Under the pieces are notes generated by a model. It had not been told where the DNA came from and did not search any database. It saw only the letters and a program-made list of their open reading frames with translations. From a virus, in the IMG/VR virus record IMGVR_UViG_3300025154_000016, positions 1 to 52,255 of that record: a DNA stretch of 52,255 bases, one strand, 5' to 3'. Every line of letters starts with the position of its first letter. Within the stretch, counting starts at the first letter, position 1. The translations under genes were made by a program, and so were the position numbers. Shown here in pieces: positions 1-52,255 of this stretch.

Positions 1-127
1 AATCATTCATTTAGGGTTGCTCCTTTTCATATCTAATTGTTCTAATGCCTTCCATTTTTCGACTCGTTTTAAGACCCAATCAAAAAATGCGGGTGTTGAA
101 TGATGTTCATCTTCTAAATCTGAAATC
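1..127. repeat. Terminal overlap, left copy
   Basis: The first 127 bases are repeated exactly at 52129-52255. The overlap runs through the first leftward gene and the start of the gene that crosses the junction, so both become intact when the ends are joined. The length equals a common maximum assembler k-mer, which suggests an assembly overlap of a circular or circularly permuted genome and not a physical terminal repeat. Confidence 0.97.
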
Positions 128-186
128 ATATTCTTGAGATCATAAATAATTTCATTCTTATGATCATGTATCCAAATTCCTTTCAT
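7..186 (-). CDS. Small hypothetical protein, 59 aa, paralogue of N-terminus of the 38284-38796 product
   Basis: I do not recognise a family. The protein is charged and predicted helical; its segment with KNMISDLEDEH recurs almost unchanged in the N-terminus of the 170-aa protein at 38284-38796. The start at 186 is chosen because an AAAGGAG Shine-Dalgarno (SD) sequence lies just upstream; a longer reading would have none. The ATG overlaps the TAA of the preceding gene (TAATG), a coupling pattern common in this genome. The terminal overlap covers its 3' part. Confidence 0.75.
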   Translation of the reverse strand: MKGIWIHDHKNEIIYDLKNMISDLEDEHHSTPAFFDWVLKRVEKWKALEQLDMKRSNPK

Positions 187-686
187 TAAGGTTGCTCCTT
201 TTCTATTTGTTCTCTTTTTTGGAAATCTTGACAGAGTCGACATTCATGATAATCTAATATATTTCCTTTTCGAGATTGATGCTTTTCTAACGTGCATTCA
301 CATACTGCATCCATGTTTAATTTTTCCATAGGCACAATCATTTTGGTTTGAGTTTTCCAATCATACACATATTTTTGAGCATGTTGGCATGTCCAATAAT
401 GTTGCTTTTGATAATAACCAATTGTGGTGCATAAAAAAGCTCCTCGACCTTGTTTAGAATCATATAACCATCGAGATCGCAATTCATTATCTTCATCCCA
501 ACCTAATCCATAACGACAATATCGAGTATCAATATCGAGAGTATATTTGGCTCTGATTTCGTCTAAATCGTTGGTTTTAAAGTTCTCTTCTAATATATTC
601 ATATCAATATCTTCTAATCCCACTTTGCCTTTGAAATGCAATTGGTGATCATATTCAAACATAAATTCTTTTTCGTTTTTAGTCAT
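186..686 (-). CDS. Cysteine-rich hypothetical protein, 166 aa
   Basis: No family recognised. The C-terminal half carries several Cys and His residues (CQH, CECT, HECRLCQDFQ), consistent with a zinc-binding module. The CQ/RLCQDFQ motif reappears in the 140-aa protein at 41176-41598, so the two may share a zinc-knuckle module. The start at ATG 686 follows a GTGA-type SD; an in-frame GTG at 695 is part of that SD and is less likely. Confidence 0.75.
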   Translation of the reverse strand: MTKNEKEFMFEYDHQLHFKGKVGLEDIDMNILEENFKTNDLDEIRAKYTLDIDTRYCRYGLGWDEDNELRSRWLYDSKQGRGAFLCTTIGYYQKQHYWTCQHAQKYVYDWKTQTKMIVPMEKLNMDAVCECTLEKHQSRKGNILDYHECRLCQDFQKREQIEKEQP

Positions 687-716
687 AATTTTCACGTCCT
701 GATTCGATTCAAAAAA

Positions 717-1205
717 TTAGGTCTCATGCTCCGTAATTTTGGTATATTTGTTTTTCTTATTAATTTTCATACGCTCAAAGAATTCCCATAAATGCATATA
801 ATCATTCATATATATTTCGATTAATAATTTCTCTGCAGCACAATCCAATAATTCCACATGACATTCAGTCGAATACCCTTTAGGATTAAGTCGTTCAATT
901 TCATTTAAGAAATAATTACATGCTAACAAGGACTCTTTACAGCCCCCTTCATAATGTCCACAATAAAACCATACCGTATATCTCACATGGGGATAACAAT
1001 CTTGTGAGTCTCGGCGTTGAATGATAAAACCACTGTTGTGTTGTCCAACATGTTCGGGAAAAATCTGTCGAAAAATATTAAAAGCATCTTTGAGATAAGA
1101 TTTTACTTTTGTCCACGGGACAACGGTATAGCCATATTCTTTATGATGATAATTGGGGTGTATGTGTTGTAATGCCCAATCGCGATAATAGGTCTCTTTT
1201 TTCAT
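717..1205 (-). CDS. Hypothetical protein, 162 aa
   Basis: No recognised family. The sequence is rich in Tyr, His and Trp with scattered Cys, suggesting a compact soluble protein that may bind metal. AGGAG precedes the ATG. Its C-terminus (KITEHET) resembles the C-terminus of the next upstream gene product (RITEHEQ), and the DNA around the two stop codons is alike, hinting at a local duplication of gene ends. Confidence 0.75.
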   Translation of the reverse strand: MKKETYYRDWALQHIHPNYHHKEYGYTVVPWTKVKSYLKDAFNIFRQIFPEHVGQHNSGFIIQRRDSQDCYPHVRYTVWFYCGHYEGGCKESLLACNYFLNEIERLNPKGYSTECHVELLDCAAEKLLIEIYMNDYMHLWEFFERMKINKKNKYTKITEHET

Positions 1206-1238
1206 TGTTGTTTTCTCCTTTCTATTAATTTAAAAAAA

Positions 1239-1481
1239 CTATTGTTCATGCTCCGTGATCCGATAGAGATCGGTTAAGATGTCTTTAATCTGAAGATAAT
1301 TATTCACATATCTTTCCAAAATCTTTACAATTGAGTTTAATTGCGTGAGATTCATCATTGATTCACTTCGTAAATTATATAAAAGCACCCAATCTTCATT
1401 AGATAAAAAGGGCATAATTTTAGAAATTATAATTACTTCTGATTCTAATAAGGTAATTTTATAGCGTTTCTCAATGTTCAT
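1239..1481 (-). CDS. Hypothetical protein, 80 aa
   Basis: Small, mostly helical protein with no recognised domain. Its ATG overlaps the TGA of the upstream gene (ATGA), implying translational coupling. The C-terminal ITEHE tail is shared with the product of 717-1205. Confidence 0.7.
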   Translation of the reverse strand: MNIEKRYKITLLESEVIIISKIMPFLSNEDWVLLYNLRSESMMNLTQLNSIVKILERYVNNYLQIKDILTDLYRITEHEQ

Positions 1482-1780
1482 TTAAAGTCCTCCGCTTTGT
1501 CTAAATACTCATGATAAGATTCTTCTTTTGATTCTTCAAATAAATCATCATCATCTTTTATAGTATCAAAAAATGGCGTCCAAGATTGAACTTGATTTTC
1601 TAAAAGAGTTTGATATTCTTCCCGGGACAAGACCACCTTAATCTTAAAATTCCGATGGTCTAATAACATTCGAGTTGCCGTTTCACAACAATGAATTGCT
1701 TCTTGTTCGGTATCAAATAAGCGTTCAAATTCTACCCAATCGTTTAACAAGAATTCATAGGTCACGAGCCACTGCACCAT
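1478..1780 (-). CDS. Hypothetical acidic protein, 100 aa
   Basis: The start at 1780 is preceded by GGAGGG; longer readings run into the zinc-ribbon gene upstream. The C-terminal third is strongly acidic (a run of Asp and Glu), which could suit a DNA mimic or protein inhibitor, but nothing specific is recognisable. It overlaps both neighbours by stop/start sharing. Confidence 0.7.
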   Translation of the reverse strand: MVQWLVTYEFLLNDWVEFERLFDTEQEAIHCCETATRMLLDHRNFKIKVVLSREEYQTLLENQVQSWTPFFDTIKDDDDLFEESKEESYHEYLDKAEDFK

Positions 1781-1962
1781 TATTGTTTCCCTCCATAGAG
1801 TTTCGCCCATTTTTGATAAACACCACATTGGTCTTTTCCAATACATATATCAAAAAAACAACAAACACATGGACTCAACACATGGGTATACCCGCAGTCA
1901 CATTCCGCAATCCCTTGATAATAAGTTAAGGGATTTCCACAATCGGGACACTCGTCACTCAT
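1780..1962 (-). CDS. Zinc-ribbon protein, 60 aa
   Basis: Almost entirely a cysteine-rich module: CPDCG near the N-terminus, CDCG, then CVCC and two further Cys, enough for two zinc sites. Such mini zinc ribbons in viruses usually bind nucleic acid or host protein; the partner is unknown. GGAGGG precedes the ATG. One of more than a dozen small Cys-rich proteins here. Confidence 0.75.
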   Translation of the reverse strand: MSDECPDCGNPLTYYQGIAECDCGYTHVLSPCVCCFFDICIGKDQCGVYQKWAKLYGGKQ

Positions 1963-2202
1963 TTACATTCCCTCCAAATAATGAAATTGTTTTTCTAACC
2001 ACCACTCTTTAATCCACAATCCATTTCCTTCTAACGGGACTTCCATATTCTCTAAAACTGATAAGGGTATCCAAATTGTTCGTTTATTATATAAATTAAA
2101 CGCAATTGCACGAGGTCGCCGTGCTTCAATCTTGCCTATAATATATACATATTCATTCTCTTTACGAGGTAATTGAGCAAACCAATCATTTAGATTTAGC
2201 AT
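1963..2202 (-). CDS. Conserved-looking viral protein, 79 aa
   Basis: Pattern resembles small phage/plasmid proteins with a KAI...WIP core followed by a Trp-containing segment: here RAIAFNL, then TIWIPLSV, then WIKEWW. Function of that group is unknown to me. The start at 2202 has an upstream GGTGGGGG and shares bases with the stop of a 29-codon ORF (TAATG). The assignment is a weak resemblance, not a domain hit. Confidence 0.65.
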   Translation of the reverse strand: MLNLNDWFAQLPRKENEYVYIIGKIEARRPRAIAFNLYNKRTIWIPLSVLENMEVPLEGNGLWIKEWWLEKQFHYLEGM

Positions 2203-2291
2203 TAGATTAACCCCCACCAATACTCTAACGAGATCCCCCAGTTTTGGAGGGTCTGCATCAATTCAATTTCCGATAAAAGAAAAAAGATCAT
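2202..2291 (-). CDS. Possible micro-protein, 29 aa
   Basis: A 29-codon ORF fills the gap between two genes. Its ATG overlaps the upstream TGA (ATGA) and its TAA overlaps the downstream ATG (TAATG), the two coupling patterns used throughout this strand. The product has a hydrophobic N-terminus and a Trp-rich end. It may be a real peptide or merely carry ribosomes across the gap. Confidence 0.45.
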   Translation of the reverse strand: MIFFLLSEIELMQTLQNWGISLEYWWGLI

Positions 2292-2812
2292 TTATTGACA
2301 ACCTCCAACAATTGCACCATCCCACACCGAATCTTTCCAGTAGTATTATAGGGAACCACAATAGAACATAATGCTTCAATTGGAATCAAGCATTTCCAAA
2401 TTGGATTTGATCTTGAACAATTACCTTTAACCCAATCTAATGTTGCAACATTAATTCCACATCCACAATCATTGGTCGGTAACGGATTGACATTTTCGGT
2501 TAAAATAGATTGTTGTTCAATCTTCCAATTTGGATTTGGTTGATAATTTTCATGAAAGGTTTTATAACAGATTAATCCTAAATTAATCATTTCAAAATGG
2601 GTTTTAAGATATTGAATAGGATCAAATAGGTTTTCAGCCTCACTTAAATCAGCCCCACTTAAATCTGCCCTACTTAAATCTGCCCTACTTAAATTAGCCC
2701 CACTTAAATCAGCCCCACTTAAATCTGCCCTACTTAAATCAGCCCCACTTAAATCGACGGTATATCCGCAATCGACACAAATTAATTTCCACAAAATTTG
2801 AAAAGTTATCAT
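2288..2812 (-). CDS. Pentapeptide-repeat protein, 174 aa
   Basis: After a short N-terminus (residues 1-18, with CVDCG) come about eight A[DN]LSx pentapeptides at roughly residues 19-60, followed by about 110 residues with several Cys. Pentapeptide repeats form a right-handed quadrilateral beta-helix; known members such as MfpA/Qnr mimic DNA, but most have no known role. The array is short (about two coils), so the C-terminal Cys-containing region may be the functional part. The start at 2812 is preceded by GGAGTGGG and overlaps the previous stop. Confidence 0.8.
   Translation of the reverse strand: MITFQILWKLICVDCGYTVDLSGADLSRADLSGADLSGANLSRADLSRADLSGADLSEAENLFDPIQYLKTHFEMINLGLICYKTFHENYQPNPNWKIEQQSILTENVNPLPTNDCGCGINVATLDWVKGNCSRSNPIWKCLIPIEALCSIVVPYNTTGKIRCGMVQLLEVVNK
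2641..2760. repeat. Eight 15-bp tandem repeats
   Basis: Units of YACTTAAATYWGCCC begin at 2641, 2656, 2671, 2686, 2701, 2716, 2731 and 2746 (last one degenerate). They encode the pentapeptide array of the 174-aa protein. Units are nearly identical, so copy number could change by slippage or recombination without breaking the frame. Confidence 0.95.
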
Positions 2813-3123
2813 TAATGTTCCCACTCCTTCCGGGTAATAATCCGATAACCGATATTTTCGACACCGTGTTGTTTAATAAATTCAATATAGATTTTATTTC
2901 CGTTGACTAAATCCGAATCGATATATTGATTACATTCGGGGGCGGTAGGATTAATCCCTAAAATTCCTTTGACAAGTAATGTGCGGAAATCATAAAATTT
3001 TTTAGCTTCTAATTTTTGAATAATTCTTCCGTCTTCCGCAAAGATTGCAGGAGATCCCCAAACCGACCATAACGAATGTCGTTTGACCATTCGCTTCCAA
3101 TATTGTGCTTTTGATTTTGCCAT
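2812..3123 (-). CDS. Hypothetical basic protein, 103 aa
   Basis: No recognised family. The N-terminus is basic (KSKAQYWKRMVKRH), consistent with nucleic-acid contact, but no motif supports a specific role. The chosen ATG (3123) follows GGTGAAAACT, a ribosome-binding cassette used identically by two other genes here (3294 and 42875); the upstream in-frame ATG would place its own start inside that SD. Confidence 0.7.
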   Translation of the reverse strand: MAKSKAQYWKRMVKRHSLWSVWGSPAIFAEDGRIIQKLEAKKFYDFRTLLVKGILGINPTAPECNQYIDSDLVNGNKIYIEFIKQHGVENIGYRIITRKEWEH

Positions 3124-3153
3124 AGTTTTCACCATAGAGTTATTTTAAAAAAA

Positions 3154-3294
3154 TTAGAGTTTATAACACGCTTCGCATAAACAAGCAACATCATTTTCAC
3201 GTTCATAATCATCATTTTCTTTCATAATTACTGCCGAAACAATATAACATTCCATTTCGGGAAAGATTCCTTTTTTACATTTAGAGCATTGCAT
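3154..3294 (-). CDS. Zinc-ribbon protein, 46 aa
   Basis: Short protein with CSKC at the N-terminus and CLCEAC at the C-terminus, a typical four-Cys zinc-ribbon spacing with a longer internal loop. The start at 3294 follows the GGTGAAAACT cassette; an ATG at 3306 lies within that leader. Function unknown. Confidence 0.65.
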   Translation of the reverse strand: MQCSKCKKGIFPEMECYIVSAVIMKENDDYERENDVACLCEACYKL

Positions 3295-3406
3295 AGTTTT
3301 CACCATGTTATCTGACCTTAAAAAAAGTCATTATAACTCAAATAGAAGACTGAATAAAAAAGGTAAGGCTTATAACTTATAGGTTGTAATCTTAGATTAC
3401 ACTTTA
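3295..3406. promoter_or_regulatory. Intergenic region with palindrome, probable leftward promoter
   Basis: This gap contains CTTATAACTTATAG at 3369-3382, a variant of the palindrome family found at operon boundaries in this genome, plus an AT-rich TATA-like stretch. It lies upstream of the leftward genes starting at 3294 and probably begins a transcription unit. Confidence 0.45.
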
Positions 3407-3598
3407 TTATTCATAAAACGAATCTAATGGACAAGGATAATTCGCATGACAACACCCTAATTCATCGGCATTTATACATTTTGTATCTGGATGTGCAAGA
3501 CAAGTATGCCCATAGATTTGACGACAATCATAACATACACCACCTTTAACAAAGGGATGTAATTCTGTTTTACAATATCGACAGTATTTTCTTTTCAT
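3407..3598 (-). CDS. Zinc-ribbon protein, 63 aa
   Basis: Ten Cys residues in 63 aa: CRYCK, CYDC, a single Cys, then C, CC and CPL near the C-terminus. This suggests two or three zinc sites. No specific function recognised. It lies between the palindrome-bearing gap and another small gene. Confidence 0.7.
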   Translation of the reverse strand: MKRKYCRYCKTELHPFVKGGVCYDCRQIYGHTCLAHPDTKCINADELGCCHANYPCPLDSFYE

Positions 3599-3604
3599 AG
3601 ATAA

Positions 3605-3856
3605 TCACACAAGTGAGTTTTTAGATCGCAATAATTGAAATCGTAACAGGGGTTGCTTGACTAAATAATGTAATTGGATTGCTTTTTGATAATTTGTTTC
3701 AATTAAGCGATTATTGGGATGTGGGGGAGTCGATTTCCAGTTTAACGGATTATTGATATATGGATAATTTAATAGTTCCATCCCAAAGGTTGATGCGGAA
3801 TCCGAGAGATAGATGTGTCGATAGGGATTATAATAAGTATCGTTAGAATCACACAT
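3605..3856 (-). CDS. Hypothetical protein, 83 aa
   Basis: No family recognised. The N-terminal half is rich in Asn, Pro and Tyr, the C-terminal half is basic and helical. It ends with a cluster of Arg and Lys. Two bases separate it from the upstream gene. Confidence 0.65.
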   Translation of the reverse strand: MCDSNDTYYNPYRHIYLSDSASTFGMELLNYPYINNPLNWKSTPPHPNNRLIETNYQKAIQLHYLVKQPLLRFQLLRSKNSLV

Positions 3857-3857
3857 C

Positions 3858-4205
3858 TTAAATTTTCCCTCGCATTTCTAAATCTGGAATATGGTCTTTA
3901 AAGACTTCCACATACAATTCGTAGGGTTTAAACTCGATATAGGGATAGAGTTGACAAATCTTATAATAAGTGTCTAATTCGGAGCAATCAATGACGTAAG
4001 ATTTGTGTTTGGTTTGTGGATTATAGGAAATCCGTAAATTAATAAAATGGGAGAGATCTAAATGGGTATTCTGAAAAAAAGGTAATGTCCCAAATCCGCT
4101 TAACGTAATCTCATTTAACCAATGCACCCGAATCCACATGACTTTAAAGTGCCGTTCGAGTTCCGAACTTAAATTATAAAAAAGGGTTTTAAGATAATCA
4201 CTCAT
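3858..4205 (-). CDS. Hypothetical protein, 115 aa
   Basis: Unknown protein with alternating beta-like segments and several aromatic residues. Start uncertain: the ATG at 4205 has a GGAG 16 nt upstream, while an in-frame GTG at 4220 is directly adjacent to the same GGAG. Both are possible. Confidence 0.65.
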   Translation of the reverse strand: MSDYLKTLFYNLSSELERHFKVMWIRVHWLNEITLSGFGTLPFFQNTHLDLSHFINLRISYNPQTKHKSYVIDCSELDTYYKICQLYPYIEFKPYELYVEVFKDHIPDLEMRGKI

Positions 4206-4210
4206 AGGAT

Positions 4211-4357
4211 TTAATGCCACACTCCATTTGTTTTACATTCAATAACCAAAACGGGTTTATCGGCATGATTTTCTTTATCACATTGCTTACAGAACCCGTT
4301 ATGGATAAAAAAGGTCTTAAGACTAATCTTTTTATGACAGTCACCGCATTGGGGCAT
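4211..4357 (-). CDS. Zinc-ribbon protein, 48 aa
   Basis: Compact protein with CGDCH at the N-terminus and CKQCDKEN about 25 residues later, a classical four-ligand zinc ribbon, then a short beta-rich tail. AAGGATGA precedes the ATG. It fills the gap between its neighbours with only a few bases to spare. Confidence 0.65.
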   Translation of the reverse strand: MPQCGDCHKKISLKTFFIHNGFCKQCDKENHADKPVLVIECKTNGVWH

Positions 4358-4359
4358 TT

Positions 4360-4575
4360 TTAATCATCCTTATGCTCACGGGGGCAATACTCTTTAGCGT
4401 CTTCTAAATCGATCAGATCTAATTTGGCTTTGGCATATTTGCAAATTGCTTCGTCAAAGTTCTCAAAGAAATCCCAAAGATCTTTTTCTTTATCGGTTTG
4501 TAAGATTTCTATTGCGCGTTCGATAATATCGTCATTCTCGATTTCAATATCGAAAGTTTGGGTGGTTTTTTTCAT
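4360..4575 (-). CDS. Hypothetical acidic helical protein, 71 aa
   Basis: Asp/Glu-rich, predicted helical after a short beta segment (TFDIEIENDD). No recognised domain. Its ATG overlaps the preceding gene's end, indicating operon expression with the coiled-coil protein upstream. Confidence 0.65.
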   Translation of the reverse strand: MKKTTQTFDIEIENDDIIERAIEILQTDKEKDLWDFFENFDEAICKYAKAKLDLIDLEDAKEYCPREHKDD

Positions 4576-5093
4576 ATTATTTTCTCCTGTTTGATCGTAG
4601 ATTTTAATTGTTCTAATTCATGTTCTAAAAAAAGTTGGGCGGACATAATATTTTGTTTGAGAGTAGAAAGTTTTTCATGGTCTTGGTTCAGATCATTAAT
4701 GGATTTATCAACCATTGTGTGAAAATGTTTCATTTGGGATTCCAACCATGCAACCCGGTCATCTAATCGATCTAATCGTTTTTCCAGATAGGACCGTAAT
4801 TGATTATATTCGGGAGTTGCATCTACATAGGTTTTATAGAGAAATTGGTTTTTATCAAAATCGGTAATCCGTTCAACGAGATAATTTAAAGATTGAAAGA
4901 GAATATGGATATGAGTATTTTGCATTTCCATGATTTGATAAGGGGTCTTTTCTTCGATTGTTTTTGGACCTAATGTATGAACCCGTATATCGAGGGGAAT
5001 ACATTGACTTTCAAAATACCGATTCACATCGTATTTTAATTCAGATAAAAGACTCGCTTTCAGATTCTCGATCAGATTGATTGGTTCCATCAT
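4572..5093 (-). CDS. Coiled-coil protein, 173 aa
   Basis: Residues from about 95 to the C-terminus show heptad-like spacing of Leu/Ile/Met with many charged residues, indicating a long coiled coil. The N-terminal part is mixed. No enzymatic motif. The start is set at the ATGATG after GAGGGAAA; the reading upstream lacks a good SD. It could be a scaffold or adaptor protein. Confidence 0.65.
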   Translation of the reverse strand: MMEPINLIENLKASLLSELKYDVNRYFESQCIPLDIRVHTLGPKTIEEKTPYQIMEMQNTHIHILFQSLNYLVERITDFDKNQFLYKTYVDATPEYNQLRSYLEKRLDRLDDRVAWLESQMKHFHTMVDKSINDLNQDHEKLSTLKQNIMSAQLFLEHELEQLKSTIKQEKII

Positions 5094-5153
5094 TTTCCCT
5101 CGTTTCGTTGCTATATTCATACACAAAATCTAAAAAATAATAGTTCGTGTCAT

Positions 5154-5372
5154 TCAATAATTAAACCACCGTTGTTGGTCAAAGGTATGATATTGTCCAT
5201 CAAAATATTTATCGCCGCTTTCGGGAATAAACTCTCGTTCTAACACTCCATTATGAATTTTTAATTCCCCATTAGAAAAAAGTTCTAACGATAAAATCGA
5301 TGAACGATATTGATAGCCGTTTGGTTTTTCATAGGTAAACCAAAAATATGGATTGGTAGATGAGTTTGTCAT
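5154..5372 (-). CDS. Hypothetical protein, 72 aa
   Basis: Aromatic-rich small protein, predicted mostly beta, without a recognised family. It begins a run of overlapping genes leading down from the RecT-like gene. Confidence 0.6.
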   Translation of the reverse strand: MTNSSTNPYFWFTYEKPNGYQYRSSILSLELFSNGELKIHNGVLEREFIPESGDKYFDGQYHTFDQQRWFNY

Positions 5373-5373
5373 A

Positions 5374-5559
5374 TTAATCTTTCCGAATCAATTTAAACAA
5401 TTCACAGAGGTGTTTATTCGGGATAAAAATATCGCTCATCGGTTCCATCTTAGAATTCAATTGAATCGGTTGATTAAATCGAAACTCAATCCCCATTTCC
5501 CCGTTTTGAGAATCAATCCGCAGAGATTCAATTTGGAGGTTCGCTTTGGTAATGCCCAT
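5374..5559 (-). CDS. Hypothetical protein, 61 aa
   Basis: Small beta-rich protein. The start at 5559 is preceded by GGAGGTTGTGG and shares bases with the TAA of the upstream gene (TAATG). No function can be assigned. Confidence 0.6.
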   Translation of the reverse strand: MGITKANLQIESLRIDSQNGEMGIEFRFNQPIQLNSKMEPMSDIFIPNKHLCELFKLIRKD

Positions 5560-5726
5560 TATTCCACAACCTCCCATTCGAGTAAATCATAAGAATCTCT
5601 TCCTATTTGTTCTAAAATCTCTTTATATTTTTCAGCATCGGTTTTATGTAAAAAGATTTTTTCAATGTGTTGTTCATCGGAAGCACAATGAAAGGAATCA
5701 TTATTACTAATAATATAAATTTTCAT
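5559..5726 (-). CDS. Hypothetical protein, 55 aa
   Basis: Starts MKIYIISNND; no recognised domain. The leader GGGGGTTGATCTA before the ATG nearly matches the leader at 2202, an example of repeated ribosome-binding cassettes. Its start overlaps the stop of the RecT-like gene, so the two are probably co-translated. Confidence 0.6.
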   Translation of the reverse strand: MKIYIISNNDSFHCASDEQHIEKIFLHKTDAEKYKEILEQIGRDSYDLLEWEVVE

Positions 5727-7279
5727 TAGATCAACCCCCGTGCCAACATATACCGCAATCCCCATGCACAATCTTTGGGAGTCCATTTCCCGTTCGAAGC
5801 TTTTAACATAAATTCTAATCGGTCGTCTTCTTTAACGTTAGTTCCTTTCATGACTTCCGCCATCTTTTCGACCCCTTTGACCATATTAATCATCAATTTA
5901 AAATAGGCCAAATCCACTAAATTCATTGCAGGGGGATTTTCGATCATTGTGCAAGCATCATGATACAAGAGAGCTAAGCGATCTTTTCTGTTAATTGGAT
6001 CATTGCACAGATTTTCAAATTGCTCTTGAATTTTCGCTTTCAATTGCGGACAAATCGGGTCTAACGCAATCTCAAAAGCAACAATATTTTGATCAGTAAT
6101 CACCAATTCTTCCGATTCTTGCAACCCTACGGACGCAAACCAATCTTCCCCAATCCGAATAAAATTCTCTTCGGTTAACAACGATTCATCGGTAATGGTC
6201 ATGGTTTGGAACGGCCACGGTTTAGTAATCTCTTTTTTGATCGGGAGTTCCGGTAAAGTGACTCTTTTAGTTTCATTCAAGGCTTTCAGATCGGGTTTTT
6301 TAGTTTGTTTGGTCTCGGATTTCTTTTCTTTAATTGGTTCTTCAATAATAGGTTCTTCATCAATAACTTCCACATGATCGGGAGGTGGTGGTAATTCCGC
6401 AATCTTATCTTGTTTGATTTGTTCGATTTCTTCTTTGGTAGGAGGACTAAAATTCACAATCTCGGTTTGAACGGGTTCTGCATAAAATTCGGGTTGATGT
6501 ACTTCGGAAACATCCACTTCTTTCATTTCGAGATCTTCTTCTAAATCAACCACTTCAAAGATTTCTTCGACGACGGGTTCTACAATCGGTAAAGGAGCGG
6601 GTTTCGGGGCTTCGGGAATTAATTGAGAAATAGTAATTGGTGCGGATTCTGTTTTAGGAACGGAATTAGTAAAGGAAGTCTGAATCGAATCCATTTCGTA
6701 AAAACCCGTATCCGTAATGGTCATGCCGTGAAGACACCCTCGATCTAACGCCCTTATCGCAAAACTATAATTGTTTTTCGCAATCATATTTTGCTGGTTG
6801 TTGTAGCCTTCCCAATTTTTATTATTCTTTTTGAGTAAACCTTGATCTTGAGCATCTACAATTGAAAATTTAAATAAAGTCCACGGTTTGCTTGGATTCA
6901 CACGGACATTCATTTTATGGATAGTATTCGACATTTCAATAACATCAAATTGAGCATAGGGATGTGCCGATTTAAACAGTGACATCGCGGTATCAATTCC
7001 AATTCCTAATGATCCTTGAATCATCATGAGTTCATTAGCGAAATCTTCGGGAATCCCACGGGCTTTACAATAACTTAACCGAATCGCATATTCATCGCGT
7101 TTATATTGTTCATCACTTTCTTTGCTTTTTGGAACGGGCGGAAAATGTCCGTGATCCATATAAATTTGAGCGACATCCCGATATTTGTAAAACGACGGTT
7201 CTAATTGGGCTTCCACGGCTGCCACTCGTTCCTCAAAATCATCTATTTTTGGTTCTTGTTGTTTGGGTTCTTTCATCAT
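5726..7279 (-). CDS. RecT/Bet-like single-strand annealing protein with long acidic linker (putative)
   Basis: 517 aa. Residues about 45-185 follow the general layout of RecT/Bet annealing proteins: a helical N-terminus, a segment on gip...gi.idtA, a region resembling the DAQDQGLL..NW..Y pattern, and an Ala/Arg-containing helix ending in LHGM. Residues about 205-345 are a low-complexity, Pro/Glu-rich linker with a Lys-rich patch, and 350-517 form a separate globular domain that I do not recognise. Annealing proteins pair complementary single strands during replication-linked recombination; the neighbouring PCNA, helicase and putative DNA-binding genes fit. GAGGG precedes ATGATG. The call is from pattern only; another DNA-binding role is possible. 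Confidence 0.5.
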   Translation of the reverse strand: MMKEPKQQEPKIDDFEERVAAVEAQLEPSFYKYRDVAQIYMDHGHFPPVPKSKESDEQYKRDEYAIRLSYCKARGIPEDFANELMMIQGSLGIGIDTAMSLFKSAHPYAQFDVIEMSNTIHKMNVRVNPSKPWTLFKFSIVDAQDQGLLKKNNKNWEGYNNQQNMIAKNNYSFAIRALDRGCLHGMTITDTGFYEMDSIQTSFTNSVPKTESAPITISQLIPEAPKPAPLPIVEPVVEEIFEVVDLEEDLEMKEVDVSEVHQPEFYAEPVQTEIVNFSPPTKEEIEQIKQDKIAELPPPPDHVEVIDEEPIIEEPIKEKKSETKQTKKPDLKALNETKRVTLPELPIKKEITKPWPFQTMTITDESLLTEENFIRIGEDWFASVGLQESEELVITDQNIVAFEIALDPICPQLKAKIQEQFENLCNDPINRKDRLALLYHDACTMIENPPAMNLVDLAYFKLMINMVKGVEKMAEVMKGTNVKEDDRLEFMLKASNGKWTPKDCAWGLRYMLARGLI

Positions 7280-7527
7280 TGATTTATTCCCTCGATTTCA
7301 TTCCATTCATCTTCTTCGGTACCATCTTCGGTTAACATTGAAATTTGGTCACACCAATCTTTAATGGTATTAAGTCCGCGAAGTTCAATCATTTTTTCTA
7401 AAATGGTGGACATTCCACTTTCATCTAATTCGATAACCAAATTCTCATCTTTTCGATTTAATCGTAATAATAAATTTGGTCCATGTTGTCCCAAATACAT
7501 TGTTTGTGCTTTTTGATCTTCATTCAT
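7276..7527 (-). CDS. Hypothetical acidic protein, 83 aa
   Basis: Helical acidic protein with no recognised domain. Its stop overlaps the start of the RecT-like gene (ATGA), so it is probably expressed with the recombination module. It might regulate or accompany the annealing protein. Confidence 0.65.
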   Translation of the reverse strand: MNEDQKAQTMYLGQHGPNLLLRLNRKDENLVIELDESGMSTILEKMIELRGLNTIKDWCDQISMLTEDGTEEDEWNEIEGINQ

Positions 7528-7563
7528 TTTAAAATCTCCTGGATCGAATTAATAAAAAAAAGT

Positions 7564-8424
7564 TTAGGTAAACTCGATATGATCAACCGTGCAAGAATAT
7601 TTGTAAAAAGCATTTTTATTATATTTAATTTCAGAAGTGAGAATAAAACAATAGACTTTATCAATATTCTTATTGTTCTTCTTATTATATTCGGCTAACA
7701 GTTGATCGGTAAGTCCAATATTTTTTAGAATTTCTGTTGAATCACAATAACTTTTAACTTGATTAAATTCAAATTCATTATTGGCATTAATTGGAATAGG
7801 ATTATCTTCAGCATCATTTTTATAAACAATTTGTGTGTTTTTCCAAGTATTTTGATAATAAATAAAAGAACCTTTTGTTTTCTTATCATTATATTCAACA
7901 CCACCTAATTTTAATGAAGGTGTATTGTCTTCTTTTATTACATCACGAGTTTGTCGTTTCATGATGGTTTTACCTTCTTTATCTTTAAGTTCATTACCTT
8001 TTTCATCTTTTTTAGGTTCGGTAGTTTCATACCATTCTTTTTCATTTTCCATCATCACAAACCCATAATACAATTTTCTTCCAAGAAATGGATTAGGAAA
8101 CATTTGTTTAATCGAAAGGGTTTTTCCGGTAGGTGTATAATCGCGCCATTTGGCGATTTGGGGATGTTGGATATTCATAAAAACCGTATCGAGATCCACA
8201 TACCCTTGGGTTTTTAAGACTTGTTTGACTCCTAAATCTTTCATAATAATCTGTAAGGAACGTTCAAAGACATTAAACGGGATTACTTTGCCTTCGGCGT
8301 TCTTTTCACCTAATTGTAACACGGGAAATTTGAAGTCCCGAAAAGCGGTTTTGGTTGATTCGGCAGCAGCCAAATCAGGATCATTGTCGGTCCAGAGTTC
8401 CGACGGTTTTAAAAAGTTCACCAT
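7564..8424 (-). CDS. Replication-module protein V, 286 aa, unknown fold
   Basis: No clear family. The protein is Lys-rich with many aromatic residues and a Lys/Glu-rich insertion around residues 135-165; a role as single-stranded DNA-binding protein would suit its place next to the annealing protein, but no OB-fold signature can be proved by eye. Residues 8-23 (SELWTDNDPDLAAAES) closely match the N-terminus of the SF3 helicase at 12827-14296, which suggests a shared docking peptide. A perfect palindrome (8483-8497) lies 59 nt upstream of the ATG in a 107-nt gap, so this gene starts a transcription unit. Confidence 0.7.
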   Translation of the reverse strand: MVNFLKPSELWTDNDPDLAAAESTKTAFRDFKFPVLQLGEKNAEGKVIPFNVFERSLQIIMKDLGVKQVLKTQGYVDLDTVFMNIQHPQIAKWRDYTPTGKTLSIKQMFPNPFLGRKLYYGFVMMENEKEWYETTEPKKDEKGNELKDKEGKTIMKRQTRDVIKEDNTPSLKLGGVEYNDKKTKGSFIYYQNTWKNTQIVYKNDAEDNPIPINANNEFEFNQVKSYCDSTEILKNIGLTDQLLAEYNKKNNKNIDKVYCFILTSEIKYNKNAFYKYSCTVDHIEFT

Positions 8425-8531
8425 AGTAAAATCTCCTATAAGGATTATATATCAATTAGAATTGTCAATAATAAAGTTCTATCTTATATTTTATAAGGGC
8501 CTTAAAATTTAAAGAAAAAAAGGATACCAAT
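8425..8531 (-). promoter_or_regulatory. Promoter region with CTTATATTTTATAAG palindrome
   Basis: The 107-nt gap holds the perfect 15-bp palindrome at 8483-8497 and a TATA-like stretch (ATATATAATCC read leftward) near 8445. The same 15-mer occurs at 12253-12267 and 50568-50582, each upstream of a leftward gene. Confidence 0.5.
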
Positions 8532-9053
8532 TTAATTATTTTTAGAAGTATGAAACAACGGACATGCCATCGTCTCTTTTAACGGTTGGATTAAGGAACA
8601 ATGCTGATTAATCCGTGGTCGCACACATTCGGGATGTAGTGTTGAGGTAATGGTTTGAACTTCACAATCAATCACTTCTTCATGCGAAAATATACAGCGA
8701 TTAAAGAATAATTTGGCTTGCTCATACGACTCACAACAAATCTTTAAGAGATAATTCCAATGACCCGTTAATCGATAAACTTGTTGAATAAAGGGACAGA
8801 TATGCGTATTAAATAACGAATCACCTCTGGTTTTCAGAAAGATCATCAAATAGACTTGGGATTGAAGTTTGTTCGAATTAAACCCTTTTTGAACAACAAG
8901 TAATTGGTTTTTGAGTAGATAATCAATGCGAGCAAAAATTGCGGGTTGGGATAATTTCATGATTTGTGCAAGTTGGGTATTGTTTAACATTGGATTATCG
9001 GCTAACAATTGGATAATCTGTTCGTTTTTCTGATCATAGTCAATCGATTTCAT
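8532..9053 (-). CDS. Lrp/AsnC-like transcription regulator
   Basis: 173 aa. Residues about 8-55 form a winged helix-turn-helix with Lrp/AsnC spacing (NEQIIQLLADNP, then TQLAQIMKLSQPAIFARIDYLLKNQLL). The C-terminal part has the length of a ligand-sensing domain but unusually many Cys and His, so it may bind metal. Lrp-type proteins are common in archaea and act as repressors or activators. The start at 9053 is preceded by GGAGG; a longer reading would start inside that SD. It could bind the palindromes found at operon boundaries, though this is only inference. Confidence 0.75.
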   Translation of the reverse strand: MKSIDYDQKNEQIIQLLADNPMLNNTQLAQIMKLSQPAIFARIDYLLKNQLLVVQKGFNSNKLQSQVYLMIFLKTRGDSLFNTHICPFIQQVYRLTGHWNYLLKICCESYEQAKLFFNRCIFSHEEVIDCEVQTITSTLHPECVRPRINQHCSLIQPLKETMACPLFHTSKNN

Positions 9054-9055
9054 AT

Positions 9056-9361
9056 TTAATCCTCCTTTTCTAACCATTTTTGTAAAAGTTCTTTTTGTTT
9101 TTCAATTGGAATCTCAACATTGACTTGAATTATATTACTTAATAAATCAATATATCGACGAAAAGATTCTACAATCGATTCGGCGGGATAATATGTCATA
9201 TTTCCGTAACATCCCGCAACGTGCGTCAATTCATGGCATATAGAAGTATATTGAAAATTAATTAAGAAATTTTGACATGCACTTATAATTTCGTGTTCAT
9301 TTTCTTTTTCAATTTTATTAATATAATCAAATAAAAAATGAAACGGGGTTAAATGTAACAT
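9056..9361 (-). CDS. HExxH-containing mini-protein, 101 aa
   Basis: The sequence contains HELTH at about residues 44-48, the HExxH signature of zinc metallopeptidases, in a helical context and followed by GCYGN and a Glu (PAESIVESF) that could serve as third ligand. At 101 aa it is far shorter than usual metallopeptidases. It may be a minimal protease, a metal-binding protein, or a chance match. It lies between PCNA and the Lrp-like regulator with three-base gaps. Confidence 0.6.
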   Translation of the reverse strand: MLHLTPFHFLFDYINKIEKENEHEIISACQNFLINFQYTSICHELTHVAGCYGNMTYYPAESIVESFRRYIDLLSNIIQVNVEIPIEKQKELLQKWLEKED

Positions 9362-9363
9362 AT

Positions 9364-10185
9364 TTAATCCTCCTCATACATCGAATCCAAATCTTCTTCG
9401 ACCCGTGGCGCTAAAAAGTATTGGATATACGATCCATTATCGATTTCCCCTTTCTGGATTTGATTATCGATTAAGAATTTCAAATGAATCGGACTTTCAG
9501 ATTTTAAGCGAATTGAGACTTGATCACAAATCGGACTAATCTTTAAGATATTCTTGAGGAATTGGATTGCGAACGCCCCTTCGGTATTTTCTTCAAATTT
9601 CGAGAGAATTAACTCTTCGGGTTCCACTTCATAACTCATATCGCCCATTGTGCCTTCTGCCCAAAGTCGTAATTGTTTCTCATTGGAATGAATATTCAAG
9701 ACATCAGAGAAAATCTCGGCGTCTTTAATCGCTTCGTCTAAAAGAGAGAGTTTAAAGGTGGCTGTATTCAAATAGGGAATTTCATCTAATTGTTCTAAAT
9801 CGATATTTTCTATTTCTAAATCGATTAATGCCATACTAAATTTCCGGGCTTTCTTTGATCCTTCAACTTGCATTTCAATACCTAATTTTTTATCTTTGGG
9901 GTCATGAATCAAACAGATTTCATCTTTCGGACTCCCTCGTTTAATGATTTTCACGAGATCATTGAGATTCAACCCTAATTGATACTCGTCATCGGTATCA
10001 AAGATGAGAAAATCTTCTTTTTTCAGATGACAATCAAGTAAACAAATATGGGAGCCATCCATGCCCGTAATTTGGAGTTCTTCTTTAGATATCATTAACC
10101 GTGTTTCGGTTAAGATGCCTTCGACTGCTTCGAATAAACCCTTCACAAATTTGGGATTGCTAAATTTTAGTTTAAAACCTTTCAT
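9364..10185 (-). CDS. pcn: PCNA sliding clamp
   Basis: 273 aa, slightly longer than typical archaeal PCNA (about 245-250 aa). The two-domain clamp pattern is clear: an N-terminal domain starting MKGFKLKFSN with a GMDGSH motif near residue 40, an interdomain connecting region, and a C-terminal domain ending in the hallmark YFLAPRV before an acidic tail (EEDLDSMYEED). Clamps encircle DNA and tether polymerase, ligase and FEN1. A viral copy with no viral polymerase suggests that it recruits host enzymes. The tail after LAPR is longer than usual. Strong evidence for an archaeal host. Confidence 0.92.
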   Translation of the reverse strand: MKGFKLKFSNPKFVKGLFEAVEGILTETRLMISKEELQITGMDGSHICLLDCHLKKEDFLIFDTDDEYQLGLNLNDLVKIIKRGSPKDEICLIHDPKDKKLGIEMQVEGSKKARKFSMALIDLEIENIDLEQLDEIPYLNTATFKLSLLDEAIKDAEIFSDVLNIHSNEKQLRLWAEGTMGDMSYEVEPEELILSKFEENTEGAFAIQFLKNILKISPICDQVSIRLKSESPIHLKFLIDNQIQKGEIDNGSYIQYFLAPRVEEDLDSMYEED

Positions 10186-10361
10186 TGTTTAGACTCCTTT
10201 ATGGATTCTTTTAATTCATTCATTTCTTCTTGTAAATCTTCACATTTGGCGGCTAATGCTTTAATATATGTAACTAATTCAACCGTCGATAAGTGGGTTT
10301 TATTAGTATTTTTAATAATTAATACTAATCATGTATAATCAATTAATTGATCTGTGTGCAT
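10182..10361 (-). pseudogene. Small ORF interrupted by in-frame UGA
   Basis: A good SD (AGGAGATC) and ATG at 10361 begin an ORF of ten codons, then UGA (10329-10331), then 48 further open codons with a helical, charged product ending in a TGA that overlaps the PCNA start. Directly after the UGA is a hairpin with 9-bp arms ATTAGTATT/AATACTAAT. The coding-like continuation and coupled stop suggest a gene broken by one base (TGG to TGA) or by the hairpin, or a recoded UGA. No start codon exists downstream to rescue the rest. Confidence 0.5.
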
Positions 10362-10433
10362 AAACTGATCTCCTGATCGATCTCTATTTAGAATCAAAAT
10401 ATATAAAAAAACGGGTTATGAATTATAAGGACT
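10362..10433 (-). promoter_or_regulatory. Probable leftward promoter region upstream of the PCNA unit
   Basis: This gap holds TATA-like sequence (ATATATAAAAAA near 10400) and, at 10415-10429, an imperfect member of the CTTATAwwwTATAAG palindrome family, 54 nt upstream of the ATG at 10361. Confidence 0.45.
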
Positions 10434-11444
10434 TTATTCTTTATTTTTAAGTAAAAATTGGGGATCAACCGCTTTAAAACTGAGTCGTCCATCACAAGCC
10501 GAATCTGTTAATGTGCCATCTATGGCTCTTACGACAATTCCTTCTCGTAATACTGAAATATTTGAATTAACGACACTAAATCCATGTGCATATTCTAATA
10601 TCTCATCAACTGTTTGATCTAAATAATATTGATCATTTATAATTGGAACCATAGGTAATTCTAATTGATTACAAATCGATTTCATTGCGTCTAATGAAAG
10701 ATAGCGATGATTAGGAATATCATAGAGACTAAAGAAATGCATTTGATAATCAGTGAGTTTATATTTATTACCGCCAATTTTAGGACCAATACATTCGCCT
10801 TGAAGGGCTAACCCTTCTAATAATCGGTCTTCTAAATGATATTTCCAAGCCATTTTCCATTGAAAGGAATCTTCATTACAAACTAACTCTTGATTGCGAC
10901 TACAGACACCAAAAACACCTTGATATTTATAAAATGTTAAGGAAGTTCCATCGACTTTTTCTGTCACGTAAAAGGGTTCATCTTTCCATCGTTGTAAGAA
11001 AGTTGGAATTGTTTGAATTCGTACTTCATCTGTTTTTGGAATAAACGAAGGAAAAGATCCTTTTGCATTCGGATTGGATACCACATCAATAATGGGTTCC
11101 CATTTAGTGACACCTAATAATTCTGTTACATCTAACCCATTAACTAAATTGACATTAGATAATTCAGGAAATTTAGGATAAATCGGTAAGGCTAATCCTT
11201 GACTAATTTGACCTTTCATTTTGACGGTTCGTAAATGATGGCGATCTTCGGCTTTCGCATTTTCATTAATCCAACTTAATGGAATAACAGAATCGATTTC
11301 AATATAGAGACATAAATCTCCTTTTTTAAATTCTCCTTTTCGAGCGACTAAATCCCAACCTAATACTTTAAGTCGTTCGATTTTATCGGCATCTTGAATA
11401 GGTTGAACATCCAAGACTTCTTGAATACTGGCTAATTTTCGCAT
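10434..11444 (-). CDS. RNA ligase, DRB0094 family
   Basis: 336 aa. The N-terminal about 110 residues match the OB-like domain of DRB0094-type RNA ligases (ASIQEVLDVQPI, GWDLVARKGEFKKGDLCLYIEIDSVIP). The nucleotidyltransferase core follows: motif I EKVDGTS with Lys163 as the adenylated residue, motif III-like LQGECIG at about 213-219, motif IV REGIVVRA at 300-307 and motif V SFKAV at 322-326. Such ATP-dependent enzymes seal nicked RNA, often repairing host-damaged tRNA during infection. All key residues are present. It is separated from its neighbours by short gaps. Confidence 0.9.
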   Translation of the reverse strand: MRKLASIQEVLDVQPIQDADKIERLKVLGWDLVARKGEFKKGDLCLYIEIDSVIPLSWINENAKAEDRHHLRTVKMKGQISQGLALPIYPKFPELSNVNLVNGLDVTELLGVTKWEPIIDVVSNPNAKGSFPSFIPKTDEVRIQTIPTFLQRWKDEPFYVTEKVDGTSLTFYKYQGVFGVCSRNQELVCNEDSFQWKMAWKYHLEDRLLEGLALQGECIGPKIGGNKYKLTDYQMHFFSLYDIPNHRYLSLDAMKSICNQLELPMVPIINDQYYLDQTVDEILEYAHGFSVVNSNISVLREGIVVRAIDGTLTDSACDGRLSFKAVDPQFLLKNKE

Positions 11445-11478
11445 AGTAGTTCACTTTATTTATTTTTTACTAAAAAAA

Positions 11479-11769
11479 TTATTTAATTTCTAAAATCGGG
11501 AATTGGCACATTTTACAATTGCGGGTTTTTCCGCGTTGTGTGGTATCTTTGATGAGATTCGGTTGCCCGCATTTTTGACAGCGTAAAACTAAAAACTCGA
11601 AATTGGGCTTTTCAAAGACCTTGAGCTGCGGTAAACTTTTTAGGGAATGTAACAAATGGTGATGAATGGGAGTTATAGAAGAGATTTCTGAGCGAGCAAT
11701 CAATTGATTTAACAATCCTTGAATCTCTAATGGATTACACTCTAACGGGATTTCCAGATTGACGATCAT
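11479..11769 (-). CDS. Protein with C-terminal zinc ribbon, 96 aa
   Basis: The last 35 residues hold CQKCG and CKMC separated by 17 residues, in a pattern like the archaeal DUF1922 zinc ribbon (short beta strands, FLVLRC start). The N-terminal 60 residues appear helical. Possible nucleic-acid binding. Starts by overlapping the end of the upstream gene. Confidence 0.7.
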   Translation of the reverse strand: MIVNLEIPLECNPLEIQGLLNQLIARSEISSITPIHHHLLHSLKSLPQLKVFEKPNFEFLVLRCQKCGQPNLIKDTTQRGKTRNCKMCQFPILEIK

Positions 11770-12065
11770 TTAACTTTCCATCCTTTTTCCTTTAATTTCG
11801 CTTCGATTTCAATTAATTTGGCATTCCACAACGCTAATTCTTGTTGTTGCTCCGTAAATTGTAGGCAAGTCTTCGGGAATGCTTTGAGTTCTTGATAGAC
11901 CGCTAAACTGCGGGTCACTTCTTGGACTTCTTTGAGATAATCGGCTTTGGAGCAACAATATTGTCCTAAACAGACCAGATTATCGATTTGATTATTACAA
12001 TCGGCATTTGCAATCTGGATGAGAATATTGTCGCAGTGTTTCAGTTCAAATTGATACGAAGTCAT
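11766..12065 (-). CDS. Hypothetical helical protein, 99 aa
   Basis: Mostly helical, with five Cys in the first half (including YCCS) and a Lys/Glu-rich C-terminal helix. No recognised family. Overlaps the zinc-ribbon gene by four bases. Confidence 0.65.
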   Translation of the reverse strand: MTSYQFELKHCDNILIQIANADCNNQIDNLVCLGQYCCSKADYLKEVQEVTRSLAVYQELKAFPKTCLQFTEQQQELALWNAKLIEIEAKLKEKGWKVK

Positions 12066-12066
12066 C

Positions 12067-12216
12067 TTATTTACACCTACAAATCCGTTTTTTACTGCCC
12101 GTATGTTTCCAGAACCAATCGTCTCCCCGTTGTTGTTCGTCAGGGGTTTTTTCGTGATAAAATTTTGGATCGAGGGTCAGATCCACATCGTCAATAATGG
12201 GTGTTTTTTCACTCAT
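12067..12216 (-). CDS. Small hypothetical protein, 49 aa
   Basis: A 49-codon ORF between the palindrome at 12253-12267 and the next gene. Acidic in the first half, basic and Trp-containing at the end (WFWKH, KKRICRCK). The palindrome lies 37 nt upstream of the ATG, consistent with a short leader. Confidence 0.6.
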   Translation of the reverse strand: MSEKTPIIDDVDLTLDPKFYHEKTPDEQQRGDDWFWKHTGSKKRICRCK

Positions 12217-12260
12217 AGATGATTATTAGAATACGAATAAAAAAAGAGTGATCTTATATT
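12217..12260 (-). promoter_or_regulatory. Promoter with CTTATATTTTATAAG palindrome
   Basis: The exact 15-bp palindrome occupies 12253-12267 and overlaps the stop codon of the upstream gene. It is identical to the copies at 8483 and 50568. Its distance to the next leftward ATG fits a TATA-containing promoter with a short leader. Confidence 0.5.
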
Positions 12261-12824
12261 TTATAAGTAGATCGGGAATTGGTTCGAAAGTAAAATTGGA
12301 AAATCCCAGTGTCCGAATTTAATGATTAGATTCCATAAATAATCTAAATTATATGGATTACGAAAATAGAGTTTATCCAAAACTTCATTACGCAAAAAAT
12401 CTTTAACAAGCTCGGGAGGAACCCATCCTTTTTTAAAGACAAATCGTTTATTCCGTAAAGATGTTAATTCTTCTTCTTCGTAATTGATTTTAGGACTTTT
12501 AACAATTCCCGAATAAGATATAGTTGTCCAACCCGTCTCCTTATCTGTATTTCCTACTACAAATCCCAGACTGTGATCGGACGATGGATCAACCGCCATA
12601 AACCCTCTTGACGCAGATGAAGTTACTAATTGACCGGGATATGTAGGTGTCGATAATTTGATTTGAAAATTTTCTTTGGGAGTTACAAATAACGCAAAGT
12701 CAGTTGTAGACGAAACGGCTGCGGATTCAAGAAAGGGGTTTGTTATAATTTTTTCTTTAAATTCTTTAATGTAATTGGATTCTTTTTTAAATTCCCATTT
12801 CGACGACAAGCATGTATAAGTCAT
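12261..12824 (-). CDS. Hypothetical protein, 187 aa
   Basis: No family recognised. Mixed alpha/beta with an internal Ser/Thr-rich segment (SSTTD, TSSASRGF). It is directly downstream of the SF3 helicase (two bases apart), so a role in replication is likely, but the sequence gives no more. Confidence 0.7.
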   Translation of the reverse strand: MTYTCLSSKWEFKKESNYIKEFKEKIITNPFLESAAVSSTTDFALFVTPKENFQIKLSTPTYPGQLVTSSASRGFMAVDPSSDHSLGFVVGNTDKETGWTTISYSGIVKSPKINYEEEELTSLRNKRFVFKKGWVPPELVKDFLRNEVLDKLYFRNPYNLDYLWNLIIKFGHWDFPILLSNQFPIYL

Positions 12825-12826
12825 GA

Positions 12827-14296
12827 TTAATTCTCCGTTAAATCCGTAAATCCATCAAATAATAATTTCGAAATATCTTCGTCCGATGGGGGGGCTTCGG
12901 AAGTTTCTTTACCAAATTCTTTAACTTTGAGACAAATCCCTTGATAGATATAGGTTTTTTCCTGCCCAACTGTAATTGTTCGAACTCCATTTTGATGGAG
13001 ATATTGCCCGAAATATTTGACGGATAAAGGTTTCTCTTTCGAGACCGCCGATTCGCAATATTCACAATAGGCATCATATAACAAACTGGTGGGAATCGAT
13101 ACATCATCCCGTAATTCACACATATCCCGTAAGAACGAATAGACATTCGACGCATATTTCTGCCAAAAAGTTTTATTATAAGTTTCATCCAAATCTAATA
13201 ACCCCGTAAAATCCGAATAATTGGTAAACAAATAACAGATTAATTTTTCTCGTTCATATTCTAAAACATCTTGCTTCCGGGTTAAATCCTTATTATGAAT
13301 GTATGATTGATCGGAATACCAGCATTTCCATCGTCGACAAATTCCATCATCATAAGAATATAAGCGAGGAAGATAATTAGCCGTAACCCATAAATGATTC
13401 TTATTCTTCTTTTTGACGGGATGTCCAAATAACCGTCTTCCTGTAATATAAGATGTGGTGATTAAATGTTTTAAGCCTCCAATCACTTCCGATGCCCAAT
13501 ACGCCGACGATTCAATCTCATCACAATTCACAATCAAAGAATCTAAAATAATCCCATACATCACTTCCCGTTCGCGTTTGACAAACCCTAATGGATTATA
13601 ATCCACAAAATGATCTAATCCCACCATATTTTGAAGGATTTCCATTAATGTAGATTTCCCACAATTCGATCGACCTAATAATACAAACCCAATTTGATAG
13701 GTAATATTATTCGTTAAGGAATAACATATTGCCGTCAGAATCTCTTCTTGAATAACGGGATCATTCGGAAACATTTGAGCAACATGAAATAAGAATAAAA
13801 TTGGTTTCTCTTGCCAATCTGTGGTTTTTGGGATTTCATGAAAACAAAAATTAAACCCTTCTGTAAAATGATATGCTGAATTACAACCTGGTAAAAAACA
13901 CCGATGTTTGAGATCATAATATCCATTTTGAAACGGGACCAATTCAGTAGGAATATTGAGTTTTTCAATAGTGATCACATTCTTTTGTTTTAAGCGATTA
14001 TAAACTTCATTGCCATGTTTAATAAAAAATGTGTCGGGATACACTTTACTCCACCATTTTTCAACAATCGCGGTTACCTCTTCTTGGGTTTTGAGTTGAT
14101 AATAAGACCCATTAAAGAAATAGGTATCTCCATATAAAGTCGCCCATTTTTGCGTTCCAAAAATGGATGTTAACGCATCATTAATTTTAAACCCTAAGGA
14201 AACTTTCTGATTCCGAAGTGAACTATCACACGCTTGAAGAGCGGGATCATCATCAGCCCAAAATTCCGAAGCGGTTTGAAACGGACTTTCCACCAT
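12827..14296 (-). CDS. SF3 helicase, D5/P4-like (virus replicative helicase)
   Basis: 489 aa from the ATG at 14296, which has GGAG eight bases upstream; an in-frame GTG at 14305 adjoins the SD. The middle holds a D5_N-like segment (VPFQNGYYDL) and an SF3 ATPase: Walker A GRSNCGKST at about 208-216, Walker B-like LIVNCDEI at 254-261, a sensor Asn in WVTANYLPR and an Arg finger in DGICRRW. The N-terminal region is too short for a usual AEP primase domain, so this may be helicase only. Residues 10-25 share the SExWxDxDPxL motif with protein V. It probably unwinds the origin near 14.6 kb. Confidence 0.85.
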   Translation of the reverse strand: MVESPFQTASEFWADDDPALQACDSSLRNQKVSLGFKINDALTSIFGTQKWATLYGDTYFFNGSYYQLKTQEEVTAIVEKWWSKVYPDTFFIKHGNEVYNRLKQKNVITIEKLNIPTELVPFQNGYYDLKHRCFLPGCNSAYHFTEGFNFCFHEIPKTTDWQEKPILFLFHVAQMFPNDPVIQEEILTAICYSLTNNITYQIGFVLLGRSNCGKSTLMEILQNMVGLDHFVDYNPLGFVKREREVMYGIILDSLIVNCDEIESSAYWASEVIGGLKHLITTSYITGRRLFGHPVKKKNKNHLWVTANYLPRLYSYDDGICRRWKCWYSDQSYIHNKDLTRKQDVLEYEREKLICYLFTNYSDFTGLLDLDETYNKTFWQKYASNVYSFLRDMCELRDDVSIPTSLLYDAYCEYCESAVSKEKPLSVKYFGQYLHQNGVRTITVGQEKTYIYQGICLKVKEFGKETSEAPPSDEDISKLLFDGFTDLTEN

Positions 14297-14301
14297 TTCA
14301 C

Positions 14302-14523
14302 TCACTCCGTCTTAATCACTTTCGATTGTAACCATTCATGGAATTTAAATCGAATAATACGGGAAATATTCATATTATGCTCTTGAGCGAGTTTTAAATC
14401 CGATTCGAATAATTCGACCATAAAGATTTTCTTTGGGGTTTTCGTCTCTAACAAGACTTCTTCAGAAGTCAAGACGGAAAGAAGGCGGGTTTGATATTTA
14501 GGATCAATACAAATTTCAGTCAT
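14302..14523 (-). CDS. Ribbon-helix-helix-like protein, 73 aa
   Basis: The C-terminal 40 residues fit a ribbon-helix-helix outline: a short strand (KKIFMVELF), helix (ESDLKLAQEH), turn (NMNIS) and second helix (RIIRFKFHEWLQ). RHH proteins bind operators as dimers. It is the first leftward gene beside the divergent intergenic region, the classic place for an autoregulatory repressor. The match is moderate. Confidence 0.6.
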   Translation of the reverse strand: MTEICIDPKYQTRLLSVLTSEEVLLETKTPKKIFMVELFESDLKLAQEHNMNISRIIRFKFHEWLQSKVIKTE

Positions 14524-14999
14524 ACTATTCTATTAGTCAAACCTATATTTAAATTCTAAGATTAAACCTTGACTTGACTTGATCCTAACCTTTGTTCTTA
14601 TGATCTTGATCTTGAGATTTTAGGGGATTCCTTCACCTTGAGACCCTTCGAAAAAAGGGTGGGGGAGTATTTAGGGTCTTGAAAATGATAATAAAATTAA
14701 AGAAAGAATTCCCGACACAAATCAAAAGCAAAATAAAAAATTAAAAAACAAAAATCCTTTTTTTGATTATTATTTTATAATGATAATAAAATAAATTCTT
14801 TTTCAAATTGTTTTTTCCGGATCTAAAATACTAAAAAAAACAATTTTTCAATAGTTAATTTAACAGGATCTATTCATAAAAATCTCATTCTCATAAATTT
14901 CTCATGAATTTATAATTTATAATGAGATAATTTAAATAGACTCTCTCTATAATATAAGTATACTCAAACAATTAAAATCAACGAAGGAGATTGTTTAAA
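14524..14999. other. Divergent intergenic region; candidate origin and promoter switch
   Basis: 476 bases without a gene separate the leftward replication arm from the rightward genes. It contains seven CTTGA copies between 14568 and 14682, three of them in tandem; AGACCCT (14641-14647), which can pair with AGGGTCT (14673-14679) or in part with AAGGGT (14655-14660); and long A/T tracts from about 14690 to 14800. TATA-like TATAATATAAGTATA near 14949 precedes the first rightward gene. Repeats plus AT-rich DNA beside a helicase gene fit a replication origin, unproven. Confidence 0.5.
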
Positions 15000-15263
15000 A
15001 TGACTGATTTAGATACATTATTTGATTCAATTAAAGAATTGAACGAGTTGAATCATTCAGAGAATATCAATGATCAACATTTATTATTAGATCGATTAAC
15101 AGATGAAAAACGCTATCGGCTCATCGCGGCGTTTTTTGAAGCGAAGGCGGATCTGGTTAAGAAATTTAACGAATTACAACACAAACAAAAACAACTTGCT
15201 CAAATCGATGACATGATGCATGAATTAGAGATCTTTCGAGTATTTAAAGACGAGCTTTTCTAA
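15000..15263 (+). CDS. Helical hypothetical protein, 87 aa
   Basis: Predicted almost wholly helical with a charged C-terminal coiled coil. The ATG at 15000 is preceded by AAGGAGA at nine bases; a TTG further upstream is inside the leader. First gene of the rightward arm, so it is probably expressed early from the divergent region. Confidence 0.7.
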   Translation: MTDLDTLFDSIKELNELNHSENINDQHLLLDRLTDEKRYRLIAAFFEAKADLVKKFNELQHKQKQLAQIDDMMHELEIFRVFKDELF

Positions 15264-15368
15264 GATAAGTTTTTTTTCTCAAATTCTTATAAATTATAAT
15301 CTCATGATTTCTAATCGCTTATAACTCTAAATCAATCAATTCATTACAACCAAATCTAAGATATATTT
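15264..15368 (+). promoter_or_regulatory. Intergenic region with palindrome
   Basis: A T-rich tract (15270-15279) follows the first gene and may terminate it. CTTATAAATTATAA at 15286-15299 belongs to the palindrome family and lies about 70 nt before the next ATG. Confidence 0.4.
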
Positions 15369-15605
15369 ATGATTCGAAAAACTTTGTATTTATTTCAGTC
15401 TAAATATTTTTTAAATGATTCTCGTCGAATTCAAGAAATCTGTTTAATTAAAAAAGGGACAAAAACATCTAAATTAATTATAAAAGAATCTGATCGATTT
15501 TTTGATGTTCTCTCTAATTGCTGTAAAAATCAATTAATTGAATTGATTGAAGAACAACAAACTGGGGATTGGAGATGGAATAAAAGAGAAGTTCGAATTA
15601 TATAA
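15369..15605 (+). CDS. Hypothetical protein, 78 aa
   Basis: Basic, mixed helical protein with no recognised domain. There is no strong SD, so it may be translated from a near-leaderless mRNA. Confidence 0.6.
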   Translation: MIRKTLYLFQSKYFLNDSRRIQEICLIKKGTKTSKLIIKESDRFFDVLSNCCKNQLIELIEEQQTGDWRWNKREVRII

Positions 15606-15620
15606 AAAAAGGTGAAATTT

Positions 15621-15884
15621 ATGGTACAAATTGGAATTATTTCAAACAGACAATCTTTATTGTCTGAAATTGATGAAAGATTTGAATTTGCAGTAAAACG
15701 AATTGCAAATTTATTTGAATTACAAAAAATGGAAAATCTTGAAAAAAGATATCCTGATCCGGTTGAATGTAATAAAATTTGGAATGAAATTAATAATGAA
15801 ATTGAAAAAACGAGTAAGGAACGAGATACATTACAAGACATGTATCAAATGTTAATTCGAAATTATGAAATTAAATTTTTATAA
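15621..15884 (+). CDS. Helical hypothetical protein, 87 aa
   Basis: Helical, Glu/Lys-rich protein resembling a short coiled coil. The ATG at 15621 follows AGGTGAAATTT, the usual SD cassette here; the GTG at 15612 is part of that SD. Function unknown. Confidence 0.65.
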   Translation: MVQIGIISNRQSLLSEIDERFEFAVKRIANLFELQKMENLEKRYPDPVECNKIWNEINNEIEKTSKERDTLQDMYQMLIRNYEIKFL

Positions 15885-16024
15885 TCTCTATATAAACCTC
15901 GCTTTATTTTTTATAACTTTTTACCCTTGAAAATCCTATAAATTATAAGAGATTTAATTCCCGACATTATAATCTAAACGAGTGAACTTATTCTAATCTC
16001 ATTCTAATACTCATATAGAGTCTT
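15885..16024 (+). promoter_or_regulatory. Intergenic region with palindrome
   Basis: 140 bases with CCTATAAATTATAAG at 15935-15949 and AT-rich flanks, about 75 nt before the next start. Likely a promoter or operator for the following three genes. Confidence 0.4.
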
Positions 16025-16288
16025 ATGATATTACAACCTATTTGTTTAGTGAACTGGTTTGGTCTTTATTCTGACCTAAAAACTGATCTTTTACCTGCTG
16101 AAAAATCTGGATTAATTGAAGCTTTTTGGTGTGATCTTCAATCAATTAAATGTGACATTCGCTTTTTACAGATCAAATTAGGTTTTTCTGATCTCGCATC
16201 TTATCAAGCTCCGATTTTAGCTCGCATTGTAGAATTAAAATTGATCTTAAAAACAATTAGTGAAATCGGATTAGAACTTCTTTTTTAA
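16025..16288 (+). CDS. Hypothetical protein, 87 aa
   Basis: Leu/Ile-rich helical protein with Trp and Cys residues in the N-terminal half. It is not clearly membrane-spanning. No family recognised and no strong SD. Confidence 0.6.
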   Translation: MILQPICLVNWFGLYSDLKTDLLPAEKSGLIEAFWCDLQSIKCDIRFLQIKLGFSDLASYQAPILARIVELKLILKTISEIGLELLF

Positions 16289-16315
16289 ATCAAATTCAAA
16301 CAAGAGAACCTTAAC

Positions 16316-16618
16316 ATGTCAACACAACTCTATCGGATTCATTTTCAAAATCCCGTTAAATGGCGGGAAGATGTCGATTGTATTATTCGACCGCTCGAAG
16401 AAAAACGACAATTAAAAACCTTTATTCGAGATAGTGAAGAAAAAGGGTATTTAATCCTTCGTTTAAAGAAAGGATCAACCGATTTAACCAAATTAGAATC
16501 CTTCGAGAAATATAATCAACATTCTCAAAAATGGGAGACATTATTTGTTACTAAATTAAATCAAATCTATTATCTCGATTATATTCATAAAATCGAAAGG
16601 AGAAAGAAAAATGTATAA
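16316..16618 (+). CDS. Hypothetical protein, 100 aa
   Basis: Basic alpha/beta protein, unrecognised. Its 3' end overlaps the next gene by eight bases, indicating a shared transcript. Confidence 0.65.
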   Translation: MSTQLYRIHFQNPVKWREDVDCIIRPLEEKRQLKTFIRDSEEKGYLILRLKKGSTDLTKLESFEKYNQHSQKWETLFVTKLNQIYYLDYIHKIERRKKNV

Positions 16619-16841
16619 TTACCTCTGCGATCCGGGCATTCTCATTCACAATCAAAAGATTAAAGGCTGGGTGATTTGCTTCATTAATGATAGCAATCAA
16701 TTAGATCTCTATAAAGACCCTTATCAATATGAACTCGATCAGAAAAAATACAGTGATAATTTATTCTTTAAAACGCTTAAAGAGTTTAAAAACTGGTGCA
16801 AGCGGAACGAAATAGACGACAAGTATATAAAGAGAGTTTAA
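16611..16841 (+). CDS. Hypothetical protein, 76 aa
   Basis: Starts within the end of the previous gene, preceded by AAAGGAGA. Contains a short hydrophobic strand (GWVICFIND) and a basic C-terminal helix. Unknown. Confidence 0.65.
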   Translation: MYNYLCDPGILIHNQKIKGWVICFINDSNQLDLYKDPYQYELDQKKYSDNLFFKTLKEFKNWCKRNEIDDKYIKRV

Positions 16842-17242
16842 TTTTTTCTATACTTTTCAAAAAAGATCATCTTAATATCTCTTTTTGATCACGAACCATT
16901 AAAATGATCAGAACCCACCAAAATGTAACTAAACCAACTAAACTTCAATACTCTTAATAAACTAATAGATGACGGATAATAAGATCCTTAATCTCACTAA
17001 GAACAATAAGAAGAAATTTTGTACTATTTATCTCTAATTACTATAATACTAAGATCTTCGAGATCCAAACTGACGATTGAAAAATGAGTATGCGAATCTT
17101 ATTGTCCGTCAACCCTGGTTTTTCCCCTTTAGTTGGTTTACTTACAAAATGATCCATTCCGATCTTTTACATTCTTGTCATTTTTTCCTTTGGCTTTGCA
17201 GAAATGCAAACCCTTAAGAATGATCTTTTTCTCTATCCTCCT
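16842..17242 (+). other. Gene-free region upstream of the packaging genes
   Basis: About 400 bases with no supported gene. It holds an imperfect hairpin of A- and T-rich arms at 16857-16888 that could end the upstream transcript, a small palindrome GATCT-TCG-AGATC at 17053-17065 beside TATA-like sequence, and a perfect hairpin TTTGCA-GAAA-TGCAAA (GNRA loop) at 17195-17210. A late promoter is likely here; no SD is apparent. Confidence 0.45.
17195..17210 (+). promoter_or_regulatory. GNRA-loop hairpin in the late leader
   Basis: Six-base-pair stem TTTGCA/TGCAAA capped by GAAA. It contains an ATG at 17204 that would extend the HNH gene but would be buried in the stem, so translation probably starts further downstream. 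It may stabilise or regulate the late mRNA leader. Confidence 0.45.
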
Positions 17243-17548
17243 ATGAATACTGACTCTATGAAAAAATCCCGGGCTAAATACAATTTAACCCATAAAAAAG
17301 AACGCGCTCAACATTCTCATGACATTCATCAACAAAAAAAAGCGCAAATTCATCAACAATATTATACAAATATCGCTTGTTCTCAATGTGGTGCAACGAA
17401 TAAACGAATTATTTATCATCACCTTGACCCAACCTCTAAACAACGTGATCCTATTACCGCTTTTCACCGTAATCATTTAGAAGAACTTTCTAATTGTATT
17501 CCACTCTGTTATTCTTGTCATCAAAAATTACATCATCAAAAAAAATAA
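17243..17548 (+). CDS. HNH-type endonuclease
   Basis: 101 aa from ATG 17243. A basic helical N-terminus (RAKYNLTHKKERAQ) leads into a zinc-stabilised HNH core: CSQCG, then the catalytic-type YHHLDP, then NCIPLCYSCHQKLHH. The order and spacing match HNH endonucleases of the beta-beta-alpha-metal class. HNH enzymes often sit beside terminase and can assist packaging by cutting concatemers. The start is uncertain (17204, 17243 or 17258). Confidence 0.8.
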   Translation: MNTDSMKKSRAKYNLTHKKERAQHSHDIHQQKKAQIHQQYYTNIACSQCGATNKRIIYHHLDPTSKQRDPITAFHRNHLEELSNCIPLCYSCHQKLHHQKK

Positions 17549-17587
17549 TACAAAGTATTAAGTATTCTTATAGTCTTTATATAAAAC

Positions 17588-19441
17588 ATGGTCAAGGGGA
17601 AAGTCACGGATGAGACCTTACGGGAAATCGCGAAATATGAAGGTTATCTCGCACAAGGTAAGACCATTATTGAAATGGGAGAAATTGAACACGTCCCCAA
17701 ACAAACCATTTCCTATAGGTTAAAGAAATTAGGACTAACCCCTAACAAAACCAAACAAGCTGAAGTGTCAAAAAAAGAGGTATTGGACAAGAAAAGTCAA
17801 AAAGAAAATTTAGACTCAATCAGTAAATCACGCCATAAAAATTCTCCTGGTTCAAATGATGAGAATAAACAATCTGATGAAATCATGGAGATCATCAAAA
17901 CAGCGATCTTAGAAGGAAAGGATATTCCACCTAATGTGTTATATCTAATCGCGGTGCAGAATTTCACGGCGAATCCTTCCCCGCAGTGGTTCTCCGCGTT
18001 GCAAACGTTTATGAAAGATAAAGAGAAAATCGCTAAAGCAGATAATAAAGAATCAAACAAACCGCTGGTCTATCTCCGTCCGCCCAAATTTCATGCGAAG
18101 CAGCACGAAGTCGTGGAAGCGATTAAAGATCCTCGCTATAAACTGATTTTTGTGGAAGGGTGTCAACGTTCCGGGAAGTCTACATCTGTGTTTGCAGGAT
18201 TACATGAATTGACATTGGAATCCCCCCGACCGTTACGAATTGCGTTGTTAGCGGGAAAAGGAGGAAAAAATGGGCGAGATGGGGGATCAAAGGGTATTTT
18301 AGCGGATGTTCTCCGGGACCCGATTTTAGATAAAGTCAATAAACAAGTGTTGGATTTGTCCTCCCGCACGAATGACACGATCAAATGGTATAATGGGTCT
18401 GAACTGGTCGCGATGGATCTCACGGTCGCTTCCATTAAAGGGGCGGATAAAGAAATCGTGTGGATTGATGAGTTAGATGTAGCGATTAGTGAAGGGAATG
18501 ATAAACGGGAAGCGGTCGTGTCTGCCGTCAATACTATGCTCGCCACATCCGATTTCAAATTAATTCTTTCTTCGAATTTGGATAAAGGGCTTTACCAAAT
18601 CTTACGAGACGAGATTTTCAAATTACAAGAAGAGTGTGTCTGTTCGATTTCTATTCGGAAAGAAGATTGCCCACACTTAAACAGAGAGGATATTGCTTCG
18701 AATTATCGGATTGCAAAAACTATGTCGGATGCTCTACTCGGAGAAGGCTTTGGGCAAATGCGACTCGAAGGAGAGATGACGGGGCAGGGGGATTGCTTCA
18801 ATTTCGCAGCCGTGAATGATGCGTTCGATCGTTATACTCTTTATATGAGTATTATCAATAACAAATTGCCACCCATAAGATTTATGGCGATTGATCCTTC
18901 CGGCACAGGACATCCCTTCGGAGTCTTTATCGGAGCCTACGATCCCGATAAGGACGAACACGTGGAGATTGAATCGTTTGAGATTCAGATGGGTGATCCC
19001 AATACGCGAATTCAAGAGAAATCGAGTCCCCAACGGATTAATGAACTACTTTTAACGAAATGTCGCGAGAACGGGATTAAAAAGGTAGTCATCGAGTCCA
19101 ATAGTGGGGGACAAGCGATTGCCATCTTTTTACGGAACTATGGAATACAAGTGATCGAGCAGAATTTTGGGGGCAAGCAGTGCTATAATTCTCGGGCTAA
19201 TTATGTGACGCTCGCAAACTATCTACTCGATAATCGGAAGATCGTGTTAAAGAACGACAAACTCAAATCGGAATTAATTATCTATAACCCGTCAATTAAT
19301 AAAGAAGAGTTTAAGGGGGACGTGGCGGATGCCTTCTTGCATTATTGTTGGATTGCCGTCGGTGGGATGACCTATTTAGCCAAAAAAGCCCGTCAATCCA
19401 ACAAATCCCCAACATACACGAAATCATTCTGTGTGGGATAA
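17588..19441 (+). CDS. terL: Terminase large subunit
   Basis: 617 aa. ATPase domain: Walker A GCQRSGKS at 191-198, Walker B VWIDE at 291-295 and a coupling motif LSSN near 327-330. RNase H-like nuclease: AIDPSGTG with Asp436, VIESNSGG with Glu503, GDVADAF with Asp578/Asp581. This motor packages DNA into proheads and cuts it. Residues about 8-48 form a helix-turn-helix-like segment (LAQGKTIIEMGEI, VPKQTISYRLKKLGL), joined by a charged linker (55-100). No separate small terminase is found, so the N-terminal segment may provide DNA recognition. Preceded by TATA-like TTTATATAAAAC very close to the ATG, so it may be near-leaderless. Confidence 0.95.
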   Translation: MVKGKVTDETLREIAKYEGYLAQGKTIIEMGEIEHVPKQTISYRLKKLGLTPNKTKQAEVSKKEVLDKKSQKENLDSISKSRHKNSPGSNDENKQSDEIMEIIKTAILEGKDIPPNVLYLIAVQNFTANPSPQWFSALQTFMKDKEKIAKADNKESNKPLVYLRPPKFHAKQHEVVEAIKDPRYKLIFVEGCQRSGKSTSVFAGLHELTLESPRPLRIALLAGKGGKNGRDGGSKGILADVLRDPILDKVNKQVLDLSSRTNDTIKWYNGSELVAMDLTVASIKGADKEIVWIDELDVAISEGNDKREAVVSAVNTMLATSDFKLILSSNLDKGLYQILRDEIFKLQEECVCSISIRKEDCPHLNREDIASNYRIAKTMSDALLGEGFGQMRLEGEMTGQGDCFNFAAVNDAFDRYTLYMSIINNKLPPIRFMAIDPSGTGHPFGVFIGAYDPDKDEHVEIESFEIQMGDPNTRIQEKSSPQRINELLLTKCRENGIKKVVIESNSGGQAIAIFLRNYGIQVIEQNFGGKQCYNSRANYVTLANYLLDNRKIVLKNDKLKSELIIYNPSINKEEFKGDVADAFLHYCWIAVGGMTYLAKKARQSNKSPTYTKSFCVG

Positions 19442-19503
19442 ATTGTAAACCTTTTTAAATATAAGTACAATCTATTTAAGTAATGAAAATATAGGTGTTC
19501 TTC

Positions 19504-22464
19504 TTGGCCAAGAAAAATACACAAACCAAAGCCCTTACCGTTAAACGGAACGGGACTGTAAAGAGAAATGCCAACCCAGCGACGGGGTTAGACTTAACCG
19601 ACCAATATCAGTATTCTATGGGGCGGTATGTTGATCCGTTAATTCTCTATAAGATTCATAATAAAGCGAATGCCGAGATGCGAGAAGTGGTCGCCGAGGC
19701 TGATCCGATTGCGTCCGTGTTGACTCATCATTTCGCAGAATCCGCCAATACGAAAATGATTAAATTCTATGAATCGGATCAATTGGGGAGTCCTGAGATT
19801 CTACAAGATTTTCGATCAATGCTTAAACTGTTTAAATTCCAAGAGCATTGTAAAATGGTGATGCTCCGCGGGCAAACCCACGGTTGGTATATTGTGTATC
19901 CCTTTGTGGATGAGAATGGAATCCCGTTGTGTGAAATCTATAGCGAATATGAATGCAAAGCGGAATATATCAATTATGATCTTCAGAATAATATTCAGAC
20001 CTATCTCGTGCAATTTATTCCTCGCGTCGGATTTAGTCGCAATACCCATCTCCGACAAGTCCGTCGAATGTTCCAGAAAGACCAAGTAATTCATGGGACG
20101 AGAGGAACGTGGTGCTATGGGTTTGGGCATTCGATTCTGGAAGCGGCGTGGGATGCGATTACCAAACTCCGAGAAGAATCGCATACCAATGCCTTTAAAC
20201 AGAAGATCATGCCGTTTGTGCGAGTCCCGGACAATTGGGAAGATTCACAAATTGAAGATTTCATGAAAGCACTCTCTAAAATCGATCAAATGTCGGCGCT
20301 TGTGATGAAAGGGCATATTAATGAGAATACGGGGGAATATACTGATTTACCTGCAATTACATGGGCCACACCCGCGAATCAAACGCCCGCTAAACAGAGT
20401 CAAGGGTCTGGGGGATCGGTCTCTGATTTAAGTTCAGAATGGTCTCGTCTTACTGGTTCTACACGGAGAAGTGTTGCCTATTTCGTGGGTGGAGGAGCCA
20501 TTAGTGCTTCGCTCTCTGCCGCTGCCGTCGACTCGCTCGATGATGTGCAAGCCGATATCTCCGATTTTAACCAATATATCGATGAATTTATTGTGCCGTT
20601 CTGTAAATGGTTTGCCGAAGCCATCGGTTATAAATTACCAGAGACCTTTACGGTCAAAGGGTGGTGGGAATGGACCCGTGATGAAGCAGTTTACAATCAA
20701 CAACTCCAAACCCAACAACAACTTAAACAAGATGCAGAGACTCAAATTGAAGACGCTCAAAAAGAAAAGCGGAATTCGTATATTTTAGAGTATATTAAAG
20801 ATCAAGCATCGAAAGCGGATTTAACTCCGTTTGATCGGGAACTACAAGCCCGCTTAAATCAACGCATGAATGAATCTACCAAGCATCCCGATCAAATTTT
20901 AATGAGTGTTATCACCGAGATTACTCATGAAGCCTTAAATAATAGCGTCCAAACCGAATTAAGTAATTGTATCAAACAGAATATGAATATGCCGATGCAA
21001 GTCGTCGCTTCGTCGACTGTGAAAGGAGTCGGATTACAAGGATCAAAATTATTGGTGGAATTCCATAGCGGTACCAAATATAAAGGCGCCAAATATGCTT
21101 ACGAGTTAGGCGATAACGCCGAACAAGCGTGGTCCGATATGTTACAATCGACCTCGAAAGGAGGGTATGTCTGGGATAATTTGCGAGGAACCCAAATTGG
21201 GCCTGCATGGGGGACGGGCAATCCGACACCCGGAGGTACCACCGCATCGTTAGTCCCCTATGAAAAAACGGGACGGTTAGGACCGGGCTATATGGCGGGG
21301 TCTCGTCAAGAATATGAAAAGCAAGCGGCGGAATCCAAAGAATTCAAAGAAGAATCGTTAGGTGCGGATGGGAAAGCATTAGGGTCTAAACGATATGCTT
21401 ATCCCGAAGAACGCGGGTTTGAAAGTGGCCAACCTTCCGAGTTTTATACTGAAGAGCAAATGTATGGGGGACAAGGCCCTCAAACGGGAACTCCTTCAAT
21501 TTCCTCCGATAATACTACTGCAAATCCCGCTCAATCTGAACTCTCGATTACCGATTATCAAGGAATCGGAGATAACTTATCTACCAATACCCCTAAAAAA
21601 GAAGCCTATACTGCCGAATTCGTGTGGGGATCATCGAAAAATCCTCAAGGGTATGCCCAACGACCCAAAGGCATGAAAACGAAAACGGAAGCAAAAACAA
21701 CAGGAGTTGGGTTTGATTCGACTATCGACGGGAACTTTCCGTCGTTTTTTAATAGTTCGGTTATGAATCGCCGCAATATTGGAATCCAGATCGAGAAATT
21801 GGAAGATTTGCCACCCGCTGTGTTTATTCATCCACTTTTACAAGAGCATAATTCGATCTCTGGAATGCGTAAGAATCTTCATATCGGGTACGAGACGGCT
21901 CATAAACTTCTTGAACAAGATGATTTGAACGTCACTCGTTGTAATTTAGCAGCCGTGTCAACTGCTATGCATACAGCGAACCCCTTCTTATATAAAGTTG
22001 AAGGGGGATATCGGGCAGAATATATTTGTCCAGACTCGTTGAGACTGTTGGAGGGGGTCGAAGTGCCGTATGGACTATGGCATAACCTGGATGATGAGTC
22101 ATCTGCTGAATTACCCGAATGGCAAATTATCGGAACTTATAAAGTAGACCAGATTACGGGCGAGAAAGACCTATCAACTATTACGTATTTGGATAATTGG
22201 GAAGAAAAAGCGAATGAAGTCTTTACCAGACTGAAGGAAACTACCTATTATCAAGATCCGAAAGTCCAATGGTGGGTTGATAATTATATTGACAACGTCA
22301 AAAAAGGGATACATGGGGATGTGTCCACGGGAATTGTCACCGACGTGAAATACGACACAAAGCGAAATAAATGGATTCAAAAGAATATCAGACTGAAATC
22401 CGTTTCGGCAGTACCCATCGGAAACTGTACCAGACCGTTTTGCATGACCAAAGATAAAAAATAG
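19504..22464 (+). CDS. Portal protein fused to KTSC domain and putative prohead protease
   Basis: 986 aa from TTG 19504, preceded by AGGTG at five bases (a GTG at 19495 overlaps that SD). Residues about 40-400 have portal character: TKLREESHTNAFKQ, a Gly/Ser-rich tunnel-loop-like stretch and Gln-rich helices. About 500-575 matches a KTSC domain (VASSTVKGVG, LLVEFHSGTKY, SKGGYVWDNLRG). After a disordered, Gly/Pro/Ser-rich linker, about 750-986 resembles prohead proteases of the DUF2213/S78 type (WQIIGTYKVD, GIHGDVSTGIV, SVSAVPIGNCT). In most phages portal and protease are separate genes. The portal part is fairly secure, the protease part tentative. Confidence 0.8.
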   Translation: MAKKNTQTKALTVKRNGTVKRNANPATGLDLTDQYQYSMGRYVDPLILYKIHNKANAEMREVVAEADPIASVLTHHFAESANTKMIKFYESDQLGSPEILQDFRSMLKLFKFQEHCKMVMLRGQTHGWYIVYPFVDENGIPLCEIYSEYECKAEYINYDLQNNIQTYLVQFIPRVGFSRNTHLRQVRRMFQKDQVIHGTRGTWCYGFGHSILEAAWDAITKLREESHTNAFKQKIMPFVRVPDNWEDSQIEDFMKALSKIDQMSALVMKGHINENTGEYTDLPAITWATPANQTPAKQSQGSGGSVSDLSSEWSRLTGSTRRSVAYFVGGGAISASLSAAAVDSLDDVQADISDFNQYIDEFIVPFCKWFAEAIGYKLPETFTVKGWWEWTRDEAVYNQQLQTQQQLKQDAETQIEDAQKEKRNSYILEYIKDQASKADLTPFDRELQARLNQRMNESTKHPDQILMSVITEITHEALNNSVQTELSNCIKQNMNMPMQVVASSTVKGVGLQGSKLLVEFHSGTKYKGAKYAYELGDNAEQAWSDMLQSTSKGGYVWDNLRGTQIGPAWGTGNPTPGGTTASLVPYEKTGRLGPGYMAGSRQEYEKQAAESKEFKEESLGADGKALGSKRYAYPEERGFESGQPSEFYTEEQMYGGQGPQTGTPSISSDNTTANPAQSELSITDYQGIGDNLSTNTPKKEAYTAEFVWGSSKNPQGYAQRPKGMKTKTEAKTTGVGFDSTIDGNFPSFFNSSVMNRRNIGIQIEKLEDLPPAVFIHPLLQEHNSISGMRKNLHIGYETAHKLLEQDDLNVTRCNLAAVSTAMHTANPFLYKVEGGYRAEYICPDSLRLLEGVEVPYGLWHNLDDESSAELPEWQIIGTYKVDQITGEKDLSTITYLDNWEEKANEVFTRLKETTYYQDPKVQWWVDNYIDNVKKGIHGDVSTGIVTDVKYDTKRNKWIQKNIRLKSVSAVPIGNCTRPFCMTKDKK

Positions 22465-22465
22465 T

Positions 22466-22509
22466 CCAGACTAATTTGTCGGCAGTCTACCTTAGTCTGA
22501 TAAGTCTGG
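22466..22509 (+). promoter_or_regulatory. Competing stem-loops after the portal gene
   Basis: CCAGACTAA (22466-22474) can pair with TTAGTCTG (22492-22499) or, through CCAGACT, with AGTCTGG (22503-22509). The two pairings exclude each other. A third AGTCT lies at 22484-22488. With the following hairpin and U-tract this looks like an attenuator-style element between portal and capsid genes. Confidence 0.5.
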
Positions 22510-22522
22510 CTTTAAATACATG

Positions 22523-22544
22523 GGCTTAAATAGCCGTTTTTTTT
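22523..22544 (+). terminator. Hairpin plus U8 terminator-like element
   Basis: GGCT/AGCC stem with a five-base TAAAT loop (22523-22535), then G and eight T residues (22537-22544). Archaeal RNA polymerase terminates mainly at U-tracts, so this probably lowers or ends transcription after the portal gene. Confidence 0.55.
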
Positions 22545-22602
22545 ATATTTAATCAATTAAGGTCTATTTAAAGATCTTATAATTGATAAGGTGTGTCTCC
22601 TT
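22545..22602 (+). promoter_or_regulatory. Probable promoter before capsid genes
   Basis: AT-rich sequence with TTTATATTTAA near 22550 and a palindrome-family member CTTATAATTGATAAG at 22576-22590, followed by the SD AAGGTG. Together with the terminator just upstream it suggests separate transcription of the capsid genes. Confidence 0.45.
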
Positions 22603-23052
22603 TTGAAAAAGAAAGTCAAAAAAATGGTTGACGGCGTTGAACAAGAAGTCGAAGTCGATGTCGAAGACGAAGAGAAACGCAACGAATTACCTGACGGCTT
22701 ATTTGCCAAACGAATGATTTTAATGAAATCGGGGAATATGTCCGAAGAAGAAGTCAATCGGTGCAATAGTCTGAAAGATGCCGATGCGTTAATTGAATAT
22801 TATGGGTTAGCAAAGCAAAATAAAGCCCCCGAACCCGAACATAAAGGATCTGTGAGTGGTATTTCGCTTTTACCAAAAACAACCAATCCCGATCCCCGCA
22901 AACAATCCAATCAACGATTGAATAACGAACCCGAAGCCTATTCTGCTGAAGAATTGCTTGATCCGTTAGCAACCGCTGATAGTCGATTGAATCGGTATAT
23001 GGATAGTCCCGAAGTGCGGTTTATCCGCAATCCCGAAGGGAGGCTAATCTAA
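22603..23052 (+). CDS. Head-region protein, 149 aa (possible scaffold)
   Basis: Start set at TTG 22603 after AAGGTG; a GTG at 22591 lies in the SD. The product is hydrophilic with an acidic N-terminal stretch (EVEVDVEDEE) and a Pro/Asn-rich C-terminal half. Placed between the portal-protease fusion and the capsid genes, where scaffolding proteins usually lie. No domain recognised. Confidence 0.6.
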   Translation: MKKKVKKMVDGVEQEVEVDVEDEEKRNELPDGLFAKRMILMKSGNMSEEEVNRCNSLKDADALIEYYGLAKQNKAPEPEHKGSVSGISLLPKTTNPDPRKQSNQRLNNEPEAYSAEELLDPLATADSRLNRYMDSPEVRFIRNPEGRLI

Positions 23053-23053
23053 A

Positions 23054-23521
23054 ATGACTGCGAAAACAGCCGCATCTCATGTGGGTCCAACCATTTGTGT
23101 CTCTCGGAATTATAAAGCCGAATGGGGAGAACTCGCCGATGCGTATTATCCCGGAACTTTAGTGTATGAATCTGCACCGGGGATTTGGACTGCTGCGACT
23201 ACATCCGCAGGAAATTTAAACCGTGTAGGAATTGTGGGATTTAAAGCCCGCGTTGATTCGAATTTTGCTCGTAAAGATATTGATGATGCCTATTCAGCGG
23301 GTGATTCTGTCGAAATTATCGGCACTGGAGTGTGTACTGCTCGTATTGGAGATTTGAATGCAACGGCACTTCGAGGAGTCCGATTAACTTATTCTGCATC
23401 TGCGGGAATTTTCGCATTAATGGCCGCCACTGAAATCTGTTTAGCCACCGTGCATGAACCCGTTGCAGATAACGATACTTATCTCCGTGTCCGCTTAGAA
23501 GGCACGGGTTGGAGGGATTAA
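23054..23521 (+). CDS. Putative head decoration protein, 155 aa
   Basis: Beta-rich, Ala/Gly/Thr-rich protein without obvious enzymatic residues, directly before the major capsid gene. The outline (PGTLVYE, GIVGFKARVD, GDSVEIIGTGVC) resembles DUF2190-type capsid-stabilising proteins. GGGAGG precedes the ATG. Likely present in many copies on the capsid. Confidence 0.65.
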   Translation: MTAKTAASHVGPTICVSRNYKAEWGELADAYYPGTLVYESAPGIWTAATTSAGNLNRVGIVGFKARVDSNFARKDIDDAYSAGDSVEIIGTGVCTARIGDLNATALRGVRLTYSASAGIFALMAATEICLATVHEPVADNDTYLRVRLEGTGWRD

Positions 23522-23522
23522 A

Positions 23523-24662
23523 ATGGCACTCAAAAAAATTAATGTTGCGTATGAAAATTCGAATTTTTATTCGAACTTAGATGATAAAGATAAAGCATTA
23601 GTCGACAAAGGAGTCAGTCGTGTTAATGCTCAAATCATGAATGTCCGTAAAAACGGATTACCCGATGCTTATATCGGGAAAGGCAAACAAATGGCCGAAC
23701 GGTTAAACGCTAATCCATCCTATCTTACCGATGAAGCGGTTTATGCTCTTGATTCGGTTATTGCGATGACGGTTGAAGACCAGAATATGTATGGGGAAAT
23801 CATAGCCCCCGTAACCACCCCGCAAAGCGGAGTGAAGTGGTATAACAAATCCTATAAACTCGATGAATTGGATGTCAATAATGCTAAAACATGGCCACAT
23901 CCCGACAAGACCTTTAAAGATGTCGTGCAGTTTGGCTTAGGTGTCGAACCCGAGCAAGCGGAAGGGATGGGGTTCTCCATTGGATATGAAATTCCGTGGA
24001 CAGAAATCGCTGAAAGTGGGGGGTCTATTTATAGTCCTGATTTCTTCTATGCACTCAAAGCGGCAGAACGGATGGGAGTCATTATCGATGAAAACGGATT
24101 CCTTGGGGGACTCGGTGAACACATGTATTATGATTTCGGACTCAAAGGTCTCTTGAATCATGCATCGGCTCAAACCTTTACGACTTCAACTTTAACAACT
24201 TATGGAAATCTCCGATCGGGTCTTTGGAACGGGTTAGGGGATTTGAAAAAGCAATATGCTCCGGGCGAAACTGTATTGGTCATGAGTTCGGGAATTGCAT
24301 CCCAATTGTTCTATAACCGATTTACTTATCACGACACACCCGAATATGATTCGATTGCGAAAGAATTGCGACCGTTTATTTCCCGTGCGTATGTCGATGA
24401 TCGAATTATCGGTGCTACCGCAACCAACGCCAATCAAAAATGGGCTTTAATCAAGATTGGACGCACACTCCAATCTCGGAAATTGGTCTATCCTCTCCAA
24501 ACCAAGCCCCGCATGGATAAAACCTACGCTGAAGATATTAAAGAAGTCTTGATTCATGGGGATGTGTTAGCCCAATATGGACAATCACCTTTCCCAGTGA
24601 CTGTTAGTGCTTCGTTAACAACCACCGATACCGGGTATATCCCGAACGGAAGACTGTGGTAA
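23523..24662 (+). CDS. Major capsid protein, HK97 fold
   Basis: 379 aa. Position after the putative protease and decoration genes, length, and the mix of long N-terminal helix, extended E-loop-like region (PVTTPQSGVKW) and a C-terminal P/A-domain pattern (VLVMSSGIASQLF, WALIKIGRTL) fit an HK97-type capsid protein. Local GC and codon use are higher than in early genes, as expected for a highly expressed late gene. No separate N-terminal scaffolding region is obvious. The SD is GGAGG. Confidence 0.8.
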   Translation: MALKKINVAYENSNFYSNLDDKDKALVDKGVSRVNAQIMNVRKNGLPDAYIGKGKQMAERLNANPSYLTDEAVYALDSVIAMTVEDQNMYGEIIAPVTTPQSGVKWYNKSYKLDELDVNNAKTWPHPDKTFKDVVQFGLGVEPEQAEGMGFSIGYEIPWTEIAESGGSIYSPDFFYALKAAERMGVIIDENGFLGGLGEHMYYDFGLKGLLNHASAQTFTTSTLTTYGNLRSGLWNGLGDLKKQYAPGETVLVMSSGIASQLFYNRFTYHDTPEYDSIAKELRPFISRAYVDDRIIGATATNANQKWALIKIGRTLQSRKLVYPLQTKPRMDKTYAEDIKEVLIHGDVLAQYGQSPFPVTVSASLTTTDTGYIPNGRLW

Positions 24663-24828
24663 TCTTTCTTCTTTTTTTTATTAACTCATCTAAAATCCCT
24701 TTGACAAATGTTCAATTCATTTGGGGATTGTTCCGATAGCGGTCACGGACACCAAATAAACCCGCTGCTATGTTTGTACCTCCACGGAGGCTAAATGCAA
24801 TGAAAAACAACACAATAGGTGATCGCTA
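24663..24828 (+). promoter_or_regulatory. Structured leader with nine-codon ORF
   Basis: The gap contains an imperfect stem from ATAGCGG (24736-24742) with CCGCTGCTAT (24762-24771), then CCTC/GAGG (24779-24790) that folds over a strong SD GGAGG (24786-24790). The SD serves a nine-codon ORF (24800-24829, product MKNNTIGDR) whose TAA overlaps the start of the next gene. This suggests translational control of the repeat protein. Confidence 0.45.
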
Positions 24829-27800
24829 ATGGCAGCGGGAGCGAAATGTAAAGTCCGATTATTTGAACCGTCATCCGAATATGTTAAAAAATCCAAATGT
24901 TTTCAAGATATCATGCAACTCGGAGTCGGGTTTAGTAATACGCTTCATTTATTTGAACTCGAATATGGAGCTTCGTTTAGTAACGGCTTAACAGAAATCT
25001 CAGCGCCCAATGCGGTCTTTAATGGCACGGCAACCAGTGTCCCGTTAGGGATCGTATCTTCCAATGCTGCCGATGATAAAGATAGTACCGCGGTGCAAAA
25101 GGTCAAAGTCATTAGTCTTGATAGTAATGGCGAACCCGATATCACCGAATATACCATGGAAGGCACAACTGCTGTGCCAATTGACACGTATCCCGAACGA
25201 TTGATGCATATGTATAGCACACAATGGGGAGCGGATACCGATGCAACGGGCAATATTATTCTCGCTCGACGAGGCTATCATCAACTCGCAACACCCGCAG
25301 ATATTACGGGCGATACCGAAACGGGCTTAACTGCCAATACTTTATATTATTTTAAAGTCAACATTAACGGCGCTGGGGTGTTAGAATATTATATAACCGT
25401 CACGACTGCATCATGCACATTTGCGACGCTTTTAACTTTATTGGCAGCTGCAAAAGCGGTCGTTGGGGGAGCCACCATTAGTGGAGTGACTTGGTCATTA
25501 GAAAGTGGGGATTTACGATGTACATCCAATTCGACTTTAGATACCGCTTCAATTGCGATTACTGCCGGAACCACTGGCACAGATTTATTAGCTTCGTTAA
25601 CTGGGTTTAGTTCGGTCGATACTGCCGTTGGGTCGGGGTATCAAGAAATTGGTTTAACGGGGATTACGGGTGCGTCTGAAACAGGACTCACACCACAAGC
25701 GGAATATTATTTTACGATTGATATCGATGGCGCGGGTGCAGTCGAATACTATATAACCACTTCTACCGTAGCCGTCACGTTTGATCAATTAATTAGCTTG
25801 TTAAATTCGGCGATTTTAGAATCTGATGATGTCACTGTCATCTCCGGGGTAACCTTTTCCTTAACGGGAGGGGATATTCGTTGCACTTCGAGTTCGACTG
25901 CGACCACCGCATCTATTGATATTACCGCAGGATCAACGGGAACGGATCTATTAGCATCGTTAACGGGATTTACAGCGGTCGATGCAGAAGTCGAAAGTGG
26001 GTATCAAGAGATCGGGTTAACGGGTAAAACCGAATCAACAGAAACGGGTTTAACTCCCAGCACATTATATTATTTTACCTTAACGCTTAATGGAGGAGCT
26101 GCAACCGAATATTATATAACGACAACTACCGTAGCGGTTACTTTTACCCAATTATTAGTGTTACTTGCCGCAGCCAAAAAAGTGTCAGATGATGCGGCAA
26201 TTAGCGGGATTACCTTTAGTTTATCGGGAGGAGATTTAGTTGCTACTTCCAATGAACGGGGAGCCACATCAGCAGTTTTAATTGCAGCGGGAACTACGGG
26301 TACCGATTTGTTAGCAACATTAACGGATTTCTCTGCAATGGATGCTGCGGCCTATATTGCCTATCAAGAAGTGGGATTAAGTGGAAAAGAAACTGAAAAT
26401 CTCACGGGATTATTAGCAACCTCGCAATATTATTTTAAAATTAACGTAGATGGCGCGGGTGTCACAGAATTTGATATAACGACTTCTACCGATTTATCGT
26501 TTACTGCGATTATTGCGTTAATGAATACTGCCACCACATCTGCCGCCACATGGTCATTAACAGGAGGCGATCTCCGATGCACTTCCGATGCGGTTGATGG
26601 TACTGGTTCAATTGCTCTCTCTGCGGGAACTACGGGAGATGATCTCTTTGCACAATTAACGGGATGGTCTACCTTTGATACCGCACAATATATCGGCTAT
26701 CAAGAGTTTGGACTTTCTGGTAAAACTGGAAGCACTGCCACGGGATTAACCACCACATCCACATATTATTATAAAATCAATATTGATGGTGCGGGTGAAG
26801 CGGAAGAATCTATCATCGTAACAGCTGGATCAACCCTCTTTTCTGATATAATTACCTTATTAGATGCGGGAATAAGCGGAGCGGCATTTACAATTGTAGG
26901 GGGAGATCTCCGATGTACCTCTGCGGATACAACGGCTTCGGCAGCGATTGCTCTCTCTATTACGGCTTTAAGTGGCACTTCGTTGTTTGAATCAATGACG
27001 GGATTTAGTGCGTTAGAAACCGCTAAAGGTTCTGCTTATCAAGAATTTGGATTAAGCGGCAAAACGGGCACCGATGCGACCGGATTAACTGCCGTGCAAA
27101 CCTATTATTATAAAGCGAATGTGGATGGAACGGGAGTCGCCGAAAAAAACTTTAATGTCACCGCGGGATCAACAACCTTTACTGATATAATGACTGCCTT
27201 AAATGCTTCCATTGCGGGAGCGGTCTGGTCTGTTACGGGTGGAGATTTACGATTAACATCATCAACATCCATCGCAACCTCAGCCATAGCCTTAAGTTAT
27301 GCATCCTTAACGGGAGCATCCTTTATTGAAGGCTTAACGGGTTTTAGTGCCTTAGAAACTGCGGCTGGGATTGGCTACCAAGAATTTGGACTTACAGGTA
27401 AAACCACCACTACCGAAACGGGCTTAACCGCATCAAATACCTATTATTTCAAAGTGAATGTGAATGGTGCGGGAGTTGTGGAATACGATATAACAGTCGA
27501 TACGACAACCGATACCACTTACGATGGCATAATTGCGTTAATGAATGCAGCATTAACAACAGGTGCAGTGGGGGCTGAATTTGGCTATCCCGATCTTAAA
27601 CTCCGTTGCACTTCTGATAGTGCTGCGGCAGCATCTGCAATTGCGTTAAGTGCGGGATCGACGGGATTAGATCTTTTTGCAACCTTAACGGGTTGGACCG
27701 CGTTTGAATCCGCAGTAGCATATGAATTGTATTTAACCATTGCTGCGGGAGCAAATGAATCCGACGGAGCGGCGTTATGGGTTCCCGAAGATTGGAATAT

Positions 27801-28110
27801 GAGTATTCGAGAGTTAATCTTGAGTCCGACTTCCTACGCCGCCGTTGCACGAGCGGTCGAAGTGAAAGCCGCCCGCACATATATGGATGGTATTGGCGCT
27901 GATCCCGATTTTAGTTATGAGATTATTCGGGTAGCCGCTGAATCAACATCTACCGCGGAAAATCCATGTCGAATACGGAATGCGGATGCCAATGCTAAAT
28001 TAACCTTTTCAGAGACCTACCTCGGTGGGGCGATGGATGGCTTTTTTCATGCCGTTGTGGCGATCTTTGATCCAACCAATACGGGCAGAGGAATAGATAC
28101 ACGGAGTTGA
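24829..28110 (+). CDS. Structural protein with seven inserted repeat domains
   Basis: 1093 aa. Residues 1-149 and 965-1093 look like the two halves of one beta-sandwich domain common in phage structural proteins (VKVISLDSNGEPDITEYTM, then WVPEDWNMSIRELILS). Between them stand seven repeats of about 116 aa (150-964), each running YQEIGLTGKT, then YYFKINVDGAG, a helix, then GGDLRCTS and AGTTGTDLLA. The repeat outline resembles the flagellin/FliD IN motif fold. Probably a capsid or neck decoration protein that exposes a chain of domains. AGGTGATC precedes the ATG. Confidence 0.75.
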   Translation: MAAGAKCKVRLFEPSSEYVKKSKCFQDIMQLGVGFSNTLHLFELEYGASFSNGLTEISAPNAVFNGTATSVPLGIVSSNAADDKDSTAVQKVKVISLDSNGEPDITEYTMEGTTAVPIDTYPERLMHMYSTQWGADTDATGNIILARRGYHQLATPADITGDTETGLTANTLYYFKVNINGAGVLEYYITVTTASCTFATLLTLLAAAKAVVGGATISGVTWSLESGDLRCTSNSTLDTASIAITAGTTGTDLLASLTGFSSVDTAVGSGYQEIGLTGITGASETGLTPQAEYYFTIDIDGAGAVEYYITTSTVAVTFDQLISLLNSAILESDDVTVISGVTFSLTGGDIRCTSSSTATTASIDITAGSTGTDLLASLTGFTAVDAEVESGYQEIGLTGKTESTETGLTPSTLYYFTLTLNGGAATEYYITTTTVAVTFTQLLVLLAAAKKVSDDAAISGITFSLSGGDLVATSNERGATSAVLIAAGTTGTDLLATLTDFSAMDAAAYIAYQEVGLSGKETENLTGLLATSQYYFKINVDGAGVTEFDITTSTDLSFTAIIALMNTATTSAATWSLTGGDLRCTSDAVDGTGSIALSAGTTGDDLFAQLTGWSTFDTAQYIGYQEFGLSGKTGSTATGLTTTSTYYYKINIDGAGEAEESIIVTAGSTLFSDIITLLDAGISGAAFTIVGGDLRCTSADTTASAAIALSITALSGTSLFESMTGFSALETAKGSAYQEFGLSGKTGTDATGLTAVQTYYYKANVDGTGVAEKNFNVTAGSTTFTDIMTALNASIAGAVWSVTGGDLRLTSSTSIATSAIALSYASLTGASFIEGLTGFSALETAAGIGYQEFGLTGKTTTTETGLTASNTYYFKVNVNGAGVVEYDITVDTTTDTTYDGIIALMNAALTTGAVGAEFGYPDLKLRCTSDSAAAASAIALSAGSTGLDLFATLTGWTAFESAVAYELYLTIAAGANESDGAALWVPEDWNMSIRELILSPTSYAAVARAVEVKAARTYMDGIGADPDFSYEIIRVAAESTSTAENPCRIRNADANAKLTFSETYLGGAMDGFFHAVVAIFDPTNTGRGIDTRS
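25276..27720 (+). repeat. Seven tandem repeats of about 350 bp within a gene
   Basis: Coding repeats of 336-363 bp starting at the codon for Tyr150. Recurring landmarks are TATCAAGAA (YQE), tracts coding for YYF and GG(A/T)GAT(T/C)T (GDL). The protein is much better conserved than the DNA, so the array is not a recent duplication. Confidence 0.9.
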
Positions 28111-28115
28111 ACAAT

Positions 28116-28691
28116 ATGAATCACGGACAAGTTAAACAATTTGAGACCCTGTTAAATCAAGGGGATTTTTCACGTGCGCTCATATTACTCGACAAAATTA
28201 AAACGGATTTGGATCGAAGTAATGTGCGCCGTCGAACTGAGCTGAAAAACATGGAGCAGTTGTTAATCATTCAAGCAGAACAACGAGCAATGCAAGACAA
28301 AATCATGGCAGATGTGCAAAAAGACCATGATACCTTGAAGGAAACATGGGAATATTGCAAAGGACAATTAGCCACCGATAAAAATAAAACCAAAGCCCAA
28401 AATTTAGTGAATGAAGCCGAATATGCACTTAAGGCTCTTAATAAACCCAAATTAGAAGCAATGGATAAACAATTAGAGCAAATTTTGCTTTTAGATCCTT
28501 CGAAAGCGGAATGGGCGGCGAAATTTAAACTCACAGTTGAAAAGATTTTAGGGATTGTGTCGGTTGCTCATCAAACTGATCCTGCGGTGAAAGCTCGGAT
28601 TGAAGCCAAAAAAGAAGTGATTGATCCGAATAAAACCCAACCTCGCAAGAAAAAGGTCCTCAAGACTATCGAAATGGAAGTGGATGAATAA
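28116..28691 (+). CDS. Helical virion-region protein, 191 aa
   Basis: Almost entirely helical, charged and Lys/Gln-rich, with a basic tail (PRKKKVLKTIE). It may be a chaperone, neck or tape-associated component. Start at ATG 28116 after GGAG; the in-frame TTG 28107 overlaps the previous stop region. No family recognised. Confidence 0.65.
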   Translation: MNHGQVKQFETLLNQGDFSRALILLDKIKTDLDRSNVRRRTELKNMEQLLIIQAEQRAMQDKIMADVQKDHDTLKETWEYCKGQLATDKNKTKAQNLVNEAEYALKALNKPKLEAMDKQLEQILLLDPSKAEWAAKFKLTVEKILGIVSVAHQTDPAVKARIEAKKEVIDPNKTQPRKKKVLKTIEMEVDE

Positions 28692-28724
28692 TCCTTTTTT
28701 TCTCTATAAAGGAGTGGAATACTT

Positions 28725-29150
28725 ATGACCTATGCATCCGTGTCTGAAGTCAAAAACCGATTGTTAAATGCCAATTTAGGGGTAAGTACAAGTATTGTGT
28801 GTACCGATACTGAAATTGCGGATTTACTCACCGAAGCGGATGATATGCTCAATTTTGAGTTAGAAATTACCACCAATACAACCAACGCTTCCTTTACACC
28901 GATTCTCAAAAAAATTGCAATTGATTTAGTGTCTATGTCAATTCTCCGAGGTCGGCATTATAAAGAAACCACGACCGAAGTGAATGTGGAACGTTATTAT
29001 ACCATTACTCCTGATTTTACCCGGGAACATATGCGACGATTACGGCGAATTCGCGAGCGATTACGGGGAGGAAATAATGTTTGGGTGTTTAATACCGCAA
29101 CGGGATTAGAAGTTGATAAAAATGCATCCAATTGGGGAGGGTATTATTAA
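28725..29150 (+). CDS. Head-tail connector protein
   Basis: 141 aa, helical, with the layout of gp6/HK97-type connectors (YASVSEVKNRLL, DTEIADLLTEADDMLN, then LKKIAIDLVSMSILRG). Such proteins form a ring beneath the portal and attach the tail. Preceded by AAAGGAG; ends in an overlap with the next gene. Confidence 0.7.
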   Translation: MTYASVSEVKNRLLNANLGVSTSIVCTDTEIADLLTEADDMLNFELEITTNTTNASFTPILKKIAIDLVSMSILRGRHYKETTTEVNVERYYTITPDFTREHMRRLRRIRERLRGGNNVWVFNTATGLEVDKNASNWGGYY

Positions 29151-29860
29151 TGGTGGATTTTAGTGAACTCTCTACAGAACTCAATGCGAGTTGGCATCAT
29201 GATTTTCCGATTACAGGAACCGAAGATTTGAGCGCGGGGCATAATTGTAGTGTCGATACTCATAATTTTGGGATTTCATATGATGGAGGTGCTGTTGCAA
29301 CAATAACATTAGACCAAAATTATACTTTAGCCACATTAATTACCGCGTTACAAACCAAAATTGATGCGGGTATTGGGTCCAGTTTAGTGACCGTATCTTC
29401 GACATCATCAATGTATATTACCTTTGAATTAATCGGTGGACATTATATTACCTTAAGTGCGGGTGCATTAGACTTTTTAGTCGTGATGGGTATAACTGCG
29501 GGAACTTATCATGCGACCATTGCCGAACCGACCTTTTTAGACGGGTCCCTTATTAAAGCCACCAAATATGTCGATACCCAAGTCATTATCGATATCAACG
29601 GGGATATCAATTTAGGCCCTCGTGCAACAAACAATACCTTACAAATGCGATCTCAATTTTTTACCATTAATATTCCCGCATCTTCTCGTTCTAATTTAGA
29701 ACAATTAGTTGGGGAAACCCGACGGATTATTTTAGCTAAAGCGATCAGCGGAGGAATGTGGAAAGTGAATAAAATTAATAATGTCAAAAAAGCAACCATG
29801 TTGCAAGCGGATTTATATTGTGAAGAAGTAAAACTCATAGCAAGTAGTGGATGGGATTAA
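29150..29860 (+). CDS. Tail terminator/completion-like protein with inserted repeat-type domain
   Basis: 236 aa. The N-terminal 22 residues and residues 125-236 look like a small tail-terminator protein (FSELSTELNASW, then QMRSQFFTINIPASSRSNLEQLVGETRRI). Between them about 100 residues repeat the pattern of the domains in the 1093-aa protein (FGISYDGGAVATITL, tLATLITALQTKI, YITFELIGGHYITLSAG). The same domain family thus appears in two virion genes. The start at ATG 29150 overlaps the previous TAA and follows GGAGG. Confidence 0.6.
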   Translation: MVDFSELSTELNASWHHDFPITGTEDLSAGHNCSVDTHNFGISYDGGAVATITLDQNYTLATLITALQTKIDAGIGSSLVTVSSTSSMYITFELIGGHYITLSAGALDFLVVMGITAGTYHATIAEPTFLDGSLIKATKYVDTQVIIDINGDINLGPRATNNTLQMRSQFFTINIPASSRSNLEQLVGETRRIILAKAISGGMWKVNKINNVKKATMLQADLYCEEVKLIASSGWD

Positions 29861-29862
29861 TC

Positions 29863-30807
29863 ATGACCGATTCAGTCGTCTTACATACAAGTACAACCAA
29901 AGTGGGATGGTCGACCGAGACCAATTATGCGGGAGGCGTAGCGGGTGTCAAATATGCGTGTACGCAAATTGCAAACGATGCTTCCCTAACTGCATTAAAT
30001 CTTCAAAAAGAAGATTTAAATTTAGGGTTTGCCGAAGTCGAACGGGTACAAATCAAACCAGCAACCGCCGCACCCGATACCAAATTTATTCTCAATAAAG
30101 GATATCGATATAAAGAATTTACTATTTCGCAATATGTCCAGAATGAAACATGGGCTGCGCAAGCGGGTGCAACCATTACTCCCGGCACATTACCGACATC
30201 TTATTGTTTCCATTGTGAATTATTAGGGGTAAATGGAGTGATTGATTATTTCGATATCTTTGGTTGTGTGTTAATTAATTATGAACTCGATCAATCCGAA
30301 AGCGATTTTCCAACAGAGAAATTAACGTTCTCATATTATGATGTCAAAGATGGGGTTGCTCATTCAACCTTAGCAGGTTGGCTTGCGACTGCACCTTCTA
30401 CCCATAAAGATATTGGGTTATCAATTGATGCCGAAGCGGTGTTAAGCGTGTTAAAGAGTAATCTTAAAATTACCATCAATACTTTGGATAAAATGGTTGC
30501 CACGAAATACCAACGCTTTGATCCGCATATTATGAGTCGGGATGTCGATTTAGAAGCGACCTTTTACGCCAATCAAACCGTAGAAAAATCTGTGGTGGGG
30601 GATGAGTTGGCATTAGGGGGAACCTTAACTGCGTTAAATGAAGTTGCAATTGCCTATACTTACAATTCCGCTTCAGCGAATCTTTCTGCGTCTAAAATGT
30701 ATGTGGAAACCTCTTCAATTGGGAAGATTCCCGCAGAAATGGGTATTTATGAAATTAGTGTCACGATGAAATCGGGAACCGCAAACGTTGTTGCTCATAA
30801 TACATAG
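29863..30807 (+). CDS. Major tail protein (tail tube)
   Basis: 314 aa, beta-rich, located between terminator and tail-chaperone genes where the tube protein belongs. The pattern (VGWSTETNYAGGV, then RVQIKPATAAPDTKF, then long beta segments) resembles siphovirus tube proteins. Start at ATG 29863 preceded by GGATGGG. Ends with TAG. Confidence 0.7.
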   Translation: MTDSVVLHTSTTKVGWSTETNYAGGVAGVKYACTQIANDASLTALNLQKEDLNLGFAEVERVQIKPATAAPDTKFILNKGYRYKEFTISQYVQNETWAAQAGATITPGTLPTSYCFHCELLGVNGVIDYFDIFGCVLINYELDQSESDFPTEKLTFSYYDVKDGVAHSTLAGWLATAPSTHKDIGLSIDAEAVLSVLKSNLKITINTLDKMVATKYQRFDPHIMSRDVDLEATFYANQTVEKSVVGDELALGGTLTALNEVAIAYTYNSASANLSASKMYVETSSIGKIPAEMGIYEISVTMKSGTANVVAHNT

Positions 30808-30818
30808 GAGTTGTTAAT

Positions 30819-31229
30819 ATGTTGATTAAATTAAAAAATGGAACTGAATTCCAGTTTATGGATAAACCCACTATGGGTGTCTTTTATGCGATTTTACCTT
30901 TACGGGAAAAGATTGCGTTAGAAGTCCAGAAAAAGAAAAAAGAATTGAAATTATTATCGGAAGAAGATCAAATTCAATTACAATCACAAATCGATGCATT
31001 AATTGCCAAAATCAAAGAATCCAATCCAAATCTTGATGAAAAGCAATATCGTGAAAGTATGGAACTCATGCAATTAATTCCTCAAATGCTCTTTTATCAA
31101 TATTTAGATACAATCATTCAAGCCAGTGCGATGAAAGCGATTGAGATTAAAAATCTGACCATTGATGATTATAACGAGTTGATTCAACATCCCGACTTTC
31201 AGCGATTGCTCTTAATGGCGAATGGATAG
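30819..31229 (+). CDS. Tail assembly chaperone, first ORF
   Basis: 136 aa, helical, between the tube and tape-measure genes, matching the position of lambda gpG. AGGAG precedes the ATG. It ends with UAG and is followed with no gap, in the same frame, by a second ORF beginning with GTG; see the finding on possible readthrough. Confidence 0.75.
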   Translation: MLIKLKNGTEFQFMDKPTMGVFYAILPLREKIALEVQKKKKELKLLSEEDQIQLQSQIDALIAKIKESNPNLDEKQYRESMELMQLIPQMLFYQYLDTIIQASAMKAIEIKNLTIDDYNELIQHPDFQRLLLMANG

Positions 31230-31499
31230 GTGAGTTCGATACCGCAACTCACGGATGAAATGATGTTTTTTTTGATGGTGATTTGCCATCAACCCTATTC
31301 CGAAATTGTTGGGGAAGTTGATCCTGACGGGTTTGTTCGGAAACAAGGGATTCCGTTTGAATTGGTGCAAAGTCTGATGAAAATCTTTGAAGAAAAACTA
31401 AATGCGATCTTTGGGAAATCCAAAAAAGATAATCTTCGCAAATTTGTAACGGGCATTGATCGGCAAGCGTTTGAAGACCTCTGGAGGCCAAAAGAATGA
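31230..31499 (+). CDS. Tail assembly chaperone, second ORF (possible readthrough extension)
   Basis: 89 aa, starting with GTG directly after the UAG of the first ORF and in the same frame. In other siphoviruses the T-like extension is made by ribosomal frameshift. Here readthrough of one UAG would give a 226-aa fusion. Independent start at GTG is also possible, because the preceding bases AGGTGA overlap an SD-like string. Ends by overlapping the tape-measure start. Confidence 0.65.
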   Translation: MSSIPQLTDEMMFFLMVICHQPYSEIVGEVDPDGFVRKQGIPFELVQSLMKIFEEKLNAIFGKSKKDNLRKFVTGIDRQAFEDLWRPKE

Positions 31500-32659
31500 G
31501 TCAAAATACAAATCAACCCACAGTAATTCAAGCACCTGATAATGCCTTATTAACCAATCTTACGCTTCAAATGGTCAATATGTTGGGACAACAAACCACG
31601 TTGTTTAAAAACATGACCACCATTATGAGTACGCTTTCGCAAGGGTTTAATGCCTTAACCCAAGCGATTCGGAAGAATACCGAAGTCATGATGAAATTGA
31701 CGGTGGGTCCAAAAGTGGGAATGGCTAATATCTTAAGCGGAGCCTTACCCAAATCGCCCGCAACCGCTCAAAAATTTACTGATATTGATGCATGGTTAAA
31801 AGGCGCATTTACAACCATGTTACCCGTAATTCCTTCTTCGACTTTAACAGGCCCAGGAGGAGTTCAAGCGTTAACTGCAGCAAAACCATCTAACGAAGAT
31901 GCGATCATGTCGGCTTTGAAGAGTTTATTTCAATCCAATAAAGCGTATAATATTCAACAAGTTGATTTAGGAAAACCAATGGCACAAGTCGGCAAATTAG
32001 GACAAGGATTAGTGCAAGCGGGAAAATTTGCAGCGCCGTTGGCATCATCGTTTGGGGCTATGTTTCCTCAAATGGCAGCTATGGCTTTAGTGATGGAACC
32101 GATTGTTGCGTTTATTGGTGGATTGTTAGAACCATTTAGTATGATTACCGATATGTTTGGAGCGTTTGGAGAAATATTAGGTCAAGCATTTCTACCGATT
32201 TTACAAGATGCTATTATGCCGCTATTACAAGCGTTTATGCCGATTTTCGTGAGTTTAGCGCAAGTATTAGCACCGATTATTCAACTCTTATTTAGTTTTA
32301 GTGGGATTGGGATTTTGATTCAAATTATTACTCCGTTAATGCCCATTTTACAATTATTGTTTAGTGCCTTAGGACAAATTATGACTGCGTTAAATCCTCT
32401 CTTTGAAGTGTTTAGTTCCATTATTTCGTTAGGGATTGGTGCAGTGTTAAATTGGATTGTAGGATTATTTGGAGATTTAACGGGTGCTGCAGATGGGTTT
32501 GCGAATGCAATTAAATCTTTAGGGGATTGGATTGAGAAAGTTGCGCAAATGATTAAAGGATTCTTTGAATTCTTATCGGGAGATATATCATGGCAAGGCT
32601 ATCAAGCTCGGGGTGTTGAAGTCACGGGCGGGGGAGCCGATAAAAAGGGGTGGTTTTAA
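31496..32659 (+). CDS. Tape measure protein
   Basis: 387 aa with long hydrophobic helices from about 180 to 330 (MAAMALVMEPIVAFIGGLL, LLQAFMPIFVSLAQVL) and Gly-rich turns, the usual character of tape-measure proteins. Its length would give a short tail of roughly 55-60 nm if the normal 1.5 Angstrom per residue holds. Overlaps the chaperone ORF upstream and the next gene downstream. Confidence 0.8.
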   Translation: MSQNTNQPTVIQAPDNALLTNLTLQMVNMLGQQTTLFKNMTTIMSTLSQGFNALTQAIRKNTEVMMKLTVGPKVGMANILSGALPKSPATAQKFTDIDAWLKGAFTTMLPVIPSSTLTGPGGVQALTAAKPSNEDAIMSALKSLFQSNKAYNIQQVDLGKPMAQVGKLGQGLVQAGKFAAPLASSFGAMFPQMAAMALVMEPIVAFIGGLLEPFSMITDMFGAFGEILGQAFLPILQDAIMPLLQAFMPIFVSLAQVLAPIIQLLFSFSGIGILIQIITPLMPILQLLFSALGQIMTALNPLFEVFSSIISLGIGAVLNWIVGLFGDLTGAADGFANAIKSLGDWIEKVAQMIKGFFEFLSGDISWQGYQARGVEVTGGGADKKGWF

Positions 32660-33150
32660 TGACCGATTATGATTCAACAGTGTATGGAATTTGTATTTCC
32701 ACATCGATTACGGGTTCGGGAACCACTGCGTATCCCGCGGGGGATCGAATGTTTTTTATAACCGATAAAATTAATGGGAATGAAACCTTTCTCCAGAAAA
32801 TTAAAGAAGTTGCGGGAGGCAATTCTTATTCGAATAAAGACGGTAAACGCACATGTATTATAACTTTAGGGGATTGTCCTATTGTAAGCGGGTCTTCTGT
32901 CTTTAATACAATGATTCCGAAATTGAAGGATGAACACCGAGCGGGGCAAGGGGTCTTATATTTTTGGATTAAAACCTTAAGTAGTGGCGCACCGAATTGG
33001 GGTGCTGCTGCAAATACATTATATATTGGATATACGGCAGCGGGAGCAGAAACCAACTATATGAGTGGGTATTGCACGACTTTCAAATGGGAAATCGAAG
33101 GGAATTTATATTGGATTAAAAGTTTGAGTTTTAAGGAGTGTTTGGTTTGA
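32659..33150 (+). CDS. Distal tail-region protein, 163 aa
   Basis: Beta-rich protein between tape measure and the large tip protein, the place of distal tail proteins. Start ATG 32659 shares bases with the previous TAA. No motif identifies it. Confidence 0.6.
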   Translation: MTDYDSTVYGICISTSITGSGTTAYPAGDRMFFITDKINGNETFLQKIKEVAGGNSYSNKDGKRTCIITLGDCPIVSGSSVFNTMIPKLKDEHRAGQGVLYFWIKTLSSGAPNWGAAANTLYIGYTAAGAETNYMSGYCTTFKWEIEGNLYWIKSLSFKECLV

Positions 33151-33206
33151 TATGGTACTCATTTTTTATAATATTATTAACAATAACACCAATAGGAGAA
33201 ACAAAT

Positions 33207-36200
33207 ATGGTTAAAAAATTAGATGCAGTAGATAGCACAATTGATTTAGATATAACTAAAAGTGGAATTCGAAACATTTGGTTTGATGGAACCTATTATT
33301 TTATCGCTGATGTCGTTTTAGGAACGGGAAAGATCTATCGTTATAATTCTTCATGGGGTTCAAAAACAGAAGTCTGGTCGGGAACGATCTTTAAACAAGC
33401 CACTAATCAAGTTTCAGCAATCCCTTCAATCGGATATGTTAATTCTACATATTATGTTTTATTTTCTACAACATCTGGGGATGGAGCTTTATCCTATAAT
33501 AATATGGCGGTTCGCGTAGTCTCATCGACTGCGGGAGGAGGGGCAGCCACATGGACAGCCACAACTATTATTGATTCTGCTCCAGGTATAGCTCCCGTTA
33601 TAAATCAAATTCAAATTTTAGGAATTAGTACGACCCCTTATTTAGCGATAATTGGAGGCGCAAGTGGATCATCTAAATCTGGGTTAGCCATGACAGATAT
33701 AGATGGAGTACCTTTACATGTTTTGACATCTACAGGGCAATATACGGGATGTTTTTCTGATGGTACATACATCTGGTTTTTACATTGGTTAGCCGCAAAT
33801 ACATATGCAATCTATAAATGGTCGGCTGCGGGCGGCTTTGTTAGTGATTCAACTCCAACTTTAACGGGAGGATCGAATATTAATATGGATTATGCTCAAT
33901 ATTGGCGTGTAGGTCCTGCCCAATACATTATCTGGAAAGATATTTTTTATTATTGGTTGAATACAACCGATGGGTGGAAATTAGTGCCTAATTTAGATTC
34001 AGATAATCCTATTCCGCATTGGTCATTAGATGGCACCACGTTAGAAATTAATGCGGTCACGTATGGCAATCGCTATATAGAAGTCTTTGGATCGCAAATT
34101 GGAATGTATGCGTTATCCACCACATTAGTGCCAAAATTTGCATGGGATACCTATGTGGGAGAAGCAACTAATTTATATCAAATTACGACTGTGTCAGATA
34201 CAACCATCTTTGGCAAAGGAACTTATAAAATTGAAACGTATCCAACAGCCGATTTAGATTATCCGATCGAACCCTTTGAAGATCAAGCGATTAAACTCTA
34301 CGATTCCAACGATACCCAATTGATTCGGGGTTCCATGACCATCAGTAATGATGATAATATTGCCCCGTATATTATAACGGTGGAATCCTTTGCCAAAATT
34401 GATTTAAGTAAACCGATTACCTATTCGGGTACGAATAAAACTTTAGATGAAGCGATTACGGCAATCTTACCCTTAAATTGTGATTATATCATTAAAGGGA
34501 CATTTTCCACATCTGCTACGCCCCGGGATTATTCATGTATTGATATTCAACTCCAAGATTTGTTAACCGATTGGTGTCATGCCGATGGTAAAATTTGGTA
34601 TCTCGATGGGGAAGATCAACTCTATATTGATGCGGGAGCGGAAGATTCAACCAAAGATGTCTTAAGTGCGTCAGGGGTGTTTTGTGACATTAAACCCGCT
34701 CGGTTATTAAAGAAAGTCGGGACTGTCGAAGTGTGGGGGCAAGATGGGGCGTATTATAAGAAATCTTCAAATACTTCAAATGGGTATGTGTCGGATATTA
34801 AATACAGTATGCCTCAAGCTCAGATTGAAGAATGGGCAAATAGCGTCTTAACTAATACCTCCGTGAAAGTCCAACAATATATCTTAGGGAATGTGAATGT
34901 GGGGTTCTTTATTATTGGACAACAGATTACGCTCGAACAGAATTTTGCACCTTATAATATTACTTCCGATCAATATTATACCAAAGAAGGGGTGTTTGAT
35001 TATGTGACCGAACAATGGGACAAGATTATTGTACATGATGTGTTGCATTATTCGGTGGAAGCAATGGAACTTTCGGTTGAAAAAGTCGAAGATCATGTCA
35101 CGTATGTGGAAAATCGAATCGGAGAAGTGATTGAGACCGAGGTTGTGAAAGTGGATTCTTCGATTTCAAGCACGGTCGATGACTACAAGCGGGCGGGGGC
35201 ATTGGAGTGGGGTAGTTCGGGTGATCCCACTATTGGATCTATTGTAGAGCAAACCAATTGTGATGTGTCGATTCAAAGTAATTATTTGGATCATAATTAT
35301 CCATTAGAAATCTCCGATCAAGATGCCAGTTATTATGGACGTTGGTATTATGATTTCGGTGCAACATCAACACCTCAATATTTTAGTTGTTGGGTATCTG
35401 TTGATACAGCAGCTAAATCAACTTATTTATCAATTACTGCAAATGCATCTGGATTTACTACAGCTAATTTATCATTATTTCTGATCTTTGAATCAGATAA
35501 TAATATTAAAATCTACAATGGAGCAACATTAACAACAATCATGGCATACAGCCCAGCGACATGGTATCATATTGAATCATATTTAGATTGCTCAACTGAT
35601 ACATATACTTTATTTATTGATGGCACATATATCAATACATATGCTTTTAGAACAGTATTATCTGAAATACAATTTGTTACATTTTCAACTGTTGCTGGAA
35701 CTACTGGTTATAAATCCTATTTAGATGCGGTTTATATTGGCACAGACTACAAAGCCGCATGGGGTTCGCTCTATCCCGATCCGATCTTGAGTCGGCAATT
35801 GATTGCAGAAGATGGTTTTCGGCATGTGGATCGCTTTACAGACCAAGAAGTGGCGGGGGTCAAGACGTTTAGTGACTATATTCTGCTTTCTACCCCTTCC
35901 GCATTTTGTGTGGATAAAAATGATGCTCAAGCAATTCCTACGGCAGATGATACCAAAATAGCATTTGATGATGAAGATTATGATGATAATAGCGAATATG
36001 ATGCAGCAACTAATTATCGGTTTACGTGTAAGCGGGCGGGACTTTATCATTTTGATACCAGTGTATTATTAGCGGCTTCGGCTTGGACGGCGGGACAATA
36101 TACGTGGATTGCATTTTATAAGGGTGGTTCTAATTATAGAGTAGTTGATTCTTTTGAAATCGAAGCAAATGGTACGTTTGAGGTTCAATTATCAGGATCA

Positions 36201-36326
36201 ATGGATATTAAACTTGCGATTAATGATTATATTGAAGTTTGGGTTTACCATACGCGAGGAGCAGATACAAACACATCAGCCAGTGCGTTATATAATTATT
36301 TCAACGGACATCGGGTGATTGGATAA
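33207..36326 (+). CDS. Tail tip / receptor-binding protein, modular, 1039 aa
   Basis: Start ATG 33207 follows AGGAGA; an upstream GTG in frame adds 23 hydrophobic residues without an SD. Residues about 1-310 show repeated beta strands with IWFDGTYY and FSDGTYIWFL, like a beta-propeller; about 315-640 resemble a baseplate-hub domain (TTIFGKGTYKIETYP, LQDLLTDWCHADG); 640-680 coiled coil; 690-865 a concanavalin/LamG-like jelly roll (WYHIESYLDCSTDTYTLFIDG); 890-1039 a C1q-like trimer domain (TCKRAGLYHFDTSVLL). It probably both caps the tail and binds the host cell surface. Parts are markedly more AT-rich, suggesting domain exchange. Confidence 0.75.
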   Translation: MVKKLDAVDSTIDLDITKSGIRNIWFDGTYYFIADVVLGTGKIYRYNSSWGSKTEVWSGTIFKQATNQVSAIPSIGYVNSTYYVLFSTTSGDGALSYNNMAVRVVSSTAGGGAATWTATTIIDSAPGIAPVINQIQILGISTTPYLAIIGGASGSSKSGLAMTDIDGVPLHVLTSTGQYTGCFSDGTYIWFLHWLAANTYAIYKWSAAGGFVSDSTPTLTGGSNINMDYAQYWRVGPAQYIIWKDIFYYWLNTTDGWKLVPNLDSDNPIPHWSLDGTTLEINAVTYGNRYIEVFGSQIGMYALSTTLVPKFAWDTYVGEATNLYQITTVSDTTIFGKGTYKIETYPTADLDYPIEPFEDQAIKLYDSNDTQLIRGSMTISNDDNIAPYIITVESFAKIDLSKPITYSGTNKTLDEAITAILPLNCDYIIKGTFSTSATPRDYSCIDIQLQDLLTDWCHADGKIWYLDGEDQLYIDAGAEDSTKDVLSASGVFCDIKPARLLKKVGTVEVWGQDGAYYKKSSNTSNGYVSDIKYSMPQAQIEEWANSVLTNTSVKVQQYILGNVNVGFFIIGQQITLEQNFAPYNITSDQYYTKEGVFDYVTEQWDKIIVHDVLHYSVEAMELSVEKVEDHVTYVENRIGEVIETEVVKVDSSISSTVDDYKRAGALEWGSSGDPTIGSIVEQTNCDVSIQSNYLDHNYPLEISDQDASYYGRWYYDFGATSTPQYFSCWVSVDTAAKSTYLSITANASGFTTANLSLFLIFESDNNIKIYNGATLTTIMAYSPATWYHIESYLDCSTDTYTLFIDGTYINTYAFRTVLSEIQFVTFSTVAGTTGYKSYLDAVYIGTDYKAAWGSLYPDPILSRQLIAEDGFRHVDRFTDQEVAGVKTFSDYILLSTPSAFCVDKNDAQAIPTADDTKIAFDDEDYDDNSEYDAATNYRFTCKRAGLYHFDTSVLLAASAWTAGQYTWIAFYKGGSNYRVVDSFEIEANGTFEVQLSGSMDIKLAINDYIEVWVYHTRGADTNTSASALYNYFNGHRVIG

Positions 36327-36475
36327 TGAATAACAATCATTTAGATTATAACGAATTAGAAAACTATGCAAAAACATTAGAGCAGCGGATCGCCACGCTC
36401 GAAGGATTAGTCTTGGAAATGCGTAACGATCTTAAAACAATCAAGGAAGCGATACAAGATGCCCAAAAACCATAG
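36326..36475 (+). CDS. XhlA-like coiled-coil protein, 49 aa
   Basis: Short helical protein whose ELENYAKTLEQRIATLEG and MRNDLKTIKEAI segments resemble XhlA-type proteins found beside holins. Its start overlaps the stop of the tip protein gene (TAATG). It lacks the usual C-terminal membrane helix of XhlA, so it may pair with the membrane protein downstream. Confidence 0.55.
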   Translation: MNNNHLDYNELENYAKTLEQRIATLEGLVLEMRNDLKTIKEAIQDAQKP

Positions 36476-36533
36476 TTTGTTATATTATCAAGCCTATTAT
36501 TTTTTTCATAAACACAAAAAGAGGAAATCCAAA

Positions 36534-36950
36534 ATGAGTGAACCAATTGATCACCCCATTGTCGAATCAAATCCGACACCCAAGCCGTCTCCGTTTCCTA
36601 TTTCCATCGAGAATACAGAGAAGAAAGAGATCCCACCCATTACCGCAACGAAAATCGATAAATTTAGTCAAACTGCGAAAAAGTTGGGATTCGTGAAAAT
36701 ATCCAAATATTCCTTTGAAAAGGTCTTTTGGGTGGTGGCATGGTTACAATTCCTTTCCGCTACCCTTATGATTTGTATCGAATACCTTTCCAGTGTAGGA
36801 TTAGTCTGGAACGTGATTGCATTTACGGGACTCTTAATCTCGATGATCCGATCGTTTAATATTGTCGTGGTCGGAGCAATGATTAAATTCTTTAGCTCGT
36901 TGTTAGATAAAAAGAATGCCGATGAAACCGTTCCCGAACAAATCATCTAA
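36534..36950 (+). CDS. Membrane protein, possible holin, 138 aa
   Basis: Residues 1-60 are hydrophilic and Pro-rich; two or three membrane helices follow (about 65-84, 86-105 and 106-123), then a charged tail. Position after virion genes fits a holin. No endolysin is recognised anywhere in the genome. Start at ATG 36534 follows GAGGAAATCC; a longer reading from 36459 lacks an SD. Confidence 0.55.
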   Translation: MSEPIDHPIVESNPTPKPSPFPISIENTEKKEIPPITATKIDKFSQTAKKLGFVKISKYSFEKVFWVVAWLQFLSATLMICIEYLSSVGLVWNVIAFTGLLISMIRSFNIVVVGAMIKFFSSLLDKKNADETVPEQII

Positions 36951-36987
36951 AGTTTTTTTAAAATCTCTTTTTTTCTTTCTTTTCCTA
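36951..36987 (+). terminator. T-rich late terminator
   Basis: Long runs of T (T7 at 36953-36959 and T7 at 36968-36974, then further CT-rich bases) directly after the last structural gene. U-rich tracts end transcription in archaea, so this is likely the end of the late operon. Confidence 0.5.
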
Positions 36988-37021
36988 ACCTTTATTTAGT
37001 TGCTCTCGATCTTAAGATCAT

Positions 37022-37201
37022 ATGTCGCGACCCTTACTTGCCATAAAGAAAAAGTGTTTAGAAGATTGTTGTGCCGGAGATTATACAGAATGGAAAGAAT
37101 GTCCAATCAAAGATTGTGCGTTATTTCCCTATCGATTAGGACATAATGAAAAACGAAAAGGAATTGGGAACCATAATGCCCAAGCCCCCAAAAAAACATG
37201 A
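37022..37201 (+). CDS. Small Cys-rich phage-type protein, 59 aa
   Basis: Five Cys with CLEDCC, CPIKDC and PYRLG, a pattern seen in a widespread group of small phage proteins whose function is unknown; the Cys could bind one zinc. Followed by a basic tail. Last rightward gene before the convergent leftward block. Confidence 0.7.
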   Translation: MSRPLLAIKKKCLEDCCAGDYTEWKECPIKDCALFPYRLGHNEKRKGIGNHNAQAPKKT

Positions 37202-37208
37202 ACTCAAG

Positions 37209-37316
37209 TTAATCTTTTTTTACGTAATTTTCTATTTCATGAATCAATTCACAGAACCACCATATTTTTAGTTCTGTTGTGAGATCTTGAATGTGATCAG
37301 GATCAAAAGTGACCAT
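37209..37316 (-). CDS. Small hypothetical protein, 35 aa
   Basis: Helical peptide with a Trp-rich core (KIWWFCELIHEIENY). The ATG follows GGGGTGAACAC, a strong SD, and a TATA-like stretch lies near 37350, so it is probably real despite its size. The 3' end is seven bases from the convergent rightward gene. Confidence 0.5.
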   Translation of the reverse strand: MVTFDPDHIQDLTTELKIWWFCELIHEIENYVKKD

Positions 37317-37473
37317 GTGTTCACCCCTATGGGATATCGTGATCAGATATAAAAAGATAGCGCTTAGAAAAAATAAAAAAGCATTCTAAAGGGTCCAGCT
37401 TTAGAACTGCAATGAATGAAAACGACTTCCAATCTTATAAGAAAAAGAAGGAAAAAAGGGTATTTATAGTTAT
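37317..37473 (-). promoter_or_regulatory. Promoter region and short gene-free stretch
   Basis: 157 bases with TATA-like sequence near 37345-37355 and a CTTATAAG palindrome near 37434. Also A-rich runs that may end transcription of the leftward gene above. Nothing else apparent. Confidence 0.35.
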
Positions 37474-37716
37474 TTAAAATAGATTCGCTAATTCCTTGGT
37501 CATTTTTTCTTTATTCTCTCGGCTTAAAGGTGGTTGCATGATATATTGTTTCATTTCATCTGGGATGTAATCTGAATCCCAGAAATTAAAGATACCAACT
37601 TTTAAAATTGGAGAATATCCCACATGGATTAAAGCAAATGGGACATTCGAATAAAGCACGTCCCGAATCGCTTCAAATTGTTTATAGTCTAAATTAGGTA
37701 TTTTACACAGTCGCAT
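37474..37716 (-). CDS. Hypothetical protein, 80 aa
   Basis: Alpha/beta protein with aromatic core segments (ALIHVGYSPI, GIFNFWDSD). Start at 37716 follows GGAGGTGA, a near-complete SD. No recognised family. Confidence 0.65.
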   Translation of the reverse strand: MRLCKIPNLDYKQFEAIRDVLYSNVPFALIHVGYSPILKVGIFNFWDSDYIPDEMKQYIMQPPLSRENKEKMTKELANLF

Positions 37717-37730
37717 AGTTGTTTCACCTC

Positions 37731-37889
37731 CTAAAAGATTTCTTCCCATGATCCGCTTTCTTCAAAGCATTCACAACATGGAAAATGATTTAACATATAC
37801 TCGTTCCATTCCACTTCCGTCTTAATGATGCACGGAGACTTTCGATGAGAACAAAGACAGCGATAGGTATGGGCAGTCGGCTCACTCAT
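37731..37889 (-). CDS. Zinc-binding hypothetical protein, 52 aa
   Basis: Contains CLCSH near the N-terminus and CCEC near the C-terminus plus one extra Cys, consistent with a single zinc site. It ends with a TAG that lies in the leader of the next gene. Confidence 0.6.
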   Translation of the reverse strand: MSEPTAHTYRCLCSHRKSPCIIKTEVEWNEYMLNHFPCCECFEESGSWEEIF

Positions 37890-37892
37890 GCC

Positions 37893-38057
37893 TTATCCCT
37901 CTGCATTTAAGAGTTCATCAATACTCATGATACAATCTTCTGCCAATTCAACCGCATCTTCATCGGTATAATCATATGTTGATTTCTTATTGCGATATGC
38001 TTGAATTGTTTTATTAATCGCTTTTCGCATGGCTTCTAAGGCTTTATTCTCGGTCAT
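37893..38057 (-). CDS. Hypothetical acidic protein, 54 aa
   Basis: Small helical protein, basic at the N-terminus and acidic at the C-terminus (DEDAVELAED). Start overlaps the preceding TGA (ATGA). Unknown role. Confidence 0.55.
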   Translation of the reverse strand: MTENKALEAMRKAINKTIQAYRNKKSTYDYTDEDAVELAEDCIMSIDELLNAEG

Positions 38058-38284
38058 TGATTTTCCCGTTCCTTTTTTAAATTCGTAATCTCTTCCGTTA
38101 ATTCATTTAAGATGAGATTATTTTCTTTAACAATCATTTGTGTAATTCTTTTGATTAATATCTGATCCCAAATATCTAATATTTGATCCCAATCAGTTTG
38201 AGGTAATATATTAATTACAGTGGGAATTTGTTTTAAGACTTCAAACAATTTGGTGGTAAGTTCTTTGATTTCTTCTTTATCCAT
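38054..38284 (-). CDS. Helical hypothetical protein, 76 aa
   Basis: Ile/Leu-rich amphipathic helices with an acidic start and a Lys/Glu-rich end, probably a small oligomeric coiled-coil protein. Four-base overlap with the gene below. Confidence 0.6.
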   Translation of the reverse strand: MDKEEIKELTTKLFEVLKQIPTVINILPQTDWDQILDIWDQILIKRITQMIVKENNLILNELTEEITNLKKERENQ

Positions 38285-38796
38285 TATATAATCACTTCTT
38301 TTTGATATTTAGAACATTCACAAAATCCCAGTCGATACCGCCATTTTAATTGATCTAATGGTCTTCCATTTGCCCCACATTCAAAATCACAAATGGGATA
38401 GATTTCTGGATCGGGATGTTCCAAATCTAAATAATCTCTGGTGGGTAAATAATCTGAAAATTGACATGTAAAACATTGGTAAGGAACAATATTGGTTTTG
38501 AATCTATTCCATAATTGAATTAATTTAAGTTGATCCTTTGTTAAAGGTTTTTCTTCTGCTTCTTTGCATTTTTGTTGTAAAATCAAATCATCAGAATCTA
38601 ATTTGGCTTGAATCTCGGCTTTCCATTTAATGGAATCTTCATCCATTTTCATCCATTGTTTCCATTGTTGCACTTTTCGTTCTACCATCTCAAAGAATGA
38701 ATGGGAACTATAATGCTCGTCTTCTAAATCACTAATCATATTCTTCAAATCAGCGATTAATGTATTTTTGTGTTTATGTATATAAATTTCATCCAT
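38284..38796 (-). CDS. Cys-containing protein, 170 aa, paralogous N-terminus
   Basis: Residues 1-50 (with IADLKNMISDLEDEH) match the 59-aa protein at 7-186, so this may be a fused longer version. The C-terminal 80 residues carry CFTC, CDFECG and CECS, a likely zinc module. Start at 38796 follows AGGTGTTAATA. Confidence 0.7.
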   Translation of the reverse strand: MDEIYIHKHKNTLIADLKNMISDLEDEHYSSHSFFEMVERKVQQWKQWMKMDEDSIKWKAEIQAKLDSDDLILQQKCKEAEEKPLTKDQLKLIQLWNRFKTNIVPYQCFTCQFSDYLPTRDYLDLEHPDPEIYPICDFECGANGRPLDQLKWRYRLGFCECSKYQKEVII

Positions 38797-39004
38797 TATT
38801 AACACCTATTATCTTATTCCATAATCTTTCAACATTATATAAACAGATCCATAATAATGAATAAAGATCTTTTTTAGGGGTAAAATAATGCCCATTTCGA
38901 CATAACATATAACCAATATAATCTGAAGTCATATCGGTTTCTTCAGCAATTTCCAATGTCCCACAAATCGGACATTCTAATTCTTTTTGTTGATTTTTTT
39001 TCAT
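38789..39004 (-). CDS. Zinc-ribbon protein, 71 aa
   Basis: CPICG and C-R-N-G-H motifs in the first 45 residues give a ribbon-type site (CPICG, then CRNGHYF as in C2-CH). A hydrophobic helix follows (LYSLLWICLYNV). Start at 39004 has GGTGG nine bases upstream. Confidence 0.6.
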   Translation of the reverse strand: MKKNQQKELECPICGTLEIAEETDMTSDYIGYMLCRNGHYFTPKKDLYSLLWICLYNVERLWNKIIGVNNG

Positions 39005-39005
39005 T

Positions 39006-39182
39006 CTATTCATTCCACCATTGTTCTTCTTCTAAAATATATTTCTTCATTTCGGCAATCCAAAATCGCAATCCTTTCTTCCAATCTTCTCGTTCTGTTT
39101 GAGAATAATTCTTATCGGCTTGTAATAACTGTTTGAGTTGGGCTATATGTCTGGCTCCATGTTCCAATTTTGATTCACTCAT
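39006..39182 (-). CDS. Helical hypothetical protein, 58 aa
   Basis: Lys/Glu/Gln-rich, probably one helical hairpin, ending in EEEQWWNE. Start at 39182 after GGAAGTGA. Unknown. Confidence 0.6.
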   Translation of the reverse strand: MSESKLEHGARHIAQLKQLLQADKNYSQTEREDWKKGLRFWIAEMKKYILEEEQWWNE

Positions 39183-39199
39183 TGTATTCACTTCCAAAT

Positions 39200-39427
39200 T
39201 TATGTTAAAAAAAGCAGGTCGCCCCATAAGGTTAATTGTTGAGGTTCGTTATTGATGGTTTTAATATATTTTAAACCATAGAAATCAATTTTAGGTCGCC
39301 CTTTCATAAAATAACACCTATCACACATATATATAGTAGGTCGTTCGCCGCGATAATAGATTTCATGATAATGCATTTCTAATGATTCTAAACCACACAA
39401 ATTACATTTGTATTTCGTTGGATTCAT
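39200..39427 (-). CDS. Zinc-ribbon protein, 75 aa
   Basis: Four Cys in CNLCG and CDRC spaced by about 25 residues form a clear zinc-ribbon. C-terminal half is beta-like. Start at 39427 follows GAGGGTG and overlaps the stop of the gene above. Confidence 0.65.
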   Translation of the reverse strand: MNPTKYKCNLCGLESLEMHYHEIYYRGERPTIYMCDRCYFMKGRPKIDFYGLKYIKTINNEPQQLTLWGDLLFLT

Positions 39428-39573
39428 ATCGGACACCCTCGCATAGTATTACAGATTGGACACATATAGAGTTCCACTTTGGGGGTTTTAAAGACTTTCA
39501 CTAATGTCCAATGAATTTTATCCGTAGGAACTATCGAATAGCCTTTTTTACAGATAAAACAAAAAAGCATCAT
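39424..39573 (-). CDS. Zinc-ribbon protein, 49 aa
   Basis: CFICKKGY at the N-terminus and CPIC...CPI at the end make a compact zinc ribbon. Two adjacent start codons (39573 or 39570) overlap the stop of the 181-aa gene. One of four small zinc proteins in this operon. Confidence 0.6.
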   Translation of the reverse strand: MMLFCFICKKGYSIVPTDKIHWTLVKVFKTPKVELYMCPICNTMRGCPI

Positions 39574-40115
39574 AAAGCGAAACCCTCCCACTTTTCTATT
39601 GGTTGGGTTAACGCCGTCTTCAAATCAATGACTAATATATGATTCGCTTGCATGAATTCATATTCTTGAACCACGCCTTTCGAATATTTTGATTGTAAAA
39701 GATCTATTCTTTCTTTGGTTATTTGCATGCGAATGTATTGCACGGTTTCCGAAGCAGATTCCAGAACCACGCCGACCACGCCCGAATCATAATTCTTCTT
39801 TTTGGAATCACAAGATGCTGTTATGATTTGATTACATGTTGGACAAATACACCGACCTAAAGCATCTTTTTTCATGAATCGAGAGAGATAAAACAAATCC
39901 TCCGCCACGTAGTCGGGTTGAAAGAGTTCTTTGCGTTGTTTAAACTCTTGGGCAGACCGTTCAACTTCAATGCAATGGCTATGCGTAATCGGACTAAAGG
40001 CATGATAGCCCTTTGCATTCAATTCCAGATAGGCTTTGATATTCTCATCTAATGATGCTTGTTCCCGACCCGTATATTTGCTCATCAGATAGCAACAGAC
40101 TTCTTGTGGGTTCAT
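39570..40115 (-). CDS. Nucleoside deoxyribosyltransferase/DUF1937-like protein with zinc insertion
   Basis: 181 aa. The outline CCYLMSKYTG, then a long helix, KGYHAFSPITHSH, then YDSGVVGVVLESA resembles DUF1937 and nucleoside 2-deoxyribosyltransferase-like folds, where the N-terminal Y/T loop and a Ser-Pro-Ile-x-His motif line the nucleotide site. An inserted CICPTC...C segment (about residues 88-102) is unusual. The role could be in nucleotide or modified-base metabolism, or in nucleotide sensing. Weak homology by eye. Confidence 0.5.
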   Translation of the reverse strand: MNPQEVCCYLMSKYTGREQASLDENIKAYLELNAKGYHAFSPITHSHCIEVERSAQEFKQRKELFQPDYVAEDLFYLSRFMKKDALGRCICPTCNQIITASCDSKKKNYDSGVVGVVLESASETVQYIRMQITKERIDLLQSKYSKGVVQEYEFMQANHILVIDLKTALTQPIEKWEGFAL

Positions 40116-40306
40116 TGTGATTGCTCCTTTTCCGTTAATGGTAATCCATATAATTCTTCATCAGAAATATGCTCTCGTAATCGATTAAAATAATCCCCCG
40201 TAAAATCTCCCCCATTAAATCGTAAACACCGAAAACAGACTTCATCATCTTCATCGGGAGCATAACGAATACAGAGCCAACATTTCGGATATTCGATTTT
40301 AATCAT
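40112..40306 (-). CDS. Zinc-binding hypothetical protein, 64 aa
   Basis: CWLC and CFRC separated by 13 residues form a zinc knuckle; the rest is acidic. It overlaps both neighbours by four bases, so it is translated with them. Confidence 0.65.
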   Translation of the reverse strand: MIKIEYPKCWLCIRYAPDEDDEVCFRCLRFNGGDFTGDYFNRLREHISDEELYGLPLTEKEQSQ

Positions 40307-40614
40307 TCATGGGACACCTCGCGGGGTTGCCAATTCTTCATATCATTATCATGTTTTGTTCCCCAACATAAACACCCACCCATTTCCGATTCCTCGCACG
40401 GATGATCTAATTCATCTATAGGCATGTCTTCATCAAGTTCATGTTCTTTATCACAAATCCATGTTTGCCTACACCAACGACATAAAGATTTGAGTTGGGC
40501 GATCTGCTGGCGGATTTCTTTGGATTTCTCTAATAATATATGATTATCTCGAAATATTCCTTTATAAATATCAATTAAATCCAACAATTCTTCTAATAAC
40601 GCTCGATCACTCAT
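40303..40614 (-). CDS. Hypothetical Cys-rich protein, 103 aa
   Basis: A helical N-terminal half is followed by CRWC, C-D, C and CLCW, a zinc-binding C-terminus. Start at 40614 after AAGGTGTTAATACG; the longer reading has no SD and runs through the HNH gene. Confidence 0.65.
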   Translation of the reverse strand: MSDRALLEELLDLIDIYKGIFRDNHILLEKSKEIRQQIAQLKSLCRWCRQTWICDKEHELDEDMPIDELDHPCEESEMGGCLCWGTKHDNDMKNWQPREVSHE

Positions 40615-40895
40615 CGTATTAACACCTTTGTTTCTTTCAAAATTAATTGATTTATTTTTTTCATTTTTATGATTTGTAGATGTATTTTTTGATGGCAGGA
40701 AGCACATAAGGGTATGCATTTGTTGATTTCTTCTTGAATCATTTGATCAGATTTTCCCAGACATGTCCGATAATTTATTTCGAAATATTTTGTAGTTGAA
40801 TCGATATGATGCCAAGCAATATTTATTTTTGTTTTTGTATTATTACAAAGAAAACATGGTTTTCTCCATTTATTATTAAATTCAATTTTTTTCAT
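40611..40895 (-). CDS. HNH-type endonuclease, second copy
   Basis: 94 aa. CFLC, then AWHHIDS, then NKCIPLCASCHQKIH: the same arrangement as the HNH protein beside TerL, with a basic Lys-rich C-terminal tail. Start at 40895 shares bases with the stop of a 21-codon ORF (TAATG). May be a homing-type or packaging nuclease. AT-rich coding sequence suggests separate origin. Confidence 0.75.
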   Translation of the reverse strand: MKKIEFNNKWRKPCFLCNNTKTKINIAWHHIDSTTKYFEINYRTCLGKSDQMIQEEINKCIPLCASCHQKIHLQIIKMKKINQLILKETKVLIR

Positions 40896-40960
40896 TAATC
40901 CCAACAACATTCAATTTTTATTTGTCTGTAGTTTTTGAGAATTAATTTATCATCATTCAT
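40895..40960 (-). CDS. Possible micro-protein, 21 aa
   Basis: A 21-codon ORF (start MNDDKLILKN, end ECCWD) whose ATG lies in the stop region of the upstream gene and whose TAA overlaps the HNH start. The coupling at both ends suggests it is translated. Confidence 0.4.
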   Translation of the reverse strand: MNDDKLILKNYRQIKIECCWD

Positions 40961-41174
40961 TATTATCACTCATGTTTGGTTCTTTTTGAAAAAAATCCCG
41001 TAATGTATAGAGTTCTTTCGGATCAATTTCGGATTCTTTATGCGTAAAATAGATTTCGGTTAATTTACATGCAATCTCTTCTTTTTTCGGATAACAAATC
41101 GCTTTCGCACAAAAATACCCAAAAATCATAAAGATTTGATCGGCTAATTGTTTATTTTCGTCACAAATATTCAT
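40953..41174 (-). CDS. Hypothetical protein, 73 aa
   Basis: Helical protein with three Cys and an acidic C-terminus. No recognised family. GGAGAAAGATTTAAG precedes the ATG. Confidence 0.6.
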   Translation of the reverse strand: MNICDENKQLADQIFMIFGYFCAKAICYPKKEEIACKLTEIYFTHKESEIDPKELYTLRDFFQKEPNMSDNNE

Positions 41175-41175
41175 C

Positions 41176-41598
41176 TTAAATCTTTCTCCATACTTGATAT
41201 TCTTTCGTTGATCGTAAGGGACAATCGCCCGGCAAACAGATCATCTTCTTTTTCGGATTATAATTACAATCGGAATAACCCTTAAAATAACACGAATGTT
41301 CGAGACGGATACATTTGAACTCGTTACACTCATCGTCATCCATGAGTTCTTTTCCGCAGACTTGAAAATCTTGGCACAATTGACACATGAGACACGCATC
41401 GTGAGGTTTCTTGGATTCGATCTTCTCAATCTCATGTTCCGTTACGGTTATTTCCGATTTCTTAATCTTTATCCGTTCTTTTAAATCGTTCTTCTTATGA
41501 ATCATTTCCATTTCGATATTTTCTAATTGCAATTGCAAATAGGCTAACATCTTTTCTTCTTGGTCTAACGTTTTATTTAAATCTTTCAAATCATTCAT
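41176..41598 (-). CDS. Coiled-coil protein with zinc cluster, 140 aa
   Basis: Residues 1-65 form a long coiled coil; 66-140 hold at least nine Cys (CLMCQLCQDFQVC, then C, C, C and CPL). It shares CQLCQDFQ with the 166-aa protein at 186-686. Start at 41598 after GGAGAGA. Possibly an adaptor that brings nucleic acid to a partner. Confidence 0.65.
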   Translation of the reverse strand: MNDLKDLNKTLDQEEKMLAYLQLQLENIEMEMIHKKNDLKERIKIKKSEITVTEHEIEKIESKKPHDACLMCQLCQDFQVCGKELMDDDECNEFKCIRLEHSCYFKGYSDCNYNPKKKMICLPGDCPLRSTKEYQVWRKI

Positions 41599-41759
41599 GG
41601 TAATCTCTCCTTGCAGAACCGACATTCATGAATAATCTTATCGGTTTTCATCCAGTTGGTCACTTCAAACCATATCCCGTTTATTTTGAGCATCGTGCCG
41701 CCAAATTCTTTTTCTATTTGTTGCGGACACACATGCCAATCATCAAATTCTTTTTTCAT
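41595..41759 (-). CDS. Small zinc-finger-like protein, 54 aa
   Basis: Contains one Cys near the N-terminus (HVC) and CRFC at the end. The stop overlaps the next ATG (ATGA). A palindrome CCTTATTATAAGG lies 16 nt upstream of its start. Confidence 0.55.
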   Translation of the reverse strand: MKKEFDDWHVCPQQIEKEFGGTMLKINGIWFEVTNWMKTDKIIHECRFCKERLP

Positions 41760-41774
41760 AAAGTAAATAACACA

Positions 41775-41830
41775 CCTTATTATAAGGTTAGAAAGAAGGA
41801 AAAAATAGATTGACCTTATAAATTATAAGG
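41775..41830 (-). promoter_or_regulatory. Two palindromes before the 54-aa gene, overlapping the Mom-like gene end
   Basis: CCTTATTATAAGG (41775-41787) and the perfect 17-bp CCTTATAAATTATAAGG (41814-41830) are the best pair in the palindrome family. The second overlaps the stop codon of the Mom-like gene. They probably form a promoter/operator for the leftward genes below. Confidence 0.5.
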
Positions 41831-42536
41831 TTTTAGGATATGGTAAAATCGGATATTTCAATTGAGATAATAATTCTTTCTTTCGTTTTTTTTTATATTC
41901 TTTACAAATAGGATTAAGAAAGACATATCTATGTTTAATCGACCGTTCTTCAAAGGATACTTTATCCCCAAATGTTTCTTTAATTTGTTCAATTGACATT
42001 CCATGTGCAAATGTTGCATGATGTTGATTTTCTAATCCTTTTACTTTTGGATCTTGAAATGGAATTGATTTTCCAGTATAATATGCCGAACATGCTTGAT
42101 AGATAATTCCTAAATGATTTTGCTTTGTATCGGCATAACTTACAATAATTTCTTTATCAAGTAAAGGAATTGTGTGCATAACAAACCAAGATTCTCCATT
42201 TTTAGGAACAGATTTATCTATCCAAAGACGGTTTAATTCATAAACATTATGTTGATTTTGTTCTCCCGCAATACCTTTTAGTAGTGTCGAACTTGGACTA
42301 ACTCCATAAGTTATAACTCCTTTTAAGATATTTTGAGGATATTCAAATAAACCAAATGCTTTTGAAATAGGGCATGAACGATGAAGATAATGATTTTTTA
42401 CCACAATATTGATTGCTCTTTGAGAATTAATCATCTTAATATAATATTTATCTTTGAATAATTCTTTGGGTTTTTGAAAAGAATAAAACAAATCTTGACA
42501 ATCAAAGGAACTTATTTTTGAAATTAATTTCGTCAT
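41823..42536 (-). CDS. Mom-like DNA modification acyltransferase
   Basis: 237 aa. The pattern of Mu Mom is visible: an N-terminal strand with IVVKNHYLH, KGVITYGVSP, then VYELNRLWI, PKNGESWFV, EIIVSYADT and LGIIYQACSAYYTG, ending in KHRYVFL. Mom is a GNAT-related enzyme that adds a carbamoylmethyl group to adenine N6 and protects phage DNA from host restriction. Start at 42536 after AGGTGATTATT; the GTG at 42545 is in the SD. Gene is more AT-rich than its neighbours. It lies next to the methylase/TGT-like cluster. Confidence 0.75.
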   Translation of the reverse strand: MTKLISKISSFDCQDLFYSFQKPKELFKDKYYIKMINSQRAINIVVKNHYLHRSCPISKAFGLFEYPQNILKGVITYGVSPSSTLLKGIAGEQNQHNVYELNRLWIDKSVPKNGESWFVMHTIPLLDKEIIVSYADTKQNHLGIIYQACSAYYTGKSIPFQDPKVKGLENQHHATFAHGMSIEQIKETFGDKVSFEERSIKHRYVFLNPICKEYKKKRKKELLSQLKYPILPYPKTL

Positions 42537-42593
42537 AATAATCACCTAATAAAGATAATGAAAAAAGATTGAGATAATCTATTATAAGATCGG

Positions 42594-42875
42594 TTATTTG
42601 AGTAAGAACGGATACACTCGTTCCAAATCACTCATCATTTTGAGAATCTTTTCTGATAATGATTCTAAGATCGGATATTCACTATACGAAAAGGTATGCC
42701 ATTGTTCGATAGTAGCCCACATATCCGAATACAAATAATCCGCTTCTTCAGATTCTTTCTCTTGGTTCGTCCATAAATAATTATTGAAATGGATAAACCG
42801 ATTGGACAGATCAGCAAATTTCAACTTAAATGACAAGACCCGTTGATCAGGATGATACATCACAGTTTGACACAT
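42594..42875 (-). CDS. Hypothetical protein, 93 aa
   Basis: Helical, Trp- and Tyr-containing, acidic middle. No recognised domain. Start at 42875 after the GGTGAAAACT cassette. Directly upstream of the Mom-like gene, so perhaps co-expressed. Confidence 0.6.
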   Translation of the reverse strand: MCQTVMYHPDQRVLSFKLKFADLSNRFIHFNNYLWTNQEKESEEADYLYSDMWATIEQWHTFSYSEYPILESLSEKILKMMSDLERVYPFLLK

Positions 42876-42905
42876 AGTTTTCACCATAATTCAATAATAA
42901 AAAAA

Positions 42906-43073
42906 TTATTTCGTTAATCCATAGATTAATTCTTCAATGTATAAACATTGGTCAAGGACTTCAACTTCTTTTTCTGTATTGGGAATAAGTTGAAGTGTTT
43001 TTTTTAACATAGATAATTTCGTTTTTAACCGTAAGGTCATATCTTGAAGTATTTCGATTTCAATAAAATCCAT
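42906..43073 (-). CDS. Small helical protein, 55 aa
   Basis: Acidic start, Lys-rich middle helix (LRLKTKLSMLKK), acidic end. AGGAGTGAAATGT precedes the ATG. First leftward gene at the divergent promoter of the modification island, so possibly its regulator. Confidence 0.55.
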   Translation of the reverse strand: MDFIEIEILQDMTLRLKTKLSMLKKTLQLIPNTEKEVEVLDQCLYIEELIYGLTK

Positions 43074-43213
43074 ACATTTCACTCCTAAAATTAATTAAGA
43101 AATCGAACTATTTAACTCTTACTATAGGATTACTATAGATAAGATACTATATAAAGACTTGATAAAATAGAAATATATAAATACTATAGGGTTTACTATA
43201 GTAATAGATTGTT
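43074..43213. promoter_or_regulatory. Divergent promoter with ACTATAG repeats
   Basis: Heptamers ACTATAG begin at 43121, 43132, 43183 and 43195, with an ACTATAT at 43145. Spacings are 11, 13, 38 and 12 bp, close to whole helical turns. TATA-like sequence (ACTATATAAAG, AATATATAAATA) lies between them. This suggests cooperative binding by a viral repressor controlling both directions of the island. Confidence 0.6.
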
Positions 43214-43399
43214 ATGAATTCTCAAAAAAAACGAACAATTAGTTTTTATATGCCTAAAGAGATTGAAGGAAATCCCAAAGAAATCCTTCAAGAACTCGGT
43301 CAGTTGTTTATGGCTTTTGCAAGTCATGTCACTGAAGATGATTTAAATGAAATGAAAGAAGCCTATCCTAAAGCATTTAATTTTGTGGAGGCTATTTAA
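43214..43399 (+). CDS. Small protein, 61 aa, possible regulator
   Basis: Begins with a basic strand-like segment (KKRTISFYMPKE) followed by two helices. The order strand-helix-helix is compatible with ribbon-helix-helix proteins but the match is weak. It is the first gene of the rightward island operon and adjoins the ACTATAG boxes. Confidence 0.5.
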   Translation: MNSQKKRTISFYMPKEIEGNPKEILQELGQLFMAFASHVTEDDLNEMKEAYPKAFNFVEAI

Positions 43400-43400
43400 A

Positions 43401-43730
43401 ATGCCAAAATTAATCGCGGGTAAAACGAAAATTATTAAAGAAGAAAAGAAAGAATTATTAAATCCCGACGATGCGGAATGGTATGATCGCGAGACGCTCC
43501 AAGAACTTAAAGTCCAACTGAAAGCAAAACCCGTTAAAGAATCTAAAAAGAAAGCCGACAAACCTTCCTTAATTTCGATAACGGAAAAAGAGAAGTTTAT
43601 CAACTGGCTCCGAACGTCCACTTCGAATAATCCCCAACTCAAACGTATCAGACTCAAAGATGGCGGCTTCCGCGATTGTGTGCCACGAGGGATGATCGAT
43701 TTGTTCAATGAATATGTGGAGGAAACATAA
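43401..43730 (+). CDS. Basic hypothetical protein, 109 aa
   Basis: Lys-rich N-terminus, then a possible small alpha/beta domain (EKEKFINWLRTS, RIRLKDGGFRDCVPRGM). Start at 43401 after GGAGG. Its stop overlaps the start of the methylase-fold gene (TAATG), which implies tight coupling and perhaps a partner role. Confidence 0.65.
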   Translation: MPKLIAGKTKIIKEEKKELLNPDDAEWYDRETLQELKVQLKAKPVKESKKKADKPSLISITEKEKFINWLRTSTSNNPQLKRIRLKDGGFRDCVPRGMIDLFNEYVEET

Positions 43731-44431
43731 TGAAATTCATTCAAACCGATTTTTTTACCTATCCGTTTACCGAAACAATTCAAGGAATAGTCACGGACGT
43801 TCCCTATAAAGGATGTCTGACCAATAAACTCGAAGAAAAAGATTTCGATGTCGCGTGGTTCCTTCAAAAATGTGATGAATTAACTCCCCCAAATTCCTTT
43901 TTAATTACGTTTTCCAATATGGCAATGATTTTAGATATGCGGAGTTTAGCTAAAGATACTAAATGGGAATTTCAAACTTATCAAATCTGGAATAAAGAAC
44001 CTGTGAGAACATGGATTGCATGGTCAAGACCCTTACGCACATGTGAGTTTGTGTTATATTTTACGAAAGGTAATTATAAACTTAATTTTAAAAATGGAGA
44101 AGTTAAACCTATGAAAAAACGGAATTCATTTGGAGGTTCCCTTAAACAAACTAATCCTAATACCAATAAAGAATCATTTGGAATGTATTCTGAAATAGTT
44201 AATTATCATACCCCTAAAACTAAAATTCATCCAACCCAAAAACCAACAGAATTTAGTTCTATGTTTAAGCAAGTGTTGGGAAATCCCGAAGGAATTATAT
44301 TAGATCCATTTTGTGGTTCGGGTTCCTTATTACATTCCTTTTCTAATTCGATTGGCATTGATGTGAAAGATTGGATTTATCCCAAAAATAAAACGCTTGC
44401 ACAATGTATGGAAGAGGTGAAATCTAAGTGA
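43730..44431 (+). CDS. DNA methyltransferase-fold protein, N4/N6 type, variant motif IV
   Basis: 233 aa in beta-group order: motif IV first, as TDVPYKG at 22-28 in place of (D/S)PP(Y/W), then a target-recognition region, HPTQKP at 167-172, and motif I DPFCGSGS at 192-199. Loss of the first Pro in motif IV is unusual, since DPPY positions the target amino group. It may be an active variant or may act on another base or RNA. It is coupled to the basic protein upstream and the TGT-like gene downstream. Confidence 0.75.
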   Translation: MKFIQTDFFTYPFTETIQGIVTDVPYKGCLTNKLEEKDFDVAWFLQKCDELTPPNSFLITFSNMAMILDMRSLAKDTKWEFQTYQIWNKEPVRTWIAWSRPLRTCEFVLYFTKGNYKLNFKNGEVKPMKKRNSFGGSLKQTNPNTNKESFGMYSEIVNYHTPKTKIHPTQKPTEFSSMFKQVLGNPEGIILDPFCGSGSLLHSFSNSIGIDVKDWIYPKNKTLAQCMEEVKSK

Positions 44432-45225
44432 TTTTCATGACGGATATTTCGACTGATTGTTCGAACTATTGTTTACTTAATATTAAGAAATATGATGATC
44501 CACGCAAAGCAAAGAAGAAATTAATCTTTGTTGATCCTGATGTGATGAGTTTACGCACCCATCGAGAATATCCTTTAATTGATAAACTTTTATGGTTAGC
44601 TAATGGTCATTTACAACCCAACGAATATTTAGGTTTAGACATGCCTTCCGACATGAATCATCAATATGAAGATGAATTTATTCGCAAATCCATTGAACGA
44701 AATTGGCAATTTAAAGACAATCTGCAATATATTTGTGGGATACAATATAAGTTTTTGGATATAAACAATTTTAAGATTCAAATGAAAGCATTAGAACCCA
44801 TTTATGATCATAAACAAAAGATAGTGGGATTAGGAAATTTATGTCGATTATTATTAGGAAGGCGAAAGAAAACCAATCCCGAATATGTTTACTTTCAACA
44901 AATTATTAATTATATAATTGAGAATAAAGAAAAGTTTTATTGGATTCATATTTATGGCATGTCCAAATTTGCGATTTGTTCATTTATTCCCTTACTGCAA
45001 AAACACGCACCAAAGATTATTATTAGTGTCGATAATACCAAATGGACTAAATGCGGGAATAAAGAATTACATGATAAATATGTCTTACCCAAAGGTCAAT
45101 CGCAATTACTTCCGACTACACATAAAATGACAGGTGTGGGTTGCACAAAAGCCAATCGGAATGAGTTTTTAGAGATTGGATATATAAAAGATTTTAAAAA
45201 AGCAAACATTAAGATTCAATATTAG
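44428..45225 (+). CDS. TGT/DpdA-like TIM-barrel protein
   Basis: 265 aa from GTG 44428, which has GAGGTGA eight bases upstream and overlaps the previous stop. The TIM-barrel landmarks of phage DpdA-type enzymes are visible: LGLDMPSD at 68-75, YICGIQY at 101-107, GLGNLCR at 134-140, WIHIYGMS at 172-179 and SVDNTKW at 200-206. The two Asp residues match the catalytic pair in tRNA-guanine transglycosylases. DpdA exchanges guanine in DNA for 7-deazaguanine derivatives. No precursor-biosynthesis gene is present; an archaeal host would supply preQ0 through archaeosine synthesis. Call by pattern only. Confidence 0.55.
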   Translation: MIFMTDISTDCSNYCLLNIKKYDDPRKAKKKLIFVDPDVMSLRTHREYPLIDKLLWLANGHLQPNEYLGLDMPSDMNHQYEDEFIRKSIERNWQFKDNLQYICGIQYKFLDINNFKIQMKALEPIYDHKQKIVGLGNLCRLLLGRRKKTNPEYVYFQQIINYIIENKEKFYWIHIYGMSKFAICSFIPLLQKHAPKIIISVDNTKWTKCGNKELHDKYVLPKGQSQLLPTTHKMTGVGCTKANRNEFLEIGYIKDFKKANIKIQY

Positions 45226-45228
45226 ATC

Positions 45229-45987
45229 TTACAAAAACGCCGTGATCTTTTTTCGCTTGTTCTTTTTGTTGCGATCTTGTCCTAATTGAATCCGATGTAA
45301 AATATCTAAATCGTAACCCGCTGGTAATCCTTTATCGGAAAGATTCAATTCGGTACCAATCCATTTAATACCTAACGATTCCCCGACTTCAGCTAAACAA
45401 CCCGATCCCATAAATGGATCATATACTAAACTCGGTTTAAGATCTTGTATCATTTCAGCCCATGTTTTATAATCTTTGGGAGATGGATGGTTGTATTTAT
45501 ATTCTTCGTCTCGCAAGAATCCGTTATGGATATAAGTTTCATAGACATCCCGATGAAATTTATGCTCTTTCCACCATTGCTCGTCCCCAAAACAGTAATA
45601 ATCCATTTTTGCAGAATAGTGAGAGATTTTAGTTGATCCTTGCCCATTTTTATAATAGAGTGTTACCCAGTCAATAGGTTGAAAAGATTCAATCCACCAT
45701 TGTTTATGTTTGCGTCCAACACAGATTATTTGAGCTTTGGAGACCCGTTGGGCTTCTAAAAACCAGTTTATATGAAATTCGGGATTCCATTGATCATTAT
45801 AAGGCACACGATCTTGTTTATGGGCTTTTTGATTAATACCCATTGGTTTTTGGGCATGATCTTGATAATCATGTCCCCATAATGTGTCGGTAAAAATAAG
45901 ATCGATGGATTTGTCGGGTAAGGATTGCATATATTCCAGACAATCTTTAATAATACACATTCCATAAGTGCCTTCAATCAGATTCAT
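45229..45987 (-). CDS. DNA methyltransferase-fold protein, altered motif IV
   Basis: 252 aa, unrelated at first sight to the other methylase but also beta-group: FTDTLWG at 32-38 in the place of DPPY/W, HPSPKD at 167-172 and motif I YDPFMGSGC at 189-197. Both Pro residues of motif IV are missing. C-terminus is basic. Convergent with the TGT-like gene with only three bases between the stop codons. It might be a non-methylating DNA-binding protein or act on a modified base. Confidence 0.7.
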   Translation of the reverse strand: MNLIEGTYGMCIIKDCLEYMQSLPDKSIDLIFTDTLWGHDYQDHAQKPMGINQKAHKQDRVPYNDQWNPEFHINWFLEAQRVSKAQIICVGRKHKQWWIESFQPIDWVTLYYKNGQGSTKISHYSAKMDYYCFGDEQWWKEHKFHRDVYETYIHNGFLRDEEYKYNHPSPKDYKTWAEMIQDLKPSLVYDPFMGSGCLAEVGESLGIKWIGTELNLSDKGLPAGYDLDILHRIQLGQDRNKKNKRKKITAFL

Positions 45988-46148
45988 CCTAAAGTCTCCT
46001 CCAAATGGTCTCGGGTATATTCATAGAGTCGTTTAAAACAATTCTTTAAGGTATTGACTTTATAGATGATTTTCTGCCCGTTGGCTTGGGTAATGGTTAC
46101 CACAAATCGACATGTCGAGTGTTGTTTAATATCAAAAGATAAAGGCAT
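45984..46148 (-). CDS. Small hypothetical protein, 54 aa
   Basis: Beta-alpha protein: strands (RFVVTITQ, KIIYKVN) and a C-terminal helix. The stop overlaps the methylase start (ATGA), so it is in the same operon. It also overlaps the upstream gene by 17 bases, with GGAGAAAAG as SD. Confidence 0.55.
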   Translation of the reverse strand: MPLSFDIKQHSTCRFVVTITQANGQKIIYKVNTLKNCFKRLYEYTRDHLEETLG

Positions 46149-46344
46149 TTTTCTTTTCTCCTTTAGATTCTTCTATAAATTCTTTTACAACTAAATTTAA
46201 ATCATACAAATCTTGATCAGTCAAATTATGGTCTTTGCAAAACTGTAAAAACTTTTGAGCAAAAGCAAGCGTTCCATCAGTAGTTCCTTTTAAAATTGTT
46301 TGCCAACAACGAATCGAAAAACGGGTTTCAAGATCATCACTCAT
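46132..46344 (-). CDS. Helical hypothetical protein, 70 aa
   Basis: All-helical, acidic start and a Lys-rich end. No recognised domain. Overlaps neighbours at both ends. Confidence 0.6.
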   Translation of the reverse strand: MSDDLETRFSIRCWQTILKGTTDGTLAFAQKFLQFCKDHNLTDQDLYDLNLVVKEFIEESKGEKKNAFIF

Positions 46345-46550
46345 GAAACTTCCTCCAATGATTTATAAAAGGTCTTCCCATCCTTGGAATAGCGATAACT
46401 CCCAATATTATCTTCTAAATCGAGACACCGACTACAAAAAAAGGTGAGAATTCCGGTAATATTGTCTTTTCCCATGACCGACATGGGAGTCTTCCGTGGA
46501 AACCCGTTATGATTCAGACAAAACGGACATTTCGATGTATTATCTTTCAT
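46341..46550 (-). CDS. Zinc-ribbon protein, 69 aa
   Basis: CPFC at the N-terminus and CSRC about 30 residues later form a treble-clef or ribbon-type site; basic loop between them. Overlaps neighbours by four bases. Confidence 0.65.
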   Translation of the reverse strand: MKDNTSKCPFCLNHNGFPRKTPMSVMGKDNITGILTFFCSRCLDLEDNIGSYRYSKDGKTFYKSLEEVS

Positions 46551-46711
46551 TTAGATTTTTCCTCCCGTTCTTTTCGCCAGTTTTCATACCAACTCATATC
46601 TTCGCCAAACAATTTCAAAAGTTTCTCTAATTCCATTAATGAATGTAACATATCATCATGCATCGAATGCAAGATTGCAAGAATTGCTTCTTTGATTTGC
46701 GATTCACTCAT
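46547..46711 (-). CDS. Helical hypothetical protein, 54 aa
   Basis: His- and Met-rich helix (LHSMHDDMLHSLMELEK) and a charged tail. The start and stop both overlap neighbouring genes. Unknown; His/Met content could bind metal. Confidence 0.55.
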   Translation of the reverse strand: MSESQIKEAILAILHSMHDDMLHSLMELEKLLKLFGEDMSWYENWRKEREEKSK

Positions 46712-46971
46712 GCGTAATGATTCCCCTTTTTGATTAATTGCCGGACTGTGCCGTCTTGAAATTGGATTAAGGTCGGATCAATAGTATCTTGTACTACAAA
46801 AGGTTTGGGATGATATTTCACGGGAAGCGGATTGCGGTCTAATTGATAGACTAAATATTTATGCAACGCTTCTCGAATAAAATCCGAAAGGGATTTGGCA
46901 TATTCCGCCGCGATTAATTGACGAATCCGTGCAATTTGATCAAACGTTAAACTAAAACTGATATGATCTAT
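46708..46971 (-). CDS. Ribbon-helix-helix protein with apparent AUA start
   Basis: The frame encodes about 87 aa beginning with a clear RHH: ISFSLTFDQIARIRQLI, then KSLSDFIREALHKYLVY, and a C-terminal extension ending KGNHYA. No ATG, GTG or TTG precedes the domain: the frame opens after a TGA a few codons upstream. A GGAGGG SD sits seven bases before an ATA at 46971 that overlaps the preceding TAG (ATAG, like the ATGA overlaps elsewhere). The start is therefore probably AUA. Confidence 0.6.
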   Translation of the reverse strand: MDHISFSLTFDQIARIRQLIAAEYAKSLSDFIREALHKYLVYQLDRNPLPVKYHPKPFVVQDTIDPTLIQFQDGTVRQLIKKGNHYA

Positions 46972-47141
46972 AACGATCCCTCCAAGATCTTCTTTTCATG
47001 TTCCATTTCATCTAAATACCACGTAACGGCATTTCGGGCAAATTCCGCAATGGTTGGATATCGTTGCAATGTAATGATTTTATCAATTAATTGTTTTTCC
47101 AATGTGGCAATCTCTAAATTGACGGCTTTGAGTTTTTTCAT
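46968..47141 (-). CDS. Ribbon-helix-helix protein, 57 aa
   Basis: RHH pattern: strand KAVNLEIA, helix TLEKQLIDKIITL, turn YPTIAEF and helix ARNAVTWYLDEM. GGAGGAATAG precedes the ATG. It lies directly before the second RHH gene. Tandem RHH proteins suggest paired repressors or a toxin-antitoxin-like pair, but neither looks like a toxin. Confidence 0.65.
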   Translation of the reverse strand: MKKLKAVNLEIATLEKQLIDKIITLQRYPTIAEFARNAVTWYLDEMEHEKKILEGSL

Positions 47142-47365
47142 AAACTATTCCTCCGAATTTGATGTTTTTCGATTTCTTTATCACATTCCGCTTGCATCCG
47201 TTCATACTCCTTACATTTGATAATTTGGCGGTTAATATCTTGCATCATAGATAAGAGAATATTCTGTAAACATTCTAAATCGACGGGTTTGGTTTGTTGG
47301 CGGATATAATGCTGTAACGTAAACATCGCGTGGGTATATTGGTCGTTAGTAATTTGTTCACTCAT
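47138..47365 (-). CDS. Helical hypothetical protein, 75 aa
   Basis: All-helical, with a Lys/Glu-rich C-terminal half. The start at 47365 follows GGCGGAACAACC. Overlaps the RHH gene below. Unknown. Confidence 0.6.
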   Translation of the reverse strand: MSEQITNDQYTHAMFTLQHYIRQQTKPVDLECLQNILLSMMQDINRQIIKCKEYERMQAECDKEIEKHQIRRNSL

Positions 47366-47679
47366 GGTTGTTCCGCCTCGATATTTTGGTACCATTTCAG
47401 ATAATCTTCGATTTGTTTTTTGACTTGAAGTTTATGAGCTGTCGCTTCTTTTAACCAATCACGATGTTTGAGTATCCGTTCTTTATGAAAAGCATTATCT
47501 CGCCAGACATCATGATTATCAATACAATGCCCTTGGCCCGCTTGGAAATACATCGGATTAGGACATGGGGTTTTATATATATCATGTTCATAAAGTTGGT
47601 CGACTTTAACAATACATTCGCCCGTAAACCCGTCCAACCAATAACAATTTACACAACAATTCGGCACTAAATCACTCAT
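47362..47679 (-). CDS. Cys-rich hypothetical protein, 105 aa
   Basis: The first 60 residues have CCVNCYW, C, C and C, a probable zinc site; the C-terminal 45 residues form a charged helix. Start at 47679 after GGGAGG. Confidence 0.65.
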   Translation of the reverse strand: MSDLVPNCCVNCYWLDGFTGECIVKVDQLYEHDIYKTPCPNPMYFQAGQGHCIDNHDVWRDNAFHKERILKHRDWLKEATAHKLQVKKQIEDYLKWYQNIEAEQP

Positions 47680-47822
47680 TCTAATTTCCTCCCACAAAAC
47701 GGACAATTGTTTATATAAACCACATCATTTAGAATAAATACCCATTTTCGTTGATAATTTATATAAATTGAGTTCCGATATTCTTTGGGCATCTTTTCAC
47801 AATCATGATAATTTTCATTCAT
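47676..47822 (-). CDS. Small protein with C-terminal CPFCG motif, 48 aa
   Basis: A Cys in DCEKM and a C-terminal CPFCGRKL suggest a single zinc site. Start at 47822 after GGAGGAG and overlapping the end of the gene above. Confidence 0.6.
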   Translation of the reverse strand: MNENYHDCEKMPKEYRNSIYINYQRKWVFILNDVVYINNCPFCGRKLE

Positions 47823-48396
47823 CGCGAAACTCCTCCTCGGATCGATCAGGCGATGAACGGGCTTTATGTTTGATTTGCGGATCACCAACTTTAAAGATTA
47901 ACTGATCTTTCAATTCCTTTTCAATCTTCTTCTTATCGAGATCATATTCAATCCGTTGAATCTTATAGTTGAGTTGGTCTTCGGGAGATAATTGGGCTAA
48001 AGTCGCTAAATAGTCTTTAGTCATCCGACCTTTGGCAAAAGTCCATTTGGTTGAATCAATAAAGATACCTTGAGATTGTAACTCTTCTAATTCTTTGGCT
48101 AATTGATTCTTGGCTTCGATATAAGTTGTTTTATCATCTATAAAGGATTTAGAGACTCTGGCTTGTTCTTCAACCAATACTCTAATTTTTGGTTCAAACT
48201 CTTCTTGGATTAACCCTAATTGATAATCACAATCATCGATTAAATGCATAATATTATCAATATAGAGAAAGAGATCTTTCTTTTTTGATTTCATTTTGGG
48301 ATTGGTTTTAAATAAATCCCGTTCCTTCGCAAACTTTCGCAGATTCTCGGCTTGGGCTTTCTGGATCGCCGATTGGCGTTTGTCGTCTTTACTCAT
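47815..48396 (-). CDS. Coiled-coil protein, 193 aa
   Basis: Mostly helical with two long coiled-coil segments (about 45-110 and 140-175) separated by a short region containing GIFIDSTKWTFAKGR. The general layout recalls Gam-like host-nuclease inhibitors, but not strongly enough to assign. Start at 48396 after GAGG. Confidence 0.6.
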   Translation of the reverse strand: MSKDDKRQSAIQKAQAENLRKFAKERDLFKTNPKMKSKKKDLFLYIDNIMHLIDDCDYQLGLIQEEFEPKIRVLVEEQARVSKSFIDDKTTYIEAKNQLAKELEELQSQGIFIDSTKWTFAKGRMTKDYLATLAQLSPEDQLNYKIQRIEYDLDKKKIEKELKDQLIFKVGDPQIKHKARSSPDRSEEEFRDE

Positions 48397-48826
48397 CGTC
48401 TTCATCCTCTTTATTTTCTTCAATTTCTTCATTATAATTCATGGGTGCTAAAGTAATTGAATATTCAAAATATTTATTTGTCGGAGTTATGATTAATGGA
48501 TAATCTTCTTGTACAGTTAAACTGATTTGGTCTTCGGAAATGGCTTCTAATATTTTAATTAATTCTAATCGATTAAAATAAGCATTTTGATCTTTGCCAT
48601 TAGTGCGAGTAGATTCATGTCCGACAATTAAACCTGTAATTGCGCCCTCATCTACACAAATTACATCACAACTCATTTCAGTTAATTGTAATATATCATT
48701 TTTCGGATTGGGATTAACTCGTAATGGAGGTAACGGACATAAAGATTGAATCTTTGGATGTGTCTCAATAAATTGAAGATATTGCCCTTGTAACCATCCT
48801 TGAAAAGAAAGTTTTAAAGATTCCAT
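48389..48826 (-). CDS. Possible single-domain PCNA-like (half-clamp) protein, 145 aa
   Basis: From about residue 80 the sequence follows the last half of a PCNA domain: AYFNRLELIKILEAI, then DQISLTVQEDYPLIITP and EYSITLAPM, with the LAPM in place of the LAPR of the viral PCNA, and an acidic tail like that of the PCNA. The first 80 residues are less clear. A one-domain clamp paralogue could modulate the full clamp. Unproven. Confidence 0.4.
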   Translation of the reverse strand: MESLKLSFQGWLQGQYLQFIETHPKIQSLCPLPPLRVNPNPKNDILQLTEMSCDVICVDEGAITGLIVGHESTRTNGKDQNAYFNRLELIKILEAISEDQISLTVQEDYPLIITPTNKYFEYSITLAPMNYNEEIEENKEDEDDE

Positions 48827-48827
48827 T

Positions 48828-49088
48828 TTAAATCCCTTCTGTTTGGATACTTTTAATCGTTTGGAGATTCTTCGTTTTCAAGGTTTTGAGATATTTATCA
48901 ATCCCTTCATTGTATTCCGCGAGTTTGGTTTCTAACCATGCGAAACACGTTTTATAATCTTGAAAGTCTTTTTCTTCCTTATTGAAAGGAGTCGGCCATG
49001 TGTAGGCATTAAAACTAACATGCCATTTGCTGATTTCGGGTTTATATTCAAGATTCCAATTCCAGCGGGGAGGTTGTTGGTTTTCCAT
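48828..49088 (-). CDS. Hypothetical protein, 86 aa
   Basis: Trp-rich N-terminal half (RWNWNLEY, SKWHVSF) and helical C-terminal half. No recognised family. Start at 49088 has only a weak SD. Confidence 0.6.
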   Translation of the reverse strand: MENQQPPRWNWNLEYKPEISKWHVSFNAYTWPTPFNKEEKDFQDYKTCFAWLETKLAEYNEGIDKYLKTLKTKNLQTIKSIQTEGI

Positions 49089-49135
49089 ATGAGTCAAATC
49101 CAATTAGTTAAATTTAAAAAAGGGTAAAGAATCTA

Positions 49136-49516
49136 TTATTCTTTCAGTTGTTTGGTTGGAAGATACTTTGAAAGCGAACTTGCTAACTCTTTCTGTTTAT
49201 CTGCTTCCGCTTTATTCCGTTCAATTTCTCGGATCTCTTGTTGCTTCTTGATCTCTTCTTGAGCATTGCGATATAAGCCCATCAGATAATCTAAGACTAA
49301 TTGATCTCGGTCATCTTCAGTCATGGCAATATCCCCTCGAATATAGGAAGGGAATTGGAGATTATCTTCTTTGATTTCAAATTGTGGGATTCCATTAAGG
49401 AATAAGACAATCTGATCGGTTTTAAAACTGCGAGATTTACTCGACTTAAGGCCATTACGTTCTCCATAATTAATAGAGATTTCCATATCGGTACTACTGT
49501 CTTTGTCATTAGACAT
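49136..49516 (-). CDS. Hypothetical protein, 126 aa
   Basis: N-terminal beta segments and a highly charged C-terminal coiled coil from about residue 75. No domain recognised. Two bases from the upstream gene. Confidence 0.65.
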   Translation of the reverse strand: MSNDKDSSTDMEISINYGERNGLKSSKSRSFKTDQIVLFLNGIPQFEIKEDNLQFPSYIRGDIAMTEDDRDQLVLDYLMGLYRNAQEEIKKQQEIREIERNKAEADKQKELASSLSKYLPTKQLKE

Positions 49517-49518
49517 AT

Positions 49519-49779
49519 TTAATCGATTTCCTTCTTAAATTGTTTAAAAAAATCTTGTAAATCTGTTTCTGTTTTACCATAAAAAATCTTAAAGATCGAT
49601 TGATCTTCTAATTCGATTCCCATTCTAAAGATTTCATGGGGATGTTGTTCCATTTCTTTTCGAGAGACTTGAAACCGTTTTAAGGCTTCTGTAATTAAAA
49701 ACCAATCTTGTTCGGTATAAGGAATATGAGGAATGATATCCTTAATCGAATCAAACGGTTTAAAAGGTTCTATTTCCAT
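49519..49779 (-). CDS. Hypothetical acidic protein, 86 aa
   Basis: Small alpha/beta protein rich in Phe and Glu. One base from the ERCC4 nuclease gene, so it may be an accessory partner, but the sequence gives no direct sign. Confidence 0.65.
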   Translation of the reverse strand: MEIEPFKPFDSIKDIIPHIPYTEQDWFLITEALKRFQVSRKEMEQHPHEIFRMGIELEDQSIFKIFYGKTETDLQDFFKQFKKEID

Positions 49780-49780
49780 A

Positions 49781-50530
49781 TTAAATAATCTCCTTGGCTT
49801 GCGTGGTTAATAATTTTTGGTTGTGTTGAAAAAAGGTCGGACCAAAATCCGGCACATTACTATTCGTTCCTTTGAGTTTATTATTTCGAGTATAAGTGAG
49901 TTGAGTTTCGAGTATCCATTTAAGAATACAAAGCGGGGTTTTAAACAATTCTAAAAGAATGAGCGATTGTTTTTTCCCGATCCCAATTAATCCACTTAAG
50001 AAATATCGTTGTTGGTCGATTAAAGCGGTTTCCTTTTTTGCTTTATTCGTAGGATCGTGGTGGTCTTTCTTTTCAATGCTTGTTAAGAAGAAATCCATAA
50101 TAATTTGCCATGTTTCTTCATGAGACGTGCTATATTCGATATGTTGATCATAATCTAAGATTAATTCTGTTTTAATCTTAACCCACATCTTTTCGGTAAA
50201 ATGTTGATTAAAAAACTTTGATCCTGGTTCGATTTGGATAATAATAATGGACCGTTTAAAATTCGCATAGCGGGATGCGGATTGCTCCCACAATCGTCCA
50301 TCATAAAGCGACGCTAACAAATCCGACGCATTCATGTGCATTTGGGGATTCCATGATTTCGAGATTCTCTTGATTTCAAAGACAATCTCTTCTGAGACTT
50401 GCACGTCCCCAATATTCAAATTATCAAAGACGGGTTTCCAAATACAATTTTCATTATATTGAGTTATGATATAATCTTTAAACCCGCTGGCTGCCTCACG
50501 ATTATCAACGGGAATCGGATGTTGATCCAT
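49781..50530 (-). CDS. XPF/ERCC4-type nuclease with C-terminal HhH
   Basis: 249 aa. Motifs of the archaeal XPF/Hef nuclease: VDNRE at 8-12, IGD at 40-42, then FEIKR at 51-55 (ERK-like core with Glu52 and Lys54) and DLLASLYDGRLWEQ at 70-83. A helix-hairpin-helix-like segment LIGIGKKQS is at about 181-189. These enzymes cut branched DNA near junctions; it probably resolves replication or recombination intermediates. Start at ATG 50530; a perfect palindrome lies 38 nt upstream and no SD is seen, so translation may be near-leaderless. Confidence 0.85.
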   Translation of the reverse strand: MDQHPIPVDNREAASGFKDYIITQYNENCIWKPVFDNLNIGDVQVSEEIVFEIKRISKSWNPQMHMNASDLLASLYDGRLWEQSASRYANFKRSIIIIQIEPGSKFFNQHFTEKMWVKIKTELILDYDQHIEYSTSHEETWQIIMDFFLTSIEKKDHHDPTNKAKKETALIDQQRYFLSGLIGIGKKQSLILLELFKTPLCILKWILETQLTYTRNNKLKGTNSNVPDFGPTFFQHNQKLLTTQAKEII

Positions 50531-50583
50531 ATTAAACAATTAAGAAGAAAAAAAGATTAAGGTTGACCTTATATTTTATAAGA
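50531..50583 (-). promoter_or_regulatory. Promoter with CTTATATTTTATAAG palindrome
   Basis: Exact third copy of the 15-bp palindrome at 50568-50582, in the gap before the nuclease gene. At 38 nt from the ATG it can double as TATA element and operator. Confidence 0.5.
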
Positions 50584-50832
50584 TCATTCTTTCGTCCATT
50601 TAGACGTTATATCTTTATAATCTGACGTGGAACTCGCAAAATTCGTGTAGGTAATTGTCGGATAATAGGGATAATATGGAATTGAAAGTGGATAATAAGT
50701 CTTTTCTGTTTCAATAATCTCCCATTTATTTTCGACATTCTTTTCGACAAACACACTATATTTGAAGTATTCGAGTTTTAATCGATTTAATTCCATTTCG
50801 GTAGTCGTAGCAGGGGCTAATAATAAAATCAT
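50584..50832 (-). CDS. Hypothetical protein, 82 aa
   Basis: Tyr- and Pro-rich middle (YYPLSIPYYPYYP) and a helical N-terminus. The start at 50832 follows GGAGGTGA. No known family. Confidence 0.6.
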   Translation of the reverse strand: MILLLAPATTTEMELNRLKLEYFKYSVFVEKNVENKWEIIETEKTYYPLSIPYYPYYPTITYTNFASSTSDYKDITSKWTKE

Positions 50833-51068
50833 AAATTGGTCACCTCCTTGTCTGCTTCCGTAATCTCCGTCACAGACGGAATAATATAATGGACTTTGTA
50901 ATCTTGCCAAATTTTTAAACATTTACTTATTTGTTCTACAATTTTATAATCTATATCACCAAACTCTAAATCAGACCAAAGATCATCGAGTTTGTTAAGT
51001 AATTTGGCTTTCAAGAGAATTTCATGCCCACATGTTGGACACTTTTCAAGATAGTTGTCTTTATTCAA
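50829..51068 (-). CDS. Zinc-binding hypothetical protein, 79 aa, TTG start
   Basis: Starts at TTG 51068 preceded by AGGAGG at nine bases; the reading with ATG upstream runs through the previous gene. N-terminal CPTCGHE suggests one half of a zinc site; the remainder is helical with a single Cys. Confidence 0.55.
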   Translation of the reverse strand: MNKDNYLEKCPTCGHEILLKAKLLNKLDDLWSDLEFGDIDYKIVEQISKCLKIWQDYKVHYIIPSVTEITEADKEVTNL

Positions 51069-51297
51069 TTTTAAGATCCTCCTTCTGTTTGGGTATCTCG
51101 ATTTGGTCGCCCCCATAACTCCACTCCTTATGATAAGGAATCTCAAAAAAGCGACAGATTACTTGAATTTCATGAGATACAATTGTTTGAGGTAATGGTT
51201 GACAAATATTCGATCCTTCTTTCAACAACAGAATCGTATAATGATCGCTCGATTCTTTAAGTTGTAAACTTTTAATCAGTTGAAATTCTTTGCTCAT
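51061..51297 (-). CDS. Hypothetical protein, 78 aa
   Basis: Alpha/beta protein (DHYTILLLKEG, HEIQVICRFF). The start at 51297 is preceded by AGGAGAG; longer readings contain an untypical hydrophobic run and no SD. Confidence 0.6.
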   Translation of the reverse strand: MSKEFQLIKSLQLKESSDHYTILLLKEGSNICQPLPQTIVSHEIQVICRFFEIPYHKEWSYGGDQIEIPKQKEDLKIE

Positions 51298-51613
51298 ATT
51301 CTTTTCTCTCCTTTTGTAAGTTTTCATACGAAAAAAGATAGACATCTTTTTCAAATTGTTCATTTTCACGATCTTCTTGTAATGTATAACAAATATAACT
51401 ATATTGTTTATAATAATCTTGTCCAAATTCCGTTTTCACTGTTCCATCAAAACGATTAATCCATACAATAAGTTCTTGAGCATATAATATTTCTTTATGG
51501 ATTTCACAAATAACCCCATCATTAAAATCATCTTTATTACAATCCTTTTTTGCTCGAGGATCAGCATCAGACACAATATATTGAATATGTACTTGAATTG
51601 GTTGAGGATTCAT
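51272..51613 (-). CDS. Hypothetical protein, 113 aa
   Basis: Mixed alpha/beta with a charged C-terminal helix. Overlaps the next gene by 26 bases. GGAGAAAG precedes the start. Unknown. Confidence 0.6.
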   Translation of the reverse strand: MNPQPIQVHIQYIVSDADPRAKKDCNKDDFNDGVICEIHKEILYAQELIVWINRFDGTVKTEFGQDYYKQYSYICYTLQEDRENEQFEKDVYLFSYENLQKERKEYEQRISTD

Positions 51614-51813
51614 TTTACTTTCTCCTTTATTCGTAAATCATTGATCTTATATTTAGTTAAAAAATTGACAAATTGGATTCGAAATTCTTCAATAGTTGTA
51701 ATGGGATTATCTAAATGATATGATTTGACTTTCATGCGTTCCATGACGCTCATTACATCCATATAATTTAAGATGAGTTTAATGAAATCAATTATAAAAG
51801 AAAATAGTTTCAT
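51610..51813 (-). CDS. Hypothetical protein, 67 aa
   Basis: N-terminal hydrophobic helix (LFSFIIDFIKLILNYM) that could be a membrane anchor or buried helix, followed by a basic region. Overlaps neighbours by four bases. Confidence 0.55.
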   Translation of the reverse strand: MKLFSFIIDFIKLILNYMDVMSVMERMKVKSYHLDNPITTIEEFRIQFVNFLTKYKINDLRIKEKVK

Positions 51814-52004
51814 TTATCTTCATGCTCCTTTAACATGATTAAGAGTTTGACCCAATTTATTAATCGTGTAATCGCAAGATCGGGTTCTTTGGTGGGTAAA
51901 GCATTTTCTAATATTTTCACTAATAACTCAAGGTGGGTATTCGGTAAAGTCATAGTTTTAGCATACACAAACCAAATTCGATTAAAGTCTTCTTGGGTAA
52001 TCAT
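51810..52004 (-). CDS. Helical hypothetical protein, 64 aa
   Basis: All-helical, with Leu/Ile and acidic residues. Start overlaps the TGA of the gene above. Unknown. Confidence 0.6.
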   Translation of the reverse strand: MITQEDFNRIWFVYAKTMTLPNTHLELLVKILENALPTKEPDLAITRLINWVKLLIMLKEHEDK

Positions 52005-52138
52005 TTATGATTCTCCTTACGATGTTTTTTACATTCCATATCTTTACAACGGAAGCAATGCCACCATCGAGTAATTCGATTCGATATCAACCAACGTAAA
52101 TGATGATTGGCTAACCAAAGATAAATAAAATCATTCAT
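52001..52138 (-). CDS. Basic Cys-containing protein, 45 aa
   Basis: Trp- and His-rich, then CFRC and C with a Lys-rich end. Its start overlaps the stop of the 59-aa gene at the left end of the window once the circle is closed, with AAAAGGAGCAACC as SD. It thus links both window ends into one operon. Confidence 0.65.
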   Translation of the reverse strand: MNDFIYLWLANHHLRWLISNRITRWWHCFRCKDMECKKHRKENHK

Positions 52139-52255
52139 TTAGGGTTGCTCCTTTTCATATCTAATTGTTCTAATGCCTTCCATTTTTCGACTCGTTTTAA
52201 GACCCAATCAAAAAATGCGGGTGTTGAATGATGTTCATCTTCTAAATCTGAAATC
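52129..52255. repeat. Terminal overlap, right copy
   Basis: Exact copy of bases 1-127. See the left copy. Confidence 0.97.

Follow-up and report, generated by a model that had tools for sequence, protein, structure and literature searches.

The genes analyzed here lie at positions 41823-45987 of a 52-kb viral record (IMG/VR record IMGVR_UViG_3300025154_000016), whose whole analyzed stretch of 52,255 nucleotides is referred to below as the window. All four genes are intact and, as the initial annotation had stated, fall within 4.2 kb. Their order is a Mom-family gene on the minus strand, a divergent region, a methyltransferase gene (MT1) and the gene of a 265-residue protein on the plus strand, and a second methyltransferase gene (MT2) on the minus strand. 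The features of the locus are as follows.

41823-42536, minus strand: Mom-family DNA adenine-modifying enzyme, 237 residues from the ATG at 42536; a GTG at 42545 is also possible as the start
43083-43213: divergent control region between the Mom side and the MT1 side, with repeat copies, and with TATA-like boxes recognized by eye
43214-43399, plus strand: 61-residue ORF that opens the rightward unit (ORF only)
43383-43730, plus strand: 115-residue ORF, probable start at ATG 43401, overlapping the MT1 start (ORF only)
43730-44431, plus strand: MT1, N6_N4 DNA methyltransferase (PF01555, phrog_67, alignment)
44428-45225, plus strand: 265-residue probable TGT-fold, DpdA-like protein (motif-block score; family models without a match)
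45229-45987, minus strand: MT2, N6_N4-type DNA methyltransferase (PF01555, phrog_67, CcrM model, PDB CcrM)

The rightward unit consists of the two small ORFs, MT1 and the 265-residue protein gene, all on the plus strand and overlapping or nearly so. In Pfam and PHROGs, no family match was found for the 61-residue ORF and no credible one for the 115-residue ORF. The start of the 265-residue protein gene overlaps the MT1 stop and is preceded by a Shine-Dalgarno-like sequence. MT2 is convergent with this gene, its own gene end lying 3 bases past that of the latter, and it is grouped with the minus-strand genes to its right, outside the MT1/265-residue unit. The proposed arrangement of four genes around one divergent promoter thus applies to Mom and the MT1/265-residue pair, which diverge from 43083-43213, but not to MT2, which belongs to another unit.

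The sequence TTACTATAG occurs in four exact copies in the whole window, all of them in an 86-base stretch (43119-43204) of the divergent region, and two of the copies form the palindrome TTACTATAGTAA; the array, including the palindrome, is operator-like. TATA-like boxes can be seen by eye on both strands, at about 43148-43156 and 43171-43183, upstream of both divergent units. The confinement of the four copies to this region points to a common control of the Mom and MT1/265-residue units, and co-regulation of both divergent operons via these putative sites is probable.

The Mom-family protein and the two methyltransferases

The 237-residue protein had been described as Mom-like, in agreement with the family comparisons: it matched Pfam Mom (PF25680, E 5.3e-35; 121 bits against a curated cut-off of 27.1, residues 34-238), phrog_1384 "Mom-like" (E 3e-37) and the solved Mom structure PDB 8bv8 (E 3.9e-7). 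Additionally, tblastn matched it directly to the Mom proteins of phages Mu (3e-4) and D108. Its likely start, the ATG at 42536, lies a few bases after an AGGTGA sequence. The closest relatives are found in uncultured viruses (up to 48% identity) and in Roseobacter phage CRP-902 (47%), and the block YADTKQNHxGxIYQA is common to the protein and the aligned viral relatives. By sequence, the leftmost protein can be firmly assigned to the Mom family of DNA modifiers. It belongs to the same family as phage Mu Mom across nearly its full length, whereas the identity is about 29% over 46% of the protein and the genes flanking Mom in the window differ from those in Mu.

MT1 matched PF01555 above the cut-off (E 9.2e-14, 52.3 bits) and phrog_67 (1.4e-13). 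The PF01555 match of MT2 was just under the curated cut-off of 26.7 (E 3.8e-5, 24.2 bits), and MT2 also matched phrog_67 (1.2e-10), a CcrM model (2.8e-10) and PDB CcrM (2e-5); no relatives of MT2 were found in IMG/VR. As shown by the alignment, both proteins keep the permuted order of motif IV, HP(T/S) and motif I, the individual motifs being TDVPY, HPTQKP and DPFCGSG in MT1, and an unusual motif IV (TDTLWG) with an intact motif I (DPFMGSG) in MT2. Homology places both among the AdoMet-dependent enzymes whose methylation target is adenine N6 or cytosine N4, and they share the IV-then-I order, the intact motif I and the HP(T/S) motif with the N6_N4 methyltransferases (PF01555; CcrM, DpnA, phage "dam"). 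Of the altered motif IV ascribed to both enzymes in the initial annotation, only that of MT2 stands out. Since the aligned relatives of MT1 carry DPPY, DLPY and DIPY, its DVPY is not exceptional and represents ordinary variation of DPPY/W; the DTLW of MT2 lacks both prolines and had no counterpart among the relatives aligned.

Motif analysis of the 265-residue protein

No TGT or DpdA model in Pfam, PHROGs or NCBIfam and no such PDB sequence matched the 265-residue protein; PF01702 and PF23859 gave no match even at E 10, nor did phrog_887 at E 1. Direct searches of viral contigs, genomes, phages and plasmids yielded no relatives of its gene, and neither did an alignment-steered scan. Two candidates from a DNA pattern scan were dismissed as chance matches. 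The two AlphaFold2 models were poor (pLDDT 37.8 and 43.7), for which reason the Foldseek searches performed with them were uninformative and carry no meaning as regards the TGT fold.

In order to have real DpdA proteins for comparison, we assembled sequences of the CAjan and MED16 types and of the Orion type, which corresponds to Pfam PF23859 and to which we take phage Orion's own enzyme to belong. The Orion-type set was reached by a bridge query, a consensus of a bacterial enzyme family, which served as a probe only; the evidence comes from the real sequences retrieved. Three motifs are present in order in the C-terminal half of the 265-residue protein: VGLGNLCR (133-140), HIYG (174-177) and SVDNTKW (200-206). 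With the Orion-type profile, the protein was the top ORF of the window, the three consecutive motifs being aligned together with their catalytic residues. The profile of the CAjan/MED16-type proteins failed to single it out, and an initial block test based on these proteins gave a weak result, since the protein was narrowly outscored by a tail-fibre-like ORF. Counting conserved positions over the whole length did not help to discriminate, as a genuine DpdA itself scored only 13.

A motif-block test was then based on matrices built from Orion-type proteins only, with loose spacing ranges that were set with the 265-residue protein in view. The protein scored 39.0, which is within the range of other genuine DpdA subfamilies (20.5-51.6), while the highest score was 31.9 among 60,000 shuffles and 27.2 among 966 other ORFs; an extreme-value fit gave a more cautious p of 3e-4. 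The signal came from the C-terminal half, and the N-terminal half gained no support. There, DPDV (in DPDVMS, 36-39) occupies the place where the DSGG/DSGAF pocket motif was expected, so that Asp36 is kept and SGG is lost. The 265-residue protein thus shares VG(I/V/L)G(S/N)xC(R/K), H.(F/Y)G, S(V/A)D(S/N)xxW and the catalytic Asp with the Orion-type DpdA proteins of mycobacteriophages and haloarchaeal plasmids and with the TGT superfamily, from which it differs in the missing PF23859 and PF01702 matches, in DPDV replacing DSGG and in extra residues between the motifs. Of the earlier description as DpdA-like, the three ordered C-terminal motifs hold, whereas family-model matches and the DSGG pocket are missing.

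The failed structure predictions and the lack of significance of the profile hits (E about 0.1 in the window set and about 1.2 in an enlarged set) would fit an orphan viral protein outside the TGT fold whose motif order is a chance resemblance. We consider this unlikely, because in the enlarged set the protein still ranked above every other ORF and 3,000 shuffles, its block score was attained by no shuffled sequence and no other ORF while being on par with distant but genuine DpdA subfamilies, and the TGT/DpdA hypothesis preceded the block test. A TGT-fold ancestry is accordingly judged likely on these motifs, and the protein is probably a divergent TGT-fold relative; as for an exchange of guanine in DNA, the odds are about even. 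This enzyme is the weakest link of the modification island.

It may instead be a TGT/DpdA descendant that has lost 7-deazaguanine insertion, being inactive, acting on another substrate (tRNA or a different base) or serving as a DNA-binding partner of MT1, so that Mom and the methyltransferases would be the sole working layers. The change of DSGG to DPDV, the aspartate of (R/Q)D(Y/W)xC, which is only ambiguously retained (D71), and the lack of a close homologue on which selection could be read speak for such a loss. Against it, the catalytic half keeps H174, D202 and W206 and most of VGLG(N/S)xCR, and the coding sequence is undamaged and tightly linked to MT1. We regard this as a tentative alternative, somewhat less than likely yet ahead of chance resemblance. 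Rather improbable, and more speculative than either, is a double hypermodification by an archaeal virus, in which adenine would be modified via Mom and guanine via a TGT-fold enzyme whose rebuilt pocket (DPDV for DSGG) would take up, instead of preQ0, a different base, which might be the archaeosine base or another host metabolite.

The virus, its host and the supply of precursor

The virus is tailed and has replication genes of the archaeal type. The window encodes a PCNA clamp that matches, among other PDB entries, archaeal clamps at about 1e-25 (the first entry, 3k4x, being a fused construct), as well as a D5-type helicase/primase, an RNA ligase and an ERCC4/XPF-type nuclease domain. The latter is found in a protein encoded at 49781-50539 on the minus strand (ERCC4, Pfam 2.1e-9). 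The RNA ligase (10434-11444, minus strand; PF09414 9e-29, phrog_968 1e-64) is encoded close to the PCNA gene and perhaps repairs cleaved tRNA. A large protein encoded after the tail genes (33138-36326, plus strand) contains a terminal C1q-like domain (3.4e-8) and a sialidase-type carbohydrate-binding module (9.3e-8), and is probably a receptor-binding fibre. No relatives of the terminase were found in IMG/VR. The PCNA clamp, the ERCC4/XPF-type domain and the TATA-like boxes seen by eye make the archaeal host assumed in the initial annotation likely, although they fall short of proof.

No preQ0 synthesis genes turned up in those window ORFs that were scanned with Pfam, so that supply by the host would be needed. 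Phages with a lone DpdA that use host precursors have been described, namely Salmonella phage 7-11 (PMC6884629) and Pantoea phage MED16 (PMC8306585), and for HRTV-29, a virus of archaea, the use of a host-drawn precursor by DpdA has been proposed (PMC8651126). The DNA of phage Orion is unmodified because preQ0 synthesis is missing from the host as well as from the phage (PMC6884629).

Interpretation and counterparts in other viruses

The initial annotation knew of no described virus with this combination of enzymes, a statement that does not hold. According to a review, the jumbo phage vB_PaeM_PA5oct has five momylating enzymes and a system for deazaguanine synthesis and incorporation (PMC7824862). 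Moreover, an unrelated viral contig of 81.6 kb (IMGVR_UViG_3300030511_000001, referred to as L076) has a methylase, Mom, DpdA and another methylase within 3.7 kb:

2124-2990: D12 methylase
3238-4014: Mom
4097-4909: DpdA (PF23859, 2.2e-45)
4986-5771: N6_N4 methylase

A gene for a DUF5131 protein directly precedes these four, the five genes being consecutive at 864-5771. Mom was present in 1 of 80 viral loci with an Orion-type DpdA, the single case being L076, and PF23859 matched nothing in 17 other viral records that carry Mom. The set of Mom, DpdA and methylases thus occurs rarely but repeatedly, and the virus of the window is not alone in having it. Of 13 viral records with Mom, 8 also carry an N6_N4 methylase, as do 19 of 50 records with DpdA, and no DpdA is annotated within 20000-57797 of the Mom phage DillTech15. 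In two further loci (L012:5234-6579 and L011:4187-5532), a gene for an SPPY-type methylase lies directly before the Mom frame and overlaps it, which suggests Mom-methylase operons in other viruses. DpdA genes adjoin or lie near cytosine DNA methyltransferase genes in phage Epa33 (L030:363-1465) and in a Nostoc plasmid (L039:251-1283).

The reading that we prefer, with a probability of about 0.6, is that a tailed virus, probably one of archaea, has assembled several DNA-modifying enzymes that act independently of each other in one locus directed against restriction. The DNA-modification gene cluster as such is well supported, and anti-restriction is its most likely function. By homology, Mom would attach an acyl-type group to adenine N6, and MT1 and MT2 would methylate adenine N6 or cytosine N4. 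The 265-residue protein, translated together with MT1, may carry out a TGT-fold, DpdA-like base exchange, in which Asp202 would act as the nucleophile and guanine would be swapped for a deazaguanine precursor that the host makes for archaeosine. The restriction sites protected would differ from mark to mark, with the layers acting in parallel and not as one pathway. The homology of Mom and the methyltransferases, the overlap of MT1 with the 265-residue protein gene, the motif-block test, the recurrence in L076, the frequency of N6_N4 methylases in records with Mom or DpdA, the precedent of PA5oct, and the PCNA and ERCC4 genes support the anti-restriction island; the rarity with which Mom and DpdA occur together, as counted above, speaks against it, as do the lack of a family assignment and of relatives for the 265-residue protein, its DPDV pocket, its unsupported N-terminal half and its poor structure models.

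No support was found for the joint or sequential modification that had also been considered possible. The physical clustering of the genes and the same set of activities in L076 could be read as one pathway in which the four enzymes produce a single compound or a sequential hypermodification. We reject this as very improbable, because the known chemistries concern different bases (adenine N6 and the exchange of the guanine ring) and Mom and DpdA mostly occur apart; moreover, N6 methylation would compete with Mom, and MT2 lies in another transcription unit.

If the anti-restriction reading is true, Mom-type adenine modification extends to archaeal viruses, and its neighbour there would be a base-exchange enzyme that no current DpdA model covers. 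That Mom, DpdA and methylases recur in an unrelated virus suggests that viruses accumulate, at a single locus, DNA disguises of different chemistry. As in the window, whose DpdA is a probable and divergent one, Mom, DpdA and two methylases are gathered in L076; in this unrelated contig, however, all four genes are on one strand, the DpdA is canonical, and one of the methylases is of the D12 class, which is absent from the window. PA5oct likewise combines in one genome Mom enzymes and a deazaguanine incorporation system, as proposed for the virus of the window, but it is a bacterial phage of very large size, which has five Mom enzymes as well as synthesis genes of its own.
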